This document shows, piece after piece, positions 1-64,000 of a DNA stretch of 64,000 nt. The DNA lies in NCBI RefSeq assembly GCF_001422445.1, contig NZ_LMNA01000027.1, forward strand, positions 248,001 to 312,000, written 5' to 3'. The position numbers were made by a program, and so were the translations under genes. The notes beneath the pieces are model-generated. The model did no database searches, was not told the DNA's origin, and worked only from the letters and a program-made list of their open reading frames with translations. This DNA is from Pseudorhodoferax sp. Leaf274 (GTDB taxonomy: Bacteria > Pseudomonadota > Gammaproteobacteria > Burkholderiales > Burkholderiaceae_C). Within the stretch, counting starts at the first letter, position 1, and each line of letters starts with the position of its first letter.

Positions 1-490
1 TCTCGGCCATGGGCAGCCGCGTGCCGGTGATGATGTGGCGAAAGATGCCGAGCTGGCTCTTGCGCACCGAGTCCAGGTAGACCATGTCGCAGTCGTCGGC
101 CAGGGCCAGCCCGACGTTGATGCGCTGGCCCTCCGAAACCTCGCGCATGAAGGGCAGCGCCGCCTGCAGAACGGCGGAGCCGCTGCGCACCGCCAGTCCC
201 AGGCCCAGGAACGGCGCCCCGAGCCGGTACAGGCCGGTGCCCGCCTCGTGCTCCAGGAAGCCGGCCGAGACCAAGGTGCCCGCCAGCCGGCTCACGCTGG
301 CACGCGGAAAGCCGGTGCGTTCGGCCAGCTCGGCATTGCTGAGCGAGGTGATGCCCGGCCGGAACGCGCGCAGCAGCTGCAGGCCCCGCTCGAGCGACTG
401 CACGCCCGGCGTGTCGCGCACGAACACGCCAGACTCGCGCGTGCGCTGGCGCGACGAAGGGGCGGCGGTCTTGGGCGCGGCGTTCGGCAT
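1..490 (-). CDS. IclR-family transcriptional regulator, 3' end cut by window edge
   Basis: Reading leftward from the ATG at 488-490 the frame stays open for 163 codons to the window edge. The N-terminus is a polar tail of about 25 residues. It is followed by an IclR-type winged helix (SLSNAELAERTG then PRASVSRLAGTL) and the linker YRLGAPFLGLG that leads into the effector-binding domain. The start of that domain is visible, with the pattern INVGLALADDCDMVYLDSV. IclR proteins bind DNA as dimers or tetramers and usually respond to aromatic or small carboxylic acids. The target is unknown: the gene faces away from the Aap transporter, so control of 761-3845 is only a possibility. The rest of the protein lies outside the window. 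Confidence 0.85.
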   Translation of the reverse strand, partial: MPNAAPKTAAPSSRQRTRESGVFVRDTPGVQSLERGLQLLRAFRPGITSLSNAELAERTGFPRASVSRLAGTLVSAGFLEHEAGTGLYRLGAPFLGLGLAVRSGSAVLQAALPFMREVSEGQRINVGLALADDCDMVYLDSVRKSQLGIFRHIITGTRLPMAE

Positions 491-501
491 GCGGTCGATG
501 A

Positions 502-684
502 TACGAACGGCACGTCGCCGCTTTGGCACCAGGCGCGCAGGACCTGCCGTTCGACCTGGCCGACGCCTCCATCGCCGAGGCGGCGGCGCGGCTGAAGCTG
601 CGGCACCTGCTGTCCATCGACGCCGACTTCGACGTGTACCGCGACCGCGCCGGCCGGCCGCTCGTGAACCTGCTGCGGCGCTGA
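502..684 (+). pseudogene. PIN-domain protein remnant (VapC-like C-terminus)
   Basis: An open frame with no usable ATG starts right after a stop codon at 499-501 and ends at the TGA at 682-684. It encodes about 60 residues that match the C-terminal third of PIN toxins: DLADASIAEAAARL carries the conserved Asp helix, and LLSIDADFDVYR the last acidic cluster. The N-terminal half of a PIN fold, with its first Asp and the Glu, is absent, and there is no antitoxin gene. It is therefore best read as a decayed toxin left between the IclR gene and the Aap operon. A 60-residue protein started from the TTG at 523 cannot be excluded. Confidence 0.55.
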
Positions 685-760
685 ATCTTTGCCCCACGTA
701 AACTGCCGCGCCATCCGGCCGGCATCGCCGTCGGCCCCATCCATCCGACGAGGAACCCAC

Positions 761-1798
761 ATGCGCAAGACCCACTCCGCGGCGCTGGCCACAGGCGCCC
801 TGCTCCTGGCCCTGGCCCTGGCCTCCACCACCGCCCATGCCGGCAAGACCCTGGACGCCGTCAAGGCCCGCGGAACCGTCAAGTGCGGCGTCACCAACGG
901 CGTGGCTGGCTTCTCGGCGCCCGACACCCAGGGCAACTGGTCGGGCCTGGACGTGGACACCTGCCGCGCGATCGCCGCCGCCGTGCTGGGCGACCCCAAG
1001 AAAGCCGAGTTCGTGCCGCTGAACTCGCAGCAGCGCTTTGCCGCGCTGCAGGCCGGCGAGGTCGACATCCTCACGCGCAACACCACCTGGAACCTCACGC
1101 GCGATGCCTCGCTGGGCCTGAACTTCACCACCATCAACTACTACGATGGCCAGGGCTTCCTGGTGCCCAAGAAGATCAAGGTGACGAGCGCCAAGCAGCT
1201 CAAGGGCGCCACCATCTGCACCCAGGCCGGCACCACCAACGAGAAGAACGTGGCCGAGTGGTCCAAGGCCCAGGGCATCCCGGTCAAGACCGTGGTGTTC
1301 GAAAGCTTCGAGGCCTCGTTCAAGGCCTTCTTCTCGGGCCGCTGCCAGGCCTTCACGACCGACACCTCGGCGCTGGCGGGCCTGCGCAACAAGGAAGCGC
1401 CGAACCCCGACGACTACCTCATCCTGCCCGAGCTGATCTCCAAGGAGCCGCTGGCGCCGGCCGTCAAGCGCGGCGACGACGAATGGTTCGCCATCGTCAA
1501 GTGGGTGCCCAATGCGCTGATCGAGGCGGAGGAACTCGGCATCGCGCAGGCCAACATCGACCAGCTGCGCGGCAGCAGCAAGGACCCCGCGCAGCAGCGC
1601 CTGCTGGGCACGGGCGACGACCTCGGCAAGTTGCTGGGGCTGGACAAGGACTGGTCCTACAACGCCATCAAGGCGGTGGGCAACCACGGCGAGATGTTCG
1701 AGCGCAACGTCGGACCCAAGTCGGCGCTGGCGCTGCCGCGCGGCAGCAACAACCTGTGGAACAAGGGCGGCCTGCTGTACGCCATGCCGGTGCGGTGA
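761..1798 (+). CDS. aapJ: Amino-acid ABC transporter substrate-binding protein (AapJ/BztA family)
   Basis: A 345-residue periplasmic receptor. Residues 1-27 form a Sec signal peptide ending in AHA. The mature protein is an SBP_bac_3 domain of the general L-amino-acid subfamily: KARGTVKCGVTNG near the start, GLDVDTCRAIAAAVLG, and a Cys pair typical of AapJ. The ATG at 761 is preferred over the upstream in-frame start because it begins the signal peptide. The stop overlaps the GTG of the next permease gene (GTGA), so the three genes form a translationally coupled operon. By family, it captures broad-range polar L-amino acids for uptake; substrate is inferred only. Confidence 0.9.
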   Translation: MRKTHSAALATGALLLALALASTTAHAGKTLDAVKARGTVKCGVTNGVAGFSAPDTQGNWSGLDVDTCRAIAAAVLGDPKKAEFVPLNSQQRFAALQAGEVDILTRNTTWNLTRDASLGLNFTTINYYDGQGFLVPKKIKVTSAKQLKGATICTQAGTTNEKNVAEWSKAQGIPVKTVVFESFEASFKAFFSGRCQAFTTDTSALAGLRNKEAPNPDDYLILPELISKEPLAPAVKRGDDEWFAIVKWVPNALIEAEELGIAQANIDQLRGSSKDPAQQRLLGTGDDLGKLLGLDKDWSYNAIKAVGNHGEMFERNVGPKSALALPRGSNNLWNKGGLLYAMPVR

Positions 1799-2781
1799 GC
1801 GGCACTGCGCGCGTGCCCGCGGCGCTGTGGGCGCTGCTGGCGTTCGCGGCGACAACCGGCGCACTCTGGCTGTTGCGTGAAGTCCCCGGCATCAGCGGCC
1901 TGTGGACCTGGCTGGCCGCCCAGTTCGGCTTCCTGCAGCAGCCGGCCGGCTTCGGCATCGCCGAGGGCTGGCTGGCCTTCGACTCGGGCGACAGCTACGC
2001 GCGCGCCTTCGCGGCCGGCCTCGTCAACACCGTGCGCGCAGCCGTGCCGGCCGCCGTGCTGGCCGTGGTGCTGGGCACGCTGCTGGGCGTCGGCCGACTG
2101 GCCTCGCACCTGCTGGTGCGCGCGCTGTGCACGGCGTATGTGGAAGCGCTGCGCAACGTGCCGCTGCTGGTGCAGCTCCTGATGCTGTACTTCGCGCTCA
2201 CGCACCTGCTGCCCGACTCGACCGAGCCCGTGCAGCTGCTGCCGGGCTGGTGGCTCAGCAAGGGCGGCCTGTCGCTGCCCTGGCCCGTGCGCGAGGACGG
2301 CGCGTTCTGGCCCAGCCGGCTCGACTGGCCCGAACCCACCGCCTTCAACGTGATCGGCGGCGCGGCGCTGAGCCCCGAGTACCTCACCATCGTGCTGGGC
2401 CTGTCGCTCTACACCGCGGCCTTCGTGGCCGAGATCGTGCGCGCGGGCATCGGCTCGGTGGCGGTGGGCCAGAAGCTCGCCGCCCAGGCGCTGGGCATGC
2501 AGCCGGGCCAGCAGCTGCGCCTGGTGGTGCTGCCGCAGGCGCTGCGCGTGATCGTGCCGGCGCTGACCAACCAACTGCTGAGCCTGACCAAGAACTCCTC
2601 GCTCGCGGTGGCCGTGGGCTACCCGGAACTCGTGTCCGTGGCCAACACCTCGCTGAACTCCACGGGTCGGGCCTTCGAATGCATCGCCATCGTGATGGCC
2701 GTGTACCTCGCGCTGTCGCTGCTGATCTCGGCCGCGATGAATGTCTACAACGCGCGCGTCGCGCTGCGGGGCTGGCAATGA
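1795..2781 (+). CDS. aapQ: Amino-acid ABC transporter permease, AapQ type
   Basis: A 328-residue inner-membrane permease of the HisM/AapQ family. It has an N-terminal hydrophobic helix, a periplasmic insert rich in Trp/Pro (about residues 130-185) that is usual in AapQ, and the ATPase-contacting EAA loop near residues 225-245 (AAQALGMQPGQQLRLVVLPQALR). The GTG start at 1795 overlaps the receptor stop, and the 3' end overlaps the next gene as ATGA. The start is inferred from this overlap, because the frame stays open far upstream as a shadow of aapJ. Confidence 0.87.
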   Translation: MSGTARVPAALWALLAFAATTGALWLLREVPGISGLWTWLAAQFGFLQQPAGFGIAEGWLAFDSGDSYARAFAAGLVNTVRAAVPAAVLAVVLGTLLGVGRLASHLLVRALCTAYVEALRNVPLLVQLLMLYFALTHLLPDSTEPVQLLPGWWLSKGGLSLPWPVREDGAFWPSRLDWPEPTAFNVIGGAALSPEYLTIVLGLSLYTAAFVAEIVRAGIGSVAVGQKLAAQALGMQPGQQLRLVVLPQALRVIVPALTNQLLSLTKNSSLAVAVGYPELVSVANTSLNSTGRAFECIAIVMAVYLALSLLISAAMNVYNARVALRGWQ

Positions 2782-3826
2782 GGCCCGGCATGGCCAACGG
2801 CTCCGCCTGGCGCGGCGAGCTGTTCGGCTCGCCGGCGCGTGCGCTGGTCACGGCCGTGCTGCTCGCGCTGCTGGCCTGGGCCGGCTGGCATGCCCTGGAC
2901 TGGGCGCTGCTGCACGCGGTGTTCCGCCCCGATGCCGCGGCCTGCCGCGCGCTGGAACACGGCGCCTGCTGGGGCGTGGTGGCCGAGAAATGGCGGCCGC
3001 TGCTGTTCGGCCGCTACCCCTATGAGGAACAGTGGCGCCCGGCCGTGGCCATGGTGCTGCTGTCGGCCACCACGCTGCTGTCGGCCTGGCCGCGCAGCTG
3101 GCGCTGGTGGCTGGCGCCGCTGTGGCTGGCGGTGCTGGCGCTGACCGTGCTGCTCATGGGCGGCGGCGCGCTGGGCCTGGCCAGCGTGCCCAGCAACCGC
3201 TGGGGCGGGCTGCCGCTGACCATCGGACTGGCCGTGGTCGGGCTGGCGCTGGCCTTCCCGCTCGCGCTGGGGCTGGCGCTGGCGCGGCGCTCGTCCTGGC
3301 TGCCGGCGCGTGCGCTGTCGGCCGGCACCATCGAGCTGGTGCGCGGCGTGCCGCTGATCTCGGTGCTGTTCATGGCCTCCTACCTGTTGCCGCTGCTGTG
3401 GCCGGCCGGCTGGCGGCCCGACGTGCTGCTGCGCGTGCTGGCCGGGCTGGCGCTGTTCGTGGCGGCCTACCTGGCCGAGATCATCCGCGGCGGCCTGCAG
3501 GCCGTGCCCAGCGGCCAAGTCGACGCCGCCATGGCCATGGGCTTTTCACGCTGGCAGGTGCAGCGCCACATCGTGCTGCCGCAGGCGCTGCGCATGGTGG
3601 TGCCCGCCCTGACCAACAACGCCGTGGGCACGCTCAAGGACACCTCGCTGGTCACCGTGGTCGGCCTGTTCGAGCTGACCGGCGCGCTGGGCCTGGCGCT
3701 GGGCGGCGACCCGGTCTGGCGGCCGTTCTACCTGGAGGGCTACCTGTTCATCGCGCTGGTGTACTGGTGCATGTGCTTCGGGCTGTCGCGCTACAGCGCC
3801 TGGCTGGAGCGGCGGCTGGCGACGGA

Positions 3827-3845
<19 letters not shown>
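2778..3845 (+). CDS. aapM: Amino-acid ABC transporter permease, AapM type
   Basis: The second permease of the pair, 355 residues. It has several hydrophobic helices in the first 150 residues and the permease core in the C-terminal half. The EAA loop reads AMAMGFSRWQVQRHIVLPQALR, followed by the typical TLKDTSLVTVVG. AapQ and AapM form the heterodimeric channel in the inner membrane. The 3' end overlaps the convergent sigma-54 regulator by 19 bp. No AapP ATPase gene follows, which is unusual for an aapJQMP operon; the ATPase must come from elsewhere in the genome or the system is incomplete. Confidence 0.87.
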
Positions 3846-5428
<1,583 letters not shown>

Positions 5429-5514
5429 ACACAAGAAACACACGGAGGACAGCCCACTGTAGCCAGGGAAGACACTTGGGGCAGGAACACCGGCGACAGC
5501 ACGGCCTGGACGCC

Positions 5515-5530
5515 TGGCACGGTCGCTGCA
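5515..5530 (+). promoter_or_regulatory. Candidate sigma-54 (-24/-12) promoter
   Basis: TGGCACG, a 4-bp gap, then CTGCA: one mismatch from the RpoN consensus TGGCACG-N4-TTGCW. It points at the thioesterase gene and sits beside a divergent sigma-54 activator gene. The GC of the -12 element implies transcription starting at about 5541-5542, on or next to the proposed ATG, so the message may be leaderless or the true start may be further in. Confidence 0.6.
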
Positions 5531-5541
5531 ATGCTGAAGGC

Positions 5542-5976
5542 ATGACTAGCACTCACCCCGCCTCCCCGTCTGCGCCCGACGCGATCAGCTACTTCGGCAT
5601 CGAGGTCCCCTTCATGCAGCACATCGGCCTGCGCCCGCTGCGCATGGACAACGACAGCTGCCACACCCTGTTGGCGATGCGGCCCGACCTCGTCAACAGC
5701 CGCGGAGACATCCACGGCGGCACGCTCATGAGCGCGTTCGACTTCACGCTGAGCGGCGCCGCGCGCGCCCACGACCCGCAGCGCCTGGGCGTCATCACGG
5801 TCGACATGACCACCCATTTCTACGAACCGGCGCGCACCGACCTCACCGTGATCGGCCGCTGCACGCGGCGCGGCAAGTCGCTGGCCTTCTGCGAGGGCGA
5901 GATCGTCGACGCGGCCGGCACCGTGGTGGCCGTCGCGCGCGCGGTCTTCAAGCTGGTGGCGCGGCAACCCGCCTGA
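5542..5976 (+). CDS. PaaI-family hotdog thioesterase
   Basis: A 144-residue single hotdog-fold domain. The HGG motif (DIHGGTLMSAFD, about residues 56-67) and TVDMTTHFYEPAR are the hallmarks of PaaI/YbgC-like acyl-CoA thioesterases, which hydrolyse CoA thioesters in the cytoplasm. The following carboxylase starts 38 bp downstream in the same direction, which suggests the two work on the same acyl-CoA or that this enzyme relieves a dead-end CoA ester. GAAGG lies too close to the ATG at 5542 to be a good ribosome-binding site. With the candidate sigma-54 promoter directly upstream, the exact start is uncertain; the next ATG in frame is at 5614. Confidence 0.85.
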   Translation: MTSTHPASPSAPDAISYFGIEVPFMQHIGLRPLRMDNDSCHTLLAMRPDLVNSRGDIHGGTLMSAFDFTLSGAARAHDPQRLGVITVDMTTHFYEPARTDLTVIGRCTRRGKSLAFCEGEIVDAAGTVVAVARAVFKLVARQPA

Positions 5977-6014
5977 CCGCCCCGCCCCGATACCACAACG
6001 ACACAGGAGACTCC

Positions 6015-9000
6015 ATGAACAAGCTGCTCATCGCCAACCGCGGCGAGATCGCACTGCGCGTGCAGCGCGCTGCGCGCGACCTCGGCATCGCCACCGTGGC
6101 CGTGTACTCGCAAGACGACGCCGCCTCGCGCCACCGCCTGCTGGCCGATGAGGCCCATGCGCTGGCCGGCAGCGGCCCGGCGGCCTACATCGACATCGCC
6201 GCCATGCTGGCCGCCGCGCAGGCCACGGGCTGCGACGCCGTGCACCCGGGCTATGGCTTCCTGAGCGAGCGCGCCGACTTCGCCCAGGCCTGCGCGGACG
6301 CCGGCATCCGCTTCGTCGGCCCCACGGTGGAGCAGCTCGCGCTGTTCGGCGACAAGGGCCGCGCGCTCGCGCTGGCGCGCAGCTGCGAGGTGCCCGTGAT
6401 GCCGGCCACGGCCGGCGCCGCGACGTTGGAGGAGATCACGCGCTTCTTCGACGACCAGGGCGGCGCCGGCATCGTCATCAAGGCCGTGGGCGGCGGCGGC
6501 GGGCGCGGCATGCGCGTGGTGAACCGCCGCGACGACCTGGCGCAGGCCTATGCGCGCTGCCGCTCCGAGGCCGCCACGGCCTTCGGCGTGGACGCGCTGT
6601 ACGCCGAGCGCCTGGTGGCCCGTGCACGCCACATCGAGGTGCAGATCGCCGGCGACGGCGAACACGTGGTGGCACTCGGCGAGCGCGACTGCACGCTGCA
6701 GCGCCGCTTCCAGAAGCTCGTGGAGATCGCGCCCAGCCCGGTACTCGACGCCGCGCTGCGCGAGCGCATCACCAGTGCGGCCAAAGTGCTCGCGCGGCGC
6801 GTGCAGTACCAGAGCCTCGGCACCTTCGAATTCCTGGTCGAGGAGAACGCGGCTGGCCAGCAGGCCGGCTTCGTCTTCATCGAGGCCAACCCGCGCCTGC
6901 AGGTCGAGCACACCGTCACCGAGCAGGTGACGGGCGTGGACCTGGTCGCGCTGCAGCTGGGCCTGGCCGCCGGCCGCAGCCTGCGCGCGCTGGGCCTGGA
7001 CCCGGCCGCGCCGCCCGTGCCGCGCGGTTTCGCGATCCAGGTGCGCGTGAACGCCGAGGCCAGCGATGCGCAGGGCCAGGCCCGGCCCGCGCACGGCCGG
7101 CTCGAGCGCTTCGAGCTGCCGGCCGGCCCGGATGTGCGCGTGGACACCCACGGCGCCACCGGCTATGCACCGCCGCCCGCCTTCGACACGCTGTTGGCCA
7201 AGCTCATCGTGACCAGCCAGAGCAGCCACTTCGCCGACGCGGTGCGGCGGCTGCAGCGCAGCCTGGCGGAGTTCCGCATCGCCGGCATCGCGACCAACCT
7301 GGACCTGCTGCGCGCACTGGTGGCGCGGCCGGACTTCGCCACGCAGGACGTCCACACGCGCCACTTCGAGGCCATCGCGCCCGAGCTGCTGGCTGCAGCC
7401 GCCGCCATCGCCGAAGCACAGCAGGCGCGCGATGCGGCATCGGGCCTGGCCCAGGCCGCCACGCCCGTGGCCGTGGCGCCCGCCGAACAGGCTGCACCCG
7501 CCGGCCTGCTTGCCGTGCGCGCGCCGCTGAGCGGCCGCGTGGTCGAGCTGTCGGTGGCCGTGGGTGCGCTGGTGCAACCCGGCCAGACCGTGGCCGTGCT
7601 GGACGCCATGAAGATGGAGCACAGCGTCACCGCCACGGCGGGCGGCCGCGTGCTGGCCGTGCAGCTGGAGACCGGCGCGCAGGCGGCCGAAGGGCAGATC
7701 CTCGTGCTGCTGGAGCCCGTGGCATCGGACGCCACCGCGGCCCAGGCCACCGAGGCGCTCGACCCGCACGCCATCCGCCCCGACCTGCAGCGCGTGCTCG
7801 ACCGCCACGCCCCGCTCTACGACGCGGCCCGCCCCGAGGCCGTCGCCCGCCGGCGCGCGCGCGGCCAGCGCACGGCACGCGAGAACGTGGCCGACCTCGT
7901 CGATGCCGACAGCTTCGTGGAGTACGGCGCGCTCGCGCTGGCCGCCCAGGCCAGCCGCCGCAGCCAGGCCGACCTGATCGCCAACACGCCGGCCGACGGC
8001 CTCATCACCGGCATCGGCAGCATCAACGGCGCGCTCGTCGCCAAGGAACGCGCGCAGAGCGCCGTGATGGCGTACGACGCCACCGTGCTGGCCGGCACGC
8101 AGGGCAAGCGCAACCACATCAAGACCGACCGCCTGGTGGAGGTGGCGCTGCGCGACGAACTGCCGCTGGTGCTGCTGGCCGAAGGCGGCGGCGGGCGACC
8201 CGGCGACGTGGACTTTCCCTCGGTCTCGGGCCTGTACCAGCCCTCCTTCGCGGCCTTCGCCGACCTGTCCGGCCAGGTGCCCGTGGTGGGCGTGGTGTCG
8301 GGCCGCTGCTTCGCGGGCAATGCCGCCTTCCTGGGCTGCTGCGACGTGATCATCGCGGACCGCTCGGCCAACATCGGCATGGCCGGCCCGGCCATGATCG
8401 AAGGCGGCGGCCTGGGCATCTACAAGCCCGAGGACGTGGGGCCGGCCCACGTGCAGTTCGCCAACGGCGTGATCGACGTGCTGGTCGACAACGAGGGTGA
8501 GGCCGTGCAGGCGGCCAAGCACTACCTGTCGATGTTCCAGGGCCCGGTGGCGCAGTGGAGCGCGCCCGATGCGCTGCAGCTGCGCCAGGTGGTGCCCGAG
8601 AACCGCCTGCGCGTGTACGACACGCGCCGCGCCATCGAGGGCATCGCCGACACCGGCAGCGTGCTGATGCTGCGCGGCGGCTTCGGCCTGGGCATCCACA
8701 CCGCGCTGGCGCGCGTGGAGGGCCGGCCCGTGGGCATCATGGCCAACAACCCGCACCACCTGGGCGGCGCCATCGATGCGGACGCGGCCGACAAGGCGGC
8801 CCGCTTCATGCAGCTGTGCGATGCGCACGGCCTGCCCATCGTCTCGCTGATCGACACGCCCGGCTTCATGGTCGGCCCCGAGGTCGAAGCCAAGGCCCAG
8901 GTGCGCCATGTCTCGCGCATGTTCCTGGTCGCGGCCAAGCTGCGCGTCGCGCTGCTGGCCGTGACGCTGCGCAAGGGGTACGGCCTGGGCGCCATGGCCA

Positions 9001-9323
9001 TGGCCGGTGGCGGTTTCCGCTCGGCCAGCTTCACGGTCTCCTGGCCCACGGGCGAGTTCGGCCCCATGGGGCTGGAAGGCGCGATCACGCTGGGCTTCAA
9101 GAAGGAGCTGGAGGCCGTGCCCGACGGCCCCGAGCGCCGCGCGCTGTACGACAGCCTGGTGGCCAAGGCCTACGAGCGCGGCCACGCGATTTCGACCGCC
9201 GCGGCGGTGGAGATCGACGCCGTGATCGACCCGGCGCACACGCGCCAGTGGATCGCCAAGGGCATCGCCTCGGCCGCGGTGCGCGGCAAGCGTGCGCGCC
9301 GCGGCTTCGTGGACGCGTGGTGA
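6015..9323 (+). CDS. Single-chain biotin-dependent acyl-CoA carboxylase (BC-BCCP-CT fusion)
   Basis: A 1102-residue protein with all three parts of a biotin carboxylase in one chain. Biotin carboxylase occupies about 1-450 (LLIANRGEIALRV, the ATP-grasp loop GGGGGRGMR, and IEANPRLQVEHTVTE). The biotin carrier follows, with AMKM and biotinyl Lys at residue 533. A carboxyltransferase domain of beta plus alpha type occupies about 600-1102. A good AGGAG lies before the ATG. Length and layout resemble the long-chain acyl-CoA carboxylases (LCC) more than the usual two-subunit PCC/MCC enzymes. It consumes ATP and bicarbonate to carboxylate an acyl-CoA; the substrate cannot be read from sequence. The stop overlaps the next gene's GTG. 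Confidence 0.88.
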   Translation: MNKLLIANRGEIALRVQRAARDLGIATVAVYSQDDAASRHRLLADEAHALAGSGPAAYIDIAAMLAAAQATGCDAVHPGYGFLSERADFAQACADAGIRFVGPTVEQLALFGDKGRALALARSCEVPVMPATAGAATLEEITRFFDDQGGAGIVIKAVGGGGGRGMRVVNRRDDLAQAYARCRSEAATAFGVDALYAERLVARARHIEVQIAGDGEHVVALGERDCTLQRRFQKLVEIAPSPVLDAALRERITSAAKVLARRVQYQSLGTFEFLVEENAAGQQAGFVFIEANPRLQVEHTVTEQVTGVDLVALQLGLAAGRSLRALGLDPAAPPVPRGFAIQVRVNAEASDAQGQARPAHGRLERFELPAGPDVRVDTHGATGYAPPPAFDTLLAKLIVTSQSSHFADAVRRLQRSLAEFRIAGIATNLDLLRALVARPDFATQDVHTRHFEAIAPELLAAAAAIAEAQQARDAASGLAQAATPVAVAPAEQAAPAGLLAVRAPLSGRVVELSVAVGALVQPGQTVAVLDAMKMEHSVTATAGGRVLAVQLETGAQAAEGQILVLLEPVASDATAAQATEALDPHAIRPDLQRVLDRHAPLYDAARPEAVARRRARGQRTARENVADLVDADSFVEYGALALAAQASRRSQADLIANTPADGLITGIGSINGALVAKERAQSAVMAYDATVLAGTQGKRNHIKTDRLVEVALRDELPLVLLAEGGGGRPGDVDFPSVSGLYQPSFAAFADLSGQVPVVGVVSGRCFAGNAAFLGCCDVIIADRSANIGMAGPAMIEGGGLGIYKPEDVGPAHVQFANGVIDVLVDNEGEAVQAAKHYLSMFQGPVAQWSAPDALQLRQVVPENRLRVYDTRRAIEGIADTGSVLMLRGGFGLGIHTALARVEGRPVGIMANNPHHLGGAIDADAADKAARFMQLCDAHGLPIVSLIDTPGFMVGPEVEAKAQVRHVSRMFLVAAKLRVALLAVTLRKGYGLGAMAMAGGGFRSASFTVSWPTGEFGPMGLEGAITLGFKKELEAVPDGPERRALYDSLVAKAYERGHAISTAAAVEIDAVIDPAHTRQWIAKGIASAAVRGKRARRGFVDAW

Positions 9324-11800
9324 ACGCGGTGACGATGCAGGGAGACAGCATCGACCGTGCGCCGGACGCGGCCCAACTGGCGCTGCGCGGCCTCCGCGTG
9401 CTGGAGATCGGCACCGGGCCAGCGCTGGCCTACACGGGCAAGCTGTTCGCGGACTTCGGCGCCGAGGTGGTCAAGGTCGAGGCGCCGGCCGGCGATGCCT
9501 GGGAGCGCATGCCGCCGCTGCTGGACGGGCCCGAGCCGCGCAGTGCCTTGTGGGCCTGGCTGCACACCAACAAGCGCAGCGTGACGGCAGACCCTGCGCG
9601 GGACGCGGTCTGGCTGCAACAGCTGGCGCAGGGCTGCGACGTGGTGCTCGATGCGCGCGCGCTCGATGAAGGGCTTGCAGTGCTGGCCCAGCCCATCGCT
9701 GGCGCGACGCCGGTGCCCGTGGAGATCGTCTTCACCTGGTTCGGCGAAGACGGGCCGTACAGCGGCTACGCGGGCTCGGAGGCCGTGTGCCGTGCACTGT
9801 CGGGGGCCGTCTTCAACAGCGGCCCCGTGGAGGGCCCGCCGCACATGCCGCACGAACTGCAGACCGGCATCGCCGCCGGCCTGGCCGCGTTCTCGGCGGC
9901 CGTGGCGGCGTGGATCGGCCGCGCCGATGGAAGCCGCCGCTACGTGCTGAGCATCCATGAGGCGGTGTTCGGCACCGTGGAGATGGAATCCGGCATGGTG
10001 CAGGACGGCCGGCACGCGCCGCGCCTGGGCGTGAACCGCTTCTGCGGCACGCACCCCACCGGCATCTACGCCACGGCCGACGGCTGGATCGGCATCTTCA
10101 CGCACACGCTGGCGCAGTGGGCGGCGCTGTGCGAGGCCATCGGCCGGCCCGAGCTGGCGCACGACCCGCGCTATGCCAACGGCGCCGAACGCATGGCGCG
10201 GGCCGACGAGATCGACGCGATGCTGCAGGCCGCCTTGCGCACGCGCACGGCGCAGCAGTGGTTCGAGGACCTGGGCGCGCGCAAGCACCCCACCGTGCTG
10301 GTGCCGACCATGGCCGCGCTGCTGGCGCAGGACGTGCACCGCCAGCGCCACGCCTTCGTGCCCGTGCACAGCGGCGCTGCGCACTGCGAAGGCCCCATCG
10401 TCCCGCTGCGGCTGGGCGCAGCCGGGCCGCTGCGCGGCGGCGCGGCGCCTGCGCGCGGTGCCGACGATGCGCACTACCGCGGCGCGGGCCTGGACCGGCC
10501 AACGGCCCGGGCACCGTCACCGCCGGCCGGCAATGCACAAGGCCTGCCGCTGGCCGGCACCACCATCGTCGACCTGACCATGGGCTGGGCCGGCCCGCTG
10601 GCCGCGCGCACGGCGGCCGACCTGGGGGCGCGGGTCATCAAGGTCGAGAGCGCCGTCTACCCCGACTGGTGGCGCGGCGCCAACTTCACCGAGGCGTTTT
10701 ACCGCGAGCGGCTGTACGAGAAGAATTCGAACTTCAACCTGATGAACCGTAACAAGCAGGGCATCACGCTGGACCTGGCGCGCGACGAGGGCCGGCAGCT
10801 GCTGCTGCAGCTCGTGGCCCAGGCCGATGCGGTGATCGAGAACTACTCGGCCGAGGTGCTGCCCAAGCTGGGGCTGGACTACGCGGCGCTGCAAGCTGTC
10901 AACCCGCGCCTGGTCATGGTCTCAATGCCGGCCTTCGGCCTGGGCAATGCCTGGAGCGACACGCGCGCCTACGGCGGCACGCTGGAGCAGGCGACCGGCC
11001 TGCCGCTGTGCACCGGCCATGCCGACGGGCCGCCGGCCATGACCTCGTACGCGTACGGCGATCCGGTCGGCGGGCTCAACGCGGGCGCAGCCCTACTGCT
11101 GGCGCTGTGCGTGCAGCGGGACACCGGCCGCGGCATGCACCTGAACCTGTCGCAGGTCGAGGCCATGCTGCCCATGGCCGCGCCGTTCGTGCTGGAGCAG
11201 TCGGTGCACGGCGCGGTGGCCGCGCGGCAGGGCAACCGCCACCCGCTGCACGCGCCGCACGGCTGCTGGCGCTGCGCGGGGCCGGACGACTGGCTCGTCG
11301 TGAGCGTGCGCGACGACGGGCAATGGCAGGCGCTATGCGGCGCGCTCGGCCGCCCCGACCTGGCCGCCGATGCCGGCCTCGCGCACGCGCCGGGGCGGCG
11401 CGAAGCGCAGGAACGGCTGGACGCCGCCATCGCGGCCTGGACCGCCACGCGCAGCGCCGACATGGCCATGCAGCAGCTGCAGCAGGCCGGCGTCAGCGCC
11501 GGCGTGGTGCGCTCCATCCCCCACCTCATGGACGACCCCCACCTGCGCGCACGCGGCTTCTGGCAGCAGCTGGAGCGTACGCACGTGGGCCGGTACCTGA
11601 GCGGCAGCGCGCCCTACCGCGATGCCGGCCAGGGCGGCCGGCCGCTGCCGATCCGCCAGGTGGCGCCCACGCTGGGCGAGCACACGGCCCAGGTGCTGGC
11701 CGAACGGCTGGGCCTCACGCCGGCGCAACTGGACACACTGGAACGGCAAGGCATCACGGGCCGAAGTGCGCGGCCCAAGGCCGGCCGACCCGCCGCCTGA
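9320..11800 (+). CDS. Tandem-domain CaiB/BaiF (family III) CoA transferase
   Basis: 826 residues made of two CaiB/BaiF domains in series, joined by a Pro/Ala/Arg-rich linker near residue 400. Each half starts with the family signature: GLRVLEIGTGPALAYTGKLF in the first, and TTIVDLTMGWAGPLAA in the second. The second half keeps YGDPVGG with the catalytic Asp (codon 11060-11062). The first half has HELQTGIAAG there and seems to lack the Asp. Fused family III transferases are known (DddD, for example). They move CoA from one acyl group to a carboxylate. The GTG at 9320 overlaps the carboxylase stop (GTGA); an ATG at 9335 is the alternative. It probably makes or uses the carboxylase substrate. 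Confidence 0.85.
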   Translation: MNAVTMQGDSIDRAPDAAQLALRGLRVLEIGTGPALAYTGKLFADFGAEVVKVEAPAGDAWERMPPLLDGPEPRSALWAWLHTNKRSVTADPARDAVWLQQLAQGCDVVLDARALDEGLAVLAQPIAGATPVPVEIVFTWFGEDGPYSGYAGSEAVCRALSGAVFNSGPVEGPPHMPHELQTGIAAGLAAFSAAVAAWIGRADGSRRYVLSIHEAVFGTVEMESGMVQDGRHAPRLGVNRFCGTHPTGIYATADGWIGIFTHTLAQWAALCEAIGRPELAHDPRYANGAERMARADEIDAMLQAALRTRTAQQWFEDLGARKHPTVLVPTMAALLAQDVHRQRHAFVPVHSGAAHCEGPIVPLRLGAAGPLRGGAAPARGADDAHYRGAGLDRPTARAPSPPAGNAQGLPLAGTTIVDLTMGWAGPLAARTAADLGARVIKVESAVYPDWWRGANFTEAFYRERLYEKNSNFNLMNRNKQGITLDLARDEGRQLLLQLVAQADAVIENYSAEVLPKLGLDYAALQAVNPRLVMVSMPAFGLGNAWSDTRAYGGTLEQATGLPLCTGHADGPPAMTSYAYGDPVGGLNAGAALLLALCVQRDTGRGMHLNLSQVEAMLPMAAPFVLEQSVHGAVAARQGNRHPLHAPHGCWRCAGPDDWLVVSVRDDGQWQALCGALGRPDLAADAGLAHAPGRREAQERLDAAIAAWTATRSADMAMQQLQQAGVSAGVVRSIPHLMDDPHLRARGFWQQLERTHVGRYLSGSAPYRDAGQGGRPLPIRQVAPTLGEHTAQVLAERLGLTPAQLDTLERQGITGRSARPKAGRPAA

Positions 11801-11847
11801 AAACCGCCAACCACCCACCGCACAACACAAACCCCAAGGAGACCGAG

Positions 11848-12855
11848 ATGAGACAAGCCCAATTTCCTTCCCGCACCACGCGCCGCGCAGCGCTGCACCT
11901 GGCACTCGCGCTGGCCTGCGCGGCGGCCGTGCCGGCGCATGCCCAGGACGCCGCCTGGCCCCACAAGCCGATCCGCATGATCGTGCCCTTCCCGGCCGGC
12001 TCGTTCACGGACACCGTGGCGCGCGTGGTGTCCGACACGTTGAGCCGCTCGCTGGGCCAGCCCGTGGTGGTGGAGAACAAGGTCGGCGCCAACGGCGTGA
12101 TCGGCGTGTCCGAGGCCGCGCGCGCCGCGCCGGACGGCTACACGCTGCTGCTGACCAACTCCAGCAGCATCACGATCAACCCGCAGCTCTACCGCAAGCT
12201 CAGCTACAAGACGGCCGACCTCGCGCCCGTGACCATGGTGCTGGAGGCGCCCTTCATCCTCACGGTCAACCCCGAGTGGGCGCAGAAGAACGGCATCGCC
12301 ACCGTGGGCGACATCGTGCAGTTCTCGCGCCGCAACCCGGGCGCGGTGAGCTACGGCTCGCCCGGCGCCGGCAACATCGCCCACCTGAGCTACGCGATGC
12401 TGAGCAACCGCACCAAGATCAGCACCACGCACGTGCCCTACAAGAGCACGGCGCAGGCGCAGCTGGCCACCATCGCCGGCGAACTCAACAGCGCGTTCGA
12501 CGTGCTGACCGCGGTGCCCCACATCCAGGCCGGCAAGCTCAAGGCGCTGGCCGTGACCTCGCCGCAGCGGCTGGCGCAGCTGCCCGACGTGCCCACCATG
12601 GAGCAGGCTGGCATCGCCGACTTCAACGTGGCCTTCTGGATCGGCCTGCTGGCGCCCGCCGGCACGCCGCCGCAGATCGTCGCAAAACTCAACAACGCCG
12701 CGCAGGGCCTGCTGGCCGATGCCAAGGCCAAGGCAGCCCTGGGCGCGCAGGGCGAACTCACGATGCGCGACCCGGCCACCTTCGCCAAACGCATCGCGGC
12801 CGAGGTGCCGGCCTGGGGGGCCGTGATCCAGGCGGAAGGCATCGCGCTGGATTGA
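11848..12855 (+). CDS. Bug-family (TctC-type) extracytoplasmic solute receptor
   Basis: 335 residues. A twin-Arg-like start (RTTRRAALHLALALAC) and a signal peptide ending AHA at about 32 precede a TctC/Bug domain with the hallmark KPIRMIVPFPAGSFTDTVAR and DGYTLLLTNSSSI. These periplasmic proteins bind carboxylates; Burkholderiales encode many without TctAB partners, as here. AAGGAG precedes the ATG. Being last in the sigma-54-linked cluster, it may sense or import the acid that the CoA transferase and carboxylase process. Confidence 0.88.
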   Translation: MRQAQFPSRTTRRAALHLALALACAAAVPAHAQDAAWPHKPIRMIVPFPAGSFTDTVARVVSDTLSRSLGQPVVVENKVGANGVIGVSEAARAAPDGYTLLLTNSSSITINPQLYRKLSYKTADLAPVTMVLEAPFILTVNPEWAQKNGIATVGDIVQFSRRNPGAVSYGSPGAGNIAHLSYAMLSNRTKISTTHVPYKSTAQAQLATIAGELNSAFDVLTAVPHIQAGKLKALAVTSPQRLAQLPDVPTMEQAGIADFNVAFWIGLLAPAGTPPQIVAKLNNAAQGLLADAKAKAALGAQGELTMRDPATFAKRIAAEVPAWGAVIQAEGIALD

Positions 12856-12871
12856 AACTGCCGCGCCGCAC

Positions 12872-12891
12872 CATCGTCCATATGGATGATG
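12872..12891. promoter_or_regulatory. Near-perfect palindrome upstream of the lipoprotein gene
   Basis: CATCGTCCAT/ATGGATGATG forms a 20-bp dyad with one mismatched pair, 17 bp after the Bug receptor stop and 66 bp before the lipoprotein start. There is no T tract, so it looks more like a protein-binding site than a terminator. Confidence 0.35.
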
Positions 12892-12957
12892 CGGCGCCAT
12901 GAGCGCTCCCGTGACACTGCGTCGCGCTTTGCAACATCCATGCGAGGAGGAGTGACC

Positions 12958-15078
12958 ATGACACACCGGGTTCCCACACAGGCTGCGCTGCGCAGCCCCA
13001 TCTCCAACCGACTGCGCTGGGCATTCGCCAGCATCGGGGCCGCAGCGGCGCTTGCCGCCTGCGGCGGCGGCGGTGACGACAACGAGGCGGCCGCGCCGGC
13101 GCCGGCACCTGCGCCGGCACCTGCACCTGCACCGGCTCCCGCCGTCGCCACCACGCTGACCGGCACGGCGGCCACCGGGGCGCCGTTCGCCGGCGCCGCG
13201 CTGCAGGTGACCGACGCCAGCGGCGCCACGGTCTGCGACACGACCACCGGCGCCGACGGCAGCTTCACCTGCACGCTGGCACCCACCGTGGCGCGGCCGC
13301 TGGTGCTGCGCGCGGTCAAGGACGACCAGGTGCTCTACAGCGCCACGGCCACCACCGGCGACGTGCGCGCCAACGTCACGCCGCTGACGACCATCATCAC
13401 CGCGCGGCTGGCACCCAACGGCGATCCGTCCAAGCTGGCCGCCTCGCCCCAGTCGGTCACGGCCGCGGCGTTGCAGGCGCAGTCCACGGCCCTGGTTGCC
13501 GCCTTGCAACCGCTGCTCACCGCCCTGGGCCTGACGATCGACCCGCTCGCGGGTGCGCTGACCGCCGATGGCACCGGACAGGACAAGCTGCTCGACAGCA
13601 TCTCCGTGACCGTGCAGCCCAGCGGCACGGCGGCCAACATCGAGGTGACGGTCAAGACCCTTCCGACCAGCGCGGGCGCCCAGCCCGAGCCGCTCAAGTT
13701 CAGCAGCAGCGACACGAGCCTGCCGACAGTCTCCACCGCCGTCGTCGCAGCACTCGCGCCAGTGCCTGCTCCGACCAAGGTGGCCGACCTGTTCGCGCGG
13801 CTGAATGCCTGCTACGCACTGCCGCTGACGCAGCGCGTCGACAGCGCGAGCAGCGACACGGTCAGTGCCATCGGCACCGCCGCCAATGTGAAGGCCGCGG
13901 TCTGCCGCGGCCTGTTCCAGAACAGCGACCCCGCCACCTTCATTTCCAACAAGGTTGGCGTGGGCCGCAACGCCAACAACAGTGGGGCCTTCGCCAGCCT
14001 GTTCCGCTCCGGCGCCACCGGCCTGCAGTGGACCGCCGGCGACGTGGAGTTCTTCCGCGCCAACGGCGACATGATCGTCACCTACAAGTGGGTGGACAGC
14101 GCCGGCAACCAGGACTTCGACCAGATCGCCGCGCACGCCGATGCCGACGGCACGCTGCGGCTGGTGGGCAACAGCAACACCTACCCGGTCACGATCCGGC
14201 CCGTCTCGGAAGACCGCGATCTGCTCAACACGCCAGCCTTCAGCTACTACACCACGGGCTACAACATCCAGATCGACAACCGGACTTCCAATGGCCAGCC
14301 GGTCTTCAGCAAGGTGATGGTGACGACGCCGATCGGCCTGACGCTGACCATGCTGCCGACCGCGGGGTTGTCTTACCTCGCAATCGCACCGGATGGCGTA
14401 ACACCCTCTGGCTCGCCCGTGCTGCGGCTGGCCGGCGCCTACCGCGACACCGCACAGGCCGGCAATCCGCAAGACAAGGAGCCCAACCTGGTCTATGTCA
14501 CGCCGCAGTACACCGAGCAGCAGATCGCAGCACTGGACAACAACGGCGTCTGGACCATCGAGTTCTTCCATGCCGACAGCAGCGTGGCCAATGTCGTGCA
14601 GTACTACCGCACGGTGCGCCGGGCCGAGACCATCGGCGAAATCCGCACCGGCCGCGTGTTCGCCGAGCTGACGCCCGCCGCGCGTGCCGACCTCATCCAG
14701 CAGTCGCAGGCGAACGGCTACATCTTCATCGACGTTCCCGATCTGGCCTACATCGACACCCCCGGCGGAGGCGATGCCTGGGCGGTGCCGACGGGGGCGC
14801 TGGCGCCGACCTCCATTGGCATCTTTGGGCGCGCGCCATTCGGCAGCACGACCGCAGGCCAGAACGGCCAGCGCTTCAACGACAGCGCGGGTGTGGCCAG
14901 CACGGCGCGCAAGACCATCGTCTACTGCTCCGCACAGACCTCGGCCGACAAGCACTGCGACGCTGGCGGCCAGGGCCGCTATGCCGTGGGCACCACCGCC
15001 AACATGCTCGAACTGTGGGCCCGCAACCCCAAGCAGCTCGAGGTGAGCAAAAAGGCCGGGCTGTATAAGCTGCAGTGA
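12958..15078 (+). CDS. Large outer-membrane lipoprotein, function unknown
   Basis: 706 residues. The ATG at 12958 follows a very strong GAGGAGG; upstream in-frame starts lack one. The signal peptide ends in the lipobox LAAC (Cys near residue 35), followed by a Gly/Asp patch and an Ala-Pro repeat spacer (about residues 43-60) of the kind that lifts a lipoprotein domain off the membrane. The next part (about 60-100) resembles a carboxypeptidase-like regulatory beta-sandwich (TGTAATGAPFAGAALQVTDA). The remaining 600 residues show no motif I can name. Similar Cys-anchored proteins are frequent in Burkholderiales. It stands alone between a palindrome and a strong terminator, so it is likely its own transcription unit. 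Confidence 0.7.
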   Translation: MTHRVPTQAALRSPISNRLRWAFASIGAAAALAACGGGGDDNEAAAPAPAPAPAPAPAPAPAVATTLTGTAATGAPFAGAALQVTDASGATVCDTTTGADGSFTCTLAPTVARPLVLRAVKDDQVLYSATATTGDVRANVTPLTTIITARLAPNGDPSKLAASPQSVTAAALQAQSTALVAALQPLLTALGLTIDPLAGALTADGTGQDKLLDSISVTVQPSGTAANIEVTVKTLPTSAGAQPEPLKFSSSDTSLPTVSTAVVAALAPVPAPTKVADLFARLNACYALPLTQRVDSASSDTVSAIGTAANVKAAVCRGLFQNSDPATFISNKVGVGRNANNSGAFASLFRSGATGLQWTAGDVEFFRANGDMIVTYKWVDSAGNQDFDQIAAHADADGTLRLVGNSNTYPVTIRPVSEDRDLLNTPAFSYYTTGYNIQIDNRTSNGQPVFSKVMVTTPIGLTLTMLPTAGLSYLAIAPDGVTPSGSPVLRLAGAYRDTAQAGNPQDKEPNLVYVTPQYTEQQIAALDNNGVWTIEFFHADSSVANVVQYYRTVRRAETIGEIRTGRVFAELTPAARADLIQQSQANGYIFIDVPDLAYIDTPGGGDAWAVPTGALAPTSIGIFGRAPFGSTTAGQNGQRFNDSAGVASTARKTIVYCSAQTSADKHCDAGGQGRYAVGTTANMLELWARNPKQLEVSKKAGLYKLQ

Positions 15079-15107
15079 CATTCGGCGGCGGACGCCGCAC
15101 ACGGCAA

Positions 15108-15130
15108 GGGGGCCATGGGCCCCCTTTTTT
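15108..15130 (+). terminator. Intrinsic terminator after the lipoprotein gene
   Basis: Perfect stem GGGGGCC / GGCCCCC with loop ATG, followed by six T. The flanking AA can extend the stem with the first T residues. It lies 30 bp after the stop at 15078. Confidence 0.9.
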
Positions 15131-15222
15131 CATGGAACGTACGGATTGAGCGGCCTGGATCCCAGGATTTCAAACAGCATCCGGGTTTGAAGTGGGCGGG
15201 CAGGGTTATTGCTAGATGGACT

Positions 15223-15234
15223 AGGGTAAACCCT
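15223..15234. promoter_or_regulatory. AGGGTAAACCCT near-palindrome
   Basis: A 12-bp dyad-like element placed just upstream of the GGAG ribosome-binding site of the VWA gene. Related elements stand before the PQQ dehydrogenase (20643-20654) and marR (23474-23486). Role unknown. Confidence 0.35.
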
Positions 15235-15245
15235 TGGAGCCCGCC

Positions 15246-16286
15246 ATGATCCAGCCCCTGCACTTCCTTTGGCCGCAACTGCTGTGGCTGCTCTGGGCCG
15301 TCCCGCTGTTGGTGCTGGGCTACGTCTGGCTGCTGCGCAGCCGCCGCCAGCCGGTGCTGCGCTACGCGCACGTGGCCCTGGTGCGCCAGGCCATGCTGCC
15401 CGGCGGGGCCTGGCGGCGCCACCTGCCACCGGCCCTGCTGCTGGCCGCACTGGCTATGCTGCTGTTCGCGTCGGCCCGCCCGCAGGCCGCGCTGCCGCTG
15501 CCCACCGACCAGGCCACCGTGATGCTGGCCGTGGACGTGTCGCTGAGCATGCAGGCCGACGACATCAAGCCGAGCCGGCTCGACGCCGCGCGCGAAGCCG
15601 CCAAGGCCTTCGTGCGCCAGCTGCCGGCCGGTGCACGCGTGGGCGTGGTCAGCTTCGCGGGCACGGCACAGGTGGTGCAGCCGCCGACCTACAGCCGCGA
15701 GAAGCTGCTCGCCGCCATCGACGCCCTGCACCTGCAGCACGGCACGGCCATGGGCAGCGGCATCGTGGCAGCGCTGTCCGAGCTGTTCCCCAACGAGGCT
15801 TTGGACCTGGGCGAGGCCGCCTTCCTGCCGCTGACGGCCCATGCGCCGCGCGCCACACCCAAGCCGGTGCCGGCGCGCCGGGAGACCGACGCCGAGCCGG
15901 CCGCCACCATCGTGCTGCTGACGGACGGGCGCAGCAACTTCGGCGTGCACCCGTTGCAGGCCGCCGACATGGCGGCCGCGCGCGGCGTGCGCATCCATGC
16001 CGTGGGCCTGGGCACGGTGGAAGCACCCGGCGCCGACCAGGACGACTGGTCCATGGTGCTGCAGCTGGACGAGGCCATGCTGCGCGAGGTGACGGGCATC
16101 GCCCATGGCGACTACTTCCGCGCCGGCAGCGCCGAGAGCCTGCTGCAGGTCTACGAGAAGATGGGCGCCCGGCTGCAGGTGCAGATGCGCGAGACCGAAC
16201 TCTCCGGCCCGCTCGCGCTGGGCGCGCTGCTGCTGATGGCCGGTGCGGCGCTGCTGTCGCTGCTGTGGTGCCAAAGGGTGGCGTGA
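15246..16286 (+). CDS. BatA-like VWA-domain membrane protein
   Basis: 346 residues. Two N-terminal membrane helices (about 10-30 and 58-76), a von Willebrand A domain with an intact MIDAS motif DVSLS near residue 99 and the later LLTDGRSNFG, and a C-terminal membrane helix (about 320-340). This is the Aerotolerance/BatA layout in which the VWA domain faces the periplasm. No BatB, BatD or MoxR ATPase gene lies beside it, so it is separated from its usual partners. The insert between about 185 and 220, rich in Ala/Pro/Arg, is longer than usual. Start: the ATG at 15246 has GGAG upstream; a TTG 12 bp earlier is less likely. Confidence 0.8.
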   Translation: MIQPLHFLWPQLLWLLWAVPLLVLGYVWLLRSRRQPVLRYAHVALVRQAMLPGGAWRRHLPPALLLAALAMLLFASARPQAALPLPTDQATVMLAVDVSLSMQADDIKPSRLDAAREAAKAFVRQLPAGARVGVVSFAGTAQVVQPPTYSREKLLAAIDALHLQHGTAMGSGIVAALSELFPNEALDLGEAAFLPLTAHAPRATPKPVPARRETDAEPAATIVLLTDGRSNFGVHPLQAADMAAARGVRIHAVGLGTVEAPGADQDDWSMVLQLDEAMLREVTGIAHGDYFRAGSAESLLQVYEKMGARLQVQMRETELSGPLALGALLLMAGAALLSLLWCQRVA

Positions 16287-16383
16287 AAGGTCGCCAGCGC
16301 GACGAAGCAAGGGATGCCGCTATGCACGGCGGCCGGGTGCTTTTGATAGATTGCCCGGTCTTCCACGCCACACGCACATCCCC

Positions 16384-17520
16384 ATGGCCCTGATCCAGTA
16401 CCTGACCCAGATCCAGTTCGACTTCGGCGCCATCCGCCTGCTGTCCGAAGAGTGCAAGCGCATCGGCATCACGCGCCCGCTGGTCGTGACCGACGCCGGC
16501 GTGCGCGCCGCCGGCATCCTGCAGAAGGCGCTGGACGCGCTGGGCGACCTGCCCGTCACCGTGTTCGACGAGACGCCCTCCAACCCGACGGAGGCATCGG
16601 TGCGCGCCGCGGTCGCGCTGTACCGGCAGGGCCGCTGCGACGGCCTGATCGCCGTGGGCGGCGGCTCGTCCATCGACTGCGCCAAGGGCGTGGCCATCGC
16701 CGCCACGCACGAGGGCCCGCTCAAGCACTACGCCACCATCGAGGGCGGTTCGCCACGCATCACCGAGGCGGCGGCGCCCCTGATCGCCGTGCCCACCACC
16801 AGCGGCACCGGCAGCGAAGTGGCACGCGGCGCCATCATCATCGTGGACGACCACCGCAAGCTGGGTTTCCACAGCTGGTCGCTGATGCCCAAGGCCGCCA
16901 TCTGCGACCCCGAACTCACGCTGGGCCTGCCGCCCAAGCTGACGGCTGCCACCGGCATGGACGCGATCGCGCACTGCATGGAGACCTTCATGTCGGCCGC
17001 CTTCAACCCGCCGGCCGACGGCATCGCGCTGGACGGGCTGGAGCGCGCCTGGGGCCACATCGAGCGTGCCACCACCGACGGCGGCGACCGCGAAGCGCGG
17101 CTCAACCTCATGAGCGCCTCGATGCAGGGCGCCATGGCGTTCCAGAAGGGGCTGGGCTGCGTGCACAGCCTGTCGCACAGCCTGGGCGGGGTCGACCCGC
17201 GGCTGCACCACGGCACGCTCAACGCGCTGTTCCTGCCGTCCGTGGTGGCCTTCAATGCGGGTGCGGAATCGGTGCAGAAGGATGCCCGCCTGCAGCGCAT
17301 GGCGCAGGCCATGCACCTGGACGGGCCTGGCGACATCGGCGAGGCGATCCGCGACATGAACGCGCGCCTGGGCTTGCCCAAGGGCCTGGCGGAGGTGGGC
17401 GTGACCTCCGCCCTGTTCGAGCAGATCATCGACGGCGCGATGGCCGACCACTGCCACAAGACCAACCCGCGCCTGGCCACGCGCGAGGACTACCGCGCGA
17501 TGCTGGACAGCGCGATGTAG
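16384..17520 (+). CDS. Iron-containing (group III) alcohol dehydrogenase
   Basis: 378 residues with an NAD-binding N-terminal half (GGGSSIDCAKG near residue 97 and PTTSGTGSEVARG) and an all-helical metal domain. The Fe/Zn ligands expected for this family are visible: Asp193, His197, His261 and His275, in DAIAHCMETF, GCVHSLSHSLGG and LHHGTL. The enzyme reversibly oxidises an alcohol or reduces an aldehyde in the cytoplasm. The family includes 1,3-propanediol, 4-hydroxybutyrate and maleylacetate-type enzymes, and the sequence alone does not decide among them. It converges on the DUF6172 gene. Confidence 0.87.
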   Translation: MALIQYLTQIQFDFGAIRLLSEECKRIGITRPLVVTDAGVRAAGILQKALDALGDLPVTVFDETPSNPTEASVRAAVALYRQGRCDGLIAVGGGSSIDCAKGVAIAATHEGPLKHYATIEGGSPRITEAAAPLIAVPTTSGTGSEVARGAIIIVDDHRKLGFHSWSLMPKAAICDPELTLGLPPKLTAATGMDAIAHCMETFMSAAFNPPADGIALDGLERAWGHIERATTDGGDREARLNLMSASMQGAMAFQKGLGCVHSLSHSLGGVDPRLHHGTLNALFLPSVVAFNAGAESVQKDARLQRMAQAMHLDGPGDIGEAIRDMNARLGLPKGLAEVGVTSALFEQIIDGAMADHCHKTNPRLATREDYRAMLDSAM

Positions 17521-17526
17521 CGCCTT

Positions 17527-17844
17527 TCAGTCCAGGTCCGGCGCCTTCGGCTCGCCCGCAGGCCGCGGCTGGCGCTTGGCAGGCTTGGCCAGGATCTCGA
17601 CGTAGAACTGCTGGCCGCCGTCCTTCACCACACCATCGATGAGGCCGGTGATGTCCGACAGGTGCACGATGCCGGACGATGCCTCGTCCGCGCCGAAGCG
17701 GCAGTCGAAGTCCCAGAAGTCCGCGCCTTCGGGCAGCTCGCGGCGGCGTTCGCGCTTGATGTACTTGCGGATCTCGTGCTTGGTGGCGTCGAGCAGGCGG
17801 TCGGGGTGCTTGCCCTCGACCTGGAGCGGGAATGTTTTTCTCAT
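17527..17844 (-). CDS. DUF6172 family small protein
   Basis: 105 residues beginning MRKTFPLQVEGKHPDRLL, with KRERRRELPEGADFWDFDCR and an Ala/Pro/Lys-rich tail. I recognise this as the conserved uncharacterised family DUF6172, common in Gammaproteobacteria and Betaproteobacteria. The ATG at 17844 is chosen because homology begins there, not at the upstream in-frame starts. Function unknown; the basic central helix suggests a nucleic-acid or protein contact. Confidence 0.8.
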   Translation of the reverse strand: MRKTFPLQVEGKHPDRLLDATKHEIRKYIKRERRRELPEGADFWDFDCRFGADEASSGIVHLSDITGLIDGVVKDGGQQFYVEILAKPAKRQPRPAGEPKAPDLD

Positions 17845-17927
17845 GGGTGATCGTAACCCTCGTGGCGCACCGGCTTCGCAGCAAGGCGCAGTACAGTTGG
17901 CGCCCTCGACGAAGGCAGGTGAAAGAC

Positions 17928-18155
17928 ATGGCACGCGCAAACGACTGGTCCAGCAAGCTGATGGCATTGATCAACGGCGGCAACCAGAGCGCGGCCATTG
18001 CGCAGATCAAGGTGGCGCCGACGCTCAAGGACCTGCAGGCGCTGCAGACCATCATGACGCTGTCGAAGATGAAGGGCCGCTATCCACGCGTGGACGCGGC
18101 CATCACCGACAACCTGGCGCTGCTGTCGGCGCCGCGGCTGCACCGCTCGCCCTGA
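17928..18155 (+). CDS. Small conserved hypothetical protein
   Basis: 75 residues, MARANDWSSKLMALINGG at the start, mostly helical and basic, no signal peptide. AGGTGA lies 7 bp before the ATG. The upstream part of the frame overlaps the divergent DUF6172 start and is discarded. It sits between DUF6172 (divergent) and the PQQ dehydrogenase (convergent). I do not recognise the family; coding is supported by the ribosome-binding site and codon use only. Confidence 0.6.
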   Translation: MARANDWSSKLMALINGGNQSAAIAQIKVAPTLKDLQALQTIMTLSKMKGRYPRVDAAITDNLALLSAPRLHRSP

Positions 18156-18183
18156 GCCCTGCACCCAGGGCCTGGCGGCTGGC

Positions 18184-20565
18184 CTACTGCCCGCTGCCCG
18201 GCAGCGCGTAGGCGATCACGTAGTCGCCGCGGTCGGGCGACTGGCGCGCACCGCCTGCCGTGATCAGCACGTACTGGCGCCCGCTCTTGGGCGACACATA
18301 GGTCATCGGGCCGCCCTGGCTGCCCACCGGCAGGCGGGCCTTCCAGACTTCCTTGCCGCTGGCGCTGTCGAAGGCGCGCAGGTAGTAGTCCTGCGTGCCG
18401 GCGAAGAACACCAGGCCCGACTGCGTGGCCAGCGACGGCCCCAGCGTGGGCATGCCGATAGGGATCGGCAGGCGCATCTTGATGCCCAGCGGGCCGGTGT
18501 CCTGCACCGTGCCGACCGGCACCTGCCACAGCAGCTGGCGGCTCTTGAGGTCGATGGCCGACATCGTGCCGAACGGCGGCGCCTGGCACGGGATGCCCAG
18601 CTGCGACAGGAAGCGCTGGCGCATGGCGCCATACGGCGTGCCTTCCTGCGGCACGGCGCCCATCTCGATGCCGCTGGCGTTCTTGGGCATCTTCTCGCGC
18701 GGGATCATGTAGTTGGCCAGGCCCAGGCGCATGTCGTTGACGAACATGGTGTGCGTGGTCGGGTCCACCGACACGCTACCCCAGTTCATGCCGCCCAGCG
18801 AGCCCGGCATCTGCAGCGCGTGGTCCAGGCCCGGCGGGGTGTAGACGCCTTCGCTGCGCATGCCCTTGAAGCTGATGCGGCACAGCAGCTGGTCGAACGG
18901 CGTGGCGCCCCACATGTCGGACTCCACCAGCGTGGTGTTGCCGATCGACGGCATGCCGACCGAGAACGGCTGCGTGGGCGCATAGCGCTCGCCCGGCAGA
19001 TTGCCCTGCGGCACGGGCTTTTCCTGCACCTCGGCCAGCGGCACGCCGGTCTCGCGGTTCAGCATGAAGATCTCGCCCTGCTTGGTGGTCTGCACCAGTG
19101 CCGGATCGGTGCCGCCCTGGGCGTTGGGCACGTCGATCAGCAGCGGCTGGGACGGCAGGTCGAAGTCCCACAGGTCGTGGTGCGTGGTCTGGAAGTGCCA
19201 GCGCACGCGGCCGGTGGCGGCCTCCAGCGCCACGATGGACGAGCTGTACTTCTCCTCCTCGGGCGTGCGGTGCGCGCCCCAGAAGTCGGGCGTGGCGTTG
19301 CCCGTGGGCAGGTAGACCAGGCCCAGCTTGGCGTCATACGACATCGCGGCCCAGACGTTGGGCGAGCCGCGCGTGTAGGTCTGGCCCTCGGGCGGCAGCC
19401 TGGTGATGGCGGGGTTGCCCGAATCCCAGGCCCAGGTGAGTTCACCCGTGACCACGTCGAAGGCGCGCACCACGCCGGGCGGCTCGTCGACCGACCAGTT
19501 GTCGGCCACGCGGCCGCCCACGACGACCATGCGGCCGGCGACCAGCGGCGTGGACGTCTGCTGGTACCAGCCGAACTTGATGTCGCCCATACCGACCGAC
19601 AGGTCGACCGTGCCGTCCTTGCCGAAATCGGCGCAGGGCTTGCCGGTCTTGGCGTCGATGGCGATCAGGCGCGCATCCAGCGTGGGCAGGAACAGGCGCT
19701 GGCGGCAGACGGCCGCCGGCTGCGCGGTGGCAACGGGCGCCTCGGCGTCCTGGTCGAAGTAGCCCAGGCCGCGGCAGCGCTGCCAATTGGGGGCCTTGGC
19801 CTGCGGGTCGAACTTCCAGCGCTCGGCGCCGGTGTCGGCGTCCAGCGCCAGCACGCGGCCGTAGGCGGTGCAGACGTAGACCGTGTCGCCCACCTGCAGC
19901 GGTGTGTTCTGGTCTTCGGCGCCCGCGCCGGTGCTCTGCGGCACATCGCCGGTATGGGCCGTCCAGGCCACCTGCAGCTCGCCCACGTTGGCGCGCGTGA
20001 TCTGGTCCAGCGCCGCGAAGCGGCTGCCGGCGGTGGTGTTGCCCCAGTGCAGCCAGTCCTTTTGCGCGGCGCCGGGCGCCACGGGCGTGGCCGCTTGCGC
20101 CGGGTTCTGCGCTGCGACGACGGGCATGGGCACGAAGGCGTAGCCGCCCGTGGCGACGAGCGCGGCCACCAGCACGGCGGCCACCGCGTAGGCGCCCTTG
20201 CCGGGCCGGCCACCCGCGGCGCGGACCAGCGCCGGATAGGCCAGCGCCATCAGCACGCCCAGCACGCCGAAGGCCACGAGGCGCGAGACCAGCGGCCAAA
20301 AGCGCAGGCCCACGTCGACCAGCGCCCAGAAGGCGGTGCCCACCAAGGCCAGCGCGAACAGCCAGGCGCCGGCCGGGTTGCGCCGCACGACCAGGAAACC
20401 ACTGGCCAGCAGCGCGATGCCGGCCAGCACGAAGTACCAGCTGCCGCCCAGGCTGGCAAGCCAGGCGCCGCCGACGGCCAGGAAGGCGCCCATCAGGAGC
20501 GTGAGCGCGCCCAGCGCGACGAGGGGCCAGCGGCGGCCCCGGTGTTGTTGTTCGGTGTCTGTCAT
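18184..20565 (-). CDS. Membrane-bound PQQ-dependent dehydrogenase (glucose/quinate/shikimate family)
   Basis: 793 residues. Five hydrophobic helices in the first 140 or so residues anchor it in the inner membrane. The rest is a periplasmic eight-bladed PQQ propeller: DWLHWGNTTAGSRFAALDQI opens it, followed by tryptophan-docking repeats such as DLKSRQLLWQVPVGT and GKEVWKARLP. Enzymes of this type (Gcd, QuiA) oxidise aldoses or quinate/shikimate in the periplasm and pass electrons to ubiquinone. No pqq biosynthesis genes are in the window. The start at MTDTEQQ is preferred over a GC-rich upstream extension. A perfect AGGGTTAACCCT palindrome lies 78 bp upstream. Confidence 0.9.
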   Translation of the reverse strand: MTDTEQQHRGRRWPLVALGALTLLMGAFLAVGGAWLASLGGSWYFVLAGIALLASGFLVVRRNPAGAWLFALALVGTAFWALVDVGLRFWPLVSRLVAFGVLGVLMALAYPALVRAAGGRPGKGAYAVAAVLVAALVATGGYAFVPMPVVAAQNPAQAATPVAPGAAQKDWLHWGNTTAGSRFAALDQITRANVGELQVAWTAHTGDVPQSTGAGAEDQNTPLQVGDTVYVCTAYGRVLALDADTGAERWKFDPQAKAPNWQRCRGLGYFDQDAEAPVATAQPAAVCRQRLFLPTLDARLIAIDAKTGKPCADFGKDGTVDLSVGMGDIKFGWYQQTSTPLVAGRMVVVGGRVADNWSVDEPPGVVRAFDVVTGELTWAWDSGNPAITRLPPEGQTYTRGSPNVWAAMSYDAKLGLVYLPTGNATPDFWGAHRTPEEEKYSSSIVALEAATGRVRWHFQTTHHDLWDFDLPSQPLLIDVPNAQGGTDPALVQTTKQGEIFMLNRETGVPLAEVQEKPVPQGNLPGERYAPTQPFSVGMPSIGNTTLVESDMWGATPFDQLLCRISFKGMRSEGVYTPPGLDHALQMPGSLGGMNWGSVSVDPTTHTMFVNDMRLGLANYMIPREKMPKNASGIEMGAVPQEGTPYGAMRQRFLSQLGIPCQAPPFGTMSAIDLKSRQLLWQVPVGTVQDTGPLGIKMRLPIPIGMPTLGPSLATQSGLVFFAGTQDYYLRAFDSASGKEVWKARLPVGSQGGPMTYVSPKSGRQYVLITAGGARQSPDRGDYVIAYALPGSGQ

Positions 20566-20642
20566 CGGAATGTCGGGTGCTTGCAGAGCATGCAGCGGCG
20601 CGGTGCGGCCGCTGCGGCGAGCCCGGCATTCTCGCAAAACTG

Positions 20643-20654
20643 AGGGTTAACCCT
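20643..20654. promoter_or_regulatory. Perfect palindrome AGGGTTAACCCT upstream of the PQQ dehydrogenase
   Basis: A 12-bp perfect dyad 78 bp before the start of the leftward PQQ dehydrogenase gene. It is the cleanest of three similar elements in the window (also 15223 and 23474) and could be an operator. Confidence 0.4.
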
Positions 20655-20672
20655 TATTCACCCCTGCGGAGA

Positions 20673-20692
20673 CCGCCCTGGCAACAGGGCGG
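20673..20692 (-). terminator. Stem-loop after the acidic-protein gene
   Basis: CCGCCCTG, a 4-base GCAA loop, then CAGGGCGG: a perfect 8-bp stem starting 7 bp beyond the stop of the leftward gene at 20699. No T tract follows, so termination is only likely. Confidence 0.4.
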
Positions 20693-20698
20693 CTGCCG

Positions 20699-21034
20699 TC
20701 AGCCGCGCTTGCCGCGGGCCTTGGCCGGCGCGGGCAGCTCGTCCAGGGCTTGCACGTCGTCTTCCTGTTCATCGTCTTCCTCTTCGTCCTCTTCTTCGGC
20801 GTAGGCGTCATCGTCATCGGCATCGACGCCACCCAGCGGCTGCTGGGCCAGCGCGTCGATCAGGTGCTTGCGGAACTCGGCCAGCTTGCGCGCCGACCTG
20901 GCGATGTCCTTGTTGTCCTGGTCGGCCACCTTGCCGACCAGCAAGGCGGGGTCGGCGTCGAGAATCTCGGCGATGAAACCGTCGGCCAAGTCGGCGGCGG
21001 CGAGCATCTGGGCAAAGCTGGGTGCGTGCGGCAT
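20699..21034 (-). CDS. Small protein with a highly acidic C-terminal tail
   Basis: 111 residues. The first 65 or so form a helical domain (MPHAPSFAQMLAAADLADGF, then SARKLAEFRKHLIDAL). The C-terminus is a run of Asp/Glu (about residues 70-92) followed by a short Lys/Arg tail. Such acidic tails are seen in proteins that bind basic partners or mimic nucleic acid. The ATG at 21034 is supported by GGAG upstream. Function unknown. Confidence 0.6.
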   Translation of the reverse strand: MPHAPSFAQMLAAADLADGFIAEILDADPALLVGKVADQDNKDIARSARKLAEFRKHLIDALAQQPLGGVDADDDDAYAEEEDEEEDDEQEDDVQALDELPAPAKARGKRG

Positions 21035-21155
21035 GGAAAGGCTCCAGGGTGGCGAAGAGGCCCATGGTGCGGGCGGCATGTGACACCCGCATCACAGCGC
21101 AGTCCCGGCCCGCCCTGCCCCGCCTCAGCCGCCTCAGCTGCCATACAGCAGCGAC

Positions 21156-23393
<2,238 letters not shown>

Positions 23394-23402
23394 TCGGCGA
23401 TC

Positions 23403-23428
23403 CGGGGCCTGCCACGGCGCAGGCCCCG
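23403..23428 (+). terminator. Hairpin after asparaginase
   Basis: CGGGGCCTGC / GCAGGCCCCG, a perfect 10-bp stem with loop CACGGC, 10 bp after the stop. No T tract, so it may act as a weak terminator or as mRNA 3'-end protection. Confidence 0.5.
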
Positions 23429-23485
23429 CACCGCAGCTGATCCAGCGCTGCAACGCGGCGCCCTGCAAGAAAAAGGGTAACTCCC

Positions 23486-23522
23486 TATAATCGTTAGCAA
23501 GCTAATTAATAGAGCGCTAACG
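23486..23522 (+). promoter_or_regulatory. marR promoter and operator
   Basis: A perfect -10 box TATAAT at 23486-23491 is followed directly by overlapping dyads: TTAGC-AA-GCTAA at 23494-23505, and CGTTAGC (23492-23498) paired with GCTAACG (23516-23522). This AT-rich dyad between the -10 box and the ATG at 23525 is typical of MarR autorepression sites. An AGGGTAACTCCCT dyad (23474-23486) abuts the -10 box. Confidence 0.7.
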
Positions 23523-23524
23523 AA

Positions 23525-24043
23525 ATGTCCGAGAACCCGCTGAGCCTGCCGCCCGAGCGCGAGACCGCGCTGATGGCGGCCACCATGCTGCTGTCGGTGC
23601 TGCAGCGGGCCTACAAGTCCATGGCCGACAAGGCGGTGGCCCACCATGGCGTGTCGGCCACCATGGCCTGGCCGCTCGTGATGATCGGCCGCCAGGGCGA
23701 CGGTGTGCGCCAGGTCCAGCTGGCCGAACTGCTGGGCATCGAGGCCGCCTCGCTGGTGCGCTCGCTCGACCAGCTGGTGGCCGCCGGCCTCGCGGAACGC
23801 CGCGAAGACCCGGCCGACCGCCGCGCCAAGACCCTGCACCTGACCCCGGCCGGCGCCACCGCCCGCGCCCAGATCGAAGCCACGCTGCACGACCTGCGGG
23901 CCCATCTGTTCGAAGGTGTGCCCGACACCGACCTCGCCGCCTGCCTGCGCGTGTTCGCCACGCTGGAGCAGCGCCTGGGCTGCGTGATGCCGAGCCGGGC
24001 GCCCGCCTCCGCATCTCCCTCCGCCAACCGGCCCGCGCCATGA
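23525..24043 (+). CDS. MarR-family repressor of the efflux operon
   Basis: 172 residues with the MarR winged helix: VQLAELLGIEAASLVRSLDQL recognition region, wing REDPADRRAKTLHLT, and a C-terminal Ala/Pro/Ser tail longer than usual. Its start lies 2 bp after palindromic sequence likely to be its own operator. The stop overlaps the FUSC gene (ATGA), so regulator and pump are co-transcribed. It probably senses aromatic or phenolic acids, as is known for regulators beside AaeB-like pumps, but the ligand is inferred. Confidence 0.88.
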   Translation: MSENPLSLPPERETALMAATMLLSVLQRAYKSMADKAVAHHGVSATMAWPLVMIGRQGDGVRQVQLAELLGIEAASLVRSLDQLVAAGLAERREDPADRRAKTLHLTPAGATARAQIEATLHDLRAHLFEGVPDTDLAACLRVFATLEQRLGCVMPSRAPASASPSANRPAP

Positions 24044-26079
24044 CGCTGCGGCCTGCGCTGCCGCGCTTCACGCGCGGGGAATTCGTGTTCTCGCTGAAGA
24101 GCTTCGGCGCGGCCATGCTGGCCATGTACTGCGCCAGCCGGGCTGGCCTGCCGCGCCCGTTCTGGGCGCTGCTGACGGCCTATGTGGTGGCCAACCCGCT
24201 GGCCGGGGCAGTGCGCTCCAAGGCCATCTACCGCTTCCTGGGCACGCTGCTGGGCTGCACGGCCACGCTGCTGCTGGTGCCAGCGCTGTCCTCCGCGCCC
24301 GAGCTGCTGACGCTAGCGCTGGCGCTGTGGGTCGGCACCTGCCTGTTCTTCTCGCTGCTGGACCGCTCGCCGGCCTCCTATGTCTTCATGCTGGCCGGCT
24401 ACACCGCCGCGCTGATCGGCTTTCCCTCGGTCCAGACGCCGCAGACCCTGTTCGACACGGCCACGCTGCGCGTAGAGGAGATCTGGATCGGCATCGTCTG
24501 CGCCACGCTGGTGCACAGCATCGTGCTGCCGCAAAGCCTGGCGCCCAGCGTGCTGGGCCTCCTGGACAACACGCTGCGCGACGCGCGGCGCTGGCTGGCC
24601 GACCTGCTGCGCCAGGACAGCCAAAACAGTGGCCAGGCGCTGGAACTGGACCGCCGCCGGCTCGCGGCCGACATCACGCAGCTGCGCCTGCTGTCGACCC
24701 ACGTGCCCTTCGACACCACCCATTTCCGCTGGACGGCCGGCGCCATCGGCGCGATGCAGGACCGCGTGGCCGCGCTCACGCCGCTGCTGTCGGCCGTGGA
24801 AGACCGGCTGCAGGCGCTGGAGCAGGACGCGGGTGCGCTGCCCGAGGACGTGACGGCGCTGCTGGCGCGCATCGGCACCTGGCTGCAGGCGCCCCACGCC
24901 AGCCCGGCCGCGCTCCTGCGCCCGGACATCGACGCCCTGGCGGACGCCCCGGCAAGCGACTGGCAGCGCGCCCTGCGCATCGCCCTGGCCTGCCGCCTGG
25001 GCGAACTCGTCGAGAGCTGGGCCGCCTGCACCGCGCTGCGCCAGGAGATCGACGCCGGCCTGCAGGGCGCGGCGCCGGCACGCCACCAGGCCGCGCTGGG
25101 CCACCGCGTGCTGCACCGCGACGTGGGCATGGCGCTGTGGTCGGGCGCGGCCGCGGTGCTGGTGGTCTGCCTGTGCAGCGCCTTCTGGATCCTGACCGGC
25201 TGGCCCTCGGGCTCGGTGGCGACCATGATGGCCGCGGTGCTGTGCTGCTTCTTCGCGACCATGGACGACCCGGCGCCGGCGATCAACGCCTTCCTGAAGT
25301 ACACGCTGTGGTCCATCCCGCTGTCGGCGCTGTACGTGCTGGTGCTGCTGCCGCTGGTGCAGGACTTCGGCATGCTGGTGCTGATCTGCGCGCCGGCCTT
25401 CCTGGTGCTGGGCTGCTACATGGCGCGCCCCAGCACCTTTCTGGCCGCCATGGCCATGCTGATGGGCGGCCTGGGCGGCACGCTGGCCATGCACGACACC
25501 GGCAACGCCGACATCGTGGGCTTCCTGAACGCCACGCTGGCCCAGACGCTGGGCGCCGTGGCCGCGGCCCGCATCACGGGCCTCATGCGCTCGGTCGGCA
25601 CCGACTGGAGTGCGCGCCGCATCCAGCGCGCGATCTGGCGCGAGCTTGGCGAGATGGCGGCCGCCCCGCGCGCGCCGCAGGACGATGGCTATACGGTGCG
25701 CGTGCTCGACCGCATCGGCCTCTTGGCACTGCGCATCACCACCGCCGACGGCCGCAAGGACGCCACCACCAACGACGCGCTGCGCGACCTGCGCGTGGGC
25801 AAGGACATCGTCACGCTGCAGCAGGCCCGTGCCCATCTGCCGACGGCGACGACGGGCCAGCTGCTGGGCGCCATCGCGGCCTTCTTCGGCGCGCGCAGCA
25901 GCGGGCCGGCGGCGCCCGTGCCGGCTGCGCTCCTGCCGGCGCTGGACGACACGCTGCAGGCCACGCTGGCCGCGCCGCGTACCGGCCCGGAATGGCACGC
26001 CGCCGTGGCCGCGCTGGTCGGCCTGCGGCGCAACCTCTTCCCGCGCGCACAACCCCTGGCGCAAGGAGCCACACCATGA
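24040..26079 (+). CDS. aaeB: FUSC/AaeB-family aromatic acid exporter
   Basis: 679 residues with two sets of membrane helices (about 15-170 and 360-510) separated by cytoplasmic helical regions: the two-half layout of p-hydroxybenzoic acid efflux pumps (PET/FUSC family). Motif-like segments include RPFWALLTAYVVANPLAG in the first half and GWPSGSVATMMAAVLCC in the second. It works with the HlyD-type adaptor and DUF1656 protein encoded next. Overlaps of 4 bp link it with both neighbours. Confidence 0.88.
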   Translation: MTLRPALPRFTRGEFVFSLKSFGAAMLAMYCASRAGLPRPFWALLTAYVVANPLAGAVRSKAIYRFLGTLLGCTATLLLVPALSSAPELLTLALALWVGTCLFFSLLDRSPASYVFMLAGYTAALIGFPSVQTPQTLFDTATLRVEEIWIGIVCATLVHSIVLPQSLAPSVLGLLDNTLRDARRWLADLLRQDSQNSGQALELDRRRLAADITQLRLLSTHVPFDTTHFRWTAGAIGAMQDRVAALTPLLSAVEDRLQALEQDAGALPEDVTALLARIGTWLQAPHASPAALLRPDIDALADAPASDWQRALRIALACRLGELVESWAACTALRQEIDAGLQGAAPARHQAALGHRVLHRDVGMALWSGAAAVLVVCLCSAFWILTGWPSGSVATMMAAVLCCFFATMDDPAPAINAFLKYTLWSIPLSALYVLVLLPLVQDFGMLVLICAPAFLVLGCYMARPSTFLAAMAMLMGGLGGTLAMHDTGNADIVGFLNATLAQTLGAVAAARITGLMRSVGTDWSARRIQRAIWRELGEMAAAPRAPQDDGYTVRVLDRIGLLALRITTADGRKDATTNDALRDLRVGKDIVTLQQARAHLPTATTGQLLGAIAAFFGARSSGPAAPVPAALLPALDDTLQATLAAPRTGPEWHAAVAALVGLRRNLFPRAQPLAQGATP

Positions 26080-26294
26080 TCGGCGAGCTGAGTTTCTACG
26101 GCCTGTACATGCCCTGGCTGATGCCGCTGGCACTTTGCACGCTAGGCGTGCTGTGGGGTCTGCGGCGCCTGCTGGCCGCCACCGGCCTGTACCGCCACAT
26201 CTGGCATCCGGCGCTGTTCGACGTGGCGCTGTACGTGCTGCTGCTCTACGGGCTCAGCCGGGCCGCTTACCTTCTGCAAACAGGTTCACCATGA
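26076..26294 (+). CDS. aaeX: DUF1656 (AaeX-like) small membrane protein
   Basis: 72 residues with two membrane helices (about 10-30 and 48-66) and the family start MIGELSFYGLYMPWL. Genes of this family almost always sit between an AaeB-type pump and its AaeA adaptor, as here. ATGA overlaps at both ends indicate tight co-translation. Its exact role in the pump is not known. Confidence 0.88.
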   Translation: MIGELSFYGLYMPWLMPLALCTLGVLWGLRRLLAATGLYRHIWHPALFDVALYVLLLYGLSRAAYLLQTGSP

Positions 26295-27193
26295 AGACCG
26301 CCTCCTTCTTCAAGCACCCCTGGACCGTGGGCAGCGCCCGCGTGCTGCTGACCCTGCTCGTGACGGCCGCCGCCATCTGGGCCGGCCTGCGGCTGTGGGA
26401 CCACTATGAGGTCGCGCCCTGGACGCGCGACGGCCGCGTGCGCGCCAACATCGTGCAGATCGCGCCCGACGTCTCGGGCCTGGTCACGGCCGTGCCGGTG
26501 GCCGACAACCAGGCCGTGGCCAGCGGCACGCTGCTGTTCGAGGTCGACCGTGCGCGCTTCCTGCTCGCGCTGCGCCAGGCCCAGGCGGCGCTGGGCGCGC
26601 AGCAGGTCGCGCTGTCGCAGGCCCAGCGCGAGGACGCGCGCAACCAGGCGCTCGGCAACCTGGTCTCGCAGGAGGTGCGCGAGCAGACGCGCATGCGCGT
26701 CGCGCAGGCCCAGGCCGGCGTGGCGCAGGCCACCGTCACGCGCGACACCGCGCAGCTGAACCTCTCGCGCGCCGAGGTCCGGGCACCGGTGGGTGGCCTC
26801 ATCACCAACCTGGATCTGCGCCAGGGCAGCTACGCCACGGCCGGCCGGCCGGCGCTGGCCCTGGTCGACGCCGCCTCGCTCTATGTCGAGGGCTATTTCG
26901 AGGAGACCAAGCTCCCGCGCATCCACATCGGCGACCGGGTGCGCGTGACGCCCATGAGCGGCGGCGTGCTGGAGGGCACGGTGGACAGCCTGTCGGCCGG
27001 CATCGCCGACCGCGACCGTTCGACCAGCGCAAACCTGCTGCCCAGCGTGACGCCCACCTTCAACTGGGTGCGCCTGGCCCAGCGCGTGCCCGTGCACGTG
27101 CGCCTGGACCCGCTGCCCGAGGGCACGCGCCTGGTCGCCGGCCAGACCGTGACGGTGCAGGTGGTCGAGACCGCCGGCGCGCCCAGGAGCTGA
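26291..27193 (+). CDS. aaeA: HlyD-family periplasmic adaptor (AaeA-like)
   Basis: 300 residues: one N-terminal membrane anchor (about 15-37), a split lipoyl domain (WTRDGRVRANIVQIAPDVSG, then VRAPVGGLITNL), a short helical hairpin (about 95-160), and a beta-barrel domain. This is the inner-membrane-anchored adaptor that links the FUSC pump to the outer-membrane channel encoded next. Confidence 0.9.
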   Translation: MKTASFFKHPWTVGSARVLLTLLVTAAAIWAGLRLWDHYEVAPWTRDGRVRANIVQIAPDVSGLVTAVPVADNQAVASGTLLFEVDRARFLLALRQAQAALGAQQVALSQAQREDARNQALGNLVSQEVREQTRMRVAQAQAGVAQATVTRDTAQLNLSRAEVRAPVGGLITNLDLRQGSYATAGRPALALVDAASLYVEGYFEETKLPRIHIGDRVRVTPMSGGVLEGTVDSLSAGIADRDRSTSANLLPSVTPTFNWVRLAQRVPVHVRLDPLPEGTRLVAGQTVTVQVVETAGAPRS

Positions 27194-27195
27194 GC

Positions 27196-28614
27196 ATGGC
27201 CCGCCTCCTCGCCCCGTTCGCCCTGGCCTCGCTGCTCGCCGCCTGCAGCACGGCCCCGGTCGGCCCCAACTACCACCAACCGCCCGAGGCGCTGGCCAGC
27301 CAGCCGGCCGCAGCAGGGCCCTTCGCAGGCGCACAGGCCGCGCCGTTCTCCGCCGAACCGCTGCCGCAGGACTGGTGGCGGCTGTGGCACGACCCCGTGG
27401 TCGACCGGCTGGTCGGCCAGGCGCTCACGCACAACACCGACCTGCGCCAGGCCGTCGCCAACCTGGAGCGCATGCAGGCCGTCGAAACCGAAGTCGGCGG
27501 CGCGACCAAGCCCGGCATCGGCATCAGCGGCGGCCCCTCATACGGCCATGTCTCGGGCCTGTCGCTGCTGCAGAAGGACTACGTGCCGCCCAACGCCGTG
27601 CACTACGGCGCCAACGCGTCGCTGTCCTACCAGGTCGACTGGGTCGGCCAGATCCGCCGCGCCATCGAGGCGGCCGAAGCCGGCAGCGCCGGCGCGCAGG
27701 CCGCCGTCGACCTGGTGCGCGTGAACGTGGCCGCCGCCACGGCACGCGCCTACGCCCAGGCCTGCACCAGCGGGCTGCGGCTGCAGGCCGCGCAGAAGTC
27801 CGTGCAACTGCAGCGCGAAGCGCTGGGCGTGACCGAGCGGCTGCAAGAGGCCGGCCGCGCCGGCAGCATCGACGCCGCCCGCGCCCGCGCCCAACTGCAG
27901 CAGCTGAACGCGGCCTTGCCGCCGCTGCAGGCCGAGCGCCAGGGCGCGCTGTACCGGCTGGCCACGCTGACGGGCGCCTTGCCGCAGGATTTCCCGCGCG
28001 ACGTGGCCAGCTGCGAGACACCGCCGCAGGTGGCTGGCGCCATCCCCGTGGGCGACGGCGCGGCACTGCTGCGGCGCCGGCCCGACATCCGCCAGGCCGA
28101 ACGCGCGCTGGCCGAGGCCACGGCGCGCATCGGCGTGGCCATCGGCGATCTGTATCCCAAGGTCACGCTGGGCCTGTCGGCCGGCTCGGTCGGCGCGGCA
28201 TCGGGCTTCGCGCGTGGCGACACCTTCAGCTGGAGCCTGGGCCCGCTGATCTCCTGGACCGTACCCAACACCGGCGTGGCCCAGGCCCGCATCGCGCAGG
28301 CGCAGGCCGGCACGCGCGCGGCACTGGCCCGCTTCGACGGCACGGTGCTGACCGCCCTTCGCGAGACCGAGACCGCGCTCGTGGTCTACGCGCGCGAACT
28401 CGACCGCCATGCGGCCCTGCAGGCCGCACGCGACGACAGCGCCAGCGTGGCCCGGCAGGCGCGCCAGCTGTACCAGAACGGCAAAACCGGCTACCTCGAT
28501 GCGCTGGATGCCGAGCGCGTCATGGCGGTCAGCGACGCCGCGCTCGCAGCCTCGGATGCACAGCTGGCGGACGACCAGGTGGGCGTGTTCCTGGCGCTGG
28601 GCGGGGGCTGGTAG
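27196..28614 (+). CDS. NodT-family outer-membrane efflux lipoprotein
   Basis: 472 residues. Lipobox LAACS near residue 17, then two OEP repeats, with signatures such as PVVDRLVGQALTHNTDLRQA and GVAIGDLYPKVTLGLSAG. It forms the trimeric outer-membrane channel of the marR-aaeB-aaeX-aaeA operon. It starts 2 bp after the adaptor stop, so all five genes can be one transcript. Confidence 0.9.
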   Translation: MARLLAPFALASLLAACSTAPVGPNYHQPPEALASQPAAAGPFAGAQAAPFSAEPLPQDWWRLWHDPVVDRLVGQALTHNTDLRQAVANLERMQAVETEVGGATKPGIGISGGPSYGHVSGLSLLQKDYVPPNAVHYGANASLSYQVDWVGQIRRAIEAAEAGSAGAQAAVDLVRVNVAAATARAYAQACTSGLRLQAAQKSVQLQREALGVTERLQEAGRAGSIDAARARAQLQQLNAALPPLQAERQGALYRLATLTGALPQDFPRDVASCETPPQVAGAIPVGDGAALLRRRPDIRQAERALAEATARIGVAIGDLYPKVTLGLSAGSVGAASGFARGDTFSWSLGPLISWTVPNTGVAQARIAQAQAGTRAALARFDGTVLTALRETETALVVYARELDRHAALQAARDDSASVARQARQLYQNGKTGYLDALDAERVMAVSDAALAASDAQLADDQVGVFLALGGGW

Positions 28615-28685
28615 CAGGCCGGGGCAGACATTTGACGTCTCACGTCTTCGGCTCCAGAATGGATCAGATCCAATATGGAGCCAAT

Positions 28686-28964
28686 ATGCCAAATCTCTCT
28701 GTCAAAGATGTGCCGGAAGCGTGGGCGGAGGCGCTGCGCCAACGCGCCGCGCGCAACCACCGCTCGCTGCAGGGCGAGTTGATGGCCATTCTGGAAGGCG
28801 CCGTGGCAGGCACCCCAGCCCCCGCCGCCAAGCCGGTGGGCCAGGTCCAGGGCTGGAAAACCGTCGCGCAGATCGCAGCAGAACTGCGCGCGAAATACCC
28901 CAGGCCGATCACCGGTGTATCGACCGGGCGGGACATCATCCGCGCCGAACGCGACGCGCGCTGA
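28686..28964 (+). CDS. FitA-like ribbon-helix-helix antitoxin
   Basis: 92 residues. The start NLSVKDVPEAWAEALRQRAA and HRSLQGELMAILEGA are the Arc/FitA-type ribbon-helix-helix pattern; the C-terminal part (IAAELRAKYPRPITG) would wrap the toxin. GGAG precedes this ATG at good distance, so it is preferred over the ATG at 28659. Located 2 bp before the PIN toxin. By family, it binds the promoter as dimer and neutralises the toxin. Confidence 0.82.
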   Translation: MPNLSVKDVPEAWAEALRQRAARNHRSLQGELMAILEGAVAGTPAPAAKPVGQVQGWKTVAQIAAELRAKYPRPITGVSTGRDIIRAERDAR

Positions 28965-28966
28965 CG

Positions 28967-29401
28967 ATGCCGCCGTCCGCCCTGCATGTGGCCGAACCGC
29001 CAGCGCACTACCTGGTGTTGCCCCCGCTGGTGGTCGACTGCAGCGTGCTGGCCGGGCTGCTGTTTCAGGAAGAGTGGGAGCGGCAGGCGGGCGATGCGAT
29101 CGAAGCCCGGACCCTGCACGCCCCGCACCTGCTGGCCACCGAGATCACGAGCGTCGCCCTGAAGAAGCACAGGCAAGGCATGCCCGACACGGCGAAAGAC
29201 GGCCTCGCAGCCTTCGCGCAGATCGAGATCACGCTGCACGACGTGCCCCCCGCACAGGTGCTTGAATTGGCCATCCGCTACCAGCTCAGCGCCTACGACG
29301 CCGCCTACCTCTGGCTGGCCGCCGAACTCAAAGCCCCGCTGGCCACCTTCGACGCCAAGCTGGGCACAGCGGCCCAGACCCATCTGGCCAGCCTGGACTG
29401 A
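28967..29401 (+). CDS. PIN-domain toxin (FitB/VapC-like RNase)
   Basis: 144 residues. The acidic residues of the PIN active site are present: VVDCSVLAGLLF (first Asp), ATEITSVALKK (Glu), SAYDAAYLWLA (Asp) and LATFDAKL (Asp). It therefore looks catalytically intact, unlike the remnant at 502-684. Type II toxin of a toxin-antitoxin pair with the upstream gene. The N-terminal 20 residues before the PIN fold are longer than usual; an internal start is possible. It meets the convergent MmyB-type regulator with no gap. Confidence 0.82.
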   Translation: MPPSALHVAEPPAHYLVLPPLVVDCSVLAGLLFQEEWERQAGDAIEARTLHAPHLLATEITSVALKKHRQGMPDTAKDGLAAFAQIEITLHDVPPAQVLELAIRYQLSAYDAAYLWLAAELKAPLATFDAKLGTAAQTHLASLD

Positions 29402-30226
29402 TCAGGCTTTCAACGCCGCGAGCGCCTGGGCCGTGGCCGCATCGGCCGGAAAGAACGACTCCACCGCCAGTTCCTGCAAGGTCACGTCCACCGGCGTGCC
29501 GAAGATCGTCGTGGTGCTGATGAAGCTCAGCACGCCCGTCTCGGTGCGCAGCTGGAACGGCACGACCACGCTGGACAGCTCGCCGCCGCCCGCCGTCGCG
29601 GCGTGGCCGCCTTCGCCGACCGAATAGGCCGCCAGTTCGTCGTGCAGGGCCTGCAGCACCGCGTCCCCCGTGGCCGCGACCTGCTGCTGCAGCCGTTCCA
29701 GCAGGTGCGCGCGCCACTGCGCCAGGTTGGCGATGCGGCTGGCCAGCCCTTGCGGATGCAGGGACAGCCTCAGCACGTTGACCGGCGGCTGCAACAGCTC
29801 GGGCGCCGCGCCCGCCATCAGCAGCGGCACGATGGCATTGGCCGCCACCAGCTGCCAGTGCCGGTCCACCGCCAGCGCGGGATAGGGCTCATGCCCCTTG
29901 AGCACCAGGTCCACGGCACGCCGCGCCGCCGCCAGGGCCGGGTCGTCCAGCGCGCGCTGGCGGTACATGGGCGCGAAACCGGCCGCCACCAGCAGCGCAT
30001 TGCGTTCGCGCAGCGGCACCTCCAACCGCTCGGCCAGGCGCAGCACCATCTCGCGGCTGGGCGCGGCGCGGCCGGTTTCCACGTAGCTCAGGTGCCGGGT
30101 GGAGATGTCCGCCTCGCCCGCCAGGTCCAGCTGGCTCATGCGCCGATGCTGGCGCCAGTGGCGCAGGTGCAGGCCGAACGGGTCGCGGGCGCCGGGCTGG
30201 CGCAGGGGATGGGAGGGGCTGGGCAT
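29402..30226 (-). CDS. XRE regulator with MmyB-like ligand-binding domain
   Basis: 274 residues: an N-terminal XRE helix-turn-helix (SQLDLAGEADISTRHLSYVE, about residues 28-60) and a C-terminal MmyB-like PAS-fold domain of about 170 residues that, in this family, binds fatty-acid-like ligands. The ATG at 30226 begins just ahead of the helix-turn-helix. It is divergent from the small membrane protein gene at 30358, and a perfect ATGACCT-GCG-AGGTCAT dyad lies between them. The pair is probably a self-contained regulator-target unit. Confidence 0.85.
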   Translation of the reverse strand: MPSPSHPLRQPGARDPFGLHLRHWRQHRRMSQLDLAGEADISTRHLSYVETGRAAPSREMVLRLAERLEVPLRERNALLVAAGFAPMYRQRALDDPALAAARRAVDLVLKGHEPYPALAVDRHWQLVAANAIVPLLMAGAAPELLQPPVNVLRLSLHPQGLASRIANLAQWRAHLLERLQQQVAATGDAVLQALHDELAAYSVGEGGHAATAGGGELSSVVVPFQLRTETGVLSFISTTTIFGTPVDVTLQELAVESFFPADAATAQALAALKA

Positions 30227-30260
30227 GGCGCCGATTCTGGCGCCCGGCCACCGCGCGCCC

Positions 30261-30277
30261 ATGACCTGCGAGGTCAT
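30261..30277. promoter_or_regulatory. Candidate operator of the MmyB-type regulator
   Basis: ATGACCT and AGGTCAT, a perfect 7-bp inverted repeat with a 3-bp spacer, lies centrally in the 131-bp region between the divergent regulator (30226) and membrane-protein (30358) genes. Confidence 0.6.
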
Positions 30278-30357
30278 GGCTTCGCAGCGCCGCCCGCGCA
30301 ACCATGCGCTCCAACGCCAGGGGACGGTCCCCGGGCGTGCAACCCAAGGAGTCCGCC

Positions 30358-30783
30358 ATGTCTTCCTCGTTCTTCGCCGCGCCCCGCTTCCTGTCCCGCG
30401 TGATGTGGGTCGATGCCGCCTCGTGTGCCGCCACAGGCGCGTTGCAGGTCGGCGCCACCGACGCCCTGGCCCGCCTCACGGGCCTGCCCGGCGGACTGCT
30501 GCTGGGCACCGGCCTGTTCCTGCTGGCCTATGCCGCGGCAGCCGCCGCCGTGGCCAGCCGGGCCTCGCCGCCGCGCACCCTGGTCGGGCTCGTGGCCATC
30601 GGCAACTTCGGCTGGGCCGCGGCCTGCGCGGCGCTGCTGGCCAGTGGCCTGTACGCCGTCACGGCGCTGGGCATGGCCTGGGTGGTCGCCCAGGCCGTGA
30701 CGGTGGTGCTGCTGGCCGAGGCGCAGTGGATGGGCTTGCGCGCCACGCGCCCGCAGCGCGGCGGCCTGGCGACTTCGGCCTGA
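30358..30783 (+). CDS. Four-helix integral membrane protein, unknown function
   Basis: 141 residues with four hydrophobic helices (about 15-35, 45-65, 75-95, 100-120). AAGGAG stands 10 bp before the ATG at 30358. Divergent from the XRE/MmyB regulator with a shared candidate operator. I do not recognise the family with certainty; similar small proteins are often found divergent from MmyB-type regulators. Confidence 0.7.
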   Translation: MSSSFFAAPRFLSRVMWVDAASCAATGALQVGATDALARLTGLPGGLLLGTGLFLLAYAAAAAAVASRASPPRTLVGLVAIGNFGWAAACAALLASGLYAVTALGMAWVVAQAVTVVLLAEAQWMGLRATRPQRGGLATSA

Positions 30784-30835
30784 AGTTGCACCAATCCCCC
30801 GGGGACTGCTGGTTTAAATATGGACAATTGCGCCC

Positions 30836-32431
30836 ATGAGCGCAACGCCCTTGCCCCACAACCCCTCGATCTGGGCCACGCTGCGCTACCAGCAGTTCCG
30901 CGCCCTGTGGAGCGCCGGGGGCATCTACTTCATCGGCAACGCCATGCAGACCATGGCCGGTGCCTGGATGATGGTCGAGCTGACCGGCTCGTCCTTCCTG
31001 GCCGCGCTGGTGCAGACGGCCGTGTTCCTGCCGATGTTCCTGCTGTCATTGCCGGCCGGTGTGCTGGCCGACATCACCGACCGGCGCCGGCTGATCCTGA
31101 CGGCGCTGGTGGTGCAGGCGGTGGCGGGCACCTTGATGGCGGTGCTGCTGCTGGCCGGCATCGGCGGGCCCGGCACGCTGCTGTTCATGATCTTCGTGGC
31201 GGGCTGCTGCACGGCACTGCTGTCGCCGGCCTGGAACTCCACCATCGCCGATTCGGTCACGCGTGCGGACCTGCCCCAGGCCATCACCTGCGTCTCCATC
31301 GCCTACAACGCGGCGCGCGCGGTCGGCCCGGCCCTGGCCGGCCTGGTGTTCACGCTGGTGGGCGGCGCCTGGAACTTCGCGCTGGCTGTTGTCGCCGTGG
31401 TGGTGATGGCGCTGGCCATCCGGCGCTATCCGCCCAAGCCGCACCCGCCCTCGCGGCTGCCGGCCGAACGCCTGTGGGGCGGCATGATGGCCGCGCTGCG
31501 ATTCGCCTGGCATTCGCAGACGGTGCTGGCGCAGCTGGTGCGCACCGTGGCCTACGCCGGCGCGGGTTCGGCGCTGTGGGCGCTGCTGCCCACCATCGGC
31601 GCGCAGAAGCTGGGCCTGGGCGCCACCGGCTACGGCATGCTGATGGGCTGCCTGGGCACCGGTGCCGTGCTGATCGGCCTGGTGGTCGGCCAGCTGCGCC
31701 ACCGCGTGGGGCTGGAGAAGCTGGTCGCCATCGGCTGCATCGTCTATGCCGTGGTGAACCTGATCGCCGCCTTCGCGCCCTGGCCGGCGCTGGTCTACCT
31801 CTCGCTGGTGGCCGGCGGCGCGGCCTGGATGGCCGTGATGTCCACCTTCAACACCGCCACCCAGACCAGCGTGCCGCCCTGGGTGCGCTCGCGTGCGGTG
31901 GCCATGCACACCTTGTGCGCGCTGGGCTCGTTCGCGCTGGGCTCGGCCTTCTGGGGCGCCATGGCCGACATCACGGGCTTGACCTTCACGCTGGTGGTGG
32001 CGGCAGCCACGATGGCCGGCGGCCTGCTGCTGGGCAAGCCCTTCCCGCTGCGCATGGGCGAGGCGCAGGAGGTGACGCAGACCACACCCTGGGACGAGCT
32101 CTACGTCTCCAAGGAGCCCGCGCCCGAGGCCGGCCCCGTGGCCATCGAGATCGGCTACCGCATCCGGCCCGAGGAGGCCGCCACCTTCCTGGAGGCCACC
32201 AGCCTGCTGCGCGCGCACCGCAAGCGCGATGGCGCCACCTTCTGGCGTGTCTACCGCGACCTGGCCGATCCCTCGCGCTACGTGGAGCGCTTCATCGTGA
32301 GTTCCTGGGCCGACTACTTGCACCAGCGCGCGCGCCACACGCAGGCCGACCACGAGCTGGAGGCCACGGTGCGTGCCTTCGTGCTGCCGGGCGAGGCGGT
32401 GGAGATGAAGCACTACCTGGCCGAGGCATGA
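30836..32431 (+). CDS. MFS exporter, EntS-like (MFS_3), with C-terminal extension
   Basis: 531 residues. Twelve hydrophobic helices occupy about 1-410, with the MFS loop motif GVLADITDRRRL near residue 79. A cytoplasmic C-terminal domain of about 110 residues (IEIGYRIRPEEAATFLEAT onwards) looks like a dimeric alpha-beta barrel. This layout is that of the MFS_3 family that includes enterobactin exporter EntS. TTGCAC and a TTTAAAT stretch stand 20-50 bp upstream as a possible promoter. The stop overlaps the next gene (ATGA), linking export to the OCD-like enzyme; the cargo is unknown. Confidence 0.85.
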   Translation: MSATPLPHNPSIWATLRYQQFRALWSAGGIYFIGNAMQTMAGAWMMVELTGSSFLAALVQTAVFLPMFLLSLPAGVLADITDRRRLILTALVVQAVAGTLMAVLLLAGIGGPGTLLFMIFVAGCCTALLSPAWNSTIADSVTRADLPQAITCVSIAYNAARAVGPALAGLVFTLVGGAWNFALAVVAVVVMALAIRRYPPKPHPPSRLPAERLWGGMMAALRFAWHSQTVLAQLVRTVAYAGAGSALWALLPTIGAQKLGLGATGYGMLMGCLGTGAVLIGLVVGQLRHRVGLEKLVAIGCIVYAVVNLIAAFAPWPALVYLSLVAGGAAWMAVMSTFNTATQTSVPPWVRSRAVAMHTLCALGSFALGSAFWGAMADITGLTFTLVVAAATMAGGLLLGKPFPLRMGEAQEVTQTTPWDELYVSKEPAPEAGPVAIEIGYRIRPEEAATFLEATSLLRAHRKRDGATFWRVYRDLADPSRYVERFIVSSWADYLHQRARHTQADHELEATVRAFVLPGEAVEMKHYLAEA

Positions 32432-33372
32432 GGTCCATCGACGCGGCCGCGGTCCACGCCGCCCTGCCCTTCGACCGCCTGATCCCCACGCTGCGCCAGG
32501 CCTTCGCGGAGCCCTGCACCGTGCCGCTGCGCCACACGCACGCGGTGGAGAGCGGCTTCACATCGCTGATCATGCCGGCCTGGACCGCGCGCCACTACGG
32601 CGTGAAGGTCATCAACATCGCGCCAGGCAATGCGGCGCGCGGCCTGCCCGGCCTGCACGCCAGCTACCTGCTGCACGACTCCGCCACGGGCGTGCCGCTG
32701 GCCCTGCTCGACGGCGACGCGATAACGGCGCGGCGCACGGTGGCGGCCTCGGCGCTGGCGGCCTCGTACCTGGCGCGCGAGGACGCGCAGCACCTGCTCG
32801 TGGTCGGCGCAGGCCGGCTCGCGCGGCTGCTGCCGGCGGCCTTCGCGGCCGTGCGGCCGATCCGCCGCGTGACGGTCTGGGCCCGCTCGGCCCCGCAGGC
32901 CACGGCCCTGGCGGCGAATCTGCGGGAGGACGGCTTCGACGCGCTGGCCGCGCACGACCTGCCCACCGCCTGCGCGGGCGCCGACATCGTGAGCTGCGCC
33001 ACACTGGCCACCGCGCCCGTGGTGCACGGCGCCTGGCTGGCCCCGGGCAGCCACTTGGACCTGATCGGCAGCTTCTCGCCCCAGATGTGCGAGGCCGACG
33101 ACGCCTGCTTCGCCGGTGCCGGCCTGTGGATCGACACGGCCGAGGCGCTGCAAAAGAGCGGCGACCTGCTGGGGCCGCTGGCGCGCGGCGTGTTCCGCGC
33201 CGAGGACGTGCGCGGCACGCTTTCCGATCTCGTGGCGGGCACCGCCCAGGGCCGCCGCACGGCCGGCGAGCGCACCGTGTTCAAGGCCGTGGGCACAGCG
33301 CTCGAAGACCTCGCTGCAGCGGTCGCCGTGCTGGATGCAGAGGAACAGGCCGACGCTACGCGTCGACCTTGA
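32428..33372 (+). CDS. Ornithine cyclodeaminase/mu-crystallin family enzyme
   Basis: 314 residues with the family features: an N-terminal dimerisation part, GVKVINIAPGNAARGLPGLH, and a Rossmann segment LLVVGAGRLARLLPAAFAA near residue 130. Members are NAD(P)-dependent cyclodeaminases, alanine dehydrogenases, ketimine reductases, or enzymes that make amino-acid building blocks. Which reaction applies is not clear. Translationally coupled to the MFS exporter. Its 3' end overlaps the convergent Bug receptor by 17 bp. Confidence 0.83.
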   Translation: MRSIDAAAVHAALPFDRLIPTLRQAFAEPCTVPLRHTHAVESGFTSLIMPAWTARHYGVKVINIAPGNAARGLPGLHASYLLHDSATGVPLALLDGDAITARRTVAASALAASYLAREDAQHLLVVGAGRLARLLPAAFAAVRPIRRVTVWARSAPQATALAANLREDGFDALAAHDLPTACAGADIVSCATLATAPVVHGAWLAPGSHLDLIGSFSPQMCEADDACFAGAGLWIDTAEALQKSGDLLGPLARGVFRAEDVRGTLSDLVAGTAQGRRTAGERTVFKAVGTALEDLAAAVAVLDAEEQADATRRP

Positions 33373-34333
33373 CCTTGCCGTCGCGCACCACCTTGCCCCA
33401 CTTGGCGGTCTCGCTGGCGATGAACTGCGTGAACTTCTCGCGCGTGCCACCGCCGTCCTCCGCACCGTAGGTGTCCATGCGCTCCTGCACGTCGGGCATG
33501 GCCAGCACGGTGTTGACGTCGCGGTTCACCTTGTCGGCGATCGGCGTGGGTAGCTTGCCAGGGCCGACCAAGCCGTACCAGGTGGTGGCCTCGAAGCCCT
33601 CGAAGCCCTGCTCCTGCATGGTCGGCACGCCCGGGTGGCCCTTGGCGCGGCGCGTGCGCGTCTGCGCCACGGCCACCACCTTGCCGCTCTTCACGTGCGG
33701 CGTGGCCGCCGTCATGGTCTCGAAGCTGTACTGGATCTGGTTGCCCATGAGGTCGGCCAGCAGCGGGCCGCTGCCCTTGTAGGGCACGTGCATGGCGTCC
33801 AGCCCGCCCTGCAGCTTGAACATCTCCAGCGCCAGGTGCTGGGCCGAGCCCGCGCCGGCCGAGCCGAAGCTGACCTTGCCGGGCTCGGCCTTGCACAGGG
33901 CCACGATGTCCTTGAGCGCCGTGGCCTTCTGGCCGGGGCCGGCGATCAGCAGGTTGGGCGTCACGCCCACCATCACGATGGGCACGAAGTCGCGCTGCAC
34001 GTCGTAGCGCAGCTTGGGCTGCAGGCTGGGGGCCAGCGCGTGGCTGTTGATGTGCGCCATCAGCAACGTGCTGCCATCGCTGGGCTGCTGGGCCACGTAC
34101 TCGGCCGCCAGCACGCCCGCCACGCCGGGCTTGTTCTCCACGATGACCGACTGGCCCCACATGGCCGTGAGCTTCTGCGCCACCACGCGCGCCAGCGCGT
34201 CTGTGCCGCCGCCGGGCGGAAAGCCCACCACGATGCGCACCGGCCCGGAAGGCCAGTCTTGCGCGAACAGCGAGGGGGCGCCGAGCGTGGCCGCCGCGGC
34301 GCCCACGGCCTGGATCAGGGAACGTCTTTGCAT
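33356..34333 (-). CDS. Bug-family (TctC-type) solute receptor
   Basis: 325 residues. Signal peptide ending SLFAQ at about 25, then GPVRIVVGFPPGGGTDALAR and later MHVPYKGSGPLLADLMG, the two best Bug-family landmarks. It lies 37 bp downstream of the aminotransferase in the same direction, so it is likely the receptor for a carboxylate used by that module. No TctAB membrane genes are nearby. Confidence 0.88.
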   Translation of the reverse strand: MQRRSLIQAVGAAAATLGAPSLFAQDWPSGPVRIVVGFPPGGGTDALARVVAQKLTAMWGQSVIVENKPGVAGVLAAEYVAQQPSDGSTLLMAHINSHALAPSLQPKLRYDVQRDFVPIVMVGVTPNLLIAGPGQKATALKDIVALCKAEPGKVSFGSAGAGSAQHLALEMFKLQGGLDAMHVPYKGSGPLLADLMGNQIQYSFETMTAATPHVKSGKVVAVAQTRTRRAKGHPGVPTMQEQGFEGFEATTWYGLVGPGKLPTPIADKVNRDVNTVLAMPDVQERMDTYGAEDGGGTREKFTQFIASETAKWGKVVRDGKVKVDA

Positions 34334-34370
34334 CGTGTGTCTCCGGATGTGTTGGGATGCCGCGAACGCT

Positions 34371-35612
34371 TCAGCTGACGTTCTTGAGGGGCGAGGGGGC
34401 GGGATGGCGCGCGAAGTGGTCCATGGTGGCCTGCACGCCGCTGCCGGCCAGCTTCACGCCGGCCAGCTGCAGGCCCATCTCGACGCCCGCCACCATGGCC
34501 ACCAGCGTGAGGTCGTTGCTGTCGCCCAGGTGGCCCATGCGGAACATGCGGCCCTTGAGCTTGCCGAGGCCCGTGCCCAGCGACAGGTCGAAGCGCTCGT
34601 GGATCAGCTTGCGCAGCGCGTCGGCGTCCACGCCCTCGGGCGTGATCACGCCGGTCAGCACGGGCGAGTAGACGGCCGGGTCGGCGCACTGGATCGGCAG
34701 GCCCCAGGCGTTGACGCCTGCGCGCACGCCGGCGGCCCAGCGCTGGTGGCGTGCGAACACGTTCTCCAGGCCCTCGCTCAGCACCATGTCCAGCGCTTCC
34801 GACAGGCCATACAGCAGGTTGGTGCTGGGCGTGTAGGGCCAGTAGCCGGTCTTGTTCATCTCGACGATCTCGGCCCAGTCGAAGAAGGCGCGCGGCAGCT
34901 TCGCCGACTTCGATGCCTCCAGCGCGCGCGGCGACAAGGCGTTGAAGCTGATGCCGGGCGGCAGCATGAGGCCCTTCTGCGAGCCGCTGACCGTGACGTC
35001 CACGCCCCATTCGTCGTGCCGGTAGTCGGCACTGGCCAGACCCGAGATGCTGTCGACCATCAGCAGCGCCGGGTGGCCGGCCGCGTCGATGGCCTTGCGC
35101 ACGGCGGCGATGTCCGACGTCACCCCCGTGGAGGTCTCGTTGTGCACCACGCACACGGCCTTGATCTTCTTGTCCACGTCCTTGCGCAGCCGCGCCTCGA
35201 TGAGGTCGGCCTGCACGCCGCGGCGCCAGCTGCCGGCGTTCGGCAGGTGTTCGTCGCGCCCCTCCCAGGCCAGGAACTCGGTGGCGATGCCGAGCTTGGT
35301 CGCCATCTTGTTCCACAGGCTGGCGAAGTGCCCGGTCTCGTACATCAGCACGTGGTCGCCAGGGCTCAGCGTGTTGAGCAGTGCGGCCTCCCAGGCGCCG
35401 GTGCCCGAGGCCGGGTAGATCACCACCGGGTGTTGGGTCTTGAAGATCTGCTGGATGCCCGACAGCACCTTGCGCCCGAGGCCGGCGAACTCCGGGCCGC
35501 GGTGGTCGATGGTGGGCAGGCTCATGGCCCGCAGGATGCGGTCGGGCACCGGGCTGGGACCCGGGATCTGCAGGAAGTGGCGGCCGGTCGGGTGGATGTC
35601 GAGCTGGAGCAT
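34371..35612 (-). CDS. Class V aminotransferase (alanine/serine-glyoxylate aminotransferase type)
   Basis: 413 residues. It begins with the glyoxylate-aminotransferase pattern GRHFLQIPGPSPVPDRIL. It has PASGTGAWEAALLNTLSPGD for cofactor phosphate binding, and the PLP lysine is in SGSQKGLMLPPG near residue 200. The enzyme transfers an amino group from serine or alanine to glyoxylate in the cytoplasm. The ATG at 35612 is preferred over an AT-rich upstream extension. Divergent from a GntR gene, with two inverted operator-like copies between them. Confidence 0.87.
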   Translation of the reverse strand: MLQLDIHPTGRHFLQIPGPSPVPDRILRAMSLPTIDHRGPEFAGLGRKVLSGIQQIFKTQHPVVIYPASGTGAWEAALLNTLSPGDHVLMYETGHFASLWNKMATKLGIATEFLAWEGRDEHLPNAGSWRRGVQADLIEARLRKDVDKKIKAVCVVHNETSTGVTSDIAAVRKAIDAAGHPALLMVDSISGLASADYRHDEWGVDVTVSGSQKGLMLPPGISFNALSPRALEASKSAKLPRAFFDWAEIVEMNKTGYWPYTPSTNLLYGLSEALDMVLSEGLENVFARHQRWAAGVRAGVNAWGLPIQCADPAVYSPVLTGVITPEGVDADALRKLIHERFDLSLGTGLGKLKGRMFRMGHLGDSNDLTLVAMVAGVEMGLQLAGVKLAGSGVQATMDHFARHPAPSPLKNVS

Positions 35613-35637
35613 GTCGGGTCCTTGTTGCCTTTCGAAT

Positions 35638-35717
35638 TTTTGCATTCAAAAAACATTGTCTAGGCATGGATAACCCTAGCTCTATGGCAACGACCAAGCA
35701 AAAATTTGAATGCAAAA
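35638..35717. promoter_or_regulatory. Two inverted 13-bp sites between the aminotransferase and GntR genes
   Basis: TTTTGCATTCAAA (35638-35650) and its exact reverse complement TTTGAATGCAAAA (35705-35717), 54 bp apart in an AT-rich 125-bp intergenic region. They are probably paired sites for the GntR protein controlling both divergent promoters, possibly by looping. Confidence 0.6.
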
Positions 35718-35737
35718 TCCATTTGTCCGAGGAAGAC

Positions 35738-36436
35738 ATGGCCGACATCATCGAAATCTCCCGTCTCGCGCTGCACGACCAGGTGGCCGCGCGGCTGCGC
35801 ACCATGCTGGTGGAGGGCCGCATCGCGCCCGGTGCCAAGCTCAACGAACGCGAACTGTGCGAGCAGCTGCGCGTCTCGCGCACCCCGCTGCGCGAGGCCA
35901 TCAAGCTGCTGGCGGCCGAGGGCCTGGTGGACCTGCTGCCCAACCGCGGCGCCGTGGCCGTCAAGCTGACCGAGGCCGATGTGCTGAACACCTTCGAGGT
36001 GCTGGCCATGCTGGAAGGCCAGTCGGGCGAGCTGGCGGCGCAGCGCATCACGGATGCGGAGCTGGCCGAGCTGCGCGCGCTGCACTACGAGATGCTGGCC
36101 TGCCATGCGCGGCGCGACCTGTCGGGCTACTACCGGCTCAATGCGCTGATCCACACCGGCATCAACGCCGCCGCACGCAACCCGGTGCTGGCCAGCACCT
36201 ACCGCGCGATCAACGCGCGCGTGCAGTCGCTGCGCTTTCGCACCAACCAGGACGAAGCCAAGTGGCAGCACGCCGTGCAGGAGCACGAGCAGATGGTCGC
36301 GGCGCTGCAGGCGCGCGACGCCGCTGCGCTGCGCGATGTGCTGGTGGCCCACGTGCTGCGCAAGCGCGACACCGTGCTCGCACTGCTGCGCGCGGGCGAG
36401 ATCTACCCGATCGCCGCCGCAGCCCGGAAAAACTAG
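35738..36436 (+). CDS. GntR/FCD-family regulator
   Basis: 232 residues: winged helix (HDQVAARLRTMLVEGRIAPG, then LNERELCEQLRVSRTPLREA) and an FCD effector domain with expected metal-binding Asp/His positions. The ATG at 35738 is chosen because GAGGA is 8 bp upstream and the helix-turn-helix begins soon after. The longer frame from 35666 has no ribosome-binding site and would run through the candidate operator. Between the aminotransferase and the FAD/Fe-S dehydrogenase, it is likely a repressor released by a 2-hydroxyacid. Confidence 0.85.
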   Translation: MADIIEISRLALHDQVAARLRTMLVEGRIAPGAKLNERELCEQLRVSRTPLREAIKLLAAEGLVDLLPNRGAVAVKLTEADVLNTFEVLAMLEGQSGELAAQRITDAELAELRALHYEMLACHARRDLSGYYRLNALIHTGINAAARNPVLASTYRAINARVQSLRFRTNQDEAKWQHAVQEHEQMVAALQARDAAALRDVLVAHVLRKRDTVLALLRAGEIYPIAAAARKN

Positions 36437-36445
36437 GAACACCCC

Positions 36446-39400
36446 ATGCACATCGACCCCGCAAGCGCCCTGCTCCCGGCTGGCACCGTGCTGCCACCCA
36501 ACGAAACCTGCGAGGCGCTGGCGCGCCGGCTGCGCGCGGAGACCGAGGGCGAGGTGCTGTTCGACGCCGGATCGCGCGGGCGCTACGCCACCGATGCGTC
36601 GATCTACCAGATCATGCCGGTCGGCGTGCTGGTGCCCAAGACCGCGCGCGACGTGGCGCTGGCCATCGACATCGCACGCGACCTCAAGGTGCCGGTGCTC
36701 GCGCGCGGCGGCGGCACCAGCCAGTGCGGCCAGACCACGGGCGCCGCGCTGGTCATCGACAACAGCAAGCACCTGCGCCGCGTGCTCGACATCGACGTGC
36801 AGGCCCGCACCGCCACGGTGGAGCCCGGCCTGGTGCTGGACCACCTCAACGCGCAGCTCAAGCCGCACGGCCTGTGGTACCCGGTGGACGTGTCGACCAG
36901 CGCCCAGGCCACGCTGGGCGGCATGGCCGGCAACAACTCCTGCGGCTCGCGCTCGATCGCCTACGGCAACATGGTGCACAACGTGCTGGGCGCGCAGGCC
37001 TGGCTGTCGGACGGCGAACTCGTCAACTTCGGGCCGGTCGCCGGCCTCGGCGGCCGCGCGGCGGCGATCGCCGACCACGTGCGCAAGCTGGCGGCGCAGC
37101 ACAGCGCGGAGATCGCCGCGCGCTGGCCCAAGGTCATGCGCCGCGTGGCCGGCTACAACCTGGACATCTTCTACAACCAGAGCGAGAAGCCCTACACAGC
37201 CGACGGCAGCGTGAACCTGGCGCACCTGCTGGTCGGCTCCGAAGGCACGCTGGCCGTCACGCGCAGCCTCACGCTGCAATTGAGTGAGCTGCCGCGCGCC
37301 AAGGTGCTGGGCATCGTGAACTTCCCGAGCTTCCACGCCGCCATGGACGCGGCGCAGCACATCGTCAAGCTCGGCCCCACGGCGGTCGAACTGGTGGACC
37401 GCACCATGATCGAACTGGCGCTGGCCAACCCAGCCTTCCGCCCCACGGTGGAGACCGCGCTGATCGGCAAGCCCGCCGCCATCCTGCTCGTGGAGTTCGC
37501 GGGCAGCGAGAAGGCCGCGCTGCTGCCGCAGCTGCGCCAGCTGGTAGAGCTGATGGGCGACCTGGGCCTGCCCGGCAGCGTGGTGCAGATGCCCGACGAC
37601 GCACCGCAGAAGAACCTGTGGGACGTGCGCAAGGCCGGCCTCAACATCATGATGAGCCTGAAGGGCGACGGCAAACCCGTGAGCTTCATCGAGGACTGCG
37701 CCGTGCCGCTCGAGCACCTGGCCGAGTACACCGACGCGCTGACCGAGGTGTTCGCGAAGTACGGCAGCCGCGGCACCTGGTACGCGCACGCTTCCGTGGG
37801 CACGCTGCACGTGCGGCCCATCCTGGACATGCGGACCGACGGCGGTGCCAAGATGCGCGCGATCGCCGAAGAGGCCAGCGCGCTCGTGCGCAAATACAAG
37901 GGCGCCTTCAGCGGAGAGCACGGCGACGGCCTGTGCCGCGGCGAGTGGATCGAATGGCAGTTCGGCCCGGCCATCAACGCGGCCTTTCGCAGCATCAAGC
38001 AGCACCTCGACCCGATCGGCCTGCTCAACCCCGGCAAGATCATCGACCCGCCCAAGATGGACGACGCGGCGCTGCTGCGCTTTGCGCCGCCCGCGTCGCC
38101 ACGGCCCTACCAGCGCATCGAACTGAAGCCCGTGCTCGACTGGTCGGCCTGGAACGTGCAGGCCGATCCGGTCACCGAGGTGACCACCGCACCCGGCACC
38201 GGCGGCGACAGCACGGGCGGCTTCGCCAAGGCCGTGGAGATGTGCAACAACAACGGCCACTGCCGCAAGTTCGACGCCGGCACCATGTGCCCCAGCTACC
38301 GTGTGACGCGCGACGAGCAGCACCTCACGCGCGGCCGGGCCAACACCTTGCGCCTCGCGCTCTCGGGCCAGCTGGGCCCCGATGCACTGGCCAGCGAAGA
38401 GCTGCACGCCACCATGGACCTGTGCGTGGGATGCAAGGGCTGCAAGCGCGACTGCCCGACCGGTGTGGACATGGCCAAGATGAAGATCGAGTTCCTGGCC
38501 CACTACAAGACCCAGCACGGCCACACGCTCAAGGACCGGCTCATCGCGCGCCTGCCCGACTACGCGCACCGCGCCAGCCGCCTGCCCTGGCTCATGAACC
38601 TGCGCAACCGGGTGCCGGGCGCGGCCTGGCTGGGCGAGAAGGCGCTGGGCCTGTCGGCGAGGCGTTCACTGCCCGCCTGGCGCAGCGACACCTTCTGGCG
38701 CGCGCGCGATGCCCAGCTGTTCGCCGGCCGCGAGGCCACGCTGGCCGCAGCCCAGGCCGGCCAGAAGACCGCCGTGCTGTTCGTCGACACCTTCAACGGC
38801 ACGTTCGAGACCGAGAACGCGCTGGCCGCCGCGCGCGTGCTCAAGGCCGCCGGCTACCTGCTGCACACGGTCGAGAAGGCCGGCGGCCACCATTGCTGCG
38901 GCCGCACCTACCTGGCCAGCGGCATGGTGGACGAAGCGCGCGCCAAGGCCGCGGCGCTGGTCGACGCGCTGGCACCGTTCGCGCAGGCCGGCATCGCCAT
39001 CGTGGGCCTGGAGCCCTCGTGCCTGCTCACGCTGCGCGACGAGGCGTTGGTCATGGGCCTGGGCGACAAAGCCGTCAGCGTGTCGCAGCAGGCGCTGCTG
39101 TTCGAGGAGTTCGTCGCGCGCGAGGCCAAGGCCGGCCGCTTTTCCATCGCGCTACAGCCCGCCGGCAAGCCCATCCTGCTGCACGGCCACTGCCACCAGA
39201 AGGCCTTCGGCGCGGTCACGCCGATCCTGGATGTGCTCAGGCTGATCCCGGGCGCCCAGCCCGAGCTGATCGAGAGCAGCTGCTGCGGCATGGCCGGCAG
39301 CTTCGGCTACGAGGCTGCGCACTACGCGGTATCCATGCAGATGGCCGAGGCCAGCCTGTTGCCTGCCGTGCGCCAGCAGCCCGACGCCATCGTCGTGGCC

Positions 39401-39499
39401 GACGGCACCAGCTGCCGCCACCAGATCGCCGACGGCGCTCAGCGCGAAGCCGTGCACGTGGCGGTGCTGCTGGACCGGTTGCGCGCGGCGCGCGCCTGA
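36446..39499 (+). CDS. FAD/Fe-S D-2-hydroxyacid dehydrogenase (YdiJ-like)
   Basis: 1017 residues, almost the length of E. coli YdiJ. FAD-binding PCMH domain (ARGGGTSQCGQTTGAAL near 88, TLGGMAGNNSCGSRS near 160), FAD-oxidase C-terminal domain (about 290-540), ferredoxin-type Cys clusters (CNNNGHC near 600 and CVGCKGCKRDCP near 655), and two CCG-type Cys motifs (HHCCGRTY near 815, SSCCGMAG near 950). It oxidises a D-2-hydroxyacid such as lactate, glycolate or 2-hydroxyglutarate and passes electrons to the respiratory chain. It starts 9 bp after the GntR stop and pairs logically with the divergent glyoxylate aminotransferase. The exact substrate is unproved. Confidence 0.88.
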   Translation: MHIDPASALLPAGTVLPPNETCEALARRLRAETEGEVLFDAGSRGRYATDASIYQIMPVGVLVPKTARDVALAIDIARDLKVPVLARGGGTSQCGQTTGAALVIDNSKHLRRVLDIDVQARTATVEPGLVLDHLNAQLKPHGLWYPVDVSTSAQATLGGMAGNNSCGSRSIAYGNMVHNVLGAQAWLSDGELVNFGPVAGLGGRAAAIADHVRKLAAQHSAEIAARWPKVMRRVAGYNLDIFYNQSEKPYTADGSVNLAHLLVGSEGTLAVTRSLTLQLSELPRAKVLGIVNFPSFHAAMDAAQHIVKLGPTAVELVDRTMIELALANPAFRPTVETALIGKPAAILLVEFAGSEKAALLPQLRQLVELMGDLGLPGSVVQMPDDAPQKNLWDVRKAGLNIMMSLKGDGKPVSFIEDCAVPLEHLAEYTDALTEVFAKYGSRGTWYAHASVGTLHVRPILDMRTDGGAKMRAIAEEASALVRKYKGAFSGEHGDGLCRGEWIEWQFGPAINAAFRSIKQHLDPIGLLNPGKIIDPPKMDDAALLRFAPPASPRPYQRIELKPVLDWSAWNVQADPVTEVTTAPGTGGDSTGGFAKAVEMCNNNGHCRKFDAGTMCPSYRVTRDEQHLTRGRANTLRLALSGQLGPDALASEELHATMDLCVGCKGCKRDCPTGVDMAKMKIEFLAHYKTQHGHTLKDRLIARLPDYAHRASRLPWLMNLRNRVPGAAWLGEKALGLSARRSLPAWRSDTFWRARDAQLFAGREATLAAAQAGQKTAVLFVDTFNGTFETENALAAARVLKAAGYLLHTVEKAGGHHCCGRTYLASGMVDEARAKAAALVDALAPFAQAGIAIVGLEPSCLLTLRDEALVMGLGDKAVSVSQQALLFEEFVAREAKAGRFSIALQPAGKPILLHGHCHQKAFGAVTPILDVLRLIPGAQPELIESSCCGMAGSFGYEAAHYAVSMQMAEASLLPAVRQQPDAIVVADGTSCRHQIADGAQREAVHVAVLLDRLRAARA

Positions 39500-39515
39500 C
39501 GCCCGGGCTCAGGCG
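39493..39515. terminator. Hairpin built from two convergent stop codons
   Basis: CGCCTGA / TCAGGCG with a 9-base GC-rich loop. The TGA of the dehydrogenase and the TGA of the opposing enoyl-CoA hydratase form the two stem arms. No T tract. It could act as a two-way terminator for the convergent genes. Confidence 0.4.
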
Positions 39516-40282
39516 TTGCGCTTGCGGTCGAAGAAGTGCTGCATGTAGGCAGCCGGCTCGCCGCCCGCATAGGACTGGCCGAACACCGCGATGCTTTGCT
39601 GGAGCCCGCGCTCCAGGTGCGGCGCCTCCCAGGCACGCAGCAGCGCCTTCTGCGCGCGCACGCTCTCGGGGCCGTTGGCCAGGATCTCGCGCAGCGTGGC
39701 GGCGACGTCCTCGTCCAGTGCCTCGGGCGCCACGCAGTTGGTCAGGTAGCCCCAGCGCTCGGCCTGCGCGCCGTCGATGGCCGCGCCGGTCAGCAGCAGC
39801 CAGCGCGTGCGGCCTTCGCCGACCAGGCGCGCCAGCAGGTTGGCGTGGATCACCGACGGGATGCCGATGCGCACCTCCGGCATGGAGAAGTGGCTGGCGG
39901 TGCTGCCGATGCGGATGTCGCAGGCCGCTGCCAGCTCCATGCCGCCGCCCATGCACCAGCCGGCCAGGCGCGCGATGGTGGGCACGGGGAAATCGCGCAC
40001 GGCCTCGCACAGGTCGTGCAGCCGCGTGATGAAGGCGACCGCCGTGTCGGGGTCGAGCCGGGCCAGCTCATGGATGTTGGCGCCGCCGACGAAGGCCTTC
40101 TCGCCGCTGCCACGCAGCACCAGCGCGCGCAGCCGCGCATCGCGCGCCAGGCTGCGCAGGGCCTGGGTCATCTCCACGATGGTGGGCGTGTCCAGGATGT
40201 TCAGCGCCGTGCCGTTGGCGATCTGCAGCGTGGCGACGCCGGCGTCGTCCAGGTGCAGCTGGGCGTGTTGCAAGGGGTTCAT
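39509..40282 (-). CDS. Enoyl-CoA hydratase/isomerase family protein
   Basis: 257 residues with the crotonase oxyanion-hole segments GSGEKAFVGGANIHELA (near 62) and AGWCMGGGMELAAACDIRIG (near 110). The Glu residues of true hydratases are partly replaced (SMPEVRIGIPSVIHA), so isomerase or thioesterase activity is possible. It probably acts on an acyl-CoA in the same pathway as the thiolase/DUF35 pair transcribed from the same strand at 41033-42606. Start at 40282 or the ATG 12 bp upstream. Confidence 0.85.
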   Translation of the reverse strand: MNPLQHAQLHLDDAGVATLQIANGTALNILDTPTIVEMTQALRSLARDARLRALVLRGSGEKAFVGGANIHELARLDPDTAVAFITRLHDLCEAVRDFPVPTIARLAGWCMGGGMELAAACDIRIGSTASHFSMPEVRIGIPSVIHANLLARLVGEGRTRWLLLTGAAIDGAQAERWGYLTNCVAPEALDEDVAATLREILANGPESVRAQKALLRAWEAPHLERGLQQSIAVFGQSYAGGEPAAYMQHFFDRKRNA

Positions 40283-40369
40283 GGCAGGTTCCATCGACGG
40301 TGTTGGCGCATCGGAGCATGCGGCAGGCGCCAGGCGATGCGGTCCGCAGTCCGCGCCGTCCGCCCTGTG

Positions 40370-41014
40370 CTACAGCACGTACTCGAGCGCCCAGTAATGC
40401 GGCCACGCATGCATGCGCACCTGGCGCGCCGCGCCTTCGAGCGCGCTGCGCAGCGCCTGCTCCGACGGAAAGTTCTTCAGCACGCGGTGCGTGGAGCCAT
40501 CCTGCAGGCGGCGCAGCTGGTATGTGTTGCCGAACGCATCCGTCTCTGCGATGGGCGTGCTGCTGCCCTCGACATAGCGGTTGTCGAGGAACACCACCCG
40601 TGCGCCCGGGGCAAGCGTGGCGTGCAGCCCCTGCAGGAACAGGGCCACGCGCTCCTGCGGGATGTGCGAGAACCAGAAGCCCGCAAACGCCGCGGAGAAA
40701 CCGCCCGGACAGGCCGGCAGCCGGTAGGCATCGCCCACCGCGAACAGGGCATGCGCGGCGGTGACACGGCGCCGCGCGATGGACAGTGTTTCCACCGACG
40801 CATCGATCCCCAGCATCTCCTGCACGACGGGGGCGAGGAAGCGGCTCCAGTAGCCGGTGCCGCAGGCGACCTCGACCAGCCTGCTGCCGTGGAACACCGT
40901 GGGCAGCCAGGCCTCGATCGCACGCAGGTCCGCCTGCCGTTCGGGCTTGTCGTAGACGCGGTCGTACTCCGGCGCCCTGGCGGCGTAGTAGCCCTGCATG
41001 GCGTCCGTGCCCAT
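40370..41014 (-). CDS. Class I SAM-dependent methyltransferase
   Basis: 214 residues. SAM-binding motif I is LVEVACGTGYWS near residue 47, with an acidic residue at the end of the second strand (MLGIDASVET). The N-terminal YYAARAPEYDRVYD is seen in the Methyltransf_25/11 group. The substrate cannot be told. It lies between the crotonase and the DUF35/thiolase genes on the same strand, but with gaps that do not prove one operon. Confidence 0.8.
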   Translation of the reverse strand: MGTDAMQGYYAARAPEYDRVYDKPERQADLRAIEAWLPTVFHGSRLVEVACGTGYWSRFLAPVVQEMLGIDASVETLSIARRRVTAAHALFAVGDAYRLPACPGGFSAAFAGFWFSHIPQERVALFLQGLHATLAPGARVVFLDNRYVEGSSTPIAETDAFGNTYQLRRLQDGSTHRVLKNFPSEQALRSALEGAARQVRMHAWPHYWALEYVL

Positions 41015-41032
41015 CCGGTTAGCCGCCCCGGC

Positions 41033-41437
41033 CTAGGCGGCCGGCTTGAACATCGGCAGCATGGCTCCGCCCTCGGCCGCCTTGAACACCAGCTCCACGC
41101 GCTGGCCGATGGCCAGGGCATCGAGGTCGCAGTCGACGATGTTGGTCATCATGGTCACGCCCTCGTCCAGCCGCACGTAGGCGATGGCGAATGGGACCGG
41201 GCCGACGCGGCGGCACACGGTGAAGCTGTAGATCGCACCCTTGCCCGCCGAGGGCTTGAACGCCGTGCGGTCGGACATGCAGAACGGGCATTGCGTGCGC
41301 GGGTACCAGTGCGGCTTGCCGCATTCCTCGCAGTGGCGCACCAGCAGTTGGCCCGCGGCGGTGCCGGCCCAGAACTCGGCGTTGTCGGGGTAGACGACGG
41401 GCGCCGGCCAGGTGCGGTCTTGTGCAAGCGTGGTCAT
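41033..41437 (-). CDS. DUF35 OB-fold/zinc-ribbon acyl-CoA-binding protein
   Basis: 134 residues. A rubredoxin-like zinc ribbon (CEECGKPHWYPRTQCPFC, about residues 36-53) precedes an OB-fold domain (IYSFTVCRRVGPVPFAIAYV). These proteins form complexes with thiolase-like partners and hold the CoA ester. The start is 2 bp after the stop of the thiolase, as is usual for such pairs. The two gene products very likely form one enzyme. Confidence 0.88.
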   Translation of the reverse strand: MTTLAQDRTWPAPVVYPDNAEFWAGTAAGQLLVRHCEECGKPHWYPRTQCPFCMSDRTAFKPSAGKGAIYSFTVCRRVGPVPFAIAYVRLDEGVTMMTNIVDCDLDALAIGQRVELVFKAAEGGAMLPMFKPAA

Positions 41438-41439
41438 GT

Positions 41440-42606
41440 TCAGGCCCTTTCCATGATGAGCGTGGCACTGCCGTGGCGCGAACCCAGCAGGCCGCCCGTG
41501 CCCTGCGCGAGCGCCAGGCCGCAGTTCTTCACCTGCACCGCGGGGTGCGCCTCGCCACGCAACTGGCGCACGGCCTCGATCACCTTGGTGATGCCGCCGC
41601 GGTTGGCCGGGTGGTTGTTGCACAGGCCGCCGCCGTCGGTGTTGACGGGCAGCTTGCCGCTGCCCGAGATCAGGTTGCCATCGGCCACGAAGCGGCCGCC
41701 CTCGCCGCGCTTGCAGAAACCCAGGTCTTCCAGCTGCATGAGCACGGTGATGGTGAAGCTGTCGTAGATGGAGGCGTACTGGATGTCGGCCGGCTTCACG
41801 CCAGCCTCTTCGAACGCACGCGGGCCGGACCACACGGCGCCCGAGTACGACAGGTCGATGTTGCCGCCCTCCTGGCCCTTGAGCGCCTCGCCCGCGCCGA
41901 GCACGTTGACGATGGGCCGCTTCAGGCTGCGCGCGATCTCGGGCCGCGTGACGACCAGCGCGCCGCCGCCGTCGCTGACCACGCAGCAGTCGAGCTTGTG
42001 CAGCGGGTCGGAGATCATGGGCGAGTTGACGACGTCCTCCACCGTGACCACGTCGCGCAGCATGGCGTGCGGGTTGTGCTGGGCGTGGTGCGACATCGCC
42101 ACCTTGATCCAGGCCAGCTGCTCGGCCGTCGTGCCCCAGTCGTGCATGTGGCGCATGGCGACCATGGCGTACATGTTCACCGTGACCGGGCCGAACGGCG
42201 CCTCGAAGGGCTGGTCGGGCAGGTTGGGCCCCCAGTTGCGCGGCTGCGTGCCGCTGGAAGCCTCGGAGCGCGGGCGCCCGGCCAGCGTGATCAGCGCCAC
42301 GTTGCACTTGCCGGCAGCAATCGCCTGCGCGGCATGGCCCACGTGGGCCAGGTAGGACGAGCCGCCCATGTCGGTCGAGTCCACATGGCGCGGGTGCAGG
42401 CCGATGTGGTCTGCGATGTTCAGCGCGCCCAGGCCCGGCGCGTCGCCGGCGCAGAAGTAGCCATCCACGTCGCCAAGCGTGAGCCCGGCGTCGAGCAGTG
42501 CACCGCGCGCCACTTCGGCGTGGAGCTGGGCCACGGTCTTGTCGGGCGCCTTGCGCGTGGGATGTTCGTAGGCGCCGACGATGCAGGCCTGGCGTTTGAT
42601 GCTCAT
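41440..42606 (-). CDS. Thiolase family protein (SCP-x type), DUF35 partner
   Basis: 388 residues. Features of the non-classical thiolase group: DMGGSSYLAHVGHAAQAIAA replaces the usual nucleophilic Cys loop, and the C-terminal NTDGGGLCNNHPANRGGI and CGLALAQGTGGLLGSRHGSA segments are present. Thiolases of this type, with a DUF35 subunit, work in steroid side-chain, acyl-CoA or ketone metabolism. The ATG at 42606 is chosen; the upstream extension is Arg-rich and unlike coding sequence. Confidence 0.87.
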   Translation of the reverse strand: MSIKRQACIVGAYEHPTRKAPDKTVAQLHAEVARGALLDAGLTLGDVDGYFCAGDAPGLGALNIADHIGLHPRHVDSTDMGGSSYLAHVGHAAQAIAAGKCNVALITLAGRPRSEASSGTQPRNWGPNLPDQPFEAPFGPVTVNMYAMVAMRHMHDWGTTAEQLAWIKVAMSHHAQHNPHAMLRDVVTVEDVVNSPMISDPLHKLDCCVVSDGGGALVVTRPEIARSLKRPIVNVLGAGEALKGQEGGNIDLSYSGAVWSGPRAFEEAGVKPADIQYASIYDSFTITVLMQLEDLGFCKRGEGGRFVADGNLISGSGKLPVNTDGGGLCNNHPANRGGITKVIEAVRQLRGEAHPAVQVKNCGLALAQGTGGLLGSRHGSATLIMERA

Positions 42607-42706
42607 GGGTCGTGTTCTCCCTCGGTCGGACTTGTTGCAGCGCGGGATCTTCGCAGCGGCCGCGTGGCGCGGCCGTCTCCGTCGGGACAAGGCGCAGCCG
42701 TGCCCA

Positions 42707-44464
42707 CTACTGCATCTGCGGCAGGTTGCCGATGCGCAGCAGCATCTCGGTGAACATCTGCATGTCGGCGTCCAGGTCCGCCACTTCCTTGAACTCGTTG
42801 GCGTTGTGCGCCGTGTACTTCTTGCCCGGCATGGCGGGGCCGAAGTTGATGGCGTTGGGCATCTGCTTGGCCGTGGTGCTGCCGGCCGTGGACACCGGCG
42901 CGGCCGGCAGGCCCGTGGTGTCGCCGAAGATGTTGAGCAGCGTCGCGAGCCAGGCGCCCTTGGGGTCGCGCGCCATCCAGTTGCCCTGGGTGTGGGCCAC
43001 CTCCACCGCGATGCCGTTGGCCGCGCCCCATGCGCGCACCCTGGCCTGCGTGGCCGCGCTGAGCGCCTCGGGCGTGTTGCCGCGCGGCATGCGCACGTTG
43101 GCCGTGACCTCGACCTTGCCCGCGTTCTCGCGCACCAGCGTGGGCGAGGCCGTCAGCGGGCCCATGAAGCTGTCGGCATAGGCCAGGCCCATCCTGTTGC
43201 CCAGGTAGTCCAGGCCGAACAGGTCGGCGATGTAGCGCGTGGCCTGGGCGTAGCCGTTGTCGGCCAGTGGCACGCCGGCCGTCTGCAGGAACAGCGCCAG
43301 GCGCGGCAGCGGGTTCACGCCCTCCTCGGGCCGCGAACCGTGGGCCGAGGTGCCGGTGACCTTGATGTCCACGCCATCGGCGCGCGGCGCCACCTCGATG
43401 GCGAACTTGCCCTGCGCGGTGTACTGCTGCACGAATGCGGTGGCGGCAGCCTTCAGCCTGCTGGCCAGCGCCGCCGGATCAGCAGCCTGCAGCCGCGCCG
43501 TGGCGGTCTGCGGAATTGCGTTGGCGGATGCCGCGCCGGCCAGCGCCGTGATCGTGGCGGCACCCGCTGCAGCCGGGCGTGCCAGGCCCACGGCAAAGCC
43601 TGCACGCAGCGCGCCCGTGCCCTTCTCGGCCACCACCGCTGGGTAGCGGCTGTCGAGCACGATGTTGTACTGGGGCAGCTGCGTGCGCTGCTGGTAGTAG
43701 CGGATCGCGTCGCCGCCGGTTTCCTCGGTCGTGTCGACCATGAGGCGGATGGTGCGGGCCAGCGGCAGGCCGCTGTCCTTCACCGCCTTCATGGCGTAGA
43801 GCACGGTGGCGATCGAGCCCTTGTCGTCGATGCTGCCGCGGCCATAGAGAAGGTCACCCGCGGGGCCGCCCACGCGCGTGAGCTTGAACGGATCGAGCCT
43901 GGTGCCGTCTTCGAGCACCCATTCGCTGGCGACCACGGGCACCACGTCGGCGTGCGTGAGGATGCCGAACTCCTCGCCACCGCTGCCCGCCAGCCGCACC
44001 TCGAAGACGCGGTTGTCGACGTTGCGGTATTGCAGGCCGAAGTCCGTGGCCATGCGGCCGAGCAGCTGGCCGAAGGCGATGATCTGCGGGTCTTCGTGCG
44101 GCGGCATGCTGCCGCGCACCGTGGGCAACGCCACCATGCGCGCGGTGGCGTCGATGACGCCGGCCTGGTTCGACAGCCTGTTGTGCAGGCCCAGCAGGCG
44201 CGCGGCCTGCAGCGATTCAGCGTCCGTCAGCGCCTCGCGCCGCTGCACGCGCTGGGCCAGCGGCGCCAGCGCAGGCCGGTCCTGTGCCACCTGGGCCAGG
44301 AATGCTGCGAACGATGCCGGCACGCGGCCCTGCTGCTGCGCAGCGATCTGGTCGAGTTCGGGCTTCTTGAGCGGGCTTGCCGGCGCTGTGCCGGTGGAGG
44401 TGGCGCAGCCGGCGAAGGCCAGCACGGCGGCGATGCTCGCCAGCCGGAAAGGAAGGGGGGTCAT
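42707..44464 (-). CDS. M20-family metallopeptidase lipoprotein
   Basis: 585 residues. The ATG at 44464 starts a lipoprotein signal with lipobox FAGC near residue 19. The M20 catalytic core has THADVVPVV (metal His and Asp), YGRGSIDDKG, and DTTEETGG with the general base Glu. A lid domain (about 290-420) and a late SAHGSRPEEG follow. PepV/Sapep-like dipeptidases share this order. It probably trims peptides or acylated amino acids in the periplasm. It is larger than cytosolic relatives by the N-terminal region (about 20-115). Confidence 0.86.
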   Translation of the reverse strand: MTPLPFRLASIAAVLAFAGCATSTGTAPASPLKKPELDQIAAQQQGRVPASFAAFLAQVAQDRPALAPLAQRVQRREALTDAESLQAARLLGLHNRLSNQAGVIDATARMVALPTVRGSMPPHEDPQIIAFGQLLGRMATDFGLQYRNVDNRVFEVRLAGSGGEEFGILTHADVVPVVASEWVLEDGTRLDPFKLTRVGGPAGDLLYGRGSIDDKGSIATVLYAMKAVKDSGLPLARTIRLMVDTTEETGGDAIRYYQQRTQLPQYNIVLDSRYPAVVAEKGTGALRAGFAVGLARPAAAGAATITALAGAASANAIPQTATARLQAADPAALASRLKAAATAFVQQYTAQGKFAIEVAPRADGVDIKVTGTSAHGSRPEEGVNPLPRLALFLQTAGVPLADNGYAQATRYIADLFGLDYLGNRMGLAYADSFMGPLTASPTLVRENAGKVEVTANVRMPRGNTPEALSAATQARVRAWGAANGIAVEVAHTQGNWMARDPKGAWLATLLNIFGDTTGLPAAPVSTAGSTTAKQMPNAINFGPAMPGKKYTAHNANEFKEVADLDADMQMFTEMLLRIGNLPQMQ

Positions 44465-44507
44465 GGGGGCTCCTCGGGTCAAGCGCCCAAGCTTAGCCCC
44501 ATGCGGC

Positions 44508-45446
44508 TCAGGGAACGGCGACGGCCACCTGGCCCGTGGCGAAGAAGCTGCGCAGGTTCTCCAGCACCAGGTCGCCCATGGCCTTGCGCGTCTCGTGCGT
44601 GCCGCTGGCCAGGTGCGGCAGCAGCACGGCGTTCTCGCAGGCGATCAGGCGGGCGGGCACGCGCGGCTCGTCTTCATAGACGTCCAGGCCGGCACCGGCG
44701 ATGGTCTTGTTCTCCAGCGCCTCGACCAGCGCCGCTTCGTCCACCACCGTGCCGCGCGCGATGTTGACGAGGAAGCCCTTGGGGCCCAGCGCGGCGAGGA
44801 TCTCGCGCGAGATCAAGTGGCGCGATTCGGCACCACCCGCGGCCGCCACGACCAGGAAGTCGGCCCAGCGCGCCAGGCCTTCGAGCGTGGCCTCGTAGCC
44901 TTCGACGCCCTCGACCGGACGCCGGTTGTGGTAGCGCACCTCCATGTCGAAGCCGCTCGCGCGGTGTGCGATCACGCGGCCGATGCGGCCCAGGCCCACG
45001 ATGCCGAGCTTCTTGCCGCTCACGCGCGTGGCCAGCGGGTACGGACCCTTGAGCCAGTCGCCGCGGCGCAGGTAGCGGTCGGAATCGCTGAAGCGGCGCG
45101 CCGCGTCGATCACCAGGCCGAACGCCGTGTCGGCCACGCAGTCGTTCAGCACGTCAGGCGTGTAGCCCACGGGGATATTGCGCGCGCGGGCGGCGGCCAC
45201 GTCGACCTTGTCGAAACCGACGCCGAAGCTGGAGATGACCTTCAGGTTGGGCAGCGCCGCGATGGTGGCACCGTCGATGCCGACACCGGCGCTCGTGGCC
45301 ACGCCCACGAAGCCGGCGCCTTCCCGCGCGAGATAGGCCTTGGGATCGGCCTCGCCGGCCAGCAGGTGGATGTCGTACTGGGCGGCCAAGGCTTGCTCGG
45401 TGGCGGGCAGCAGCTTGCCGATCTGGAGGATGCGTGGTCGGGTCAT
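44508..45446 (-). CDS. D-isomer-specific 2-hydroxyacid dehydrogenase (glyoxylate/hydroxypyruvate reductase type)
   Basis: 312 residues with the Rossmann motif GKKLGIVGLGRIGRVIAHRA near 145, and catalytic Arg (NIARGTVVDE), Glu (DVYEDEP) and His (LPHLASGTHETR) of the family. It reduces glyoxylate or hydroxypyruvate with NAD(P)H. This reaction complements the glyoxylate aminotransferase and YdiJ-like dehydrogenase at 34-39 kb, although it is not in the same operon. The ATG at 45446 is followed directly by the family start TRPRILQIG. Confidence 0.88.
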   Translation of the reverse strand: MTRPRILQIGKLLPATEQALAAQYDIHLLAGEADPKAYLAREGAGFVGVATSAGVGIDGATIAALPNLKVISSFGVGFDKVDVAAARARNIPVGYTPDVLNDCVADTAFGLVIDAARRFSDSDRYLRRGDWLKGPYPLATRVSGKKLGIVGLGRIGRVIAHRASGFDMEVRYHNRRPVEGVEGYEATLEGLARWADFLVVAAAGGAESRHLISREILAALGPKGFLVNIARGTVVDEAALVEALENKTIAGAGLDVYEDEPRVPARLIACENAVLLPHLASGTHETRKAMGDLVLENLRSFFATGQVAVAVP

Positions 45447-45487
45447 GGAGCAGAAGTCCGGTCGGTTGAAAGGAGGGTCGATGCGGC

Positions 45488-46531
45488 TCAGACAGCGTGG
45501 GCCGACTCCGGCGAGGATACGGGAGCGTGCGCCAGCGCCGCGACCTCGGCAGGCGCAAGCGCTTTCATGCGGTGGTCGCTCCAGACCTGGCGCCAGCGCC
45601 GCGCGCCAGGCAGGCCGTGGCGCAGGCCCATCATGTGGCGCGCGATCGCGTGCCAGTGGGTGCCGTGCGCGCGCGCCTCGCGTTCCATGTAGCGCAGCAT
45701 CTCTTCTTCGACCCATTCGCGCGTGCGCGCAGGCTCGTCGGGCAGGCCGAAGAAGGCGCTGTCCCACTCGGCCAGCCACCAGGGGTTGTGGTAGGCCTCC
45801 CGGCCCAGCATGGCGCCGTCCAGCATGGCGAGTTGCTCACCCACCTGCGCCGTGGTCTTGAGGCCGCCGTTGATGACGATGGCGAGCGCCGGGAAGTCGC
45901 GCTTGAGCTGGTGCACGAGTTCGTAGCGCAGCGGCGGGATCTCGCGGTTCTCCTTGGGAGACAGGCCCTTGAGCCAGGCATTGCGCGCGTGCACGATGAA
46001 GGTGCGGCAGCCGGCTTCGCTGACGGTGCCGACGAAGTCCCGCACGAAGCCGTAGTCCTCGCCGCGGTCGATACCGACGCGGTGCTTGACGGTCACCGGC
46101 ACGCTGACGGCATCGACCATCGCCTTCACGCCATCGGCCACCAGCTGCGGCTCGGCCATCAGGCAGGCCCCGAAGGCACCGCGCTGCACGCGTTCGGAAG
46201 GGCAGCCGCAGTTGAGGTTGATCTCGTCGTAGCCCCACTGCTCGCCCAAGCGGGCGCAGTGCGCCAGATCGGCCGGTTCGCTGCCACCCAGCTGCAAGGC
46301 AACCGGGTGCTCGCTCGCGTCCAACCGCAGATGCCGCGCCACATCGCCATGCAACAGCGCCCCTGTCGTCACCATCTCCGTGTACAGGCGCGCGCGCCGC
46401 GACAGCAGGCGGTGGAAGTAGCGGCAATGCCGGTCGGTCCAGTCCAGCATCGGGGCAACAGAAATGTGCAGCTCCGAGGGAAAACCCCTTTTCTCTGTGA
46501 AAACGCTGTCTGCGCTTGATGTTGGATTCAA
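45488..46531 (-). CDS. dusA: tRNA-dihydrouridine synthase A, 5' end supplied by the prophage
   Basis: About 347 residues. The DusA core is intact: ISVAPMLDWTDRHCRYFHRL, CGCPSERVQRGAFGACLM with the catalytic Cys, VTVKHRVGID and VINGGLKTTAQ. It uses FMN and NADPH to reduce U20 in tRNA. From about position 46490 upstream the DNA becomes AT-rich and the residues stop resembling host DusA, as expected when a phage inserts in the dusA start. No ATG stands before the core; a TTG at 46529-46531 is the most likely start, but GTG codons further upstream are open. Expression is probably driven by a phage-borne promoter. Confidence 0.85.
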   Translation of the reverse strand: MNPTSSADSVFTEKRGFPSELHISVAPMLDWTDRHCRYFHRLLSRRARLYTEMVTTGALLHGDVARHLRLDASEHPVALQLGGSEPADLAHCARLGEQWGYDEINLNCGCPSERVQRGAFGACLMAEPQLVADGVKAMVDAVSVPVTVKHRVGIDRGEDYGFVRDFVGTVSEAGCRTFIVHARNAWLKGLSPKENREIPPLRYELVHQLKRDFPALAIVINGGLKTTAQVGEQLAMLDGAMLGREAYHNPWWLAEWDSAFFGLPDEPARTREWVEEEMLRYMEREARAHGTHWHAIARHMMGLRHGLPGARRWRQVWSDHRMKALAPAEVAALAHAPVSSPESAHAV

Positions 46532-46580
46532 CTTGGTTCGCCTGAATTTGCCGTGATTTTTGGGGTCGAGTGCTACATTT

Positions 46581-46607
46581 GGTGCAACACAAATTTCATG
46601 TTGCACC
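46581..46607. promoter_or_regulatory. Perfect inverted repeat before the integrase start
   Basis: GGTGCAACA and TGTTGCACC, 9 bp each with a 9-bp spacer, ending 5 bp before the integrase ATG at 46613. No T tract. It could be an operator controlling int, an arm-type integrase site, or part of the divergent dusA leader. Confidence 0.5.
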
Positions 46608-46612
46608 GACCC

Positions 46613-47665
46613 ATGGGAACAATTATCCGTCGCCGCCGGAAAGACGGCTCGATCGGGCACACCGCCCAGATCCGCATCAAGAAGGACGGCAAGGTGGTGC
46701 ACACCGAAACCCAGACGTTCGACCGGGAATCGCCGGCGCGGCTTTGGATGGCCCAGCGCGAGGAGGCCCTCGCCAAGCCTGGGGCGCTAGTCAAGAAGGA
46801 AGATCCGACGCTGGCCGGCGTGATCAACACCTACCTGGCCGACAAGCTCAAGCCGCACGGCGTGACGAAAGACCAGGTACTGCGCACGATCAAGAACTCG
46901 TGGCTCGGCCAGCTGCGCTGCTCGGAGATCAAGAGCACCACGATCATCCGCTACCTGCAGGAACTGGAATCGCAGCCGCAGACCAGGGGCAACTACCTCT
47001 CGCACCTGTCGGCAGTGTTCAAGGTGGCCAGGCCCGCCTGGGGCTACCCGCTGGATGTGGCCGCCGTGGAAGACGCGCGCGTGGTCGCTGACAAGCTGGG
47101 CCTGATCGCCCGCTCGCGCTCGCGCACGCGCCGGCCCACCCTGGCCGAGCTGGAAAAGCTCTTAGCTCACTACTCCGTGTACGAGCGAAAGCGGTCCGAC
47201 TCGATCCCGATGACACAACTGATCCTTTTCAGCATTTTCTCGACGCGCCGGCAGGAAGAAACATGTCGGATTCTCGCCGAGGACGTAAACGAGCAGCAAA
47301 GCCAGGTGATTGTGCGCGACATGAAAAACCCCGGCGAGAAGATCGGCAATGACGTGCACACGACATTAACTCCAGAGGCGCTGCAGCTGATCAAGGCGCG
47401 CGGCGTGACGAAGGGAAGGATCTGGCCCTACAACGCGGAGTCTGTCAGCTCATCGTTTACCCGAGCGTGCAAGTTTTTAGGGATAGAGGATCTGCATTTC
47501 CATGATCTTCGACATGAAGGAGTCAGCCGCCTCTTTGAAATGGGATGGACCATACCGCATGTTGCTATGGTTTCAGGCCATCGCTCATGGAAAGGGCTCC
47601 AGCGATACACCCATGTCAAACAAACCGGCGACAAGTATGAAGGCTGGCAATCCCGGCTCAAATAA
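46613..47665 (+). CDS. int: Phage tyrosine-recombinase integrase
   Basis: 350 residues. A basic N-terminal part (GTIIRRRRKDGSIGHTAQIR), a SAM-like core-binding domain (about 60-150), and a catalytic domain with Arg (FSTRRQEETCR), HDLRHEGVSRLFEMG (His-x-x-Arg), SGHRSWKGLQ and the nucleophilic Tyr in QRYTH. It carries out insertion into, and excision from, dusA. The ATG at 46613 is chosen: 20 earlier codons run through the inverted repeat. The 3' third of the gene is visibly richer in AT than the rest, which marks the shift into the cargo region. Confidence 0.92.
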   Translation: MGTIIRRRRKDGSIGHTAQIRIKKDGKVVHTETQTFDRESPARLWMAQREEALAKPGALVKKEDPTLAGVINTYLADKLKPHGVTKDQVLRTIKNSWLGQLRCSEIKSTTIIRYLQELESQPQTRGNYLSHLSAVFKVARPAWGYPLDVAAVEDARVVADKLGLIARSRSRTRRPTLAELEKLLAHYSVYERKRSDSIPMTQLILFSIFSTRRQEETCRILAEDVNEQQSQVIVRDMKNPGEKIGNDVHTTLTPEALQLIKARGVTKGRIWPYNAESVSSSFTRACKFLGIEDLHFHDLRHEGVSRLFEMGWTIPHVAMVSGHRSWKGLQRYTHVKQTGDKYEGWQSRLK

Positions 47666-47702
47666 TCACTTGAGATCCAATAGCACTACCAGTTCAACCC
47701 AC

Positions 47703-49151
47703 ATGAAATCTCTTTTTCCAGGTTATTACCCACTATCAGACGAGCAATATAAGCTGCTCTGGAAAGAAGCAATCATTGTTCCAGACACAAATGTACTCTT
47801 AAATCTCTATCGTTATCCGGAGCGCGCCAGAGAGGATTTCTTGAATGCACTAAATTTACTCCGAGATCGCCTTTGGATCCCCCATCAAGTGGCCCTCGAG
47901 TTTCAACGTAACCGTCTAAAAGTGATCGAGGCAGCTTGGAGCCTGTCAGGAAATGAACAGGCAAAGTCAAGCGAACAACTGAGCAGTATTGTTGCAGGTT
48001 TTCAGAAACTTGAAATTGAAAAGCGCTCGAAATCTATCGATGTTGACAAAATACTCTCGGACCTCCGAGTTGCACATGCCCGCTTGGTCGATTCAATAGT
48101 GGAAATACATCGCAGTCAACTGGAGGTTTCTTCCTCCGATCCAATAAGGGATCGAATTGACGATCTACTGTACGGATCGATAGGCGAAGGCCCTAAGACG
48201 CAGCAGGAGTTAGACAGCCTTACGGAGGGCGGAGAGGATCGGTACAGCAAGGAAATTCCACCTGGCTATCACGATGCTGATAAAGAGAAAAACCCTAAGT
48301 TCGCGGAGTTCATCCACAACCATTTGGTTTATAAAGCCAAGTTCGGCGATTTGATTCTTTGGCGGCAAATAATTAATCACGCAAAAGGCCGGAACATCAA
48401 GCACCTGATTATCGTCACAGGAGACCAGAAGCCGGATTGGTGGTGGCGAGAGCATGGAAAGACTATGGGCCCACATCAAGAATTGGTGTCCGAAATTCTG
48501 AGGAACACCCCCGTTGAACTATTCTGGATGTATTCGTCCGACCAGTTCCTCGCTAATGCGCACAAGCAGTTGAATGCGCCCATTGCCGATCAATCGGTTC
48601 AGCAGGTTCAGCAGGTTCAGCTGGTAGAGTCCGAGCACGACAGAATCGAAGCTGCAAATCGTCTATTTGAGAATAGTGCCACCTTAACGAGTTATTTGGG
48701 ACTTGACGATATAGAGCCCGTTCGATATCCAATGAGCCAAATAACGAGAATAGTACAAAATTGGCTATCGTCTCAGTTTGGCGAAGTGATAGAAATTAGC
48801 AAGGGAATTCAAAAGAGACTGCTAGCCCACAGAGGCGACGGACTTGAGACGTTTGATGTCATCCGACTATCTTCGCTTAATACTGGCGTATTAATGGAGA
48901 AAATTAAGTACAGTAATTGGGAGCAGGACGAAATAATACTTGATGACGAGGATTTCAAGCGAACTTTGATTGTCGTTCTTGGCCAAGAACCTCAAAACGC
49001 TCTTTTCTCTAACAATAGAGGGAGACGGTTTCTCAACCATTTGCAAGAATTAGTCAATAATTCGAAGATTGAGACGGTCCTAATCGGAACGATAGTTAAG
49101 CAAGAGTTCGAATTGATCCTTCGAATTCACCGAGATACGCAGCGCCCCTAG
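47703..49151 (+). CDS. PIN-like domain protein (DUF4935/PIN_8 type), likely defence cargo
   Basis: 482 residues in strikingly AT-rich DNA. The N-terminal 260 or so residues form a PIN-like nuclease fold with acidic residues at Asp28 (VPDTNVLLNLYRY), Glu66 (PHQVALEFQRNR), Asp216 (FGDLILWRQI) and Asp241 (TGDQKPDWWW), as in the DUF4935 family. A long helical insert (about 80-200) splits the fold. The C-terminal 200 residues show no motif I recognise and may sense or regulate. The start at 47703 fits homology; earlier ATGs (47613, 47637) overlap int. A lone base-composition outlier beside int suggests an acquired phage-defence or lysogenic conversion gene. Confidence 0.75.
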   Translation: MKSLFPGYYPLSDEQYKLLWKEAIIVPDTNVLLNLYRYPERAREDFLNALNLLRDRLWIPHQVALEFQRNRLKVIEAAWSLSGNEQAKSSEQLSSIVAGFQKLEIEKRSKSIDVDKILSDLRVAHARLVDSIVEIHRSQLEVSSSDPIRDRIDDLLYGSIGEGPKTQQELDSLTEGGEDRYSKEIPPGYHDADKEKNPKFAEFIHNHLVYKAKFGDLILWRQIINHAKGRNIKHLIIVTGDQKPDWWWREHGKTMGPHQELVSEILRNTPVELFWMYSSDQFLANAHKQLNAPIADQSVQQVQQVQLVESEHDRIEAANRLFENSATLTSYLGLDDIEPVRYPMSQITRIVQNWLSSQFGEVIEISKGIQKRLLAHRGDGLETFDVIRLSSLNTGVLMEKIKYSNWEQDEIILDDEDFKRTLIVVLGQEPQNALFSNNRGRRFLNHLQELVNNSKIETVLIGTIVKQEFELILRIHRDTQRP

Positions 49152-49298
49152 AAGCTGTGAATTGGGAAACGAAGCGCGCCACTTGACTCATCCAAATGCA
49201 GATGATGGCGCTGGGCTGTCACCCGGAAAAGATCGTGTTGCGCGCACCCGGCCTCCGCTGACGGCTACGCCGCTGCACATCCGAGCTCGGCCCGCTTA

Positions 49299-49318
49299 TA
49301 CTGTTTGCATGAACAGTG
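49299..49318 (+). promoter_or_regulatory. LexA (SOS) box
   Basis: TACTGTTTGCATGAACAGTG has the complete CTGT-N8-ACAG dyad, with flanking T and A bases agreeing with the E. coli-type consensus used in Betaproteobacteria. It ends 15 bp before the proposed GTG start at 49334, so LexA binding would block transcription of that gene. Confidence 0.7.
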
Positions 49319-49333
49319 CTCTAGACGAAGAAC

Positions 49334-49777
49334 GTGAGCGACGTCACACCATGGTTTGAACCTGGCAGCGGCTTCTATCGCATGGGCCAATGGGCACCCG
49401 GAAGCATTGCCGACAAGGAAGCTCGCCCGAAAGCAGCTTACCGCTGCGTCATCTACCGCATGCGCCGGCCACGCACCGGCGCCAAGCTCGCGCCGGGCGA
49501 GGTGCTACTCCAGACACCGGTCAGCGCCGGCATCATCTGCACTGACCGCTTCACAGGGCCGCACTGGCATGCCGAGGCCCTTGAGCTGCCAGGCCTTGAT
49601 CGCCAACTGCTGCAGATGCACGAGGTGCGCCTGGTGCGCGTCCGCGGCGGATTTCGCCAGTACCAGGGCATTGAGTACGGCGAGAAGGCACTGACGAGTT
49701 GGAACCAGACGTGGTTTTGCGCGCCCAATCAGGCCGCCGCCATAGCAGTGCTGGATCAGATGGCCGCATCCAGATAG
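49334..49777 (+). CDS. SOS-box-controlled prophage protein, unknown function
   Basis: 147 residues from a GTG at 49334, reading SDVTPWFEPGSGFYRMGQWA at the N-terminus. Rich in Trp, Arg and Tyr, no signal peptide or membrane helix. I recognise no domain. Its GC content is like the phage late genes, not like the PIN gene upstream. The LexA box directly before the start implies induction by DNA damage, separately from the late operon. Its 3' end converges on the last gene of the late operon with a 29-bp gap. An alternative start is the ATG at 49382. Confidence 0.6.
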   Translation: MSDVTPWFEPGSGFYRMGQWAPGSIADKEARPKAAYRCVIYRMRRPRTGAKLAPGEVLLQTPVSAGIICTDRFTGPHWHAEALELPGLDRQLLQMHEVRLVRVRGGFRQYQGIEYGEKALTSWNQTWFCAPNQAAAIAVLDQMAASR

Positions 49778-49806
49778 CCGCCGCTCCGACCCTCGAACAA
49801 CGCGGA

Positions 49807-50223
49807 TCAGTCCGGCAGCTCAACGAATCCCGTGACCGGCGCGGCCGGGTTGGCTTTGATGTCGGCCAGGTCGATGTACTGCCAGCCTGGCTGCAGTGGG
49901 TCGGTCTTCGCATAGGGAAGCAGCTTGCCGGGCCCGCGCAGGGCCCAGACCCTGGCCGCCCCTTCACGCTGCATCTCGGCGGCCATGTCGCGCCAGTGCG
50001 CGCGGTTCATTTCAGCCTTCAGCCCGCGAATCTCGCACTGGTCCTGCGGCTGGCCGAAGTGCGGCTGCCGCCACACGACCGTGCCAGCGCCGATGTAGGG
50101 ATCGCCCGGCAACGCGCCGGGGCGGAAGATGCGGATCAGACCCGTGAGCTTGCGGTAGACCAGCGAGCGGCCGACGAACTCCAGGAAGCCGGCGACCTTC
50201 TCGTAGCGGACGAGGCCGGTCAT
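49807..50223 (-). CDS. Prophage hypothetical protein at the end of the lysis cassette
   Basis: 138 residues from MTGLVRYEKVAGFLEFVGR. Contains GPGKLLPYAKTDPLQPGWQY and ends GFVELPD. No membrane helix or signal peptide. The ATG overlaps the Rz1 stop (ATGA), so it is co-translated with the spanin genes, which suggests late expression. Function unknown. Confidence 0.65.
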   Translation of the reverse strand: MTGLVRYEKVAGFLEFVGRSLVYRKLTGLIRIFRPGALPGDPYIGAGTVVWRQPHFGQPQDQCEIRGLKAEMNRAHWRDMAAEMQREGAARVWALRGPGKLLPYAKTDPLQPGWQYIDLADIKANPAAPVTGFVELPD

Positions 50224-50468
50224 CGCGGCCAAGCCTCCACGAGGCCGGCGCGCTTCGCGCGCTCGCACCCGTAGGCGCCGATCCACTCCACCGTCCAGGC
50301 CGACAACTGCTGCGCGCTGGCGTTGCTTTCCAAGTCAGCGGGTGTCGAGCACGGCGTCGACAGCGCCACAGGCGGCGGGTCGATCTTCGCGGGCACAGCG
50401 CGCGGCGTCGTTGAGCAGCCGGACAGCGTCAGCAGGCACAGGGCAAACAGCCAGGGGTTGAGTCGCAC
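50220..50468 (-). CDS. Rz1-like outer-membrane spanin lipoprotein
   Basis: 82 residues from a GTG at 50468: NPWLFALCLLTLSGCSTT gives a lipoprotein signal with lipobox LSGC, then a Pro-rich stretch (PPPVALSTP) as in Rz1 proteins. It begins inside the Rz gene in another frame and runs beyond its end, the classic overlapped Rz/Rz1 layout. Rz1 joins Rz across the periplasm to fuse the membranes in the last step of lysis. Confidence 0.82.
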   Translation of the reverse strand: MRLNPWLFALCLLTLSGCSTTPRAVPAKIDPPPVALSTPCSTPADLESNASAQQLSAWTVEWIGAYGCERAKRAGLVEAWPR

Positions 50469-50718
50469 GTTCGATCTCCTTGACAGTCTTGGTGAGGTAG
50501 CGGTCCCGGTACACCGTCTGCACAACGATGCGCTCCTCAACCTGGGCAGAACGCCCTCGGTTCTCATCGGCCTGGCGGACGGCCGCCCGATCCGCCGCGG
50601 CCACATGGGCGTCGAACCTGATCTGGACAGCTTGGGCGCCCTGGCGGTAGGCGTACCAGTGCGTGCCGGCCAGCGCCGCCGCCAGCAGCGCTGCGCCGAC
50701 TATGCGAAGGTCAATCAC
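50335..50718 (-). CDS. Rz-like inner-membrane spanin
   Basis: 127 residues: one N-terminal membrane helix (MIDLRIVGAALLAAALAG) and a helical periplasmic domain (AADRAAVRQADENRG to KTVKEIERATQPL). Ends CGAVDAVLDTR. The size, topology and nested lipoprotein gene identify it as Rz. It overlaps the preceding papain-like gene by 8 bp. Confidence 0.83.
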   Translation of the reverse strand: MIDLRIVGAALLAAALAGTHWYAYRQGAQAVQIRFDAHVAAADRAAVRQADENRGRSAQVEERIVVQTVYRDRYLTKTVKEIERATQPLAVCPVPADAVRLLNDAARCAREDRPAACGAVDAVLDTR

Positions 50719-51214
50719 GGCTGCACCTCACGATCTCGGACGGCCAAGGTGTGGGCCATGGACCGCCGACGCGCTTGAACGCGCACGGCCACAGCCTCGG
50801 GCCCATGGCCACGAAGAGGCCGCCCGTCCAGCGCCAGCTGTCGGGCAGCCCCAGCGCCTCGGCAGTCGCCTCATGGCAATACCAACGGTCGGCGGTCTGG
50901 CTCAGCACTCCGAGCGCGAAGCGCGCGGGGCCCAGCACGTCGTAGCGCGCGCCGGCGTTGTCCGCGAACCATCGGCGCGCGGGCGCCTCAAGGTGGTCCG
51001 GCAGGTCGAAGAAGTCCCAGCGGTCGGCCGCGTAGTGCTCAGGCGGCATGCGCCGCAGTTGCACGCCGCCATCCATCCAGGCCGAACCGGTGATGCGGTC
51101 GCTGAAGATCAATTCGCCGTGGCTCCAGCGCGTGTGATCGAGCTTGGCGCCGAGCTTGTGGGCCAGAGCCATGCGCCATCCAGGCAGCGGGGCGCGCAAG
51201 AGGGCGAGCCTCAT
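50711..51214 (-). CDS. Permuted papain-like (YiiX/YaeF-type) enzyme
   Basis: 167 residues. The order of catalytic residues is reversed relative to standard NlpC/P60: His in TRWSHGELIFSD (His32) first, and Cys later in RWYCHEATAEALGL (Cys113). This is characteristic of permuted papain-like amidases/proteases such as YiiX. In phage genomes this family appears beside lysis genes, but its substrate is not established; it may cut peptidoglycan cross-links or lipids. ATGA overlap with the lysozyme-like gene. Confidence 0.72.
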   Translation of the reverse strand: MRLALLRAPLPGWRMALAHKLGAKLDHTRWSHGELIFSDRITGSAWMDGGVQLRRMPPEHYAADRWDFFDLPDHLEAPARRWFADNAGARYDVLGPARFALGVLSQTADRWYCHEATAEALGLPDSWRWTGGLFVAMGPRLWPCAFKRVGGPWPTPWPSEIVRCSRD

Positions 51215-51744
51215 GCGACCCCCAGGAACTGCCGCACGCGCGCGTGGTTGCGGCCCCACTTGGCCCGCAGCTCGGCGCGCTCCGCGGGCGTGCCGCGTGT
51301 CCATGCACCCGGCCGCCAGGCGCGCAGGTACAGCAGCCACGCGCCCTCCTCGTCGGCAGGCGTGGGCAGCGCAGCAGGCTCAGACCACAGCAGCAGGCGC
51401 GCCAGGCCGGCGGCCAGCACATCGTCCCGCTCGATCGCGTCCCAGATCGCCGCATCGGTCGCCGCCACGCCGCGCGCACGGTAGAGCGATGCCGCCAGAC
51501 TGGCCGTGGCCACATGCAGCCGCACGCCGCGCACCATGCCACCGCCGATCTCCGCCTGCCAAAACGACTTGGCCGGCCCGGTTGGTCGCGGCGGGCTGCC
51601 GACCAGCTGACGGCGCTCCGTGAAGCGGCTCTCCTGCAGGCCGATGGCGAGAAGCATGATGCGTGCGCGCGGCGTGTCCATGGTTGCAGGCAGCAACGCT
51701 AGCGCTGGCCCAATGCCTTGGGCCGAGATTTCGTCAAGGGTCAT
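51211..51744 (-). CDS. Lysozyme-like phage endolysin candidate
   Basis: 177 residues, a soluble protein with a candidate catalytic Glu38 in GLQESRFTERRQ followed by GPAKSFWQAEIGGG, a pattern of transglycosylase/lysozyme folds. It is placed between the holins and the spanins, as an endolysin should be. No signal peptide, so a holin is needed for release. An internal Rz-like function is excluded by its soluble nature. Family assignment is by motif and context only. Confidence 0.68.
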   Translation of the reverse strand: MTLDEISAQGIGPALALLPATMDTPRARIMLLAIGLQESRFTERRQLVGSPPRPTGPAKSFWQAEIGGGMVRGVRLHVATASLAASLYRARGVAATDAAIWDAIERDDVLAAGLARLLLWSEPAALPTPADEEGAWLLYLRAWRPGAWTRGTPAERAELRAKWGRNHARVRQFLGVA

Positions 51745-52238
51745 CAGCGGTCTCCGAGGGGCGCGGGCATCGAGGCCGCGGGTTCAGGCGGCGCCGCGCC
51801 GCGCAGGCGCTGGCGCGCGTTGGCAATGGCGTCGGCCGTGAAGCGATCGACGATGCCGAGCCAGCGGCCGCGGCTGGCGCCGGCGGCCACGATGATCAGC
51901 ACGCGGAAGTCGCGGGTGATGGCCGGCAGCTCCATGGACGTGAGCCCGGCTGACCAGCTGTTGTAGCCCTGGATCAGCAAAAAGGCCGCGGCGCCACCGA
52001 ACAGCGCCACCACCATGTCCTTGACGAGCACGAGGCGCACATTGCCGACCAATTGCTCGTTGGAAACCAGGGTCAGGATGGTGCGAGCCGCGCCACCCAC
52101 CAGACCGGCCGCGAAGGCCAGCAGCAGGGACACCCAGTCGTAGCCCGCCAGGTCCTGGGCCAGCGTGGACTGCGCGTAGCAGAGCGCGCTGTACGTCGTG
52201 AGCCATGCCAGGATGAAGAGGTCAACGCGTCTGCGCAT
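51744..52238 (-). CDS. Holin-like membrane protein 1
   Basis: 164 residues with three hydrophobic helices (about 8-24, 30-55 and 70-92), a short basic N-terminus (MRRRVDLF), and a polar, Arg-rich C-terminus. It is directly upstream of the endolysin with a stop-start overlap of one base, and follows a second membrane-protein gene. Three-helix topology fits a class I holin that makes the membrane hole for lysis. Confidence 0.68.
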   Translation of the reverse strand: MRRRVDLFILAWLTTYSALCYAQSTLAQDLAGYDWVSLLLAFAAGLVGGAARTILTLVSNEQLVGNVRLVLVKDMVVALFGGAAAFLLIQGYNSWSAGLTSMELPAITRDFRVLIIVAAGASRGRWLGIVDRFTADAIANARQRLRGAAPPEPAASMPAPLGDR

Positions 52239-52731
52239 TGATGCACTCCCGCAGTTGTTGGGCGTTGAGCGACACGCCGTAGGCACCGCCCACCAGCAAC
52301 GAGCCCATGGCGCGCAGCCCATAGGCCCACTCCACCGCGCCAAGGTCGAGCGGCGTGGCCAGCGCCGCGAGGTAGAGCCAGACGACCGCAGCACCGACCG
52401 CGCCACGGGCAGCCATCCGGCGCGGCCAGGCCATGTGCAGCGTGCGTGGAAAGCAAAGCAGCGCGACGAGGTGTGGCAGCGTGAGCAGCAGGCAGGCCGA
52501 GAATGCGGCCGCCACCAGGTACACCGACGGCGCCATGCCTGCCACTCGGGACACGAGCGACTCAGGCACCAGGAACAGGTAGAACAGCGGCTCGGCCATG
52601 GACACTAGGAAGCCAGCGGTCACGATGGCTGCCAAGGTACGCACTTCGGCCTTGTCTTGGTTGCGCGGCAGCGCACAGGTGTCCTCGACCCACCTGCGCA
52701 GGTCAACGACGATCGGTGTGGCCTTGCTCAT
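52222..52731 (-). CDS. Holin-like membrane protein 2
   Basis: 169 residues with about four hydrophobic helices (about 40-62, 66-88, 98-118, 128-150) after a charged N-terminus (VVDLRRWVEDTCALPRNQDK). It overlaps the next holin-like gene by 17 bp. A pair of different membrane proteins before an endolysin suggests holin and antiholin. Its start overlaps the stop of a 17-codon leader frame. It resembles no classic holin I can name. Confidence 0.6.
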   Translation of the reverse strand: MSKATPIVVDLRRWVEDTCALPRNQDKAEVRTLAAIVTAGFLVSMAEPLFYLFLVPESLVSRVAGMAPSVYLVAAAFSACLLLTLPHLVALLCFPRTLHMAWPRRMAARGAVGAAVVWLYLAALATPLDLGAVEWAYGLRAMGSLLVGGAYGVSLNAQQLRECINAQTR

Positions 52732-52781
52732 GGCATTTGCCGGGCTTGCGCAGGGACCGGTCTGGCTTGGGCATGTGTCAT
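52728..52781 (-). CDS. 17-residue leader peptide coupled to holin-like gene 2
   Basis: Short frame MTHAQARPVPAQARQMP with AAAGG 7 bp before its ATG. Its TGA overlaps the ATG of the holin-like gene (ATGA). It starts right after a terminator hairpin. It could set holin translation by coupling, which would matter for lysis timing, or be a remnant of the duplicated cassette. Confidence 0.4.
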   Translation of the reverse strand: MTHAQARPVPAQARQMP

Positions 52782-52802
52782 CGGGAGCCTTTCGGGCAAA
52801 AG

Positions 52803-52825
52803 AAAGCCGCCTCGGTGGGCGGCTT
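52803..52825 (-). terminator. Terminator hairpin, copy A, between tail and lysis genes
   Basis: Read leftward: AAGCCGCC, a 6-base loop, GGCGGCTT then TTCTTTT. It stands 20 bp after the DUF4376 stop. The 23-bp core is identical to copy B at 63128-63150, and both are followed by GAAAGGCTCCC before a start codon. Confidence 0.75.
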
Positions 52826-52844
52826 GGTGCGGGAACTGGAAGGA

Positions 52845-53447
52845 CTATTCGGATGGCCAGGCGACAGCGGCAACGGACGACTCGGTTGCGTCCTCGGCAA
52901 AGATCTGCGCTCGCAGACCGCGCGACACCTGATGCACTTGGTCCGCGTGGTTCGCCAGCGCGACCAGCATGCCCACCATCTGCGCGGCGTCGAGCTCCAG
53001 GACGCTGTTGTCCTGGCAGGTCCATGCGATGCTGAACGGCGCCCCGATGGCCAGCGCGGCCTGCGCGGCCGATGTGGCGCCCGTGATCCGCAGCGCGCTC
53101 TCCGCATCGCTGTCCACCATGCGCCCCAGGTACTCAAAGCCGGCTTTCTCCACCCTGTCGCGCTCGGCCTTGATTTCGACCCACTTCGCCGCCTGGAGGA
53201 CTTGCAGGGCAGAGCCGCCTGGCGGCGTCCACAGCACCCATTCGCATGTCGCGAAGTCCAGCACATGCTGCGGACTCGGCCGCGGCCCCAGCTCGTGCAG
53301 CTCATCCGCGATGAAGACCGAGCGCGTCGGGTCGACAGCGTCGGGCGTCTCGATGACCGTACCGCCGCGCTGGGGCGCCGGAAGCGCAAGGCTGCGCCCG
53401 GCAAAGTAGATCTCACCGTCAGCGCTGTACTCGATCCAATACTTCAT
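52845..53447 (-). CDS. DUF4376 phage tail-fibre-associated protein
   Basis: 200 residues. N-terminal beta-rich half (MKYWIEYSADGEIYFAGR, a short part seen at the end of tail-fibre operons) and a C-terminal DUF4376 domain (AAKWVEIKAERDRVEKAGF to LVALANHADQVHQ). It follows the J-like gene with an ATGA overlap. Members are thought to help tail-fibre assembly or be small tip proteins; this is context-based. Confidence 0.78.
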   Translation of the reverse strand: MKYWIEYSADGEIYFAGRSLALPAPQRGGTVIETPDAVDPTRSVFIADELHELGPRPSPQHVLDFATCEWVLWTPPGGSALQVLQAAKWVEIKAERDRVEKAGFEYLGRMVDSDAESALRITGATSAAQAALAIGAPFSIAWTCQDNSVLELDAAQMVGMLVALANHADQVHQVSRGLRAQIFAEDATESSVAAVAWPSE

Positions 53448-56400
53448 CGGTGGCTCGCAAGAATGGTCAGGCGCTGGTCCATGTGCGTCACCCACTGCTG
53501 GCGGTGCATGGTCTGCAGCAGGTAAGTGTTGGCGCCGATTACGGGATTGAAGTCCACCAGAGTGATTTCGGTGTCCCGCACGTTGCTCTGGTCTTCTTCG
53601 AACAGCTTCTTGCCCATCCACCGCTTGATCTCTTGACCGGTTGTCTGGTTGAACAGACGGAACTCGGGTATCTGGGTAATTGCTGTTGTGGGGACTTCCA
53701 TGTGCGAGATGAAGGCGACGACACCGTTGCCACCGGATTTCAGGGTCACGGCCAGCGAGAGCATCGTGATCCAGTTGTCCGCGTTGTCGCCGCCGTAGTA
53801 GTTGCTGGAGCCGCTGCGCACCAGCGCAAGCGTCGTGGCCCCTTGCCCCGCGATGTTGAGCGTATTGACGGCGTTGATCGCATCCGCGGTGAAAGACCCA
53901 TTCAGAAGCATCGCACCCGAGTCGAGGTTGTACTCGAGCCGGTTGCCCACCCCGTCGTCGGCACCCATGTATATGCCGCTGGGACTGATCTGAACGCGCC
54001 GGCCGTTCTTCAGCATGTGGATGGACTTGTTGTCCAGATCCACGCTCATCATTCCGTCAGCCGACACCAGACGACCGTAAACCACGATACCCAGGTTGGG
54101 AACAATCGAAGACAGGCTGCCGACAGAGATTTTCTCGGCAGTGACGGCCAGCGCCTTGAGGTGCCGCGTCTCGATCTCCAGGCTTCGGATGTGGTACGCG
54201 TAGATCTGGTCCGCATCGAGCATCCGCGCCTTGAGCACGCCGTCAAGGAACATGTTTCCGGTGAAGCCGAAGCTGGCGACGCCGCCAATGGAACCGAACA
54301 CCACTGGGTACTTGATCTCGCCGCCGGCGCCTTCCATCGCCCAGGCGAAGCGGTCGGACAGCACGACGAAGTTGCTTTGCGTGCCGTCGTTGTTCTGGAT
54401 GAAGCCGCTGACCTTGCCGTCCACGGTCAAGCGCACGCCGTACTTGGCGAACAGCTGGCCATCCGCCTGGGCGCGCACGGAAGCCTCAGTGGTCACGCTG
54501 GCCGCAACCTGGCCCACTTGAGCCGCCAACGTCTCGCGCGCCAGCGCCTCGGCCGCATCGCCATTGGCACGCGCCGTGCGCTCGGTCTGGATCGCCGCCA
54601 GCGTGCCAGCGTCGGGGGCCCCGGTGATGTAGCTGGTGATTGGCTTGCGGCCGACCTCCACCTTTGCACGCGCAAAGCCAAGCACGCTGCCTGAGGCATT
54701 GATCCAGTCAACACTGAACCGGAGAAACGCAGCGCCCGCAGGGGCTTGCGCCTCGATAGCGGTGGCTTGACGCACGGCAGCAGTGAAGTTGGAGAAATCG
54801 GTCGGGCCATTCCAGGGCCCAACGACCCCTGAAATGTCTGCGTGCGCGGCGTTGTAGAACTGGATGCGCAAGCGCCATTGGCCGCCCGCCGCGTGCATCT
54901 GCACCTCCATCGCGGCGGCGTACCACAACCCCTGCCCAGCCTGCGCTTCAGAGGTGAAGAGAATGCCGCTGGCTGGATGCGTCACGCTCTGGGTAATGCG
55001 GCCGACCACGCTGTCGTAAGCAACAAACGAACTGACGTTCCCGCCCCACCCGTCCATGCCGTACTCGAAGCCGCCGTTGTAGAGCACATTGGCGCGCACG
55101 TAGCCTGTGCTCGACGCCGAGATGTTCTCGATTTGCTGGGCCAGCTGCTCGTCGCCCTCGGTGATGAGCTGCGTGACCGCCTCGATCGCGGTGCCGCGCG
55201 CAGCCGCCTCGGCCAGGATCTTTTGGTCCGTGTCTTGCCCCAGCTCGACCAGATCCTGCACGACTTCGTCCAAGCCCTCCTGCAGTTCCTGGATCGCCTC
55301 GGAGATATCGGGCAGCACGGTGACCAGAACGGTTCCCGGCGCCCCGCGGTTGCCGCCCAGATCGATCGCGGCCACCCAGTAGCGGTAGTTCCCAGCAGCG
55401 GACACGGTTTGGCTGAAGGACAGGGCATCGAGCGTGCTCAACAGCTGCGCGCCGGCATAGACGTCACCCAGGCGCACCTCGTAGCCACGCAGAGGCTGCG
55501 TGGCCGACACAGCGTCCCATGCCAGCTCGACAAGCGATTGCCACGCGAGCCCTGTCACCACAGGCTGGCCTGGCGGCACGATCGAGATGGAGGTGAACAC
55601 TGGCGCGGACGTGTCCCCGGCAGAGTTGACGTGCACCGCGTAGAACATCAGCTGGCCGGCCTGCAACCATCCGAGGTTGCAGGTGTTGGCCTTGCCCTCG
55701 AAGACGGGCGATGCGGTCTCCCACGAACCGCCGGCCAGGCCCAAGCGGATCCGCGTTGCCGCATAGTCGATGGAGTCGATGTCTTGCGGCGTGTTCCAGC
55801 GCAGCACCACACCGTTGGTTTCCACGGCGGCGGTCAGGCCCAGTACGCCACCGACCAGCACGCTCGGGTCGGTGAAGATCACCGACGCGACGGTGCCCAT
55901 GCGTCCCAGACCGTCGAAGGGGCGGACCTCGACGGACCACGTCTGGTCGGAAGGCACGCGCCAGGCCAACCGGGTGCCGTACACGTTGCTGTCAATCAGC
56001 ACCAGGGGCTGGCCAGCAGGCGCGGCCCACACCTGGGCATGGTCGTAGTTGCCGGTCACATCCCAGGTTGCCGACAGCTCATGCTCCCAGCCGGCTCCTA
56101 CCTTCACGCGGGACCGAGTGATCTGCAGGTTGCTCGCGACAGGCAGGTTGGCGGTCAAGGACGAGCCGTTCGGCGCCGGAACGTAGTTCCCATTCAGCAC
56201 ATAGTCCCAGAACTCGGGGCCCTCGGGCACGCAGGAAATGCGCGCACCCTTCAGGTCGGCCTCGGGCTCCATGCTCACCACTCGAACGCGGTAGCCGGGC
56301 GTTGGCTTGAAGTCGTAGCACCACAGCGTGTCGTGCGCTGGATCGTCTTCCGTCGCGCCGGGCAGCGGGAGGCCTGAAGGCCACGGGTCGGCCAGGGTCA

Positions 56401-58525
56401 CCTGGTCCCCGGCGATGGACAGCGCCTCGACCTGGAACACCCGGTAGTCGCGGTAGCCCGGAAGCCGCAAGCCGATGAAGGCCTGTGCCAGGGGCGGCAC
56501 TGCCTCATCCAACTGCAGGACCACCTTGCCGGCCACCCGCTGCGCCGAGACGAGCCGCCCGCCGAATCCCCACTGCGTGAGGTCGTGGCTGATGGACAGC
56601 AACGACAGGCGCCGGTAGTCCAGGTGCTCGATGTCTGCCGTGTAGCCGATCGTCTTGAACTGGTACAGGCTCTGGGCGAGGTGGTAGCGCGCCATGATGG
56701 CGGCGTGGGCCTCGCTGGTGACGCCCTCACCCGTGATGCGGGCCGGGTTGAGCATCGTGGTCACGCCGGGCGCGGACACGCGCAGCGTCTGCGTCTCCCA
56801 GTTCCGCTCGCGGTCCAGGTACTGGTACTCGATGCCGTCGGCGGCGTTGCTCAGGCTGTAGGAGACCTCGAACGACGCCTTCAGCATGTTGGCCATGTTG
56901 ACCACGCCCGACAGCGGCTGGCCGCTGGAGACGAAGACCGCCGTCGGCCGGCTGCCATCCGTCCAGCTGAACTCGCCCATGCCGGCCAGCGCCACCTCCT
57001 GGCAGAACTGGCCGAGCGACACGGCATCGGTCACCCACTTGTCGTAGGTGTAGCCGTTCGCCGTGCAGTGGAGCATGAAGGCCTTCAGGCCCTCGATGTC
57101 GATCTGTTCGTCCGGCAGACCGAAGCCGAACTGCAGCTCGCCATTGGCGTACACACCGCGCATGGTCTGCAGCAGGATGGCGCCGGGGTTGGACAGCCCG
57201 TTGTCCCGCGCTGTGGCCGTGACCCAGGCCGACCCGTTCCAGATGGGCATCGGACGGGCGCGGTAGGTGGCGCGCACGGTGTCCAGGCTGCCGGACAGCT
57301 GGCCCGACGCGCGGATCTTGATGCCGATGCGCCCCCAGCCGCTGTAGTCGGTTTGGTCCGGCTGGATGCTTTTGAGGACGTTCCAGCCGATCTTGCACTG
57401 GTCCTTGCCCTCGCCCTCGTCCCAGGTCGGCGGGCCCAGGCGCACGCGAACGTCGTACTGGCCCTGCGCGACCTGCAGCGTGAACGTGCGGCGCAGCACG
57501 TCGGCCGTGCTGTTGGTCAGCGTGGGCGAAGATGCCGGCACCCAGTTGTCCGAGCCCACGGGGCGTGTCTCGATGAACAGCTGCACGCTGTTGGGCAGCG
57601 TGTTGCCCTTGACGCCCACGTCGTACAGCTGGCCCTCGAAGTCCAGCTGCAGCGCCACCACGTCGGGCGAGCTGGTGCGCACGACCCAAGGCCCGTTCTT
57701 CTCCAACTCGGCGCCCGAGATCGTATCGGCGTTGCTGTACAGCGGAATGTCCTGGCTGGCCATGCCCGGAAAGCCGCTGTAGAACAGGCTGACGTCCGAG
57801 TAGCCGCTGAACGGCGTGTCGCCCACGGCGAGGTCGGCCGCGCTGTGCACGTTGATGCCGCCCAGCAGGATCAGGCTCAGGTACTGGTCGTCGCCCTCGA
57901 ACCAGGTGTAAGCCGCGCTGGCCACGTCAGGCGTGACGCGCATCTCGCCCCAGAGCGTCGGGATCGGCTGATTGGGGCGCGCGCTGTTGCGCTGGCCGCT
58001 CAGGCTGTAGACGGCACGCGCCGCCTCGGCCGATTGAGCCTTTGGAACCTTTGGGGCGAGCACTTTGTTGATCAGCACCGACCCGGCCACAAACGCACCG
58101 ACCCCCACCATGGTGACACTCAGGCCTGTCGTCGCCGCAATTGCCGTGGCCGTCGTGCCCCAGGCGGCCAAGCCGGCACCCAGCGTGAAGTAGGACAGCA
58201 CAGCCAGCGCGACGATGGCAACAACCTGCTTCCCGCCCGTCGCGCGGCAGGCTATCAACATCCCGTGCTTTGGGAAGGTGGTGCGCCACATGGCCTGCGG
58301 CACGGCGGCGCCCGCGATGCTCACCGACCAGGCGCCGGACTGGATGCCTGGCACGTGGCGCTCCAGGAAGGCCGCCAGCGACTCACCAGGCCGCAGATCC
58401 GCCGGGACGTTACGCTGGCCTTCCAGCGTCGCAAAGTTCGGCGTGACGACCAGCCGACCGCCGGCGTCGATCAGTTCGGCAGGCACGCCGTTGACTGCGG
58501 CAAGCTCAGCGCGGTTCACTTCCAT
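53444..58525 (-). CDS. J-like central tail fibre/host specificity protein with I-like N-terminus
   Basis: 1693 residues. Residues 1-95 and a hydrophobic region with two or three helices (about 98-158, VVAIVALAVLSYFTLGAG) resemble the lambda I protein. The J-type hub domains follow (NSARPNQPIPTLWGEMRVTP near 185, on to about 900). Then come fibronectin-III-like repeats (about 980-1060), a coiled coil (about 1065-1138), a sandwich domain resembling a carbohydrate-binding module (NVLYNGGFEYGMDGWGG, about 1142-1290), and a DUF1983-type segment ending in a unique tip. It forms the tail tip and determines receptor choice. It overlaps the K-like gene by 10 bp. Confidence 0.85.
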   Translation of the reverse strand: MEVNRAELAAVNGVPAELIDAGGRLVVTPNFATLEGQRNVPADLRPGESLAAFLERHVPGIQSGAWSVSIAGAAVPQAMWRTTFPKHGMLIACRATGGKQVVAIVALAVLSYFTLGAGLAAWGTTATAIAATTGLSVTMVGVGAFVAGSVLINKVLAPKVPKAQSAEAARAVYSLSGQRNSARPNQPIPTLWGEMRVTPDVASAAYTWFEGDDQYLSLILLGGINVHSAADLAVGDTPFSGYSDVSLFYSGFPGMASQDIPLYSNADTISGAELEKNGPWVVRTSSPDVVALQLDFEGQLYDVGVKGNTLPNSVQLFIETRPVGSDNWVPASSPTLTNSTADVLRRTFTLQVAQGQYDVRVRLGPPTWDEGEGKDQCKIGWNVLKSIQPDQTDYSGWGRIGIKIRASGQLSGSLDTVRATYRARPMPIWNGSAWVTATARDNGLSNPGAILLQTMRGVYANGELQFGFGLPDEQIDIEGLKAFMLHCTANGYTYDKWVTDAVSLGQFCQEVALAGMGEFSWTDGSRPTAVFVSSGQPLSGVVNMANMLKASFEVSYSLSNAADGIEYQYLDRERNWETQTLRVSAPGVTTMLNPARITGEGVTSEAHAAIMARYHLAQSLYQFKTIGYTADIEHLDYRRLSLLSISHDLTQWGFGGRLVSAQRVAGKVVLQLDEAVPPLAQAFIGLRLPGYRDYRVFQVEALSIAGDQVTLADPWPSGLPLPGATEDDPAHDTLWCYDFKPTPGYRVRVVSMEPEADLKGARISCVPEGPEFWDYVLNGNYVPAPNGSSLTANLPVASNLQITRSRVKVGAGWEHELSATWDVTGNYDHAQVWAAPAGQPLVLIDSNVYGTRLAWRVPSDQTWSVEVRPFDGLGRMGTVASVIFTDPSVLVGGVLGLTAAVETNGVVLRWNTPQDIDSIDYAATRIRLGLAGGSWETASPVFEGKANTCNLGWLQAGQLMFYAVHVNSAGDTSAPVFTSISIVPPGQPVVTGLAWQSLVELAWDAVSATQPLRGYEVRLGDVYAGAQLLSTLDALSFSQTVSAAGNYRYWVAAIDLGGNRGAPGTVLVTVLPDISEAIQELQEGLDEVVQDLVELGQDTDQKILAEAAARGTAIEAVTQLITEGDEQLAQQIENISASSTGYVRANVLYNGGFEYGMDGWGGNVSSFVAYDSVVGRITQSVTHPASGILFTSEAQAGQGLWYAAAMEVQMHAAGGQWRLRIQFYNAAHADISGVVGPWNGPTDFSNFTAAVRQATAIEAQAPAGAAFLRFSVDWINASGSVLGFARAKVEVGRKPITSYITGAPDAGTLAAIQTERTARANGDAAEALARETLAAQVGQVAASVTTEASVRAQADGQLFAKYGVRLTVDGKVSGFIQNNDGTQSNFVVLSDRFAWAMEGAGGEIKYPVVFGSIGGVASFGFTGNMFLDGVLKARMLDADQIYAYHIRSLEIETRHLKALAVTAEKISVGSLSSIVPNLGIVVYGRLVSADGMMSVDLDNKSIHMLKNGRRVQISPSGIYMGADDGVGNRLEYNLDSGAMLLNGSFTADAINAVNTLNIAGQGATTLALVRSGSSNYYGGDNADNWITMLSLAVTLKSGGNGVVAFISHMEVPTTAITQIPEFRLFNQTTGQEIKRWMGKKLFEEDQSNVRDTEITLVDFNPVIGANTYLLQTMHRQQWVTHMDQRLTILASHR

Positions 58526-58911
58526 CGGTAGTACCCCATGACCGTCAGGCCCATGGCCGGCAGGTCTTTGATCTTGTGCAGCGAGCTGCCGCCCTGCATC
58601 CATGCCGCGGCGTGCAGGACACAGGGCGCGTAGCCCGTAAAAAAGTAGGTTCCGACGTGGCCAGCCATCGTCTTGCCGCCCTCGCGCATGAGCACCACGT
58701 CGCCATCCACCGGCTCGGCCACCGGCAAGGCCAACTCGGCACAGTAGGCCGCCAGCGCGGCGTCCTGCGCGGCGCTGTCCAGAGGCCGCGGGCGCTTGCC
58801 GGCGAACACCACCTCGCGGCCAAACAACTCGCGCTGCACCAGCATCACGAGGTCGGCGCAGTCCATCCGCCGAGGGCAATACGGGATGCCAAGGAACCGA
58901 TCGGTGTGCAC
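58516..58911 (-). CDS. NlpC/P60 tail-tip assembly protein (lambda K-like)
   Basis: 131 residues with NlpC/P60 order: catalytic Cys18 in RRMDCADLV, His in AGHVGTYFF near residue 84 and a third polar residue in LHAAAW. In lambda-like phages K is a tail-tip protein with a peptidase domain that helps cell-wall passage. Position between L/M-like and J-like genes agrees. Lambda K also has an N-terminal JAB domain, which is missing here. Confidence 0.85.
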   Translation of the reverse strand: MHTDRFLGIPYCPRRMDCADLVMLVQRELFGREVVFAGKRPRPLDSAAQDAALAAYCAELALPVAEPVDGDVVLMREGGKTMAGHVGTYFFTGYAPCVLHAAAWMQGGSSLHKIKDLPAMGLTVMGYYRWK

Positions 58912-58912
58912 G

Positions 58913-59374
58913 CTAGAAGATGCCCGGCAAGGTAAAAGGGTTGGCGATCTGCTTGCAGGCAGCTTGGTCCATCAGGTCCTGAACACTCGCGGTTGCACTC
59001 GCGGTGGTGCCGGTGATGACAACCCCAGTGATCGGCATCCAGAACACGTGCTCGTGCACGTCGGGCGTGTCGCGCGCGGCGATGATCAGCCTCGCCATGG
59101 TGGTGCTTCCCGGCAGACGCCGCTCAAGCTCGGTGCTGATGTCTCGCCCGACGTTGTCCATCACCAGCTGCATGCGCGGAGACTGCCCGCTCACGTCGTC
59201 GGGCAGTGTGAAACCGAACGGCAAGGCGATGTAAGTGATCCCCTTGCTGGTGAAGTCCTGCACGTCGTTGCAGATATGCATAGGGCCTGTGAAGCCGGGG
59301 TTCGTCACTTCCAGTAGCTCGACGTGGCCGACCGTGTTGGTCAGGCGCTGGTTGCGCTCGCGGAACTGGGTCAT
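58913..59374 (-). CDS. DUF1833-type minor tail protein (lambda L position)
   Basis: 153 residues, all beta, starting MTQFRERNQRLTNTVGHVE. ITYIALPFGFTLPDDVSG and MARLIIAARDTPDVHEHVF are typical of the DUF1833 family found between tape measure and J. It is likely part of the tail tip. Its ATG overlaps the stop of the M-like gene, and the K-like gene starts 2 bp after its own stop. Confidence 0.75.
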   Translation of the reverse strand: MTQFRERNQRLTNTVGHVELLEVTNPGFTGPMHICNDVQDFTSKGITYIALPFGFTLPDDVSGQSPRMQLVMDNVGRDISTELERRLPGSTTMARLIIAARDTPDVHEHVFWMPITGVVITGTTASATASVQDLMDQAACKQIANPFTLPGIF

Positions 59375-59727
59375 CGCAGGTACTGCAGGGTGACGTCGCG
59401 CTTGGCCAGCGCGTAGCCAGACGTGACGGGCACCAGCTTGCCGATGTCGCCGCCCTTGAAGCGCACGCTCAGCAACTGCCCAGTACGCGGGTTGGGCCAG
59501 TCGAAGAACCCGATGCGTTTGATGGTCTGGAAGTACCAGGTCTCGAAGCTGATCGTGTCCTGCTGGGCGTAGAACATCAGGGTCGCCGGGATCTCCACGA
59601 TCACCCGGCTCTGCCCGACGCGCATCTTGGACATGCCCCGCTCCATCTCAGAGACCACAACGCCGGGATCAAACTCTTCGCCGGCACCCTCCAAAAGGAT
59701 GCAGACGTAACTTGGAAGTGCAGCCAT
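59371..59727 (-). CDS. Minor tail protein (lambda M position)
   Basis: 118 residues, beta-rich, beginning MAALPSYVCILLEGAGEEFD. Placed directly after the tape measure gene, whose TGA shares one base with this ATG. Lambda M lies at the same place and has similar length. Assigned by position; motifs alone are not decisive. Confidence 0.7.
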   Translation of the reverse strand: MAALPSYVCILLEGAGEEFDPGVVVSEMERGMSKMRVGQSRVIVEIPATLMFYAQQDTISFETWYFQTIKRIGFFDWPNPRTGQLLSVRFKGGDIGKLVPVTSGYALAKRDVTLQYLR

Positions 59728-62417
59728 CACATACCTCGCCTGCTGCGCGCCTGCATCGCCTGACCGACCGGGCCGTAGTTGCCTGCGATCTGGCCGGCTA
59801 CAGCGATTGCAGCCTGGTTGACGAACACATCGACGATCTCTTGACCACCGCTCCCGCGCCTCGTCTTCTGCTCCACAGTCGATCCAGCCGGCACGTGGAC
59901 ATTCACCACCGTGCTCGGGCCGTTGGCCGCGGGGGAAAACGGCACGCTGCTCGAGCCGCCCACGCCGCCGCTGGCGTGGCTGCGCCCGCTGCGGATGGTG
60001 GACACCAGCTGCGCGAAGCCCGCCGGGCCGCCGATCTTGGCCATGTCGCCCTGGTTCAGGACGCCCTCGCCTCGGTGCACGATGCCCGCTGGCTGGTACT
60101 TGCCGCCGGCGCCGGTGTAGCCGCCGTCCACGAATCCAAAGAGGCTCATGAACCCGGTCACCAGGGAGCCCCAGCCGCCGCCGGCGGCGCCACCGCTCGA
60201 GCCCTTGGCCCCGAACAGCGAGTTCACCATCTGCTGCCCGAGCTGCTTGCTGATGAGGTTGTTGAACTCGTTCAACACGGACTTGCCGAAGTCCTTCACC
60301 GCATCCTTGGCGGTCTTGGAGCGGTCTGCGATGTCGGAGAACAGGTTGGAGAACGAGCCCTCGAAGGTGGAGCGAAGCTTGTCGCCGAGCGGGTCGATGG
60401 ACGCATTGAGCTCCTCCATCTGCAGCTTGAGACGGTTGAAGGCCTGCTGTTGCTCAGGGGTGAGTACGGCGACGGCCTGCAGCTGCACGAACTTGTCGAT
60501 CTCCTGCTGCAGCAGCCCGATCCGCTCGCGCCGCGCGGCGCCTGTGCGCTGCAGGGCCTCCATCTCGCTGATGGTGCCGGCCTCGCGGTCGAGCGCGATG
60601 CGCTTCTCGGCGTCGCCCAGGTCGCCTTGGATCAGCGAGAAGCGCTGCGTCAGCTCGTTGAGCTGCGCCTGCGCCACGGTCGACTCCTTCAGCTTCGCCA
60701 GCGTGTCGAGGCCCTGCTGGTTGCCGTTGGCCTGAAACAGCTTCTTCAAGCCCTCGTTCGCCTTGTCGAAGTTCAGCGCGGCCGCCTCGGCGGTCTGGCC
60801 GCGCAGCTCCATCAGCCGCACGTTCACATCCTGCAGCGAGTCGGCCAGTTCCTTGGCGGCCTGCTGCTGCTTCACGTCCAGCTCGATGGCGGCCAGGCCG
60901 GCGTCCTGCTGCACCTTGGCGCGCTTGGCGACCAGTTCGGCGATCTTGCCCTCGGCGTCGGCGCGGTCGGTCTTCTTTTCGGCTGCGTTGCGGTACTTCT
61001 CCAGTGCGGCGATCTGCGCGTCGTAGGCCTTCACCTGGCCCGCGGTTGCCTCCTCCAGGATGGCGCGCTGGGCGTCGTAGAAGCCCTGGACCGACACCAG
61101 CCCCTGGCCGTTGTACAGGTCCAGCATGCGGTTGCGGTCGGCCATGATGCCGGTCTGCTCCTGCACCAGGCGGTCGAACTCCTTGAGTTGGTTGGCCAGC
61201 AGCGCCTTGGTCGGATCGTCGCTGCCGTCACCCTTAGTCGGAATGCGCGGGGGCTTTGGCCGATCCTTGACGGGGCCGGCGCTCGCGGCTGGCCTGTTGG
61301 CATCAGCGACCAGGCCGGCGCGCATCTTGCGAAGCTGCTCAAGCTTCGCCGTTGTCTCCTCGACGTACTTGCCGTATTCCCTGAAGCCCTCCGCGCGGGG
61401 GTCTGTCGTCTTGAGCGCCCGCTGCGCTGTGACCAACCCGGTCTCCAGCGACGCGATCTGCTCGTTCAGCCGCTCGATGGGATCGGCCGAGCCGTGCGCC
61501 ATACTGCCCAGCGCCTCGCCCACGAACCGGCTGAAGTTGATCACGTGCGTGGTCGCCGACGCGAGGAAGGAGATGACCGACGCCAGGCCGGCCGTGAGCG
61601 CGGCGAAGGCCTGTTTCGTCTCCGACGAGTTCATCTGCTTCGTCAGATCCTGGATGGACTCGGTTGCTCCCTGCAGGCTGCCGTCATCGCCGGTCATGAG
61701 GCTGTTCAGGCTGTGCTGCAGCTCGGAGATCGCGCCGCCGAAGGTGTTGCGCGCGGCCTCGGCGGCCCCGCCATACGAGGACTTCAGCTCTGCAAGGACG
61801 ATGGCCTGCGCCTCTGCCGTCCTCCCCGTTTCCTGGAGTCTCTGCGCTAGCTTTACCTGCTGTTCCGTGAAACTGAAGCCCTGCTTCTTCAGCGCGCTCA
61901 TGCCTTCCGAAGGCACGTTGAGCGCCTTGCCGACCGTCTCAGCGGCCTGCTCTACCGTCATACCCATTCGCGCGGCCATGTCGACAGCCGCCTGCAGCGC
62001 TTCGGGGAACTCGTTCCCCACGACGTTGGTGTAGGCGAGTAGGCGCGTCTGTGCGCGGTTGATGTCGCCGTCGCTGAACACGCCGGCCATGGCCGAAGCC
62101 ATCTCGTTGAGCTCTTCGGCGGAGTAGCCGGCCGCCTCCTTCGTGCTCTTGAGCACGGCGACCAGCTGGGCCTGCTCGGCCTGGGCATCCTTCGATTCCT
62201 GGATGAACTTGCCGAAGGTCGATCCGATCGTGATGCCGGCGAAGCCCGCCGCGATCGCGGTGCCCAGCGTCGACCACTCCTTCTCGATCTCCTTCTTGCG
62301 CTTTGACAGCTCGCGCGCGGTGCGCCCGGCCTGCCGCTCGGCCTGCGTTGCGCCCTGCGTGAAGCCGCCGATCTTCATAATTAAGTCGAGCGTGAGGGTG
62401 CCAAGGCTCCTGCTCAT
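59727..62417 (-). CDS. Tail length tape measure protein
   Basis: 896 residues, mainly helical with many Gln/Ala heptads, and a hydrophobic segment (LASVISFLASATTHVINFSR, near 280). The N-terminal MSRSLGTLTLDLIMKIGGFT and the mid-region DMAARMGMTVEQAAETVG are typical of lambda H-type and TMP_3 proteins. The C-terminus holds a Gly-rich segment (FGAKGSSGGAAGGGWG). Length sets tail length, here predicted to be about that of lambda's 853-residue H protein. It follows the frameshifted chaperone genes. Confidence 0.88.
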   Translation of the reverse strand: MSRSLGTLTLDLIMKIGGFTQGATQAERQAGRTARELSKRKKEIEKEWSTLGTAIAAGFAGITIGSTFGKFIQESKDAQAEQAQLVAVLKSTKEAAGYSAEELNEMASAMAGVFSDGDINRAQTRLLAYTNVVGNEFPEALQAAVDMAARMGMTVEQAAETVGKALNVPSEGMSALKKQGFSFTEQQVKLAQRLQETGRTAEAQAIVLAELKSSYGGAAEAARNTFGGAISELQHSLNSLMTGDDGSLQGATESIQDLTKQMNSSETKQAFAALTAGLASVISFLASATTHVINFSRFVGEALGSMAHGSADPIERLNEQIASLETGLVTAQRALKTTDPRAEGFREYGKYVEETTAKLEQLRKMRAGLVADANRPAASAGPVKDRPKPPRIPTKGDGSDDPTKALLANQLKEFDRLVQEQTGIMADRNRMLDLYNGQGLVSVQGFYDAQRAILEEATAGQVKAYDAQIAALEKYRNAAEKKTDRADAEGKIAELVAKRAKVQQDAGLAAIELDVKQQQAAKELADSLQDVNVRLMELRGQTAEAAALNFDKANEGLKKLFQANGNQQGLDTLAKLKESTVAQAQLNELTQRFSLIQGDLGDAEKRIALDREAGTISEMEALQRTGAARRERIGLLQQEIDKFVQLQAVAVLTPEQQQAFNRLKLQMEELNASIDPLGDKLRSTFEGSFSNLFSDIADRSKTAKDAVKDFGKSVLNEFNNLISKQLGQQMVNSLFGAKGSSGGAAGGGWGSLVTGFMSLFGFVDGGYTGAGGKYQPAGIVHRGEGVLNQGDMAKIGGPAGFAQLVSTIRSGRSHASGGVGGSSSVPFSPAANGPSTVVNVHVPAGSTVEQKTRRGSGGQEIVDVFVNQAAIAVAGQIAGNYGPVGQAMQARSRRGM

Positions 62418-62439
62418 CTGGCCCCTCCATCAGCGTTCA

Positions 62440-62781
62440 TCATCTGCGTACCTCCACCGGCGCACCGAACATGCGCGCGATCATTTCCAGGGATGCTGCG
62501 GACGCCTCAGCTGGCTTTTCTTGCGGCGGCTCGTCGTAGTACCGCAGGAACTTGTCCAGCGGCTCCTTGCCGCCGTGGCTGGCATGGCGCACCCAATCAG
62601 ACCGACCGAAAAGGAACTCCAGCCGATGGCCAAGGTTGAGGGTGCCAAAGCGGGCCCGGTACTCGGCCCACACCATCACCTCTTCGGCGCTCAGGCGCTC
62701 ACGGGCTTCTGCGAGGGTTCGGCCGCCGATTCCGTTGAGGACGAGTTCGCAGAGGAGCTCTTCCGCGGCCGAGAGTTTTTT
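62440..62781 (-). CDS. GT extension of the tail assembly chaperone, made by -1 frameshift
   Basis: After the slip site at 62775-62781 the -1 frame reads without a stop for about 114 codons (KLSAAEELLCELVLNGIGG to MFGAPVEVRR), ending 22 bp before the tape measure start. Its beginning is internal to the G-like gene. A start at the in-frame ATG 62676 is possible but has no ribosome-binding site. The G-GT fusion is the form that guides tube polymerisation on the tape measure. Confidence 0.82.
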   Translation of the reverse strand, partial: KKLSAAEELLCELVLNGIGGRTLAEARERLSAEEVMVWAEYRARFGTLNLGHRLEFLFGRSDWVRHASHGGKEPLDKFLRYYDEPPQEKPAEASAASLEMIARMFGAPVEVRR

Positions 62782-63107
62782 GCTTCACCTGCCATGGCTT
62801 GGTTGATGGCCGTGAGCAGCTTGAAGCCCAGCTGCGAGTTCAGCGCGCGCGCGTTGTCGGTGCCCAGCGGCACCAGCTTGCCGGCCTCCTCGACCAGGAT
62901 CATCTGGCCGATGGCGGCTGCGCGCTTGTCGGGCGAGTCCTCCAGCTGCAGGTCCATCGCCATGCCGAAGGCCATTGGCTTGACGTGCACGTCAATGGAG
63001 TAGTCCTCGCCGTCGTCGCCCCGCCAGTCGATGGTCTTCATGACCGGCGCGAGGTCGCGGATCGCTCCGGCCGACTTCATGCCGGCCAGGCCTCTGAGTT
63101 TTTTCAT
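62691..63107 (-). CDS. Tail assembly chaperone (lambda G-like)
   Basis: 138 residues. MKKLRGLAGMKSAGAIRD at the start and a C-terminus rich in Ser, Lys and Ala. It lies between the tail-protein gene and the tape measure. The A-AAA-AAC motif at codons for Lys-Asn near residue 110 allows a -1 shift to the GT frame; without the shift the chain ends at 62691. The Shine-Dalgarno (GAAAGG) belongs to the cassette duplicated at 52.78 kb. Confidence 0.82.
   Translation of the reverse strand: MKKLRGLAGMKSAGAIRDLAPVMKTIDWRGDDGEDYSIDVHVKPMAFGMAMDLQLEDSPDKRAAAIGQMILVEEAGKLVPLGTDNARALNSQLGFKLLTAINQAMAGEAKNSRPRKSSSANSSSTESAAEPSQKPVSA
62775..62781 (-). promoter_or_regulatory. A-AAA-AAC slippery heptamer for -1 frameshifting
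   Basis: Read leftward, GCA AAA AAC in the zero frame gives X-XXY-YYZ register exactly. The zero-frame stop is 80 bp later, and the -1 frame is open to 62440. It is followed by a GC-rich segment that may pair as a stimulator. Confidence 0.8.
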
Positions 63108-63127
63108 GGGAGCCTTTCAGAAACGAA

Positions 63128-63150
63128 AAAGCCGCCTCGGTGGGCGGCTT
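63128..63150 (-). terminator. Terminator hairpin, copy B, between the GH26-domain gene and the chaperone genes
   Basis: Leftward: AAGCCGCC, 6-base loop, GGCGGCTTTTTC. It lies 32 bp past the stop at 63182 and 21 bp before the G-like start. Partial termination here would make more of the upstream tail protein than of chaperone, as needed for a major tube protein. Identical core to copy A. Confidence 0.78.
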
Positions 63151-63181
63151 TGATGGGCGATCAGCCCGGCAAGGGGCCGGA

Positions 63182-64000
63182 TCAGACGTAGACGCCCGTT
63201 AGCCGATCAGCCGTCATTGCGTAGGGGCTGATCGCCATCGCTGAGAAGCTGGCCTTCGCTGCCCCGCCGTCTGAAGCCTGGGGTCCGTAGGGCGCCGGCC
63301 AAAGCGCTGCCAGTGCGGACTCGTAGAACGTCGTTGCCAGGTAGCGGCCGGTCTTCTGGTCCCAGATCCCGCTCAACGTGGCGCAGTACTGGTAGCCCAA
63401 CTCCGGGATGCATAAAGGCTTGTTGTGGGTGGAGGCCAAGACCTTAATACTGGACCAGCAGCCCGCAGGCCTATTGTTCTGGCCAAGCAGCGACACCGAG
63501 GCGTCATTGCGGTTGTCATAGGTGTCCATCGAAATGATGTCCACGTACGAGGAGCCAGGCCAGAACAGGTTTGGGTCGACGCCTGTGCTGCCATCAACGT
63601 TCCAGCAGTAGAGGACATGCGTGAGGCCTTTGACATCGCGCAGGTAGTTCACGAAGTCGCGCCACAGCAGGATGAAGTCGGATGCACGATCCACCCCATT
63701 CCACCAAAACCAGTCGCCGGTCGCCTCATGCCACCAGCGAAGGATCACGGGGATCTTGCGCCCCTTGCTGTCCACCAGGCTCGCCAGGAAGTCGGCAAGG
63801 CGGTCCAGGTATGCCAAGTATTCGGCCCGCTTCGATCCGCCCGGCTTGATCACGCTCAACGGGGAGCCGGTCCGATCCTTGAACGTCCCCTCGCCGGTGG
63901 CCGTCGTCGGGCTGACCGTGCCATTGCGCGACAGGTTGCCCGTGTCAGGGTTCCCGGGATGGTTGTGGAGCGTGAGGATTGCCCCTTGCTCGTAGGCCTC
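63182..64000 (-). CDS. GH26-type glycosidase-domain protein in the tail operon, 5' end outside window
   Basis: 272 residues are visible, reading in from the right edge without a stop. The domain matches glycoside hydrolase family 26 (beta-mannanase type): PVILRWWHEATGDWFWW holds the acid/base Glu (codon 63725-63727), YVDIISMDTYD is a core strand, and KPLCIPELGYQ holds the nucleophile Glu (codon 63401-63403). The two Glu lie 108 residues apart, as I recall for Cellvibrio Man26A. The N-terminal part (LTLHNHPGNPDTG) also fits the fold. In lambda order this is the place of major tail protein V or of a gene just beside it. It may be a separate enzyme or a domain on a tail protein; the missing 5' end decides. 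Confidence 0.8.
   Translation of the reverse strand, partial: EAYEQGAILTLHNHPGNPDTGNLSRNGTVSPTTATGEGTFKDRTGSPLSVIKPGGSKRAEYLAYLDRLADFLASLVDSKGRKIPVILRWWHEATGDWFWWNGVDRASDFILLWRDFVNYLRDVKGLTHVLYCWNVDGSTGVDPNLFWPGSSYVDIISMDTYDNRNDASVSLLGQNNRPAGCWSSIKVLASTHNKPLCIPELGYQYCATLSGIWDQKTGRYLATTFYESALAALWPAPYGPQASDGGAAKASFSAMAISPYAMTADRLTGVYV

Follow-up and report, generated by a model that had tools for sequence, protein, structure and literature searches.

A GH26 gene in the tail module of a prophage

The window is the whole stretch of DNA that was analysed, 64,000 nucleotides long (G000:C27:248001-312000), and coordinates above 64000 are given as window-equivalents on the same contig. It holds part of a prophage that is a lambda-like temperate siphophage in a soil-type bacterium. 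Read from right to left, the prophage genes encode a portal, a Clp-like protease, the capsid, smaller head-tail proteins (some of them identified), a PF11367 protein of the tail terminator type, the tail tube, a 614-aa fibre-like protein, a glycoside hydrolase of family GH26, a tail assembly chaperone, a 79-aa ORF, the tape measure protein and, further on, the central tail fibre J (Table 1). Downstream of J, as far as the lysis genes for spanin and holin, no additional fibre gene could be recognised. The GH26 ORF is open at the window end, and its ATG start was located by reading on into the contig. It lies on the tail-gene strand, tightly packed with the tail genes, and its start overlaps the stop of the 614-aa gene by 4 bases. 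An earlier sequence-only reading had placed a GH26 domain inside the tail module, away from J and directly upstream of the chaperone, the second-chaperone position and the tape measure, and this arrangement was confirmed; one of the two forms which it had considered for the domain, a free gene, agrees with an ORF that has its own start and stop.

Table 1. Features of the tail module (positions above 64000 are window-equivalents)
Feature	Position	Strand	Remarks
Central tail fibre J	53444..58531	-	phrog_31; start codon uncertain
Tape measure protein, 896 aa	59727..62417	-	
79-aa ORF at second-chaperone position	62440..62679	-	without family match (Pfam, PHROGs)
Tail assembly chaperone	62691..63107	-	PF16459
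Terminator-like hairpin, GH26/chaperone gap	63128..63151	-	weak statistics: fold z -1.87
Exchanged cassette, in-window part	63121..64000	-	continues to about 65683; homology to L036 and L038 lost between
GH26 glycoside hydrolase gene, 374 aa	63182..64000, 306 bases more to 64306	-	PF02156; = L003:10182-11306
Fibre-like gene, 614 aa	64303-66147; conserved N-terminus 65683-66147	-	between tube and GH26
Tail tube gene, complete, 290 aa	66160-67032	-	PF16460, 179.9 bits

The region is also present in IMG/VR, as a viral contig of 42,941 bases whose offset places it between about window 46613 and the end of the contig (window-equivalent 89553) and in which the GH26 stretch is 100% identical; it presumably derives from the same genome and hence is not independent. 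The prophage integrase adjoins a dihydrouridine synthase gene (PF01207) within window 45488-49151, and the same interval includes an adjoining PIN_8 gene (PF18476, 203 bits), a region in which PADLOC found no match.

Pfam assigned residues 16-267 of the GH26 protein to PF02156 (Glyco_hydro_26) with an E-value of 5.3e-29 and 102 bits against a cut-off of 20.2, a score that rules out a chance match. PF02156 is the sole Pfam match in the protein, which has no tube domain and no anchor domain, and PHROGs gave no match to it at E <= 0.01. A PDB search with a profile of three relatives (three rows) retrieved 36 distinct sequences at E <= 0.01, mostly named mannanase, GH26 or endoglucanase H, the top match being a mannan endo-1,4-beta-mannosidase (4.2e-36). 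The AlphaFold model of the protein was poor (pLDDT 55, pTM 0.67), and a Foldseek search with it returned, as PDB matches 1-33, mannanases, other GH26 proteins or an engineered derivative, some of which we take to be GH26 members. Residues E194 (WWHEATGDWFWW) and E302 (PELGYQ), 108 residues apart, correspond by alignment to CjMan26C's HE and TE glutamates and occupy in that alignment the acid/base and nucleophile positions of the family, respectively. Both are kept in two close relatives (about 60% and 43% identical) as well as in G507 and L028, and in L030 the second position is an alignment gap. Comparison with a 61% identical paralogue pointed to purifying selection (dN 0.31, dS 1.21, dN/dS about 0.26), so that an inactive relic, given also the retained pair, is not favoured. 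To judge from its sequence, the phage gene product is a genuine GH26 that has kept both catalytic residues, and both the family and the spacing of the glutamates stand as the sequence-only reading had proposed them. The GH26 mannanases CjMan26A, CjMan26C and that of Bacillus sp. JAMB-750 share with it the profile, the fold-search match and the two catalytic glutamates, whereas identity in the fold-search alignments is 17-28%, and here the gene belongs to a phage and its product shows no signal peptide by a simple hydropathy check.

A block exchanged between the tube and chaperone genes

DNA homology to three related phage contigs (L036, L037 and L038) extends through the tube gene and 441-464 bases into the fibre-like gene, and breaks at L035 positions 10349 (L036), 10328 (L037) and 10326 (L038), which correspond to fibre residues 147-155. 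It comes back at L035 12916 (L036) and 12913 (L038), 10-13 bp before the chaperone ATG at 12926. As the L037 contig ends first, only the first break is visible there, and the second could be followed in two of the three relatives; the breakpoints are thus nearly shared, the first among all three and the second in both relatives where it could be followed. The stretch from the variable part of the fibre gene to the end of the GH26 gene therefore differs as a block among related phages. One exception was found within it, a segment of 46 bp round the hairpin (L035 12876-12920) that is 87% identical to a second, different place in L036.

The exchanged content consists here of the remainder of the fibre-like gene plus GH26. 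In L036 it comprises a fibre-like part and a PF12831 (FAD_oxidored) gene (179 bits) that starts 4 bases past the fibre stop. The same contig carries, at 15151-16890, a second copy of the fibre N-terminus in the gap that separates the second chaperone ORF from the tape measure. This copy is identical in L104, and its first ~429 bp show 83% identity to the first copy; PF22337 (Phage_fiber_rpt; 28.9 bits, cut-off 27) follows just after this N-terminus, and the protein also contains a PF13472 (SGNH) domain (33.2 bits, cut-off 32.9) whose relative in PHROGs, phrog_6102, is filed under moron/auxiliary. L037 has a fibre-like part with Big_5 and a PF13472 gene (39.6 bits) that begins on the final base of the fibre stop codon, and L038 has a single 1144-aa protein with fn3 and the SGNH-like motifs GQS, GQGD and DGVHY, which gave no Pfam match. 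In all four phages, one of them (L037) cut by its contig end, the exchanged part or the second copy of it thus encodes a putative enzyme: GH26 here, an FAD oxidoreductase and an SGNH protein in L036, an SGNH protein in L037 and, by motifs alone, an SGNH-like fusion in L038. At the expected chaperone place of L037, after the SGNH gene, lies a 252-aa phrog_8440 gene (5609-6364).

The 614-aa protein itself combines a conserved N-terminus with a variable C-terminal part and, on sequence grounds, appears fibre-like. It has no Pfam match above cut-off, and its structure model was useless (pLDDT 32.5). Residues 109-147 weakly match three Burkholderia phages (E 3e-3 to 8e-2), two of the three proteins being annotated as tail fibre; residues 153-352 and 351-614 were without a match among phage records at E <= 5, and the sole match of the last part in IMG/VR was the prophage's own contig. 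Residues 262-350 weakly match the C-terminal part of the 'major tail protein' family phrog_1407 (E 0.0012), so that a tie to tube decorations is possible and the protein would fit as one. The 155-aa N-terminus gave a single match in the PDB (E 1.7) and nothing useful. It occurs in IMG/VR, by a scan that depends on short peptide patterns, in four contigs, those of this phage, L036, L037 and L038. Among 399 genomes of the family, 12 match it at E <= 0.01 and two contain the whole domain, the host itself and G200, which is identical to L036 over 16,749 bases. In L105 (G078), a further phage region, two large genes at 5224-9153, fibre-like by eye, lie amid apparent head-tail connector genes, and one of them matches residues 77-154 of the fibre N-terminus (E 6.4e-11).

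The tube protein found 42 loci in IMG/VR, some of them near-duplicates, and in 35 of these the spacing between tube stop and tape measure was measurable (the other seven include L037). It is 626-789 bp in 27 of the 35, with room for two chaperone genes, and 967-1347 bp in four; L039 has 2958 bp, its chaperones being separated from the tape measure by other genes, and the remaining values are 3743 bp in this phage, 4150 bp in L038 and 7078 bp in L036. The tube protein also matches 77 phage records, and the chaperone directly follows the tube in all four that were read, PAJU2, PseuP_224, Vibrio phage P2 and SOVA965. These share with this prophage the order of tube (PF16460), chaperone and tape measure, whereas here a 3 kb fibre-plus-enzyme stretch lies between the two.

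Relatives of the GH26 protein and its probable substrate

The closest relative of the phage GH26 is the 61% identical paralogue, which is encoded in the same genome (G000:C25:294015-300144; L005 5012-11144) next to a tRNA-Pro gene and outside any recognised phage or exopolysaccharide cluster. It is followed on the same strand by genes for orphan proteins of 545 and 1051 aa; the larger has a weak tape-measure match (E 1.3e-5) and was found, at E <= 1e-10, in its own genome alone among 100 searched. A phage origin of this paralogue was considered and rejected, as no phage gene was recognised alongside it by eye. The second-closest relative (43%) belongs to Variovorax boronicumulans DE0202, where its neighbours are Poly_export, two flippase-type, glycosyltransferase, pyruvyl transferase and OpgC_C genes, and the three proteins form a clade with support 100/99 (17 rows). 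In G507, from the same order, a 35% identical relative with a hydrophobic N-terminus is flanked on both sides by glycosyltransferase genes.

Some member of PF02156 is present in 7 of 200 genomes of the family, and the subgroup of the phage protein is rarer, with 3 of 399 genomes of the order (E <= 1e-10) and 1 of 369 of the class (E <= 1e-20), the host included in each count. Such a gene is rare among phage records, in line with the sequence-only reading, which had called a free gene of this kind unusual: tblastn against 50,697 of them gave five matches at E <= 1e-3, all UNVERIFIED gut contigs, and two pattern-based scans of IMG/VR returned only the prophage's own contig. The five 'Bacteriophage sp.' entries (MT837087, MT836656, MT836699, MT835960 and MT837933) are probably mislabelled, because their neighbouring genes look bacterial by eye.

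The host genome has two Poly_export loci, one of them with a PS_pyruv_trans gene about 18 kb away on the same contig, and neither of its GH26 genes lies in this Poly_export/pyruvyl transferase cluster. Taken together, the GH26 clade, the polysaccharide genes around its cellular relatives and the Poly_export genes of the host would make a bacterial exopolysaccharide a more likely target of the phage enzyme than plant mannan.

Function of the cassette

We consider it probable that the cassette is an adsorption or depolymerase module, acting on the virion or in the lysate, which this lambda-like temperate siphophage encodes at an atypical position. The conserved N-terminus would hold the fibre-like protein on the virion, and the cassette would be made late, together with the tail. 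Since GH26 lacks a signal peptide, it would reach its substrate either while attached to the fibre-like protein of the virion or after release into the lysate. There it may cleave beta-mannosidic or beta-glucosidic linkages in exopolysaccharide, whether that of the host or that of competing strains, which would open the way to the cell. As the protein carries no anchor domain, its association with the virion is a guess, one that its coupling to, and exchange with, the fibre-like gene would favour.

The same coupling and exchange weigh against a free enzyme that stays off the virion, accumulates in the cytoplasm and at lysis clears exopolysaccharide from the cell's surroundings and frees the progeny, and so does the fusion of an enzyme to the conserved N-terminus in the second copy of L036 and perhaps in L038. 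In keeping with such an enzyme, GH26 has neither a signal peptide nor a further domain and its gene sits among morphogenesis genes, and the enzymes adjoining the fibre in L036 and L037 are likewise separate proteins; on balance we hold it to be possible, though somewhat unlikely. A fusion of GH26 to the tube protein, or its replacement by GH26, so that the enzyme would cover the tail, was what the sequence-only reading had envisaged, and it could draw on the adjacency of GH26 to tail genes and on the weak phrog_1407 match of the 614-aa neighbour. Gene fusion is refuted by the complete PF16460 gene, which stands separately two genes upstream, and by a GH26 gene with its own start and stop and PF02156 alone, and this explanation as a whole is hardly credible. 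Of the observations which that reading had set against itself, the separate tube gene is present, while the GH26 match did not fail and both glutamates are kept in relatives.

We regard as very unlikely a moron or auxiliary metabolic gene that is expressed in the lysogen and remodels its own exopolysaccharide or feeds on plant or soil mannan. Cellular GH26 relatives do lie in or beside polysaccharide genes, phrog_6102 is filed in this category, and a terminator-like hairpin follows GH26. As a terminator the hairpin is suggestive only: its fold was matched by 11 of 200 shuffles, and the scanned 5.5 kb contain five terminator-like sites where shuffled sequence gives 3.3 +/- 2.2; two of the others lie 5' of the tube gene. 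The same 5.5 kb, scanned for the sigma-70-like type of promoter alone, gave no site 5' of GH26 and a single one inside the tape measure gene, which would speak against separate expression, as would the tight packing of GH26 and its place on the tail-gene strand; a role in nutrition is at odds with the lack of a signal peptide. Viral GH26 genes are counted among auxiliary genes of soil viromes in PMC6460857 and PMC10127799.

Virion depolymerase tailspikes join a conserved N-terminus to an exchangeable enzyme part, and those known are mostly trimeric beta-helices encoded near tail tip genes. The cassette is like them in its conserved N-terminus and exchangeable part, whereas here GH26 is a separate gene upstream of the chaperones, and the N-terminus that would anchor the cassette belongs to the fibre-like protein and not to GH26. 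Depolymerases are usually sought near the tail tip genes, and a fibre-plus-enzyme slot between tube and chaperones could be missed or filed as a carbon-cycling auxiliary metabolic gene. Should the cassette serve in adsorption, some of what counts as viral 'carbohydrate metabolism' in soils may be machinery for entry. The cassette also gives a handle on the exopolysaccharide of Comamonadaceae. Lactococcal 936 phages carry, according to PMC6669499, carbohydrate-binding tail decorations, of which the MTP TpeX is a frameshift extension of the tube protein. The prophage resembles them in that variable carbohydrate-active modules are tied to the tail tube gene, and differs in that theirs is a frameshifted tube extension that binds, whereas here there are separate genes and a hydrolase. 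Among the matches listed from open-licence PMC papers, none was to a GH26 in a phage tail or to a gene for a fibre or an enzyme lying between those for tube and chaperones, and a GH26 or an exchangeable fibre-plus-enzyme cassette at this place is apparently new.

A broader reading, which we think quite unlikely, is that the slot between tube and chaperones is a dedicated exchange site and that the lineage uses it to present exchangeable enzymes of sugar modification (a hydrolase, an SGNH esterase-like protein, an FAD oxidoreductase) along the tail tube or close to it, through a fibre N-terminus bound to an extension at the C-terminus of the tube protein. Measured from the start of the match to the stop, the tube protein has 287-291 aa in the four slot carriers and 85-185 aa in the other 38 loci, some of which are cut or near-duplicates. 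The link between tube length and slot is not strict, since PseuP_224 lacks the slot and yet has a tube protein of 241 aa.
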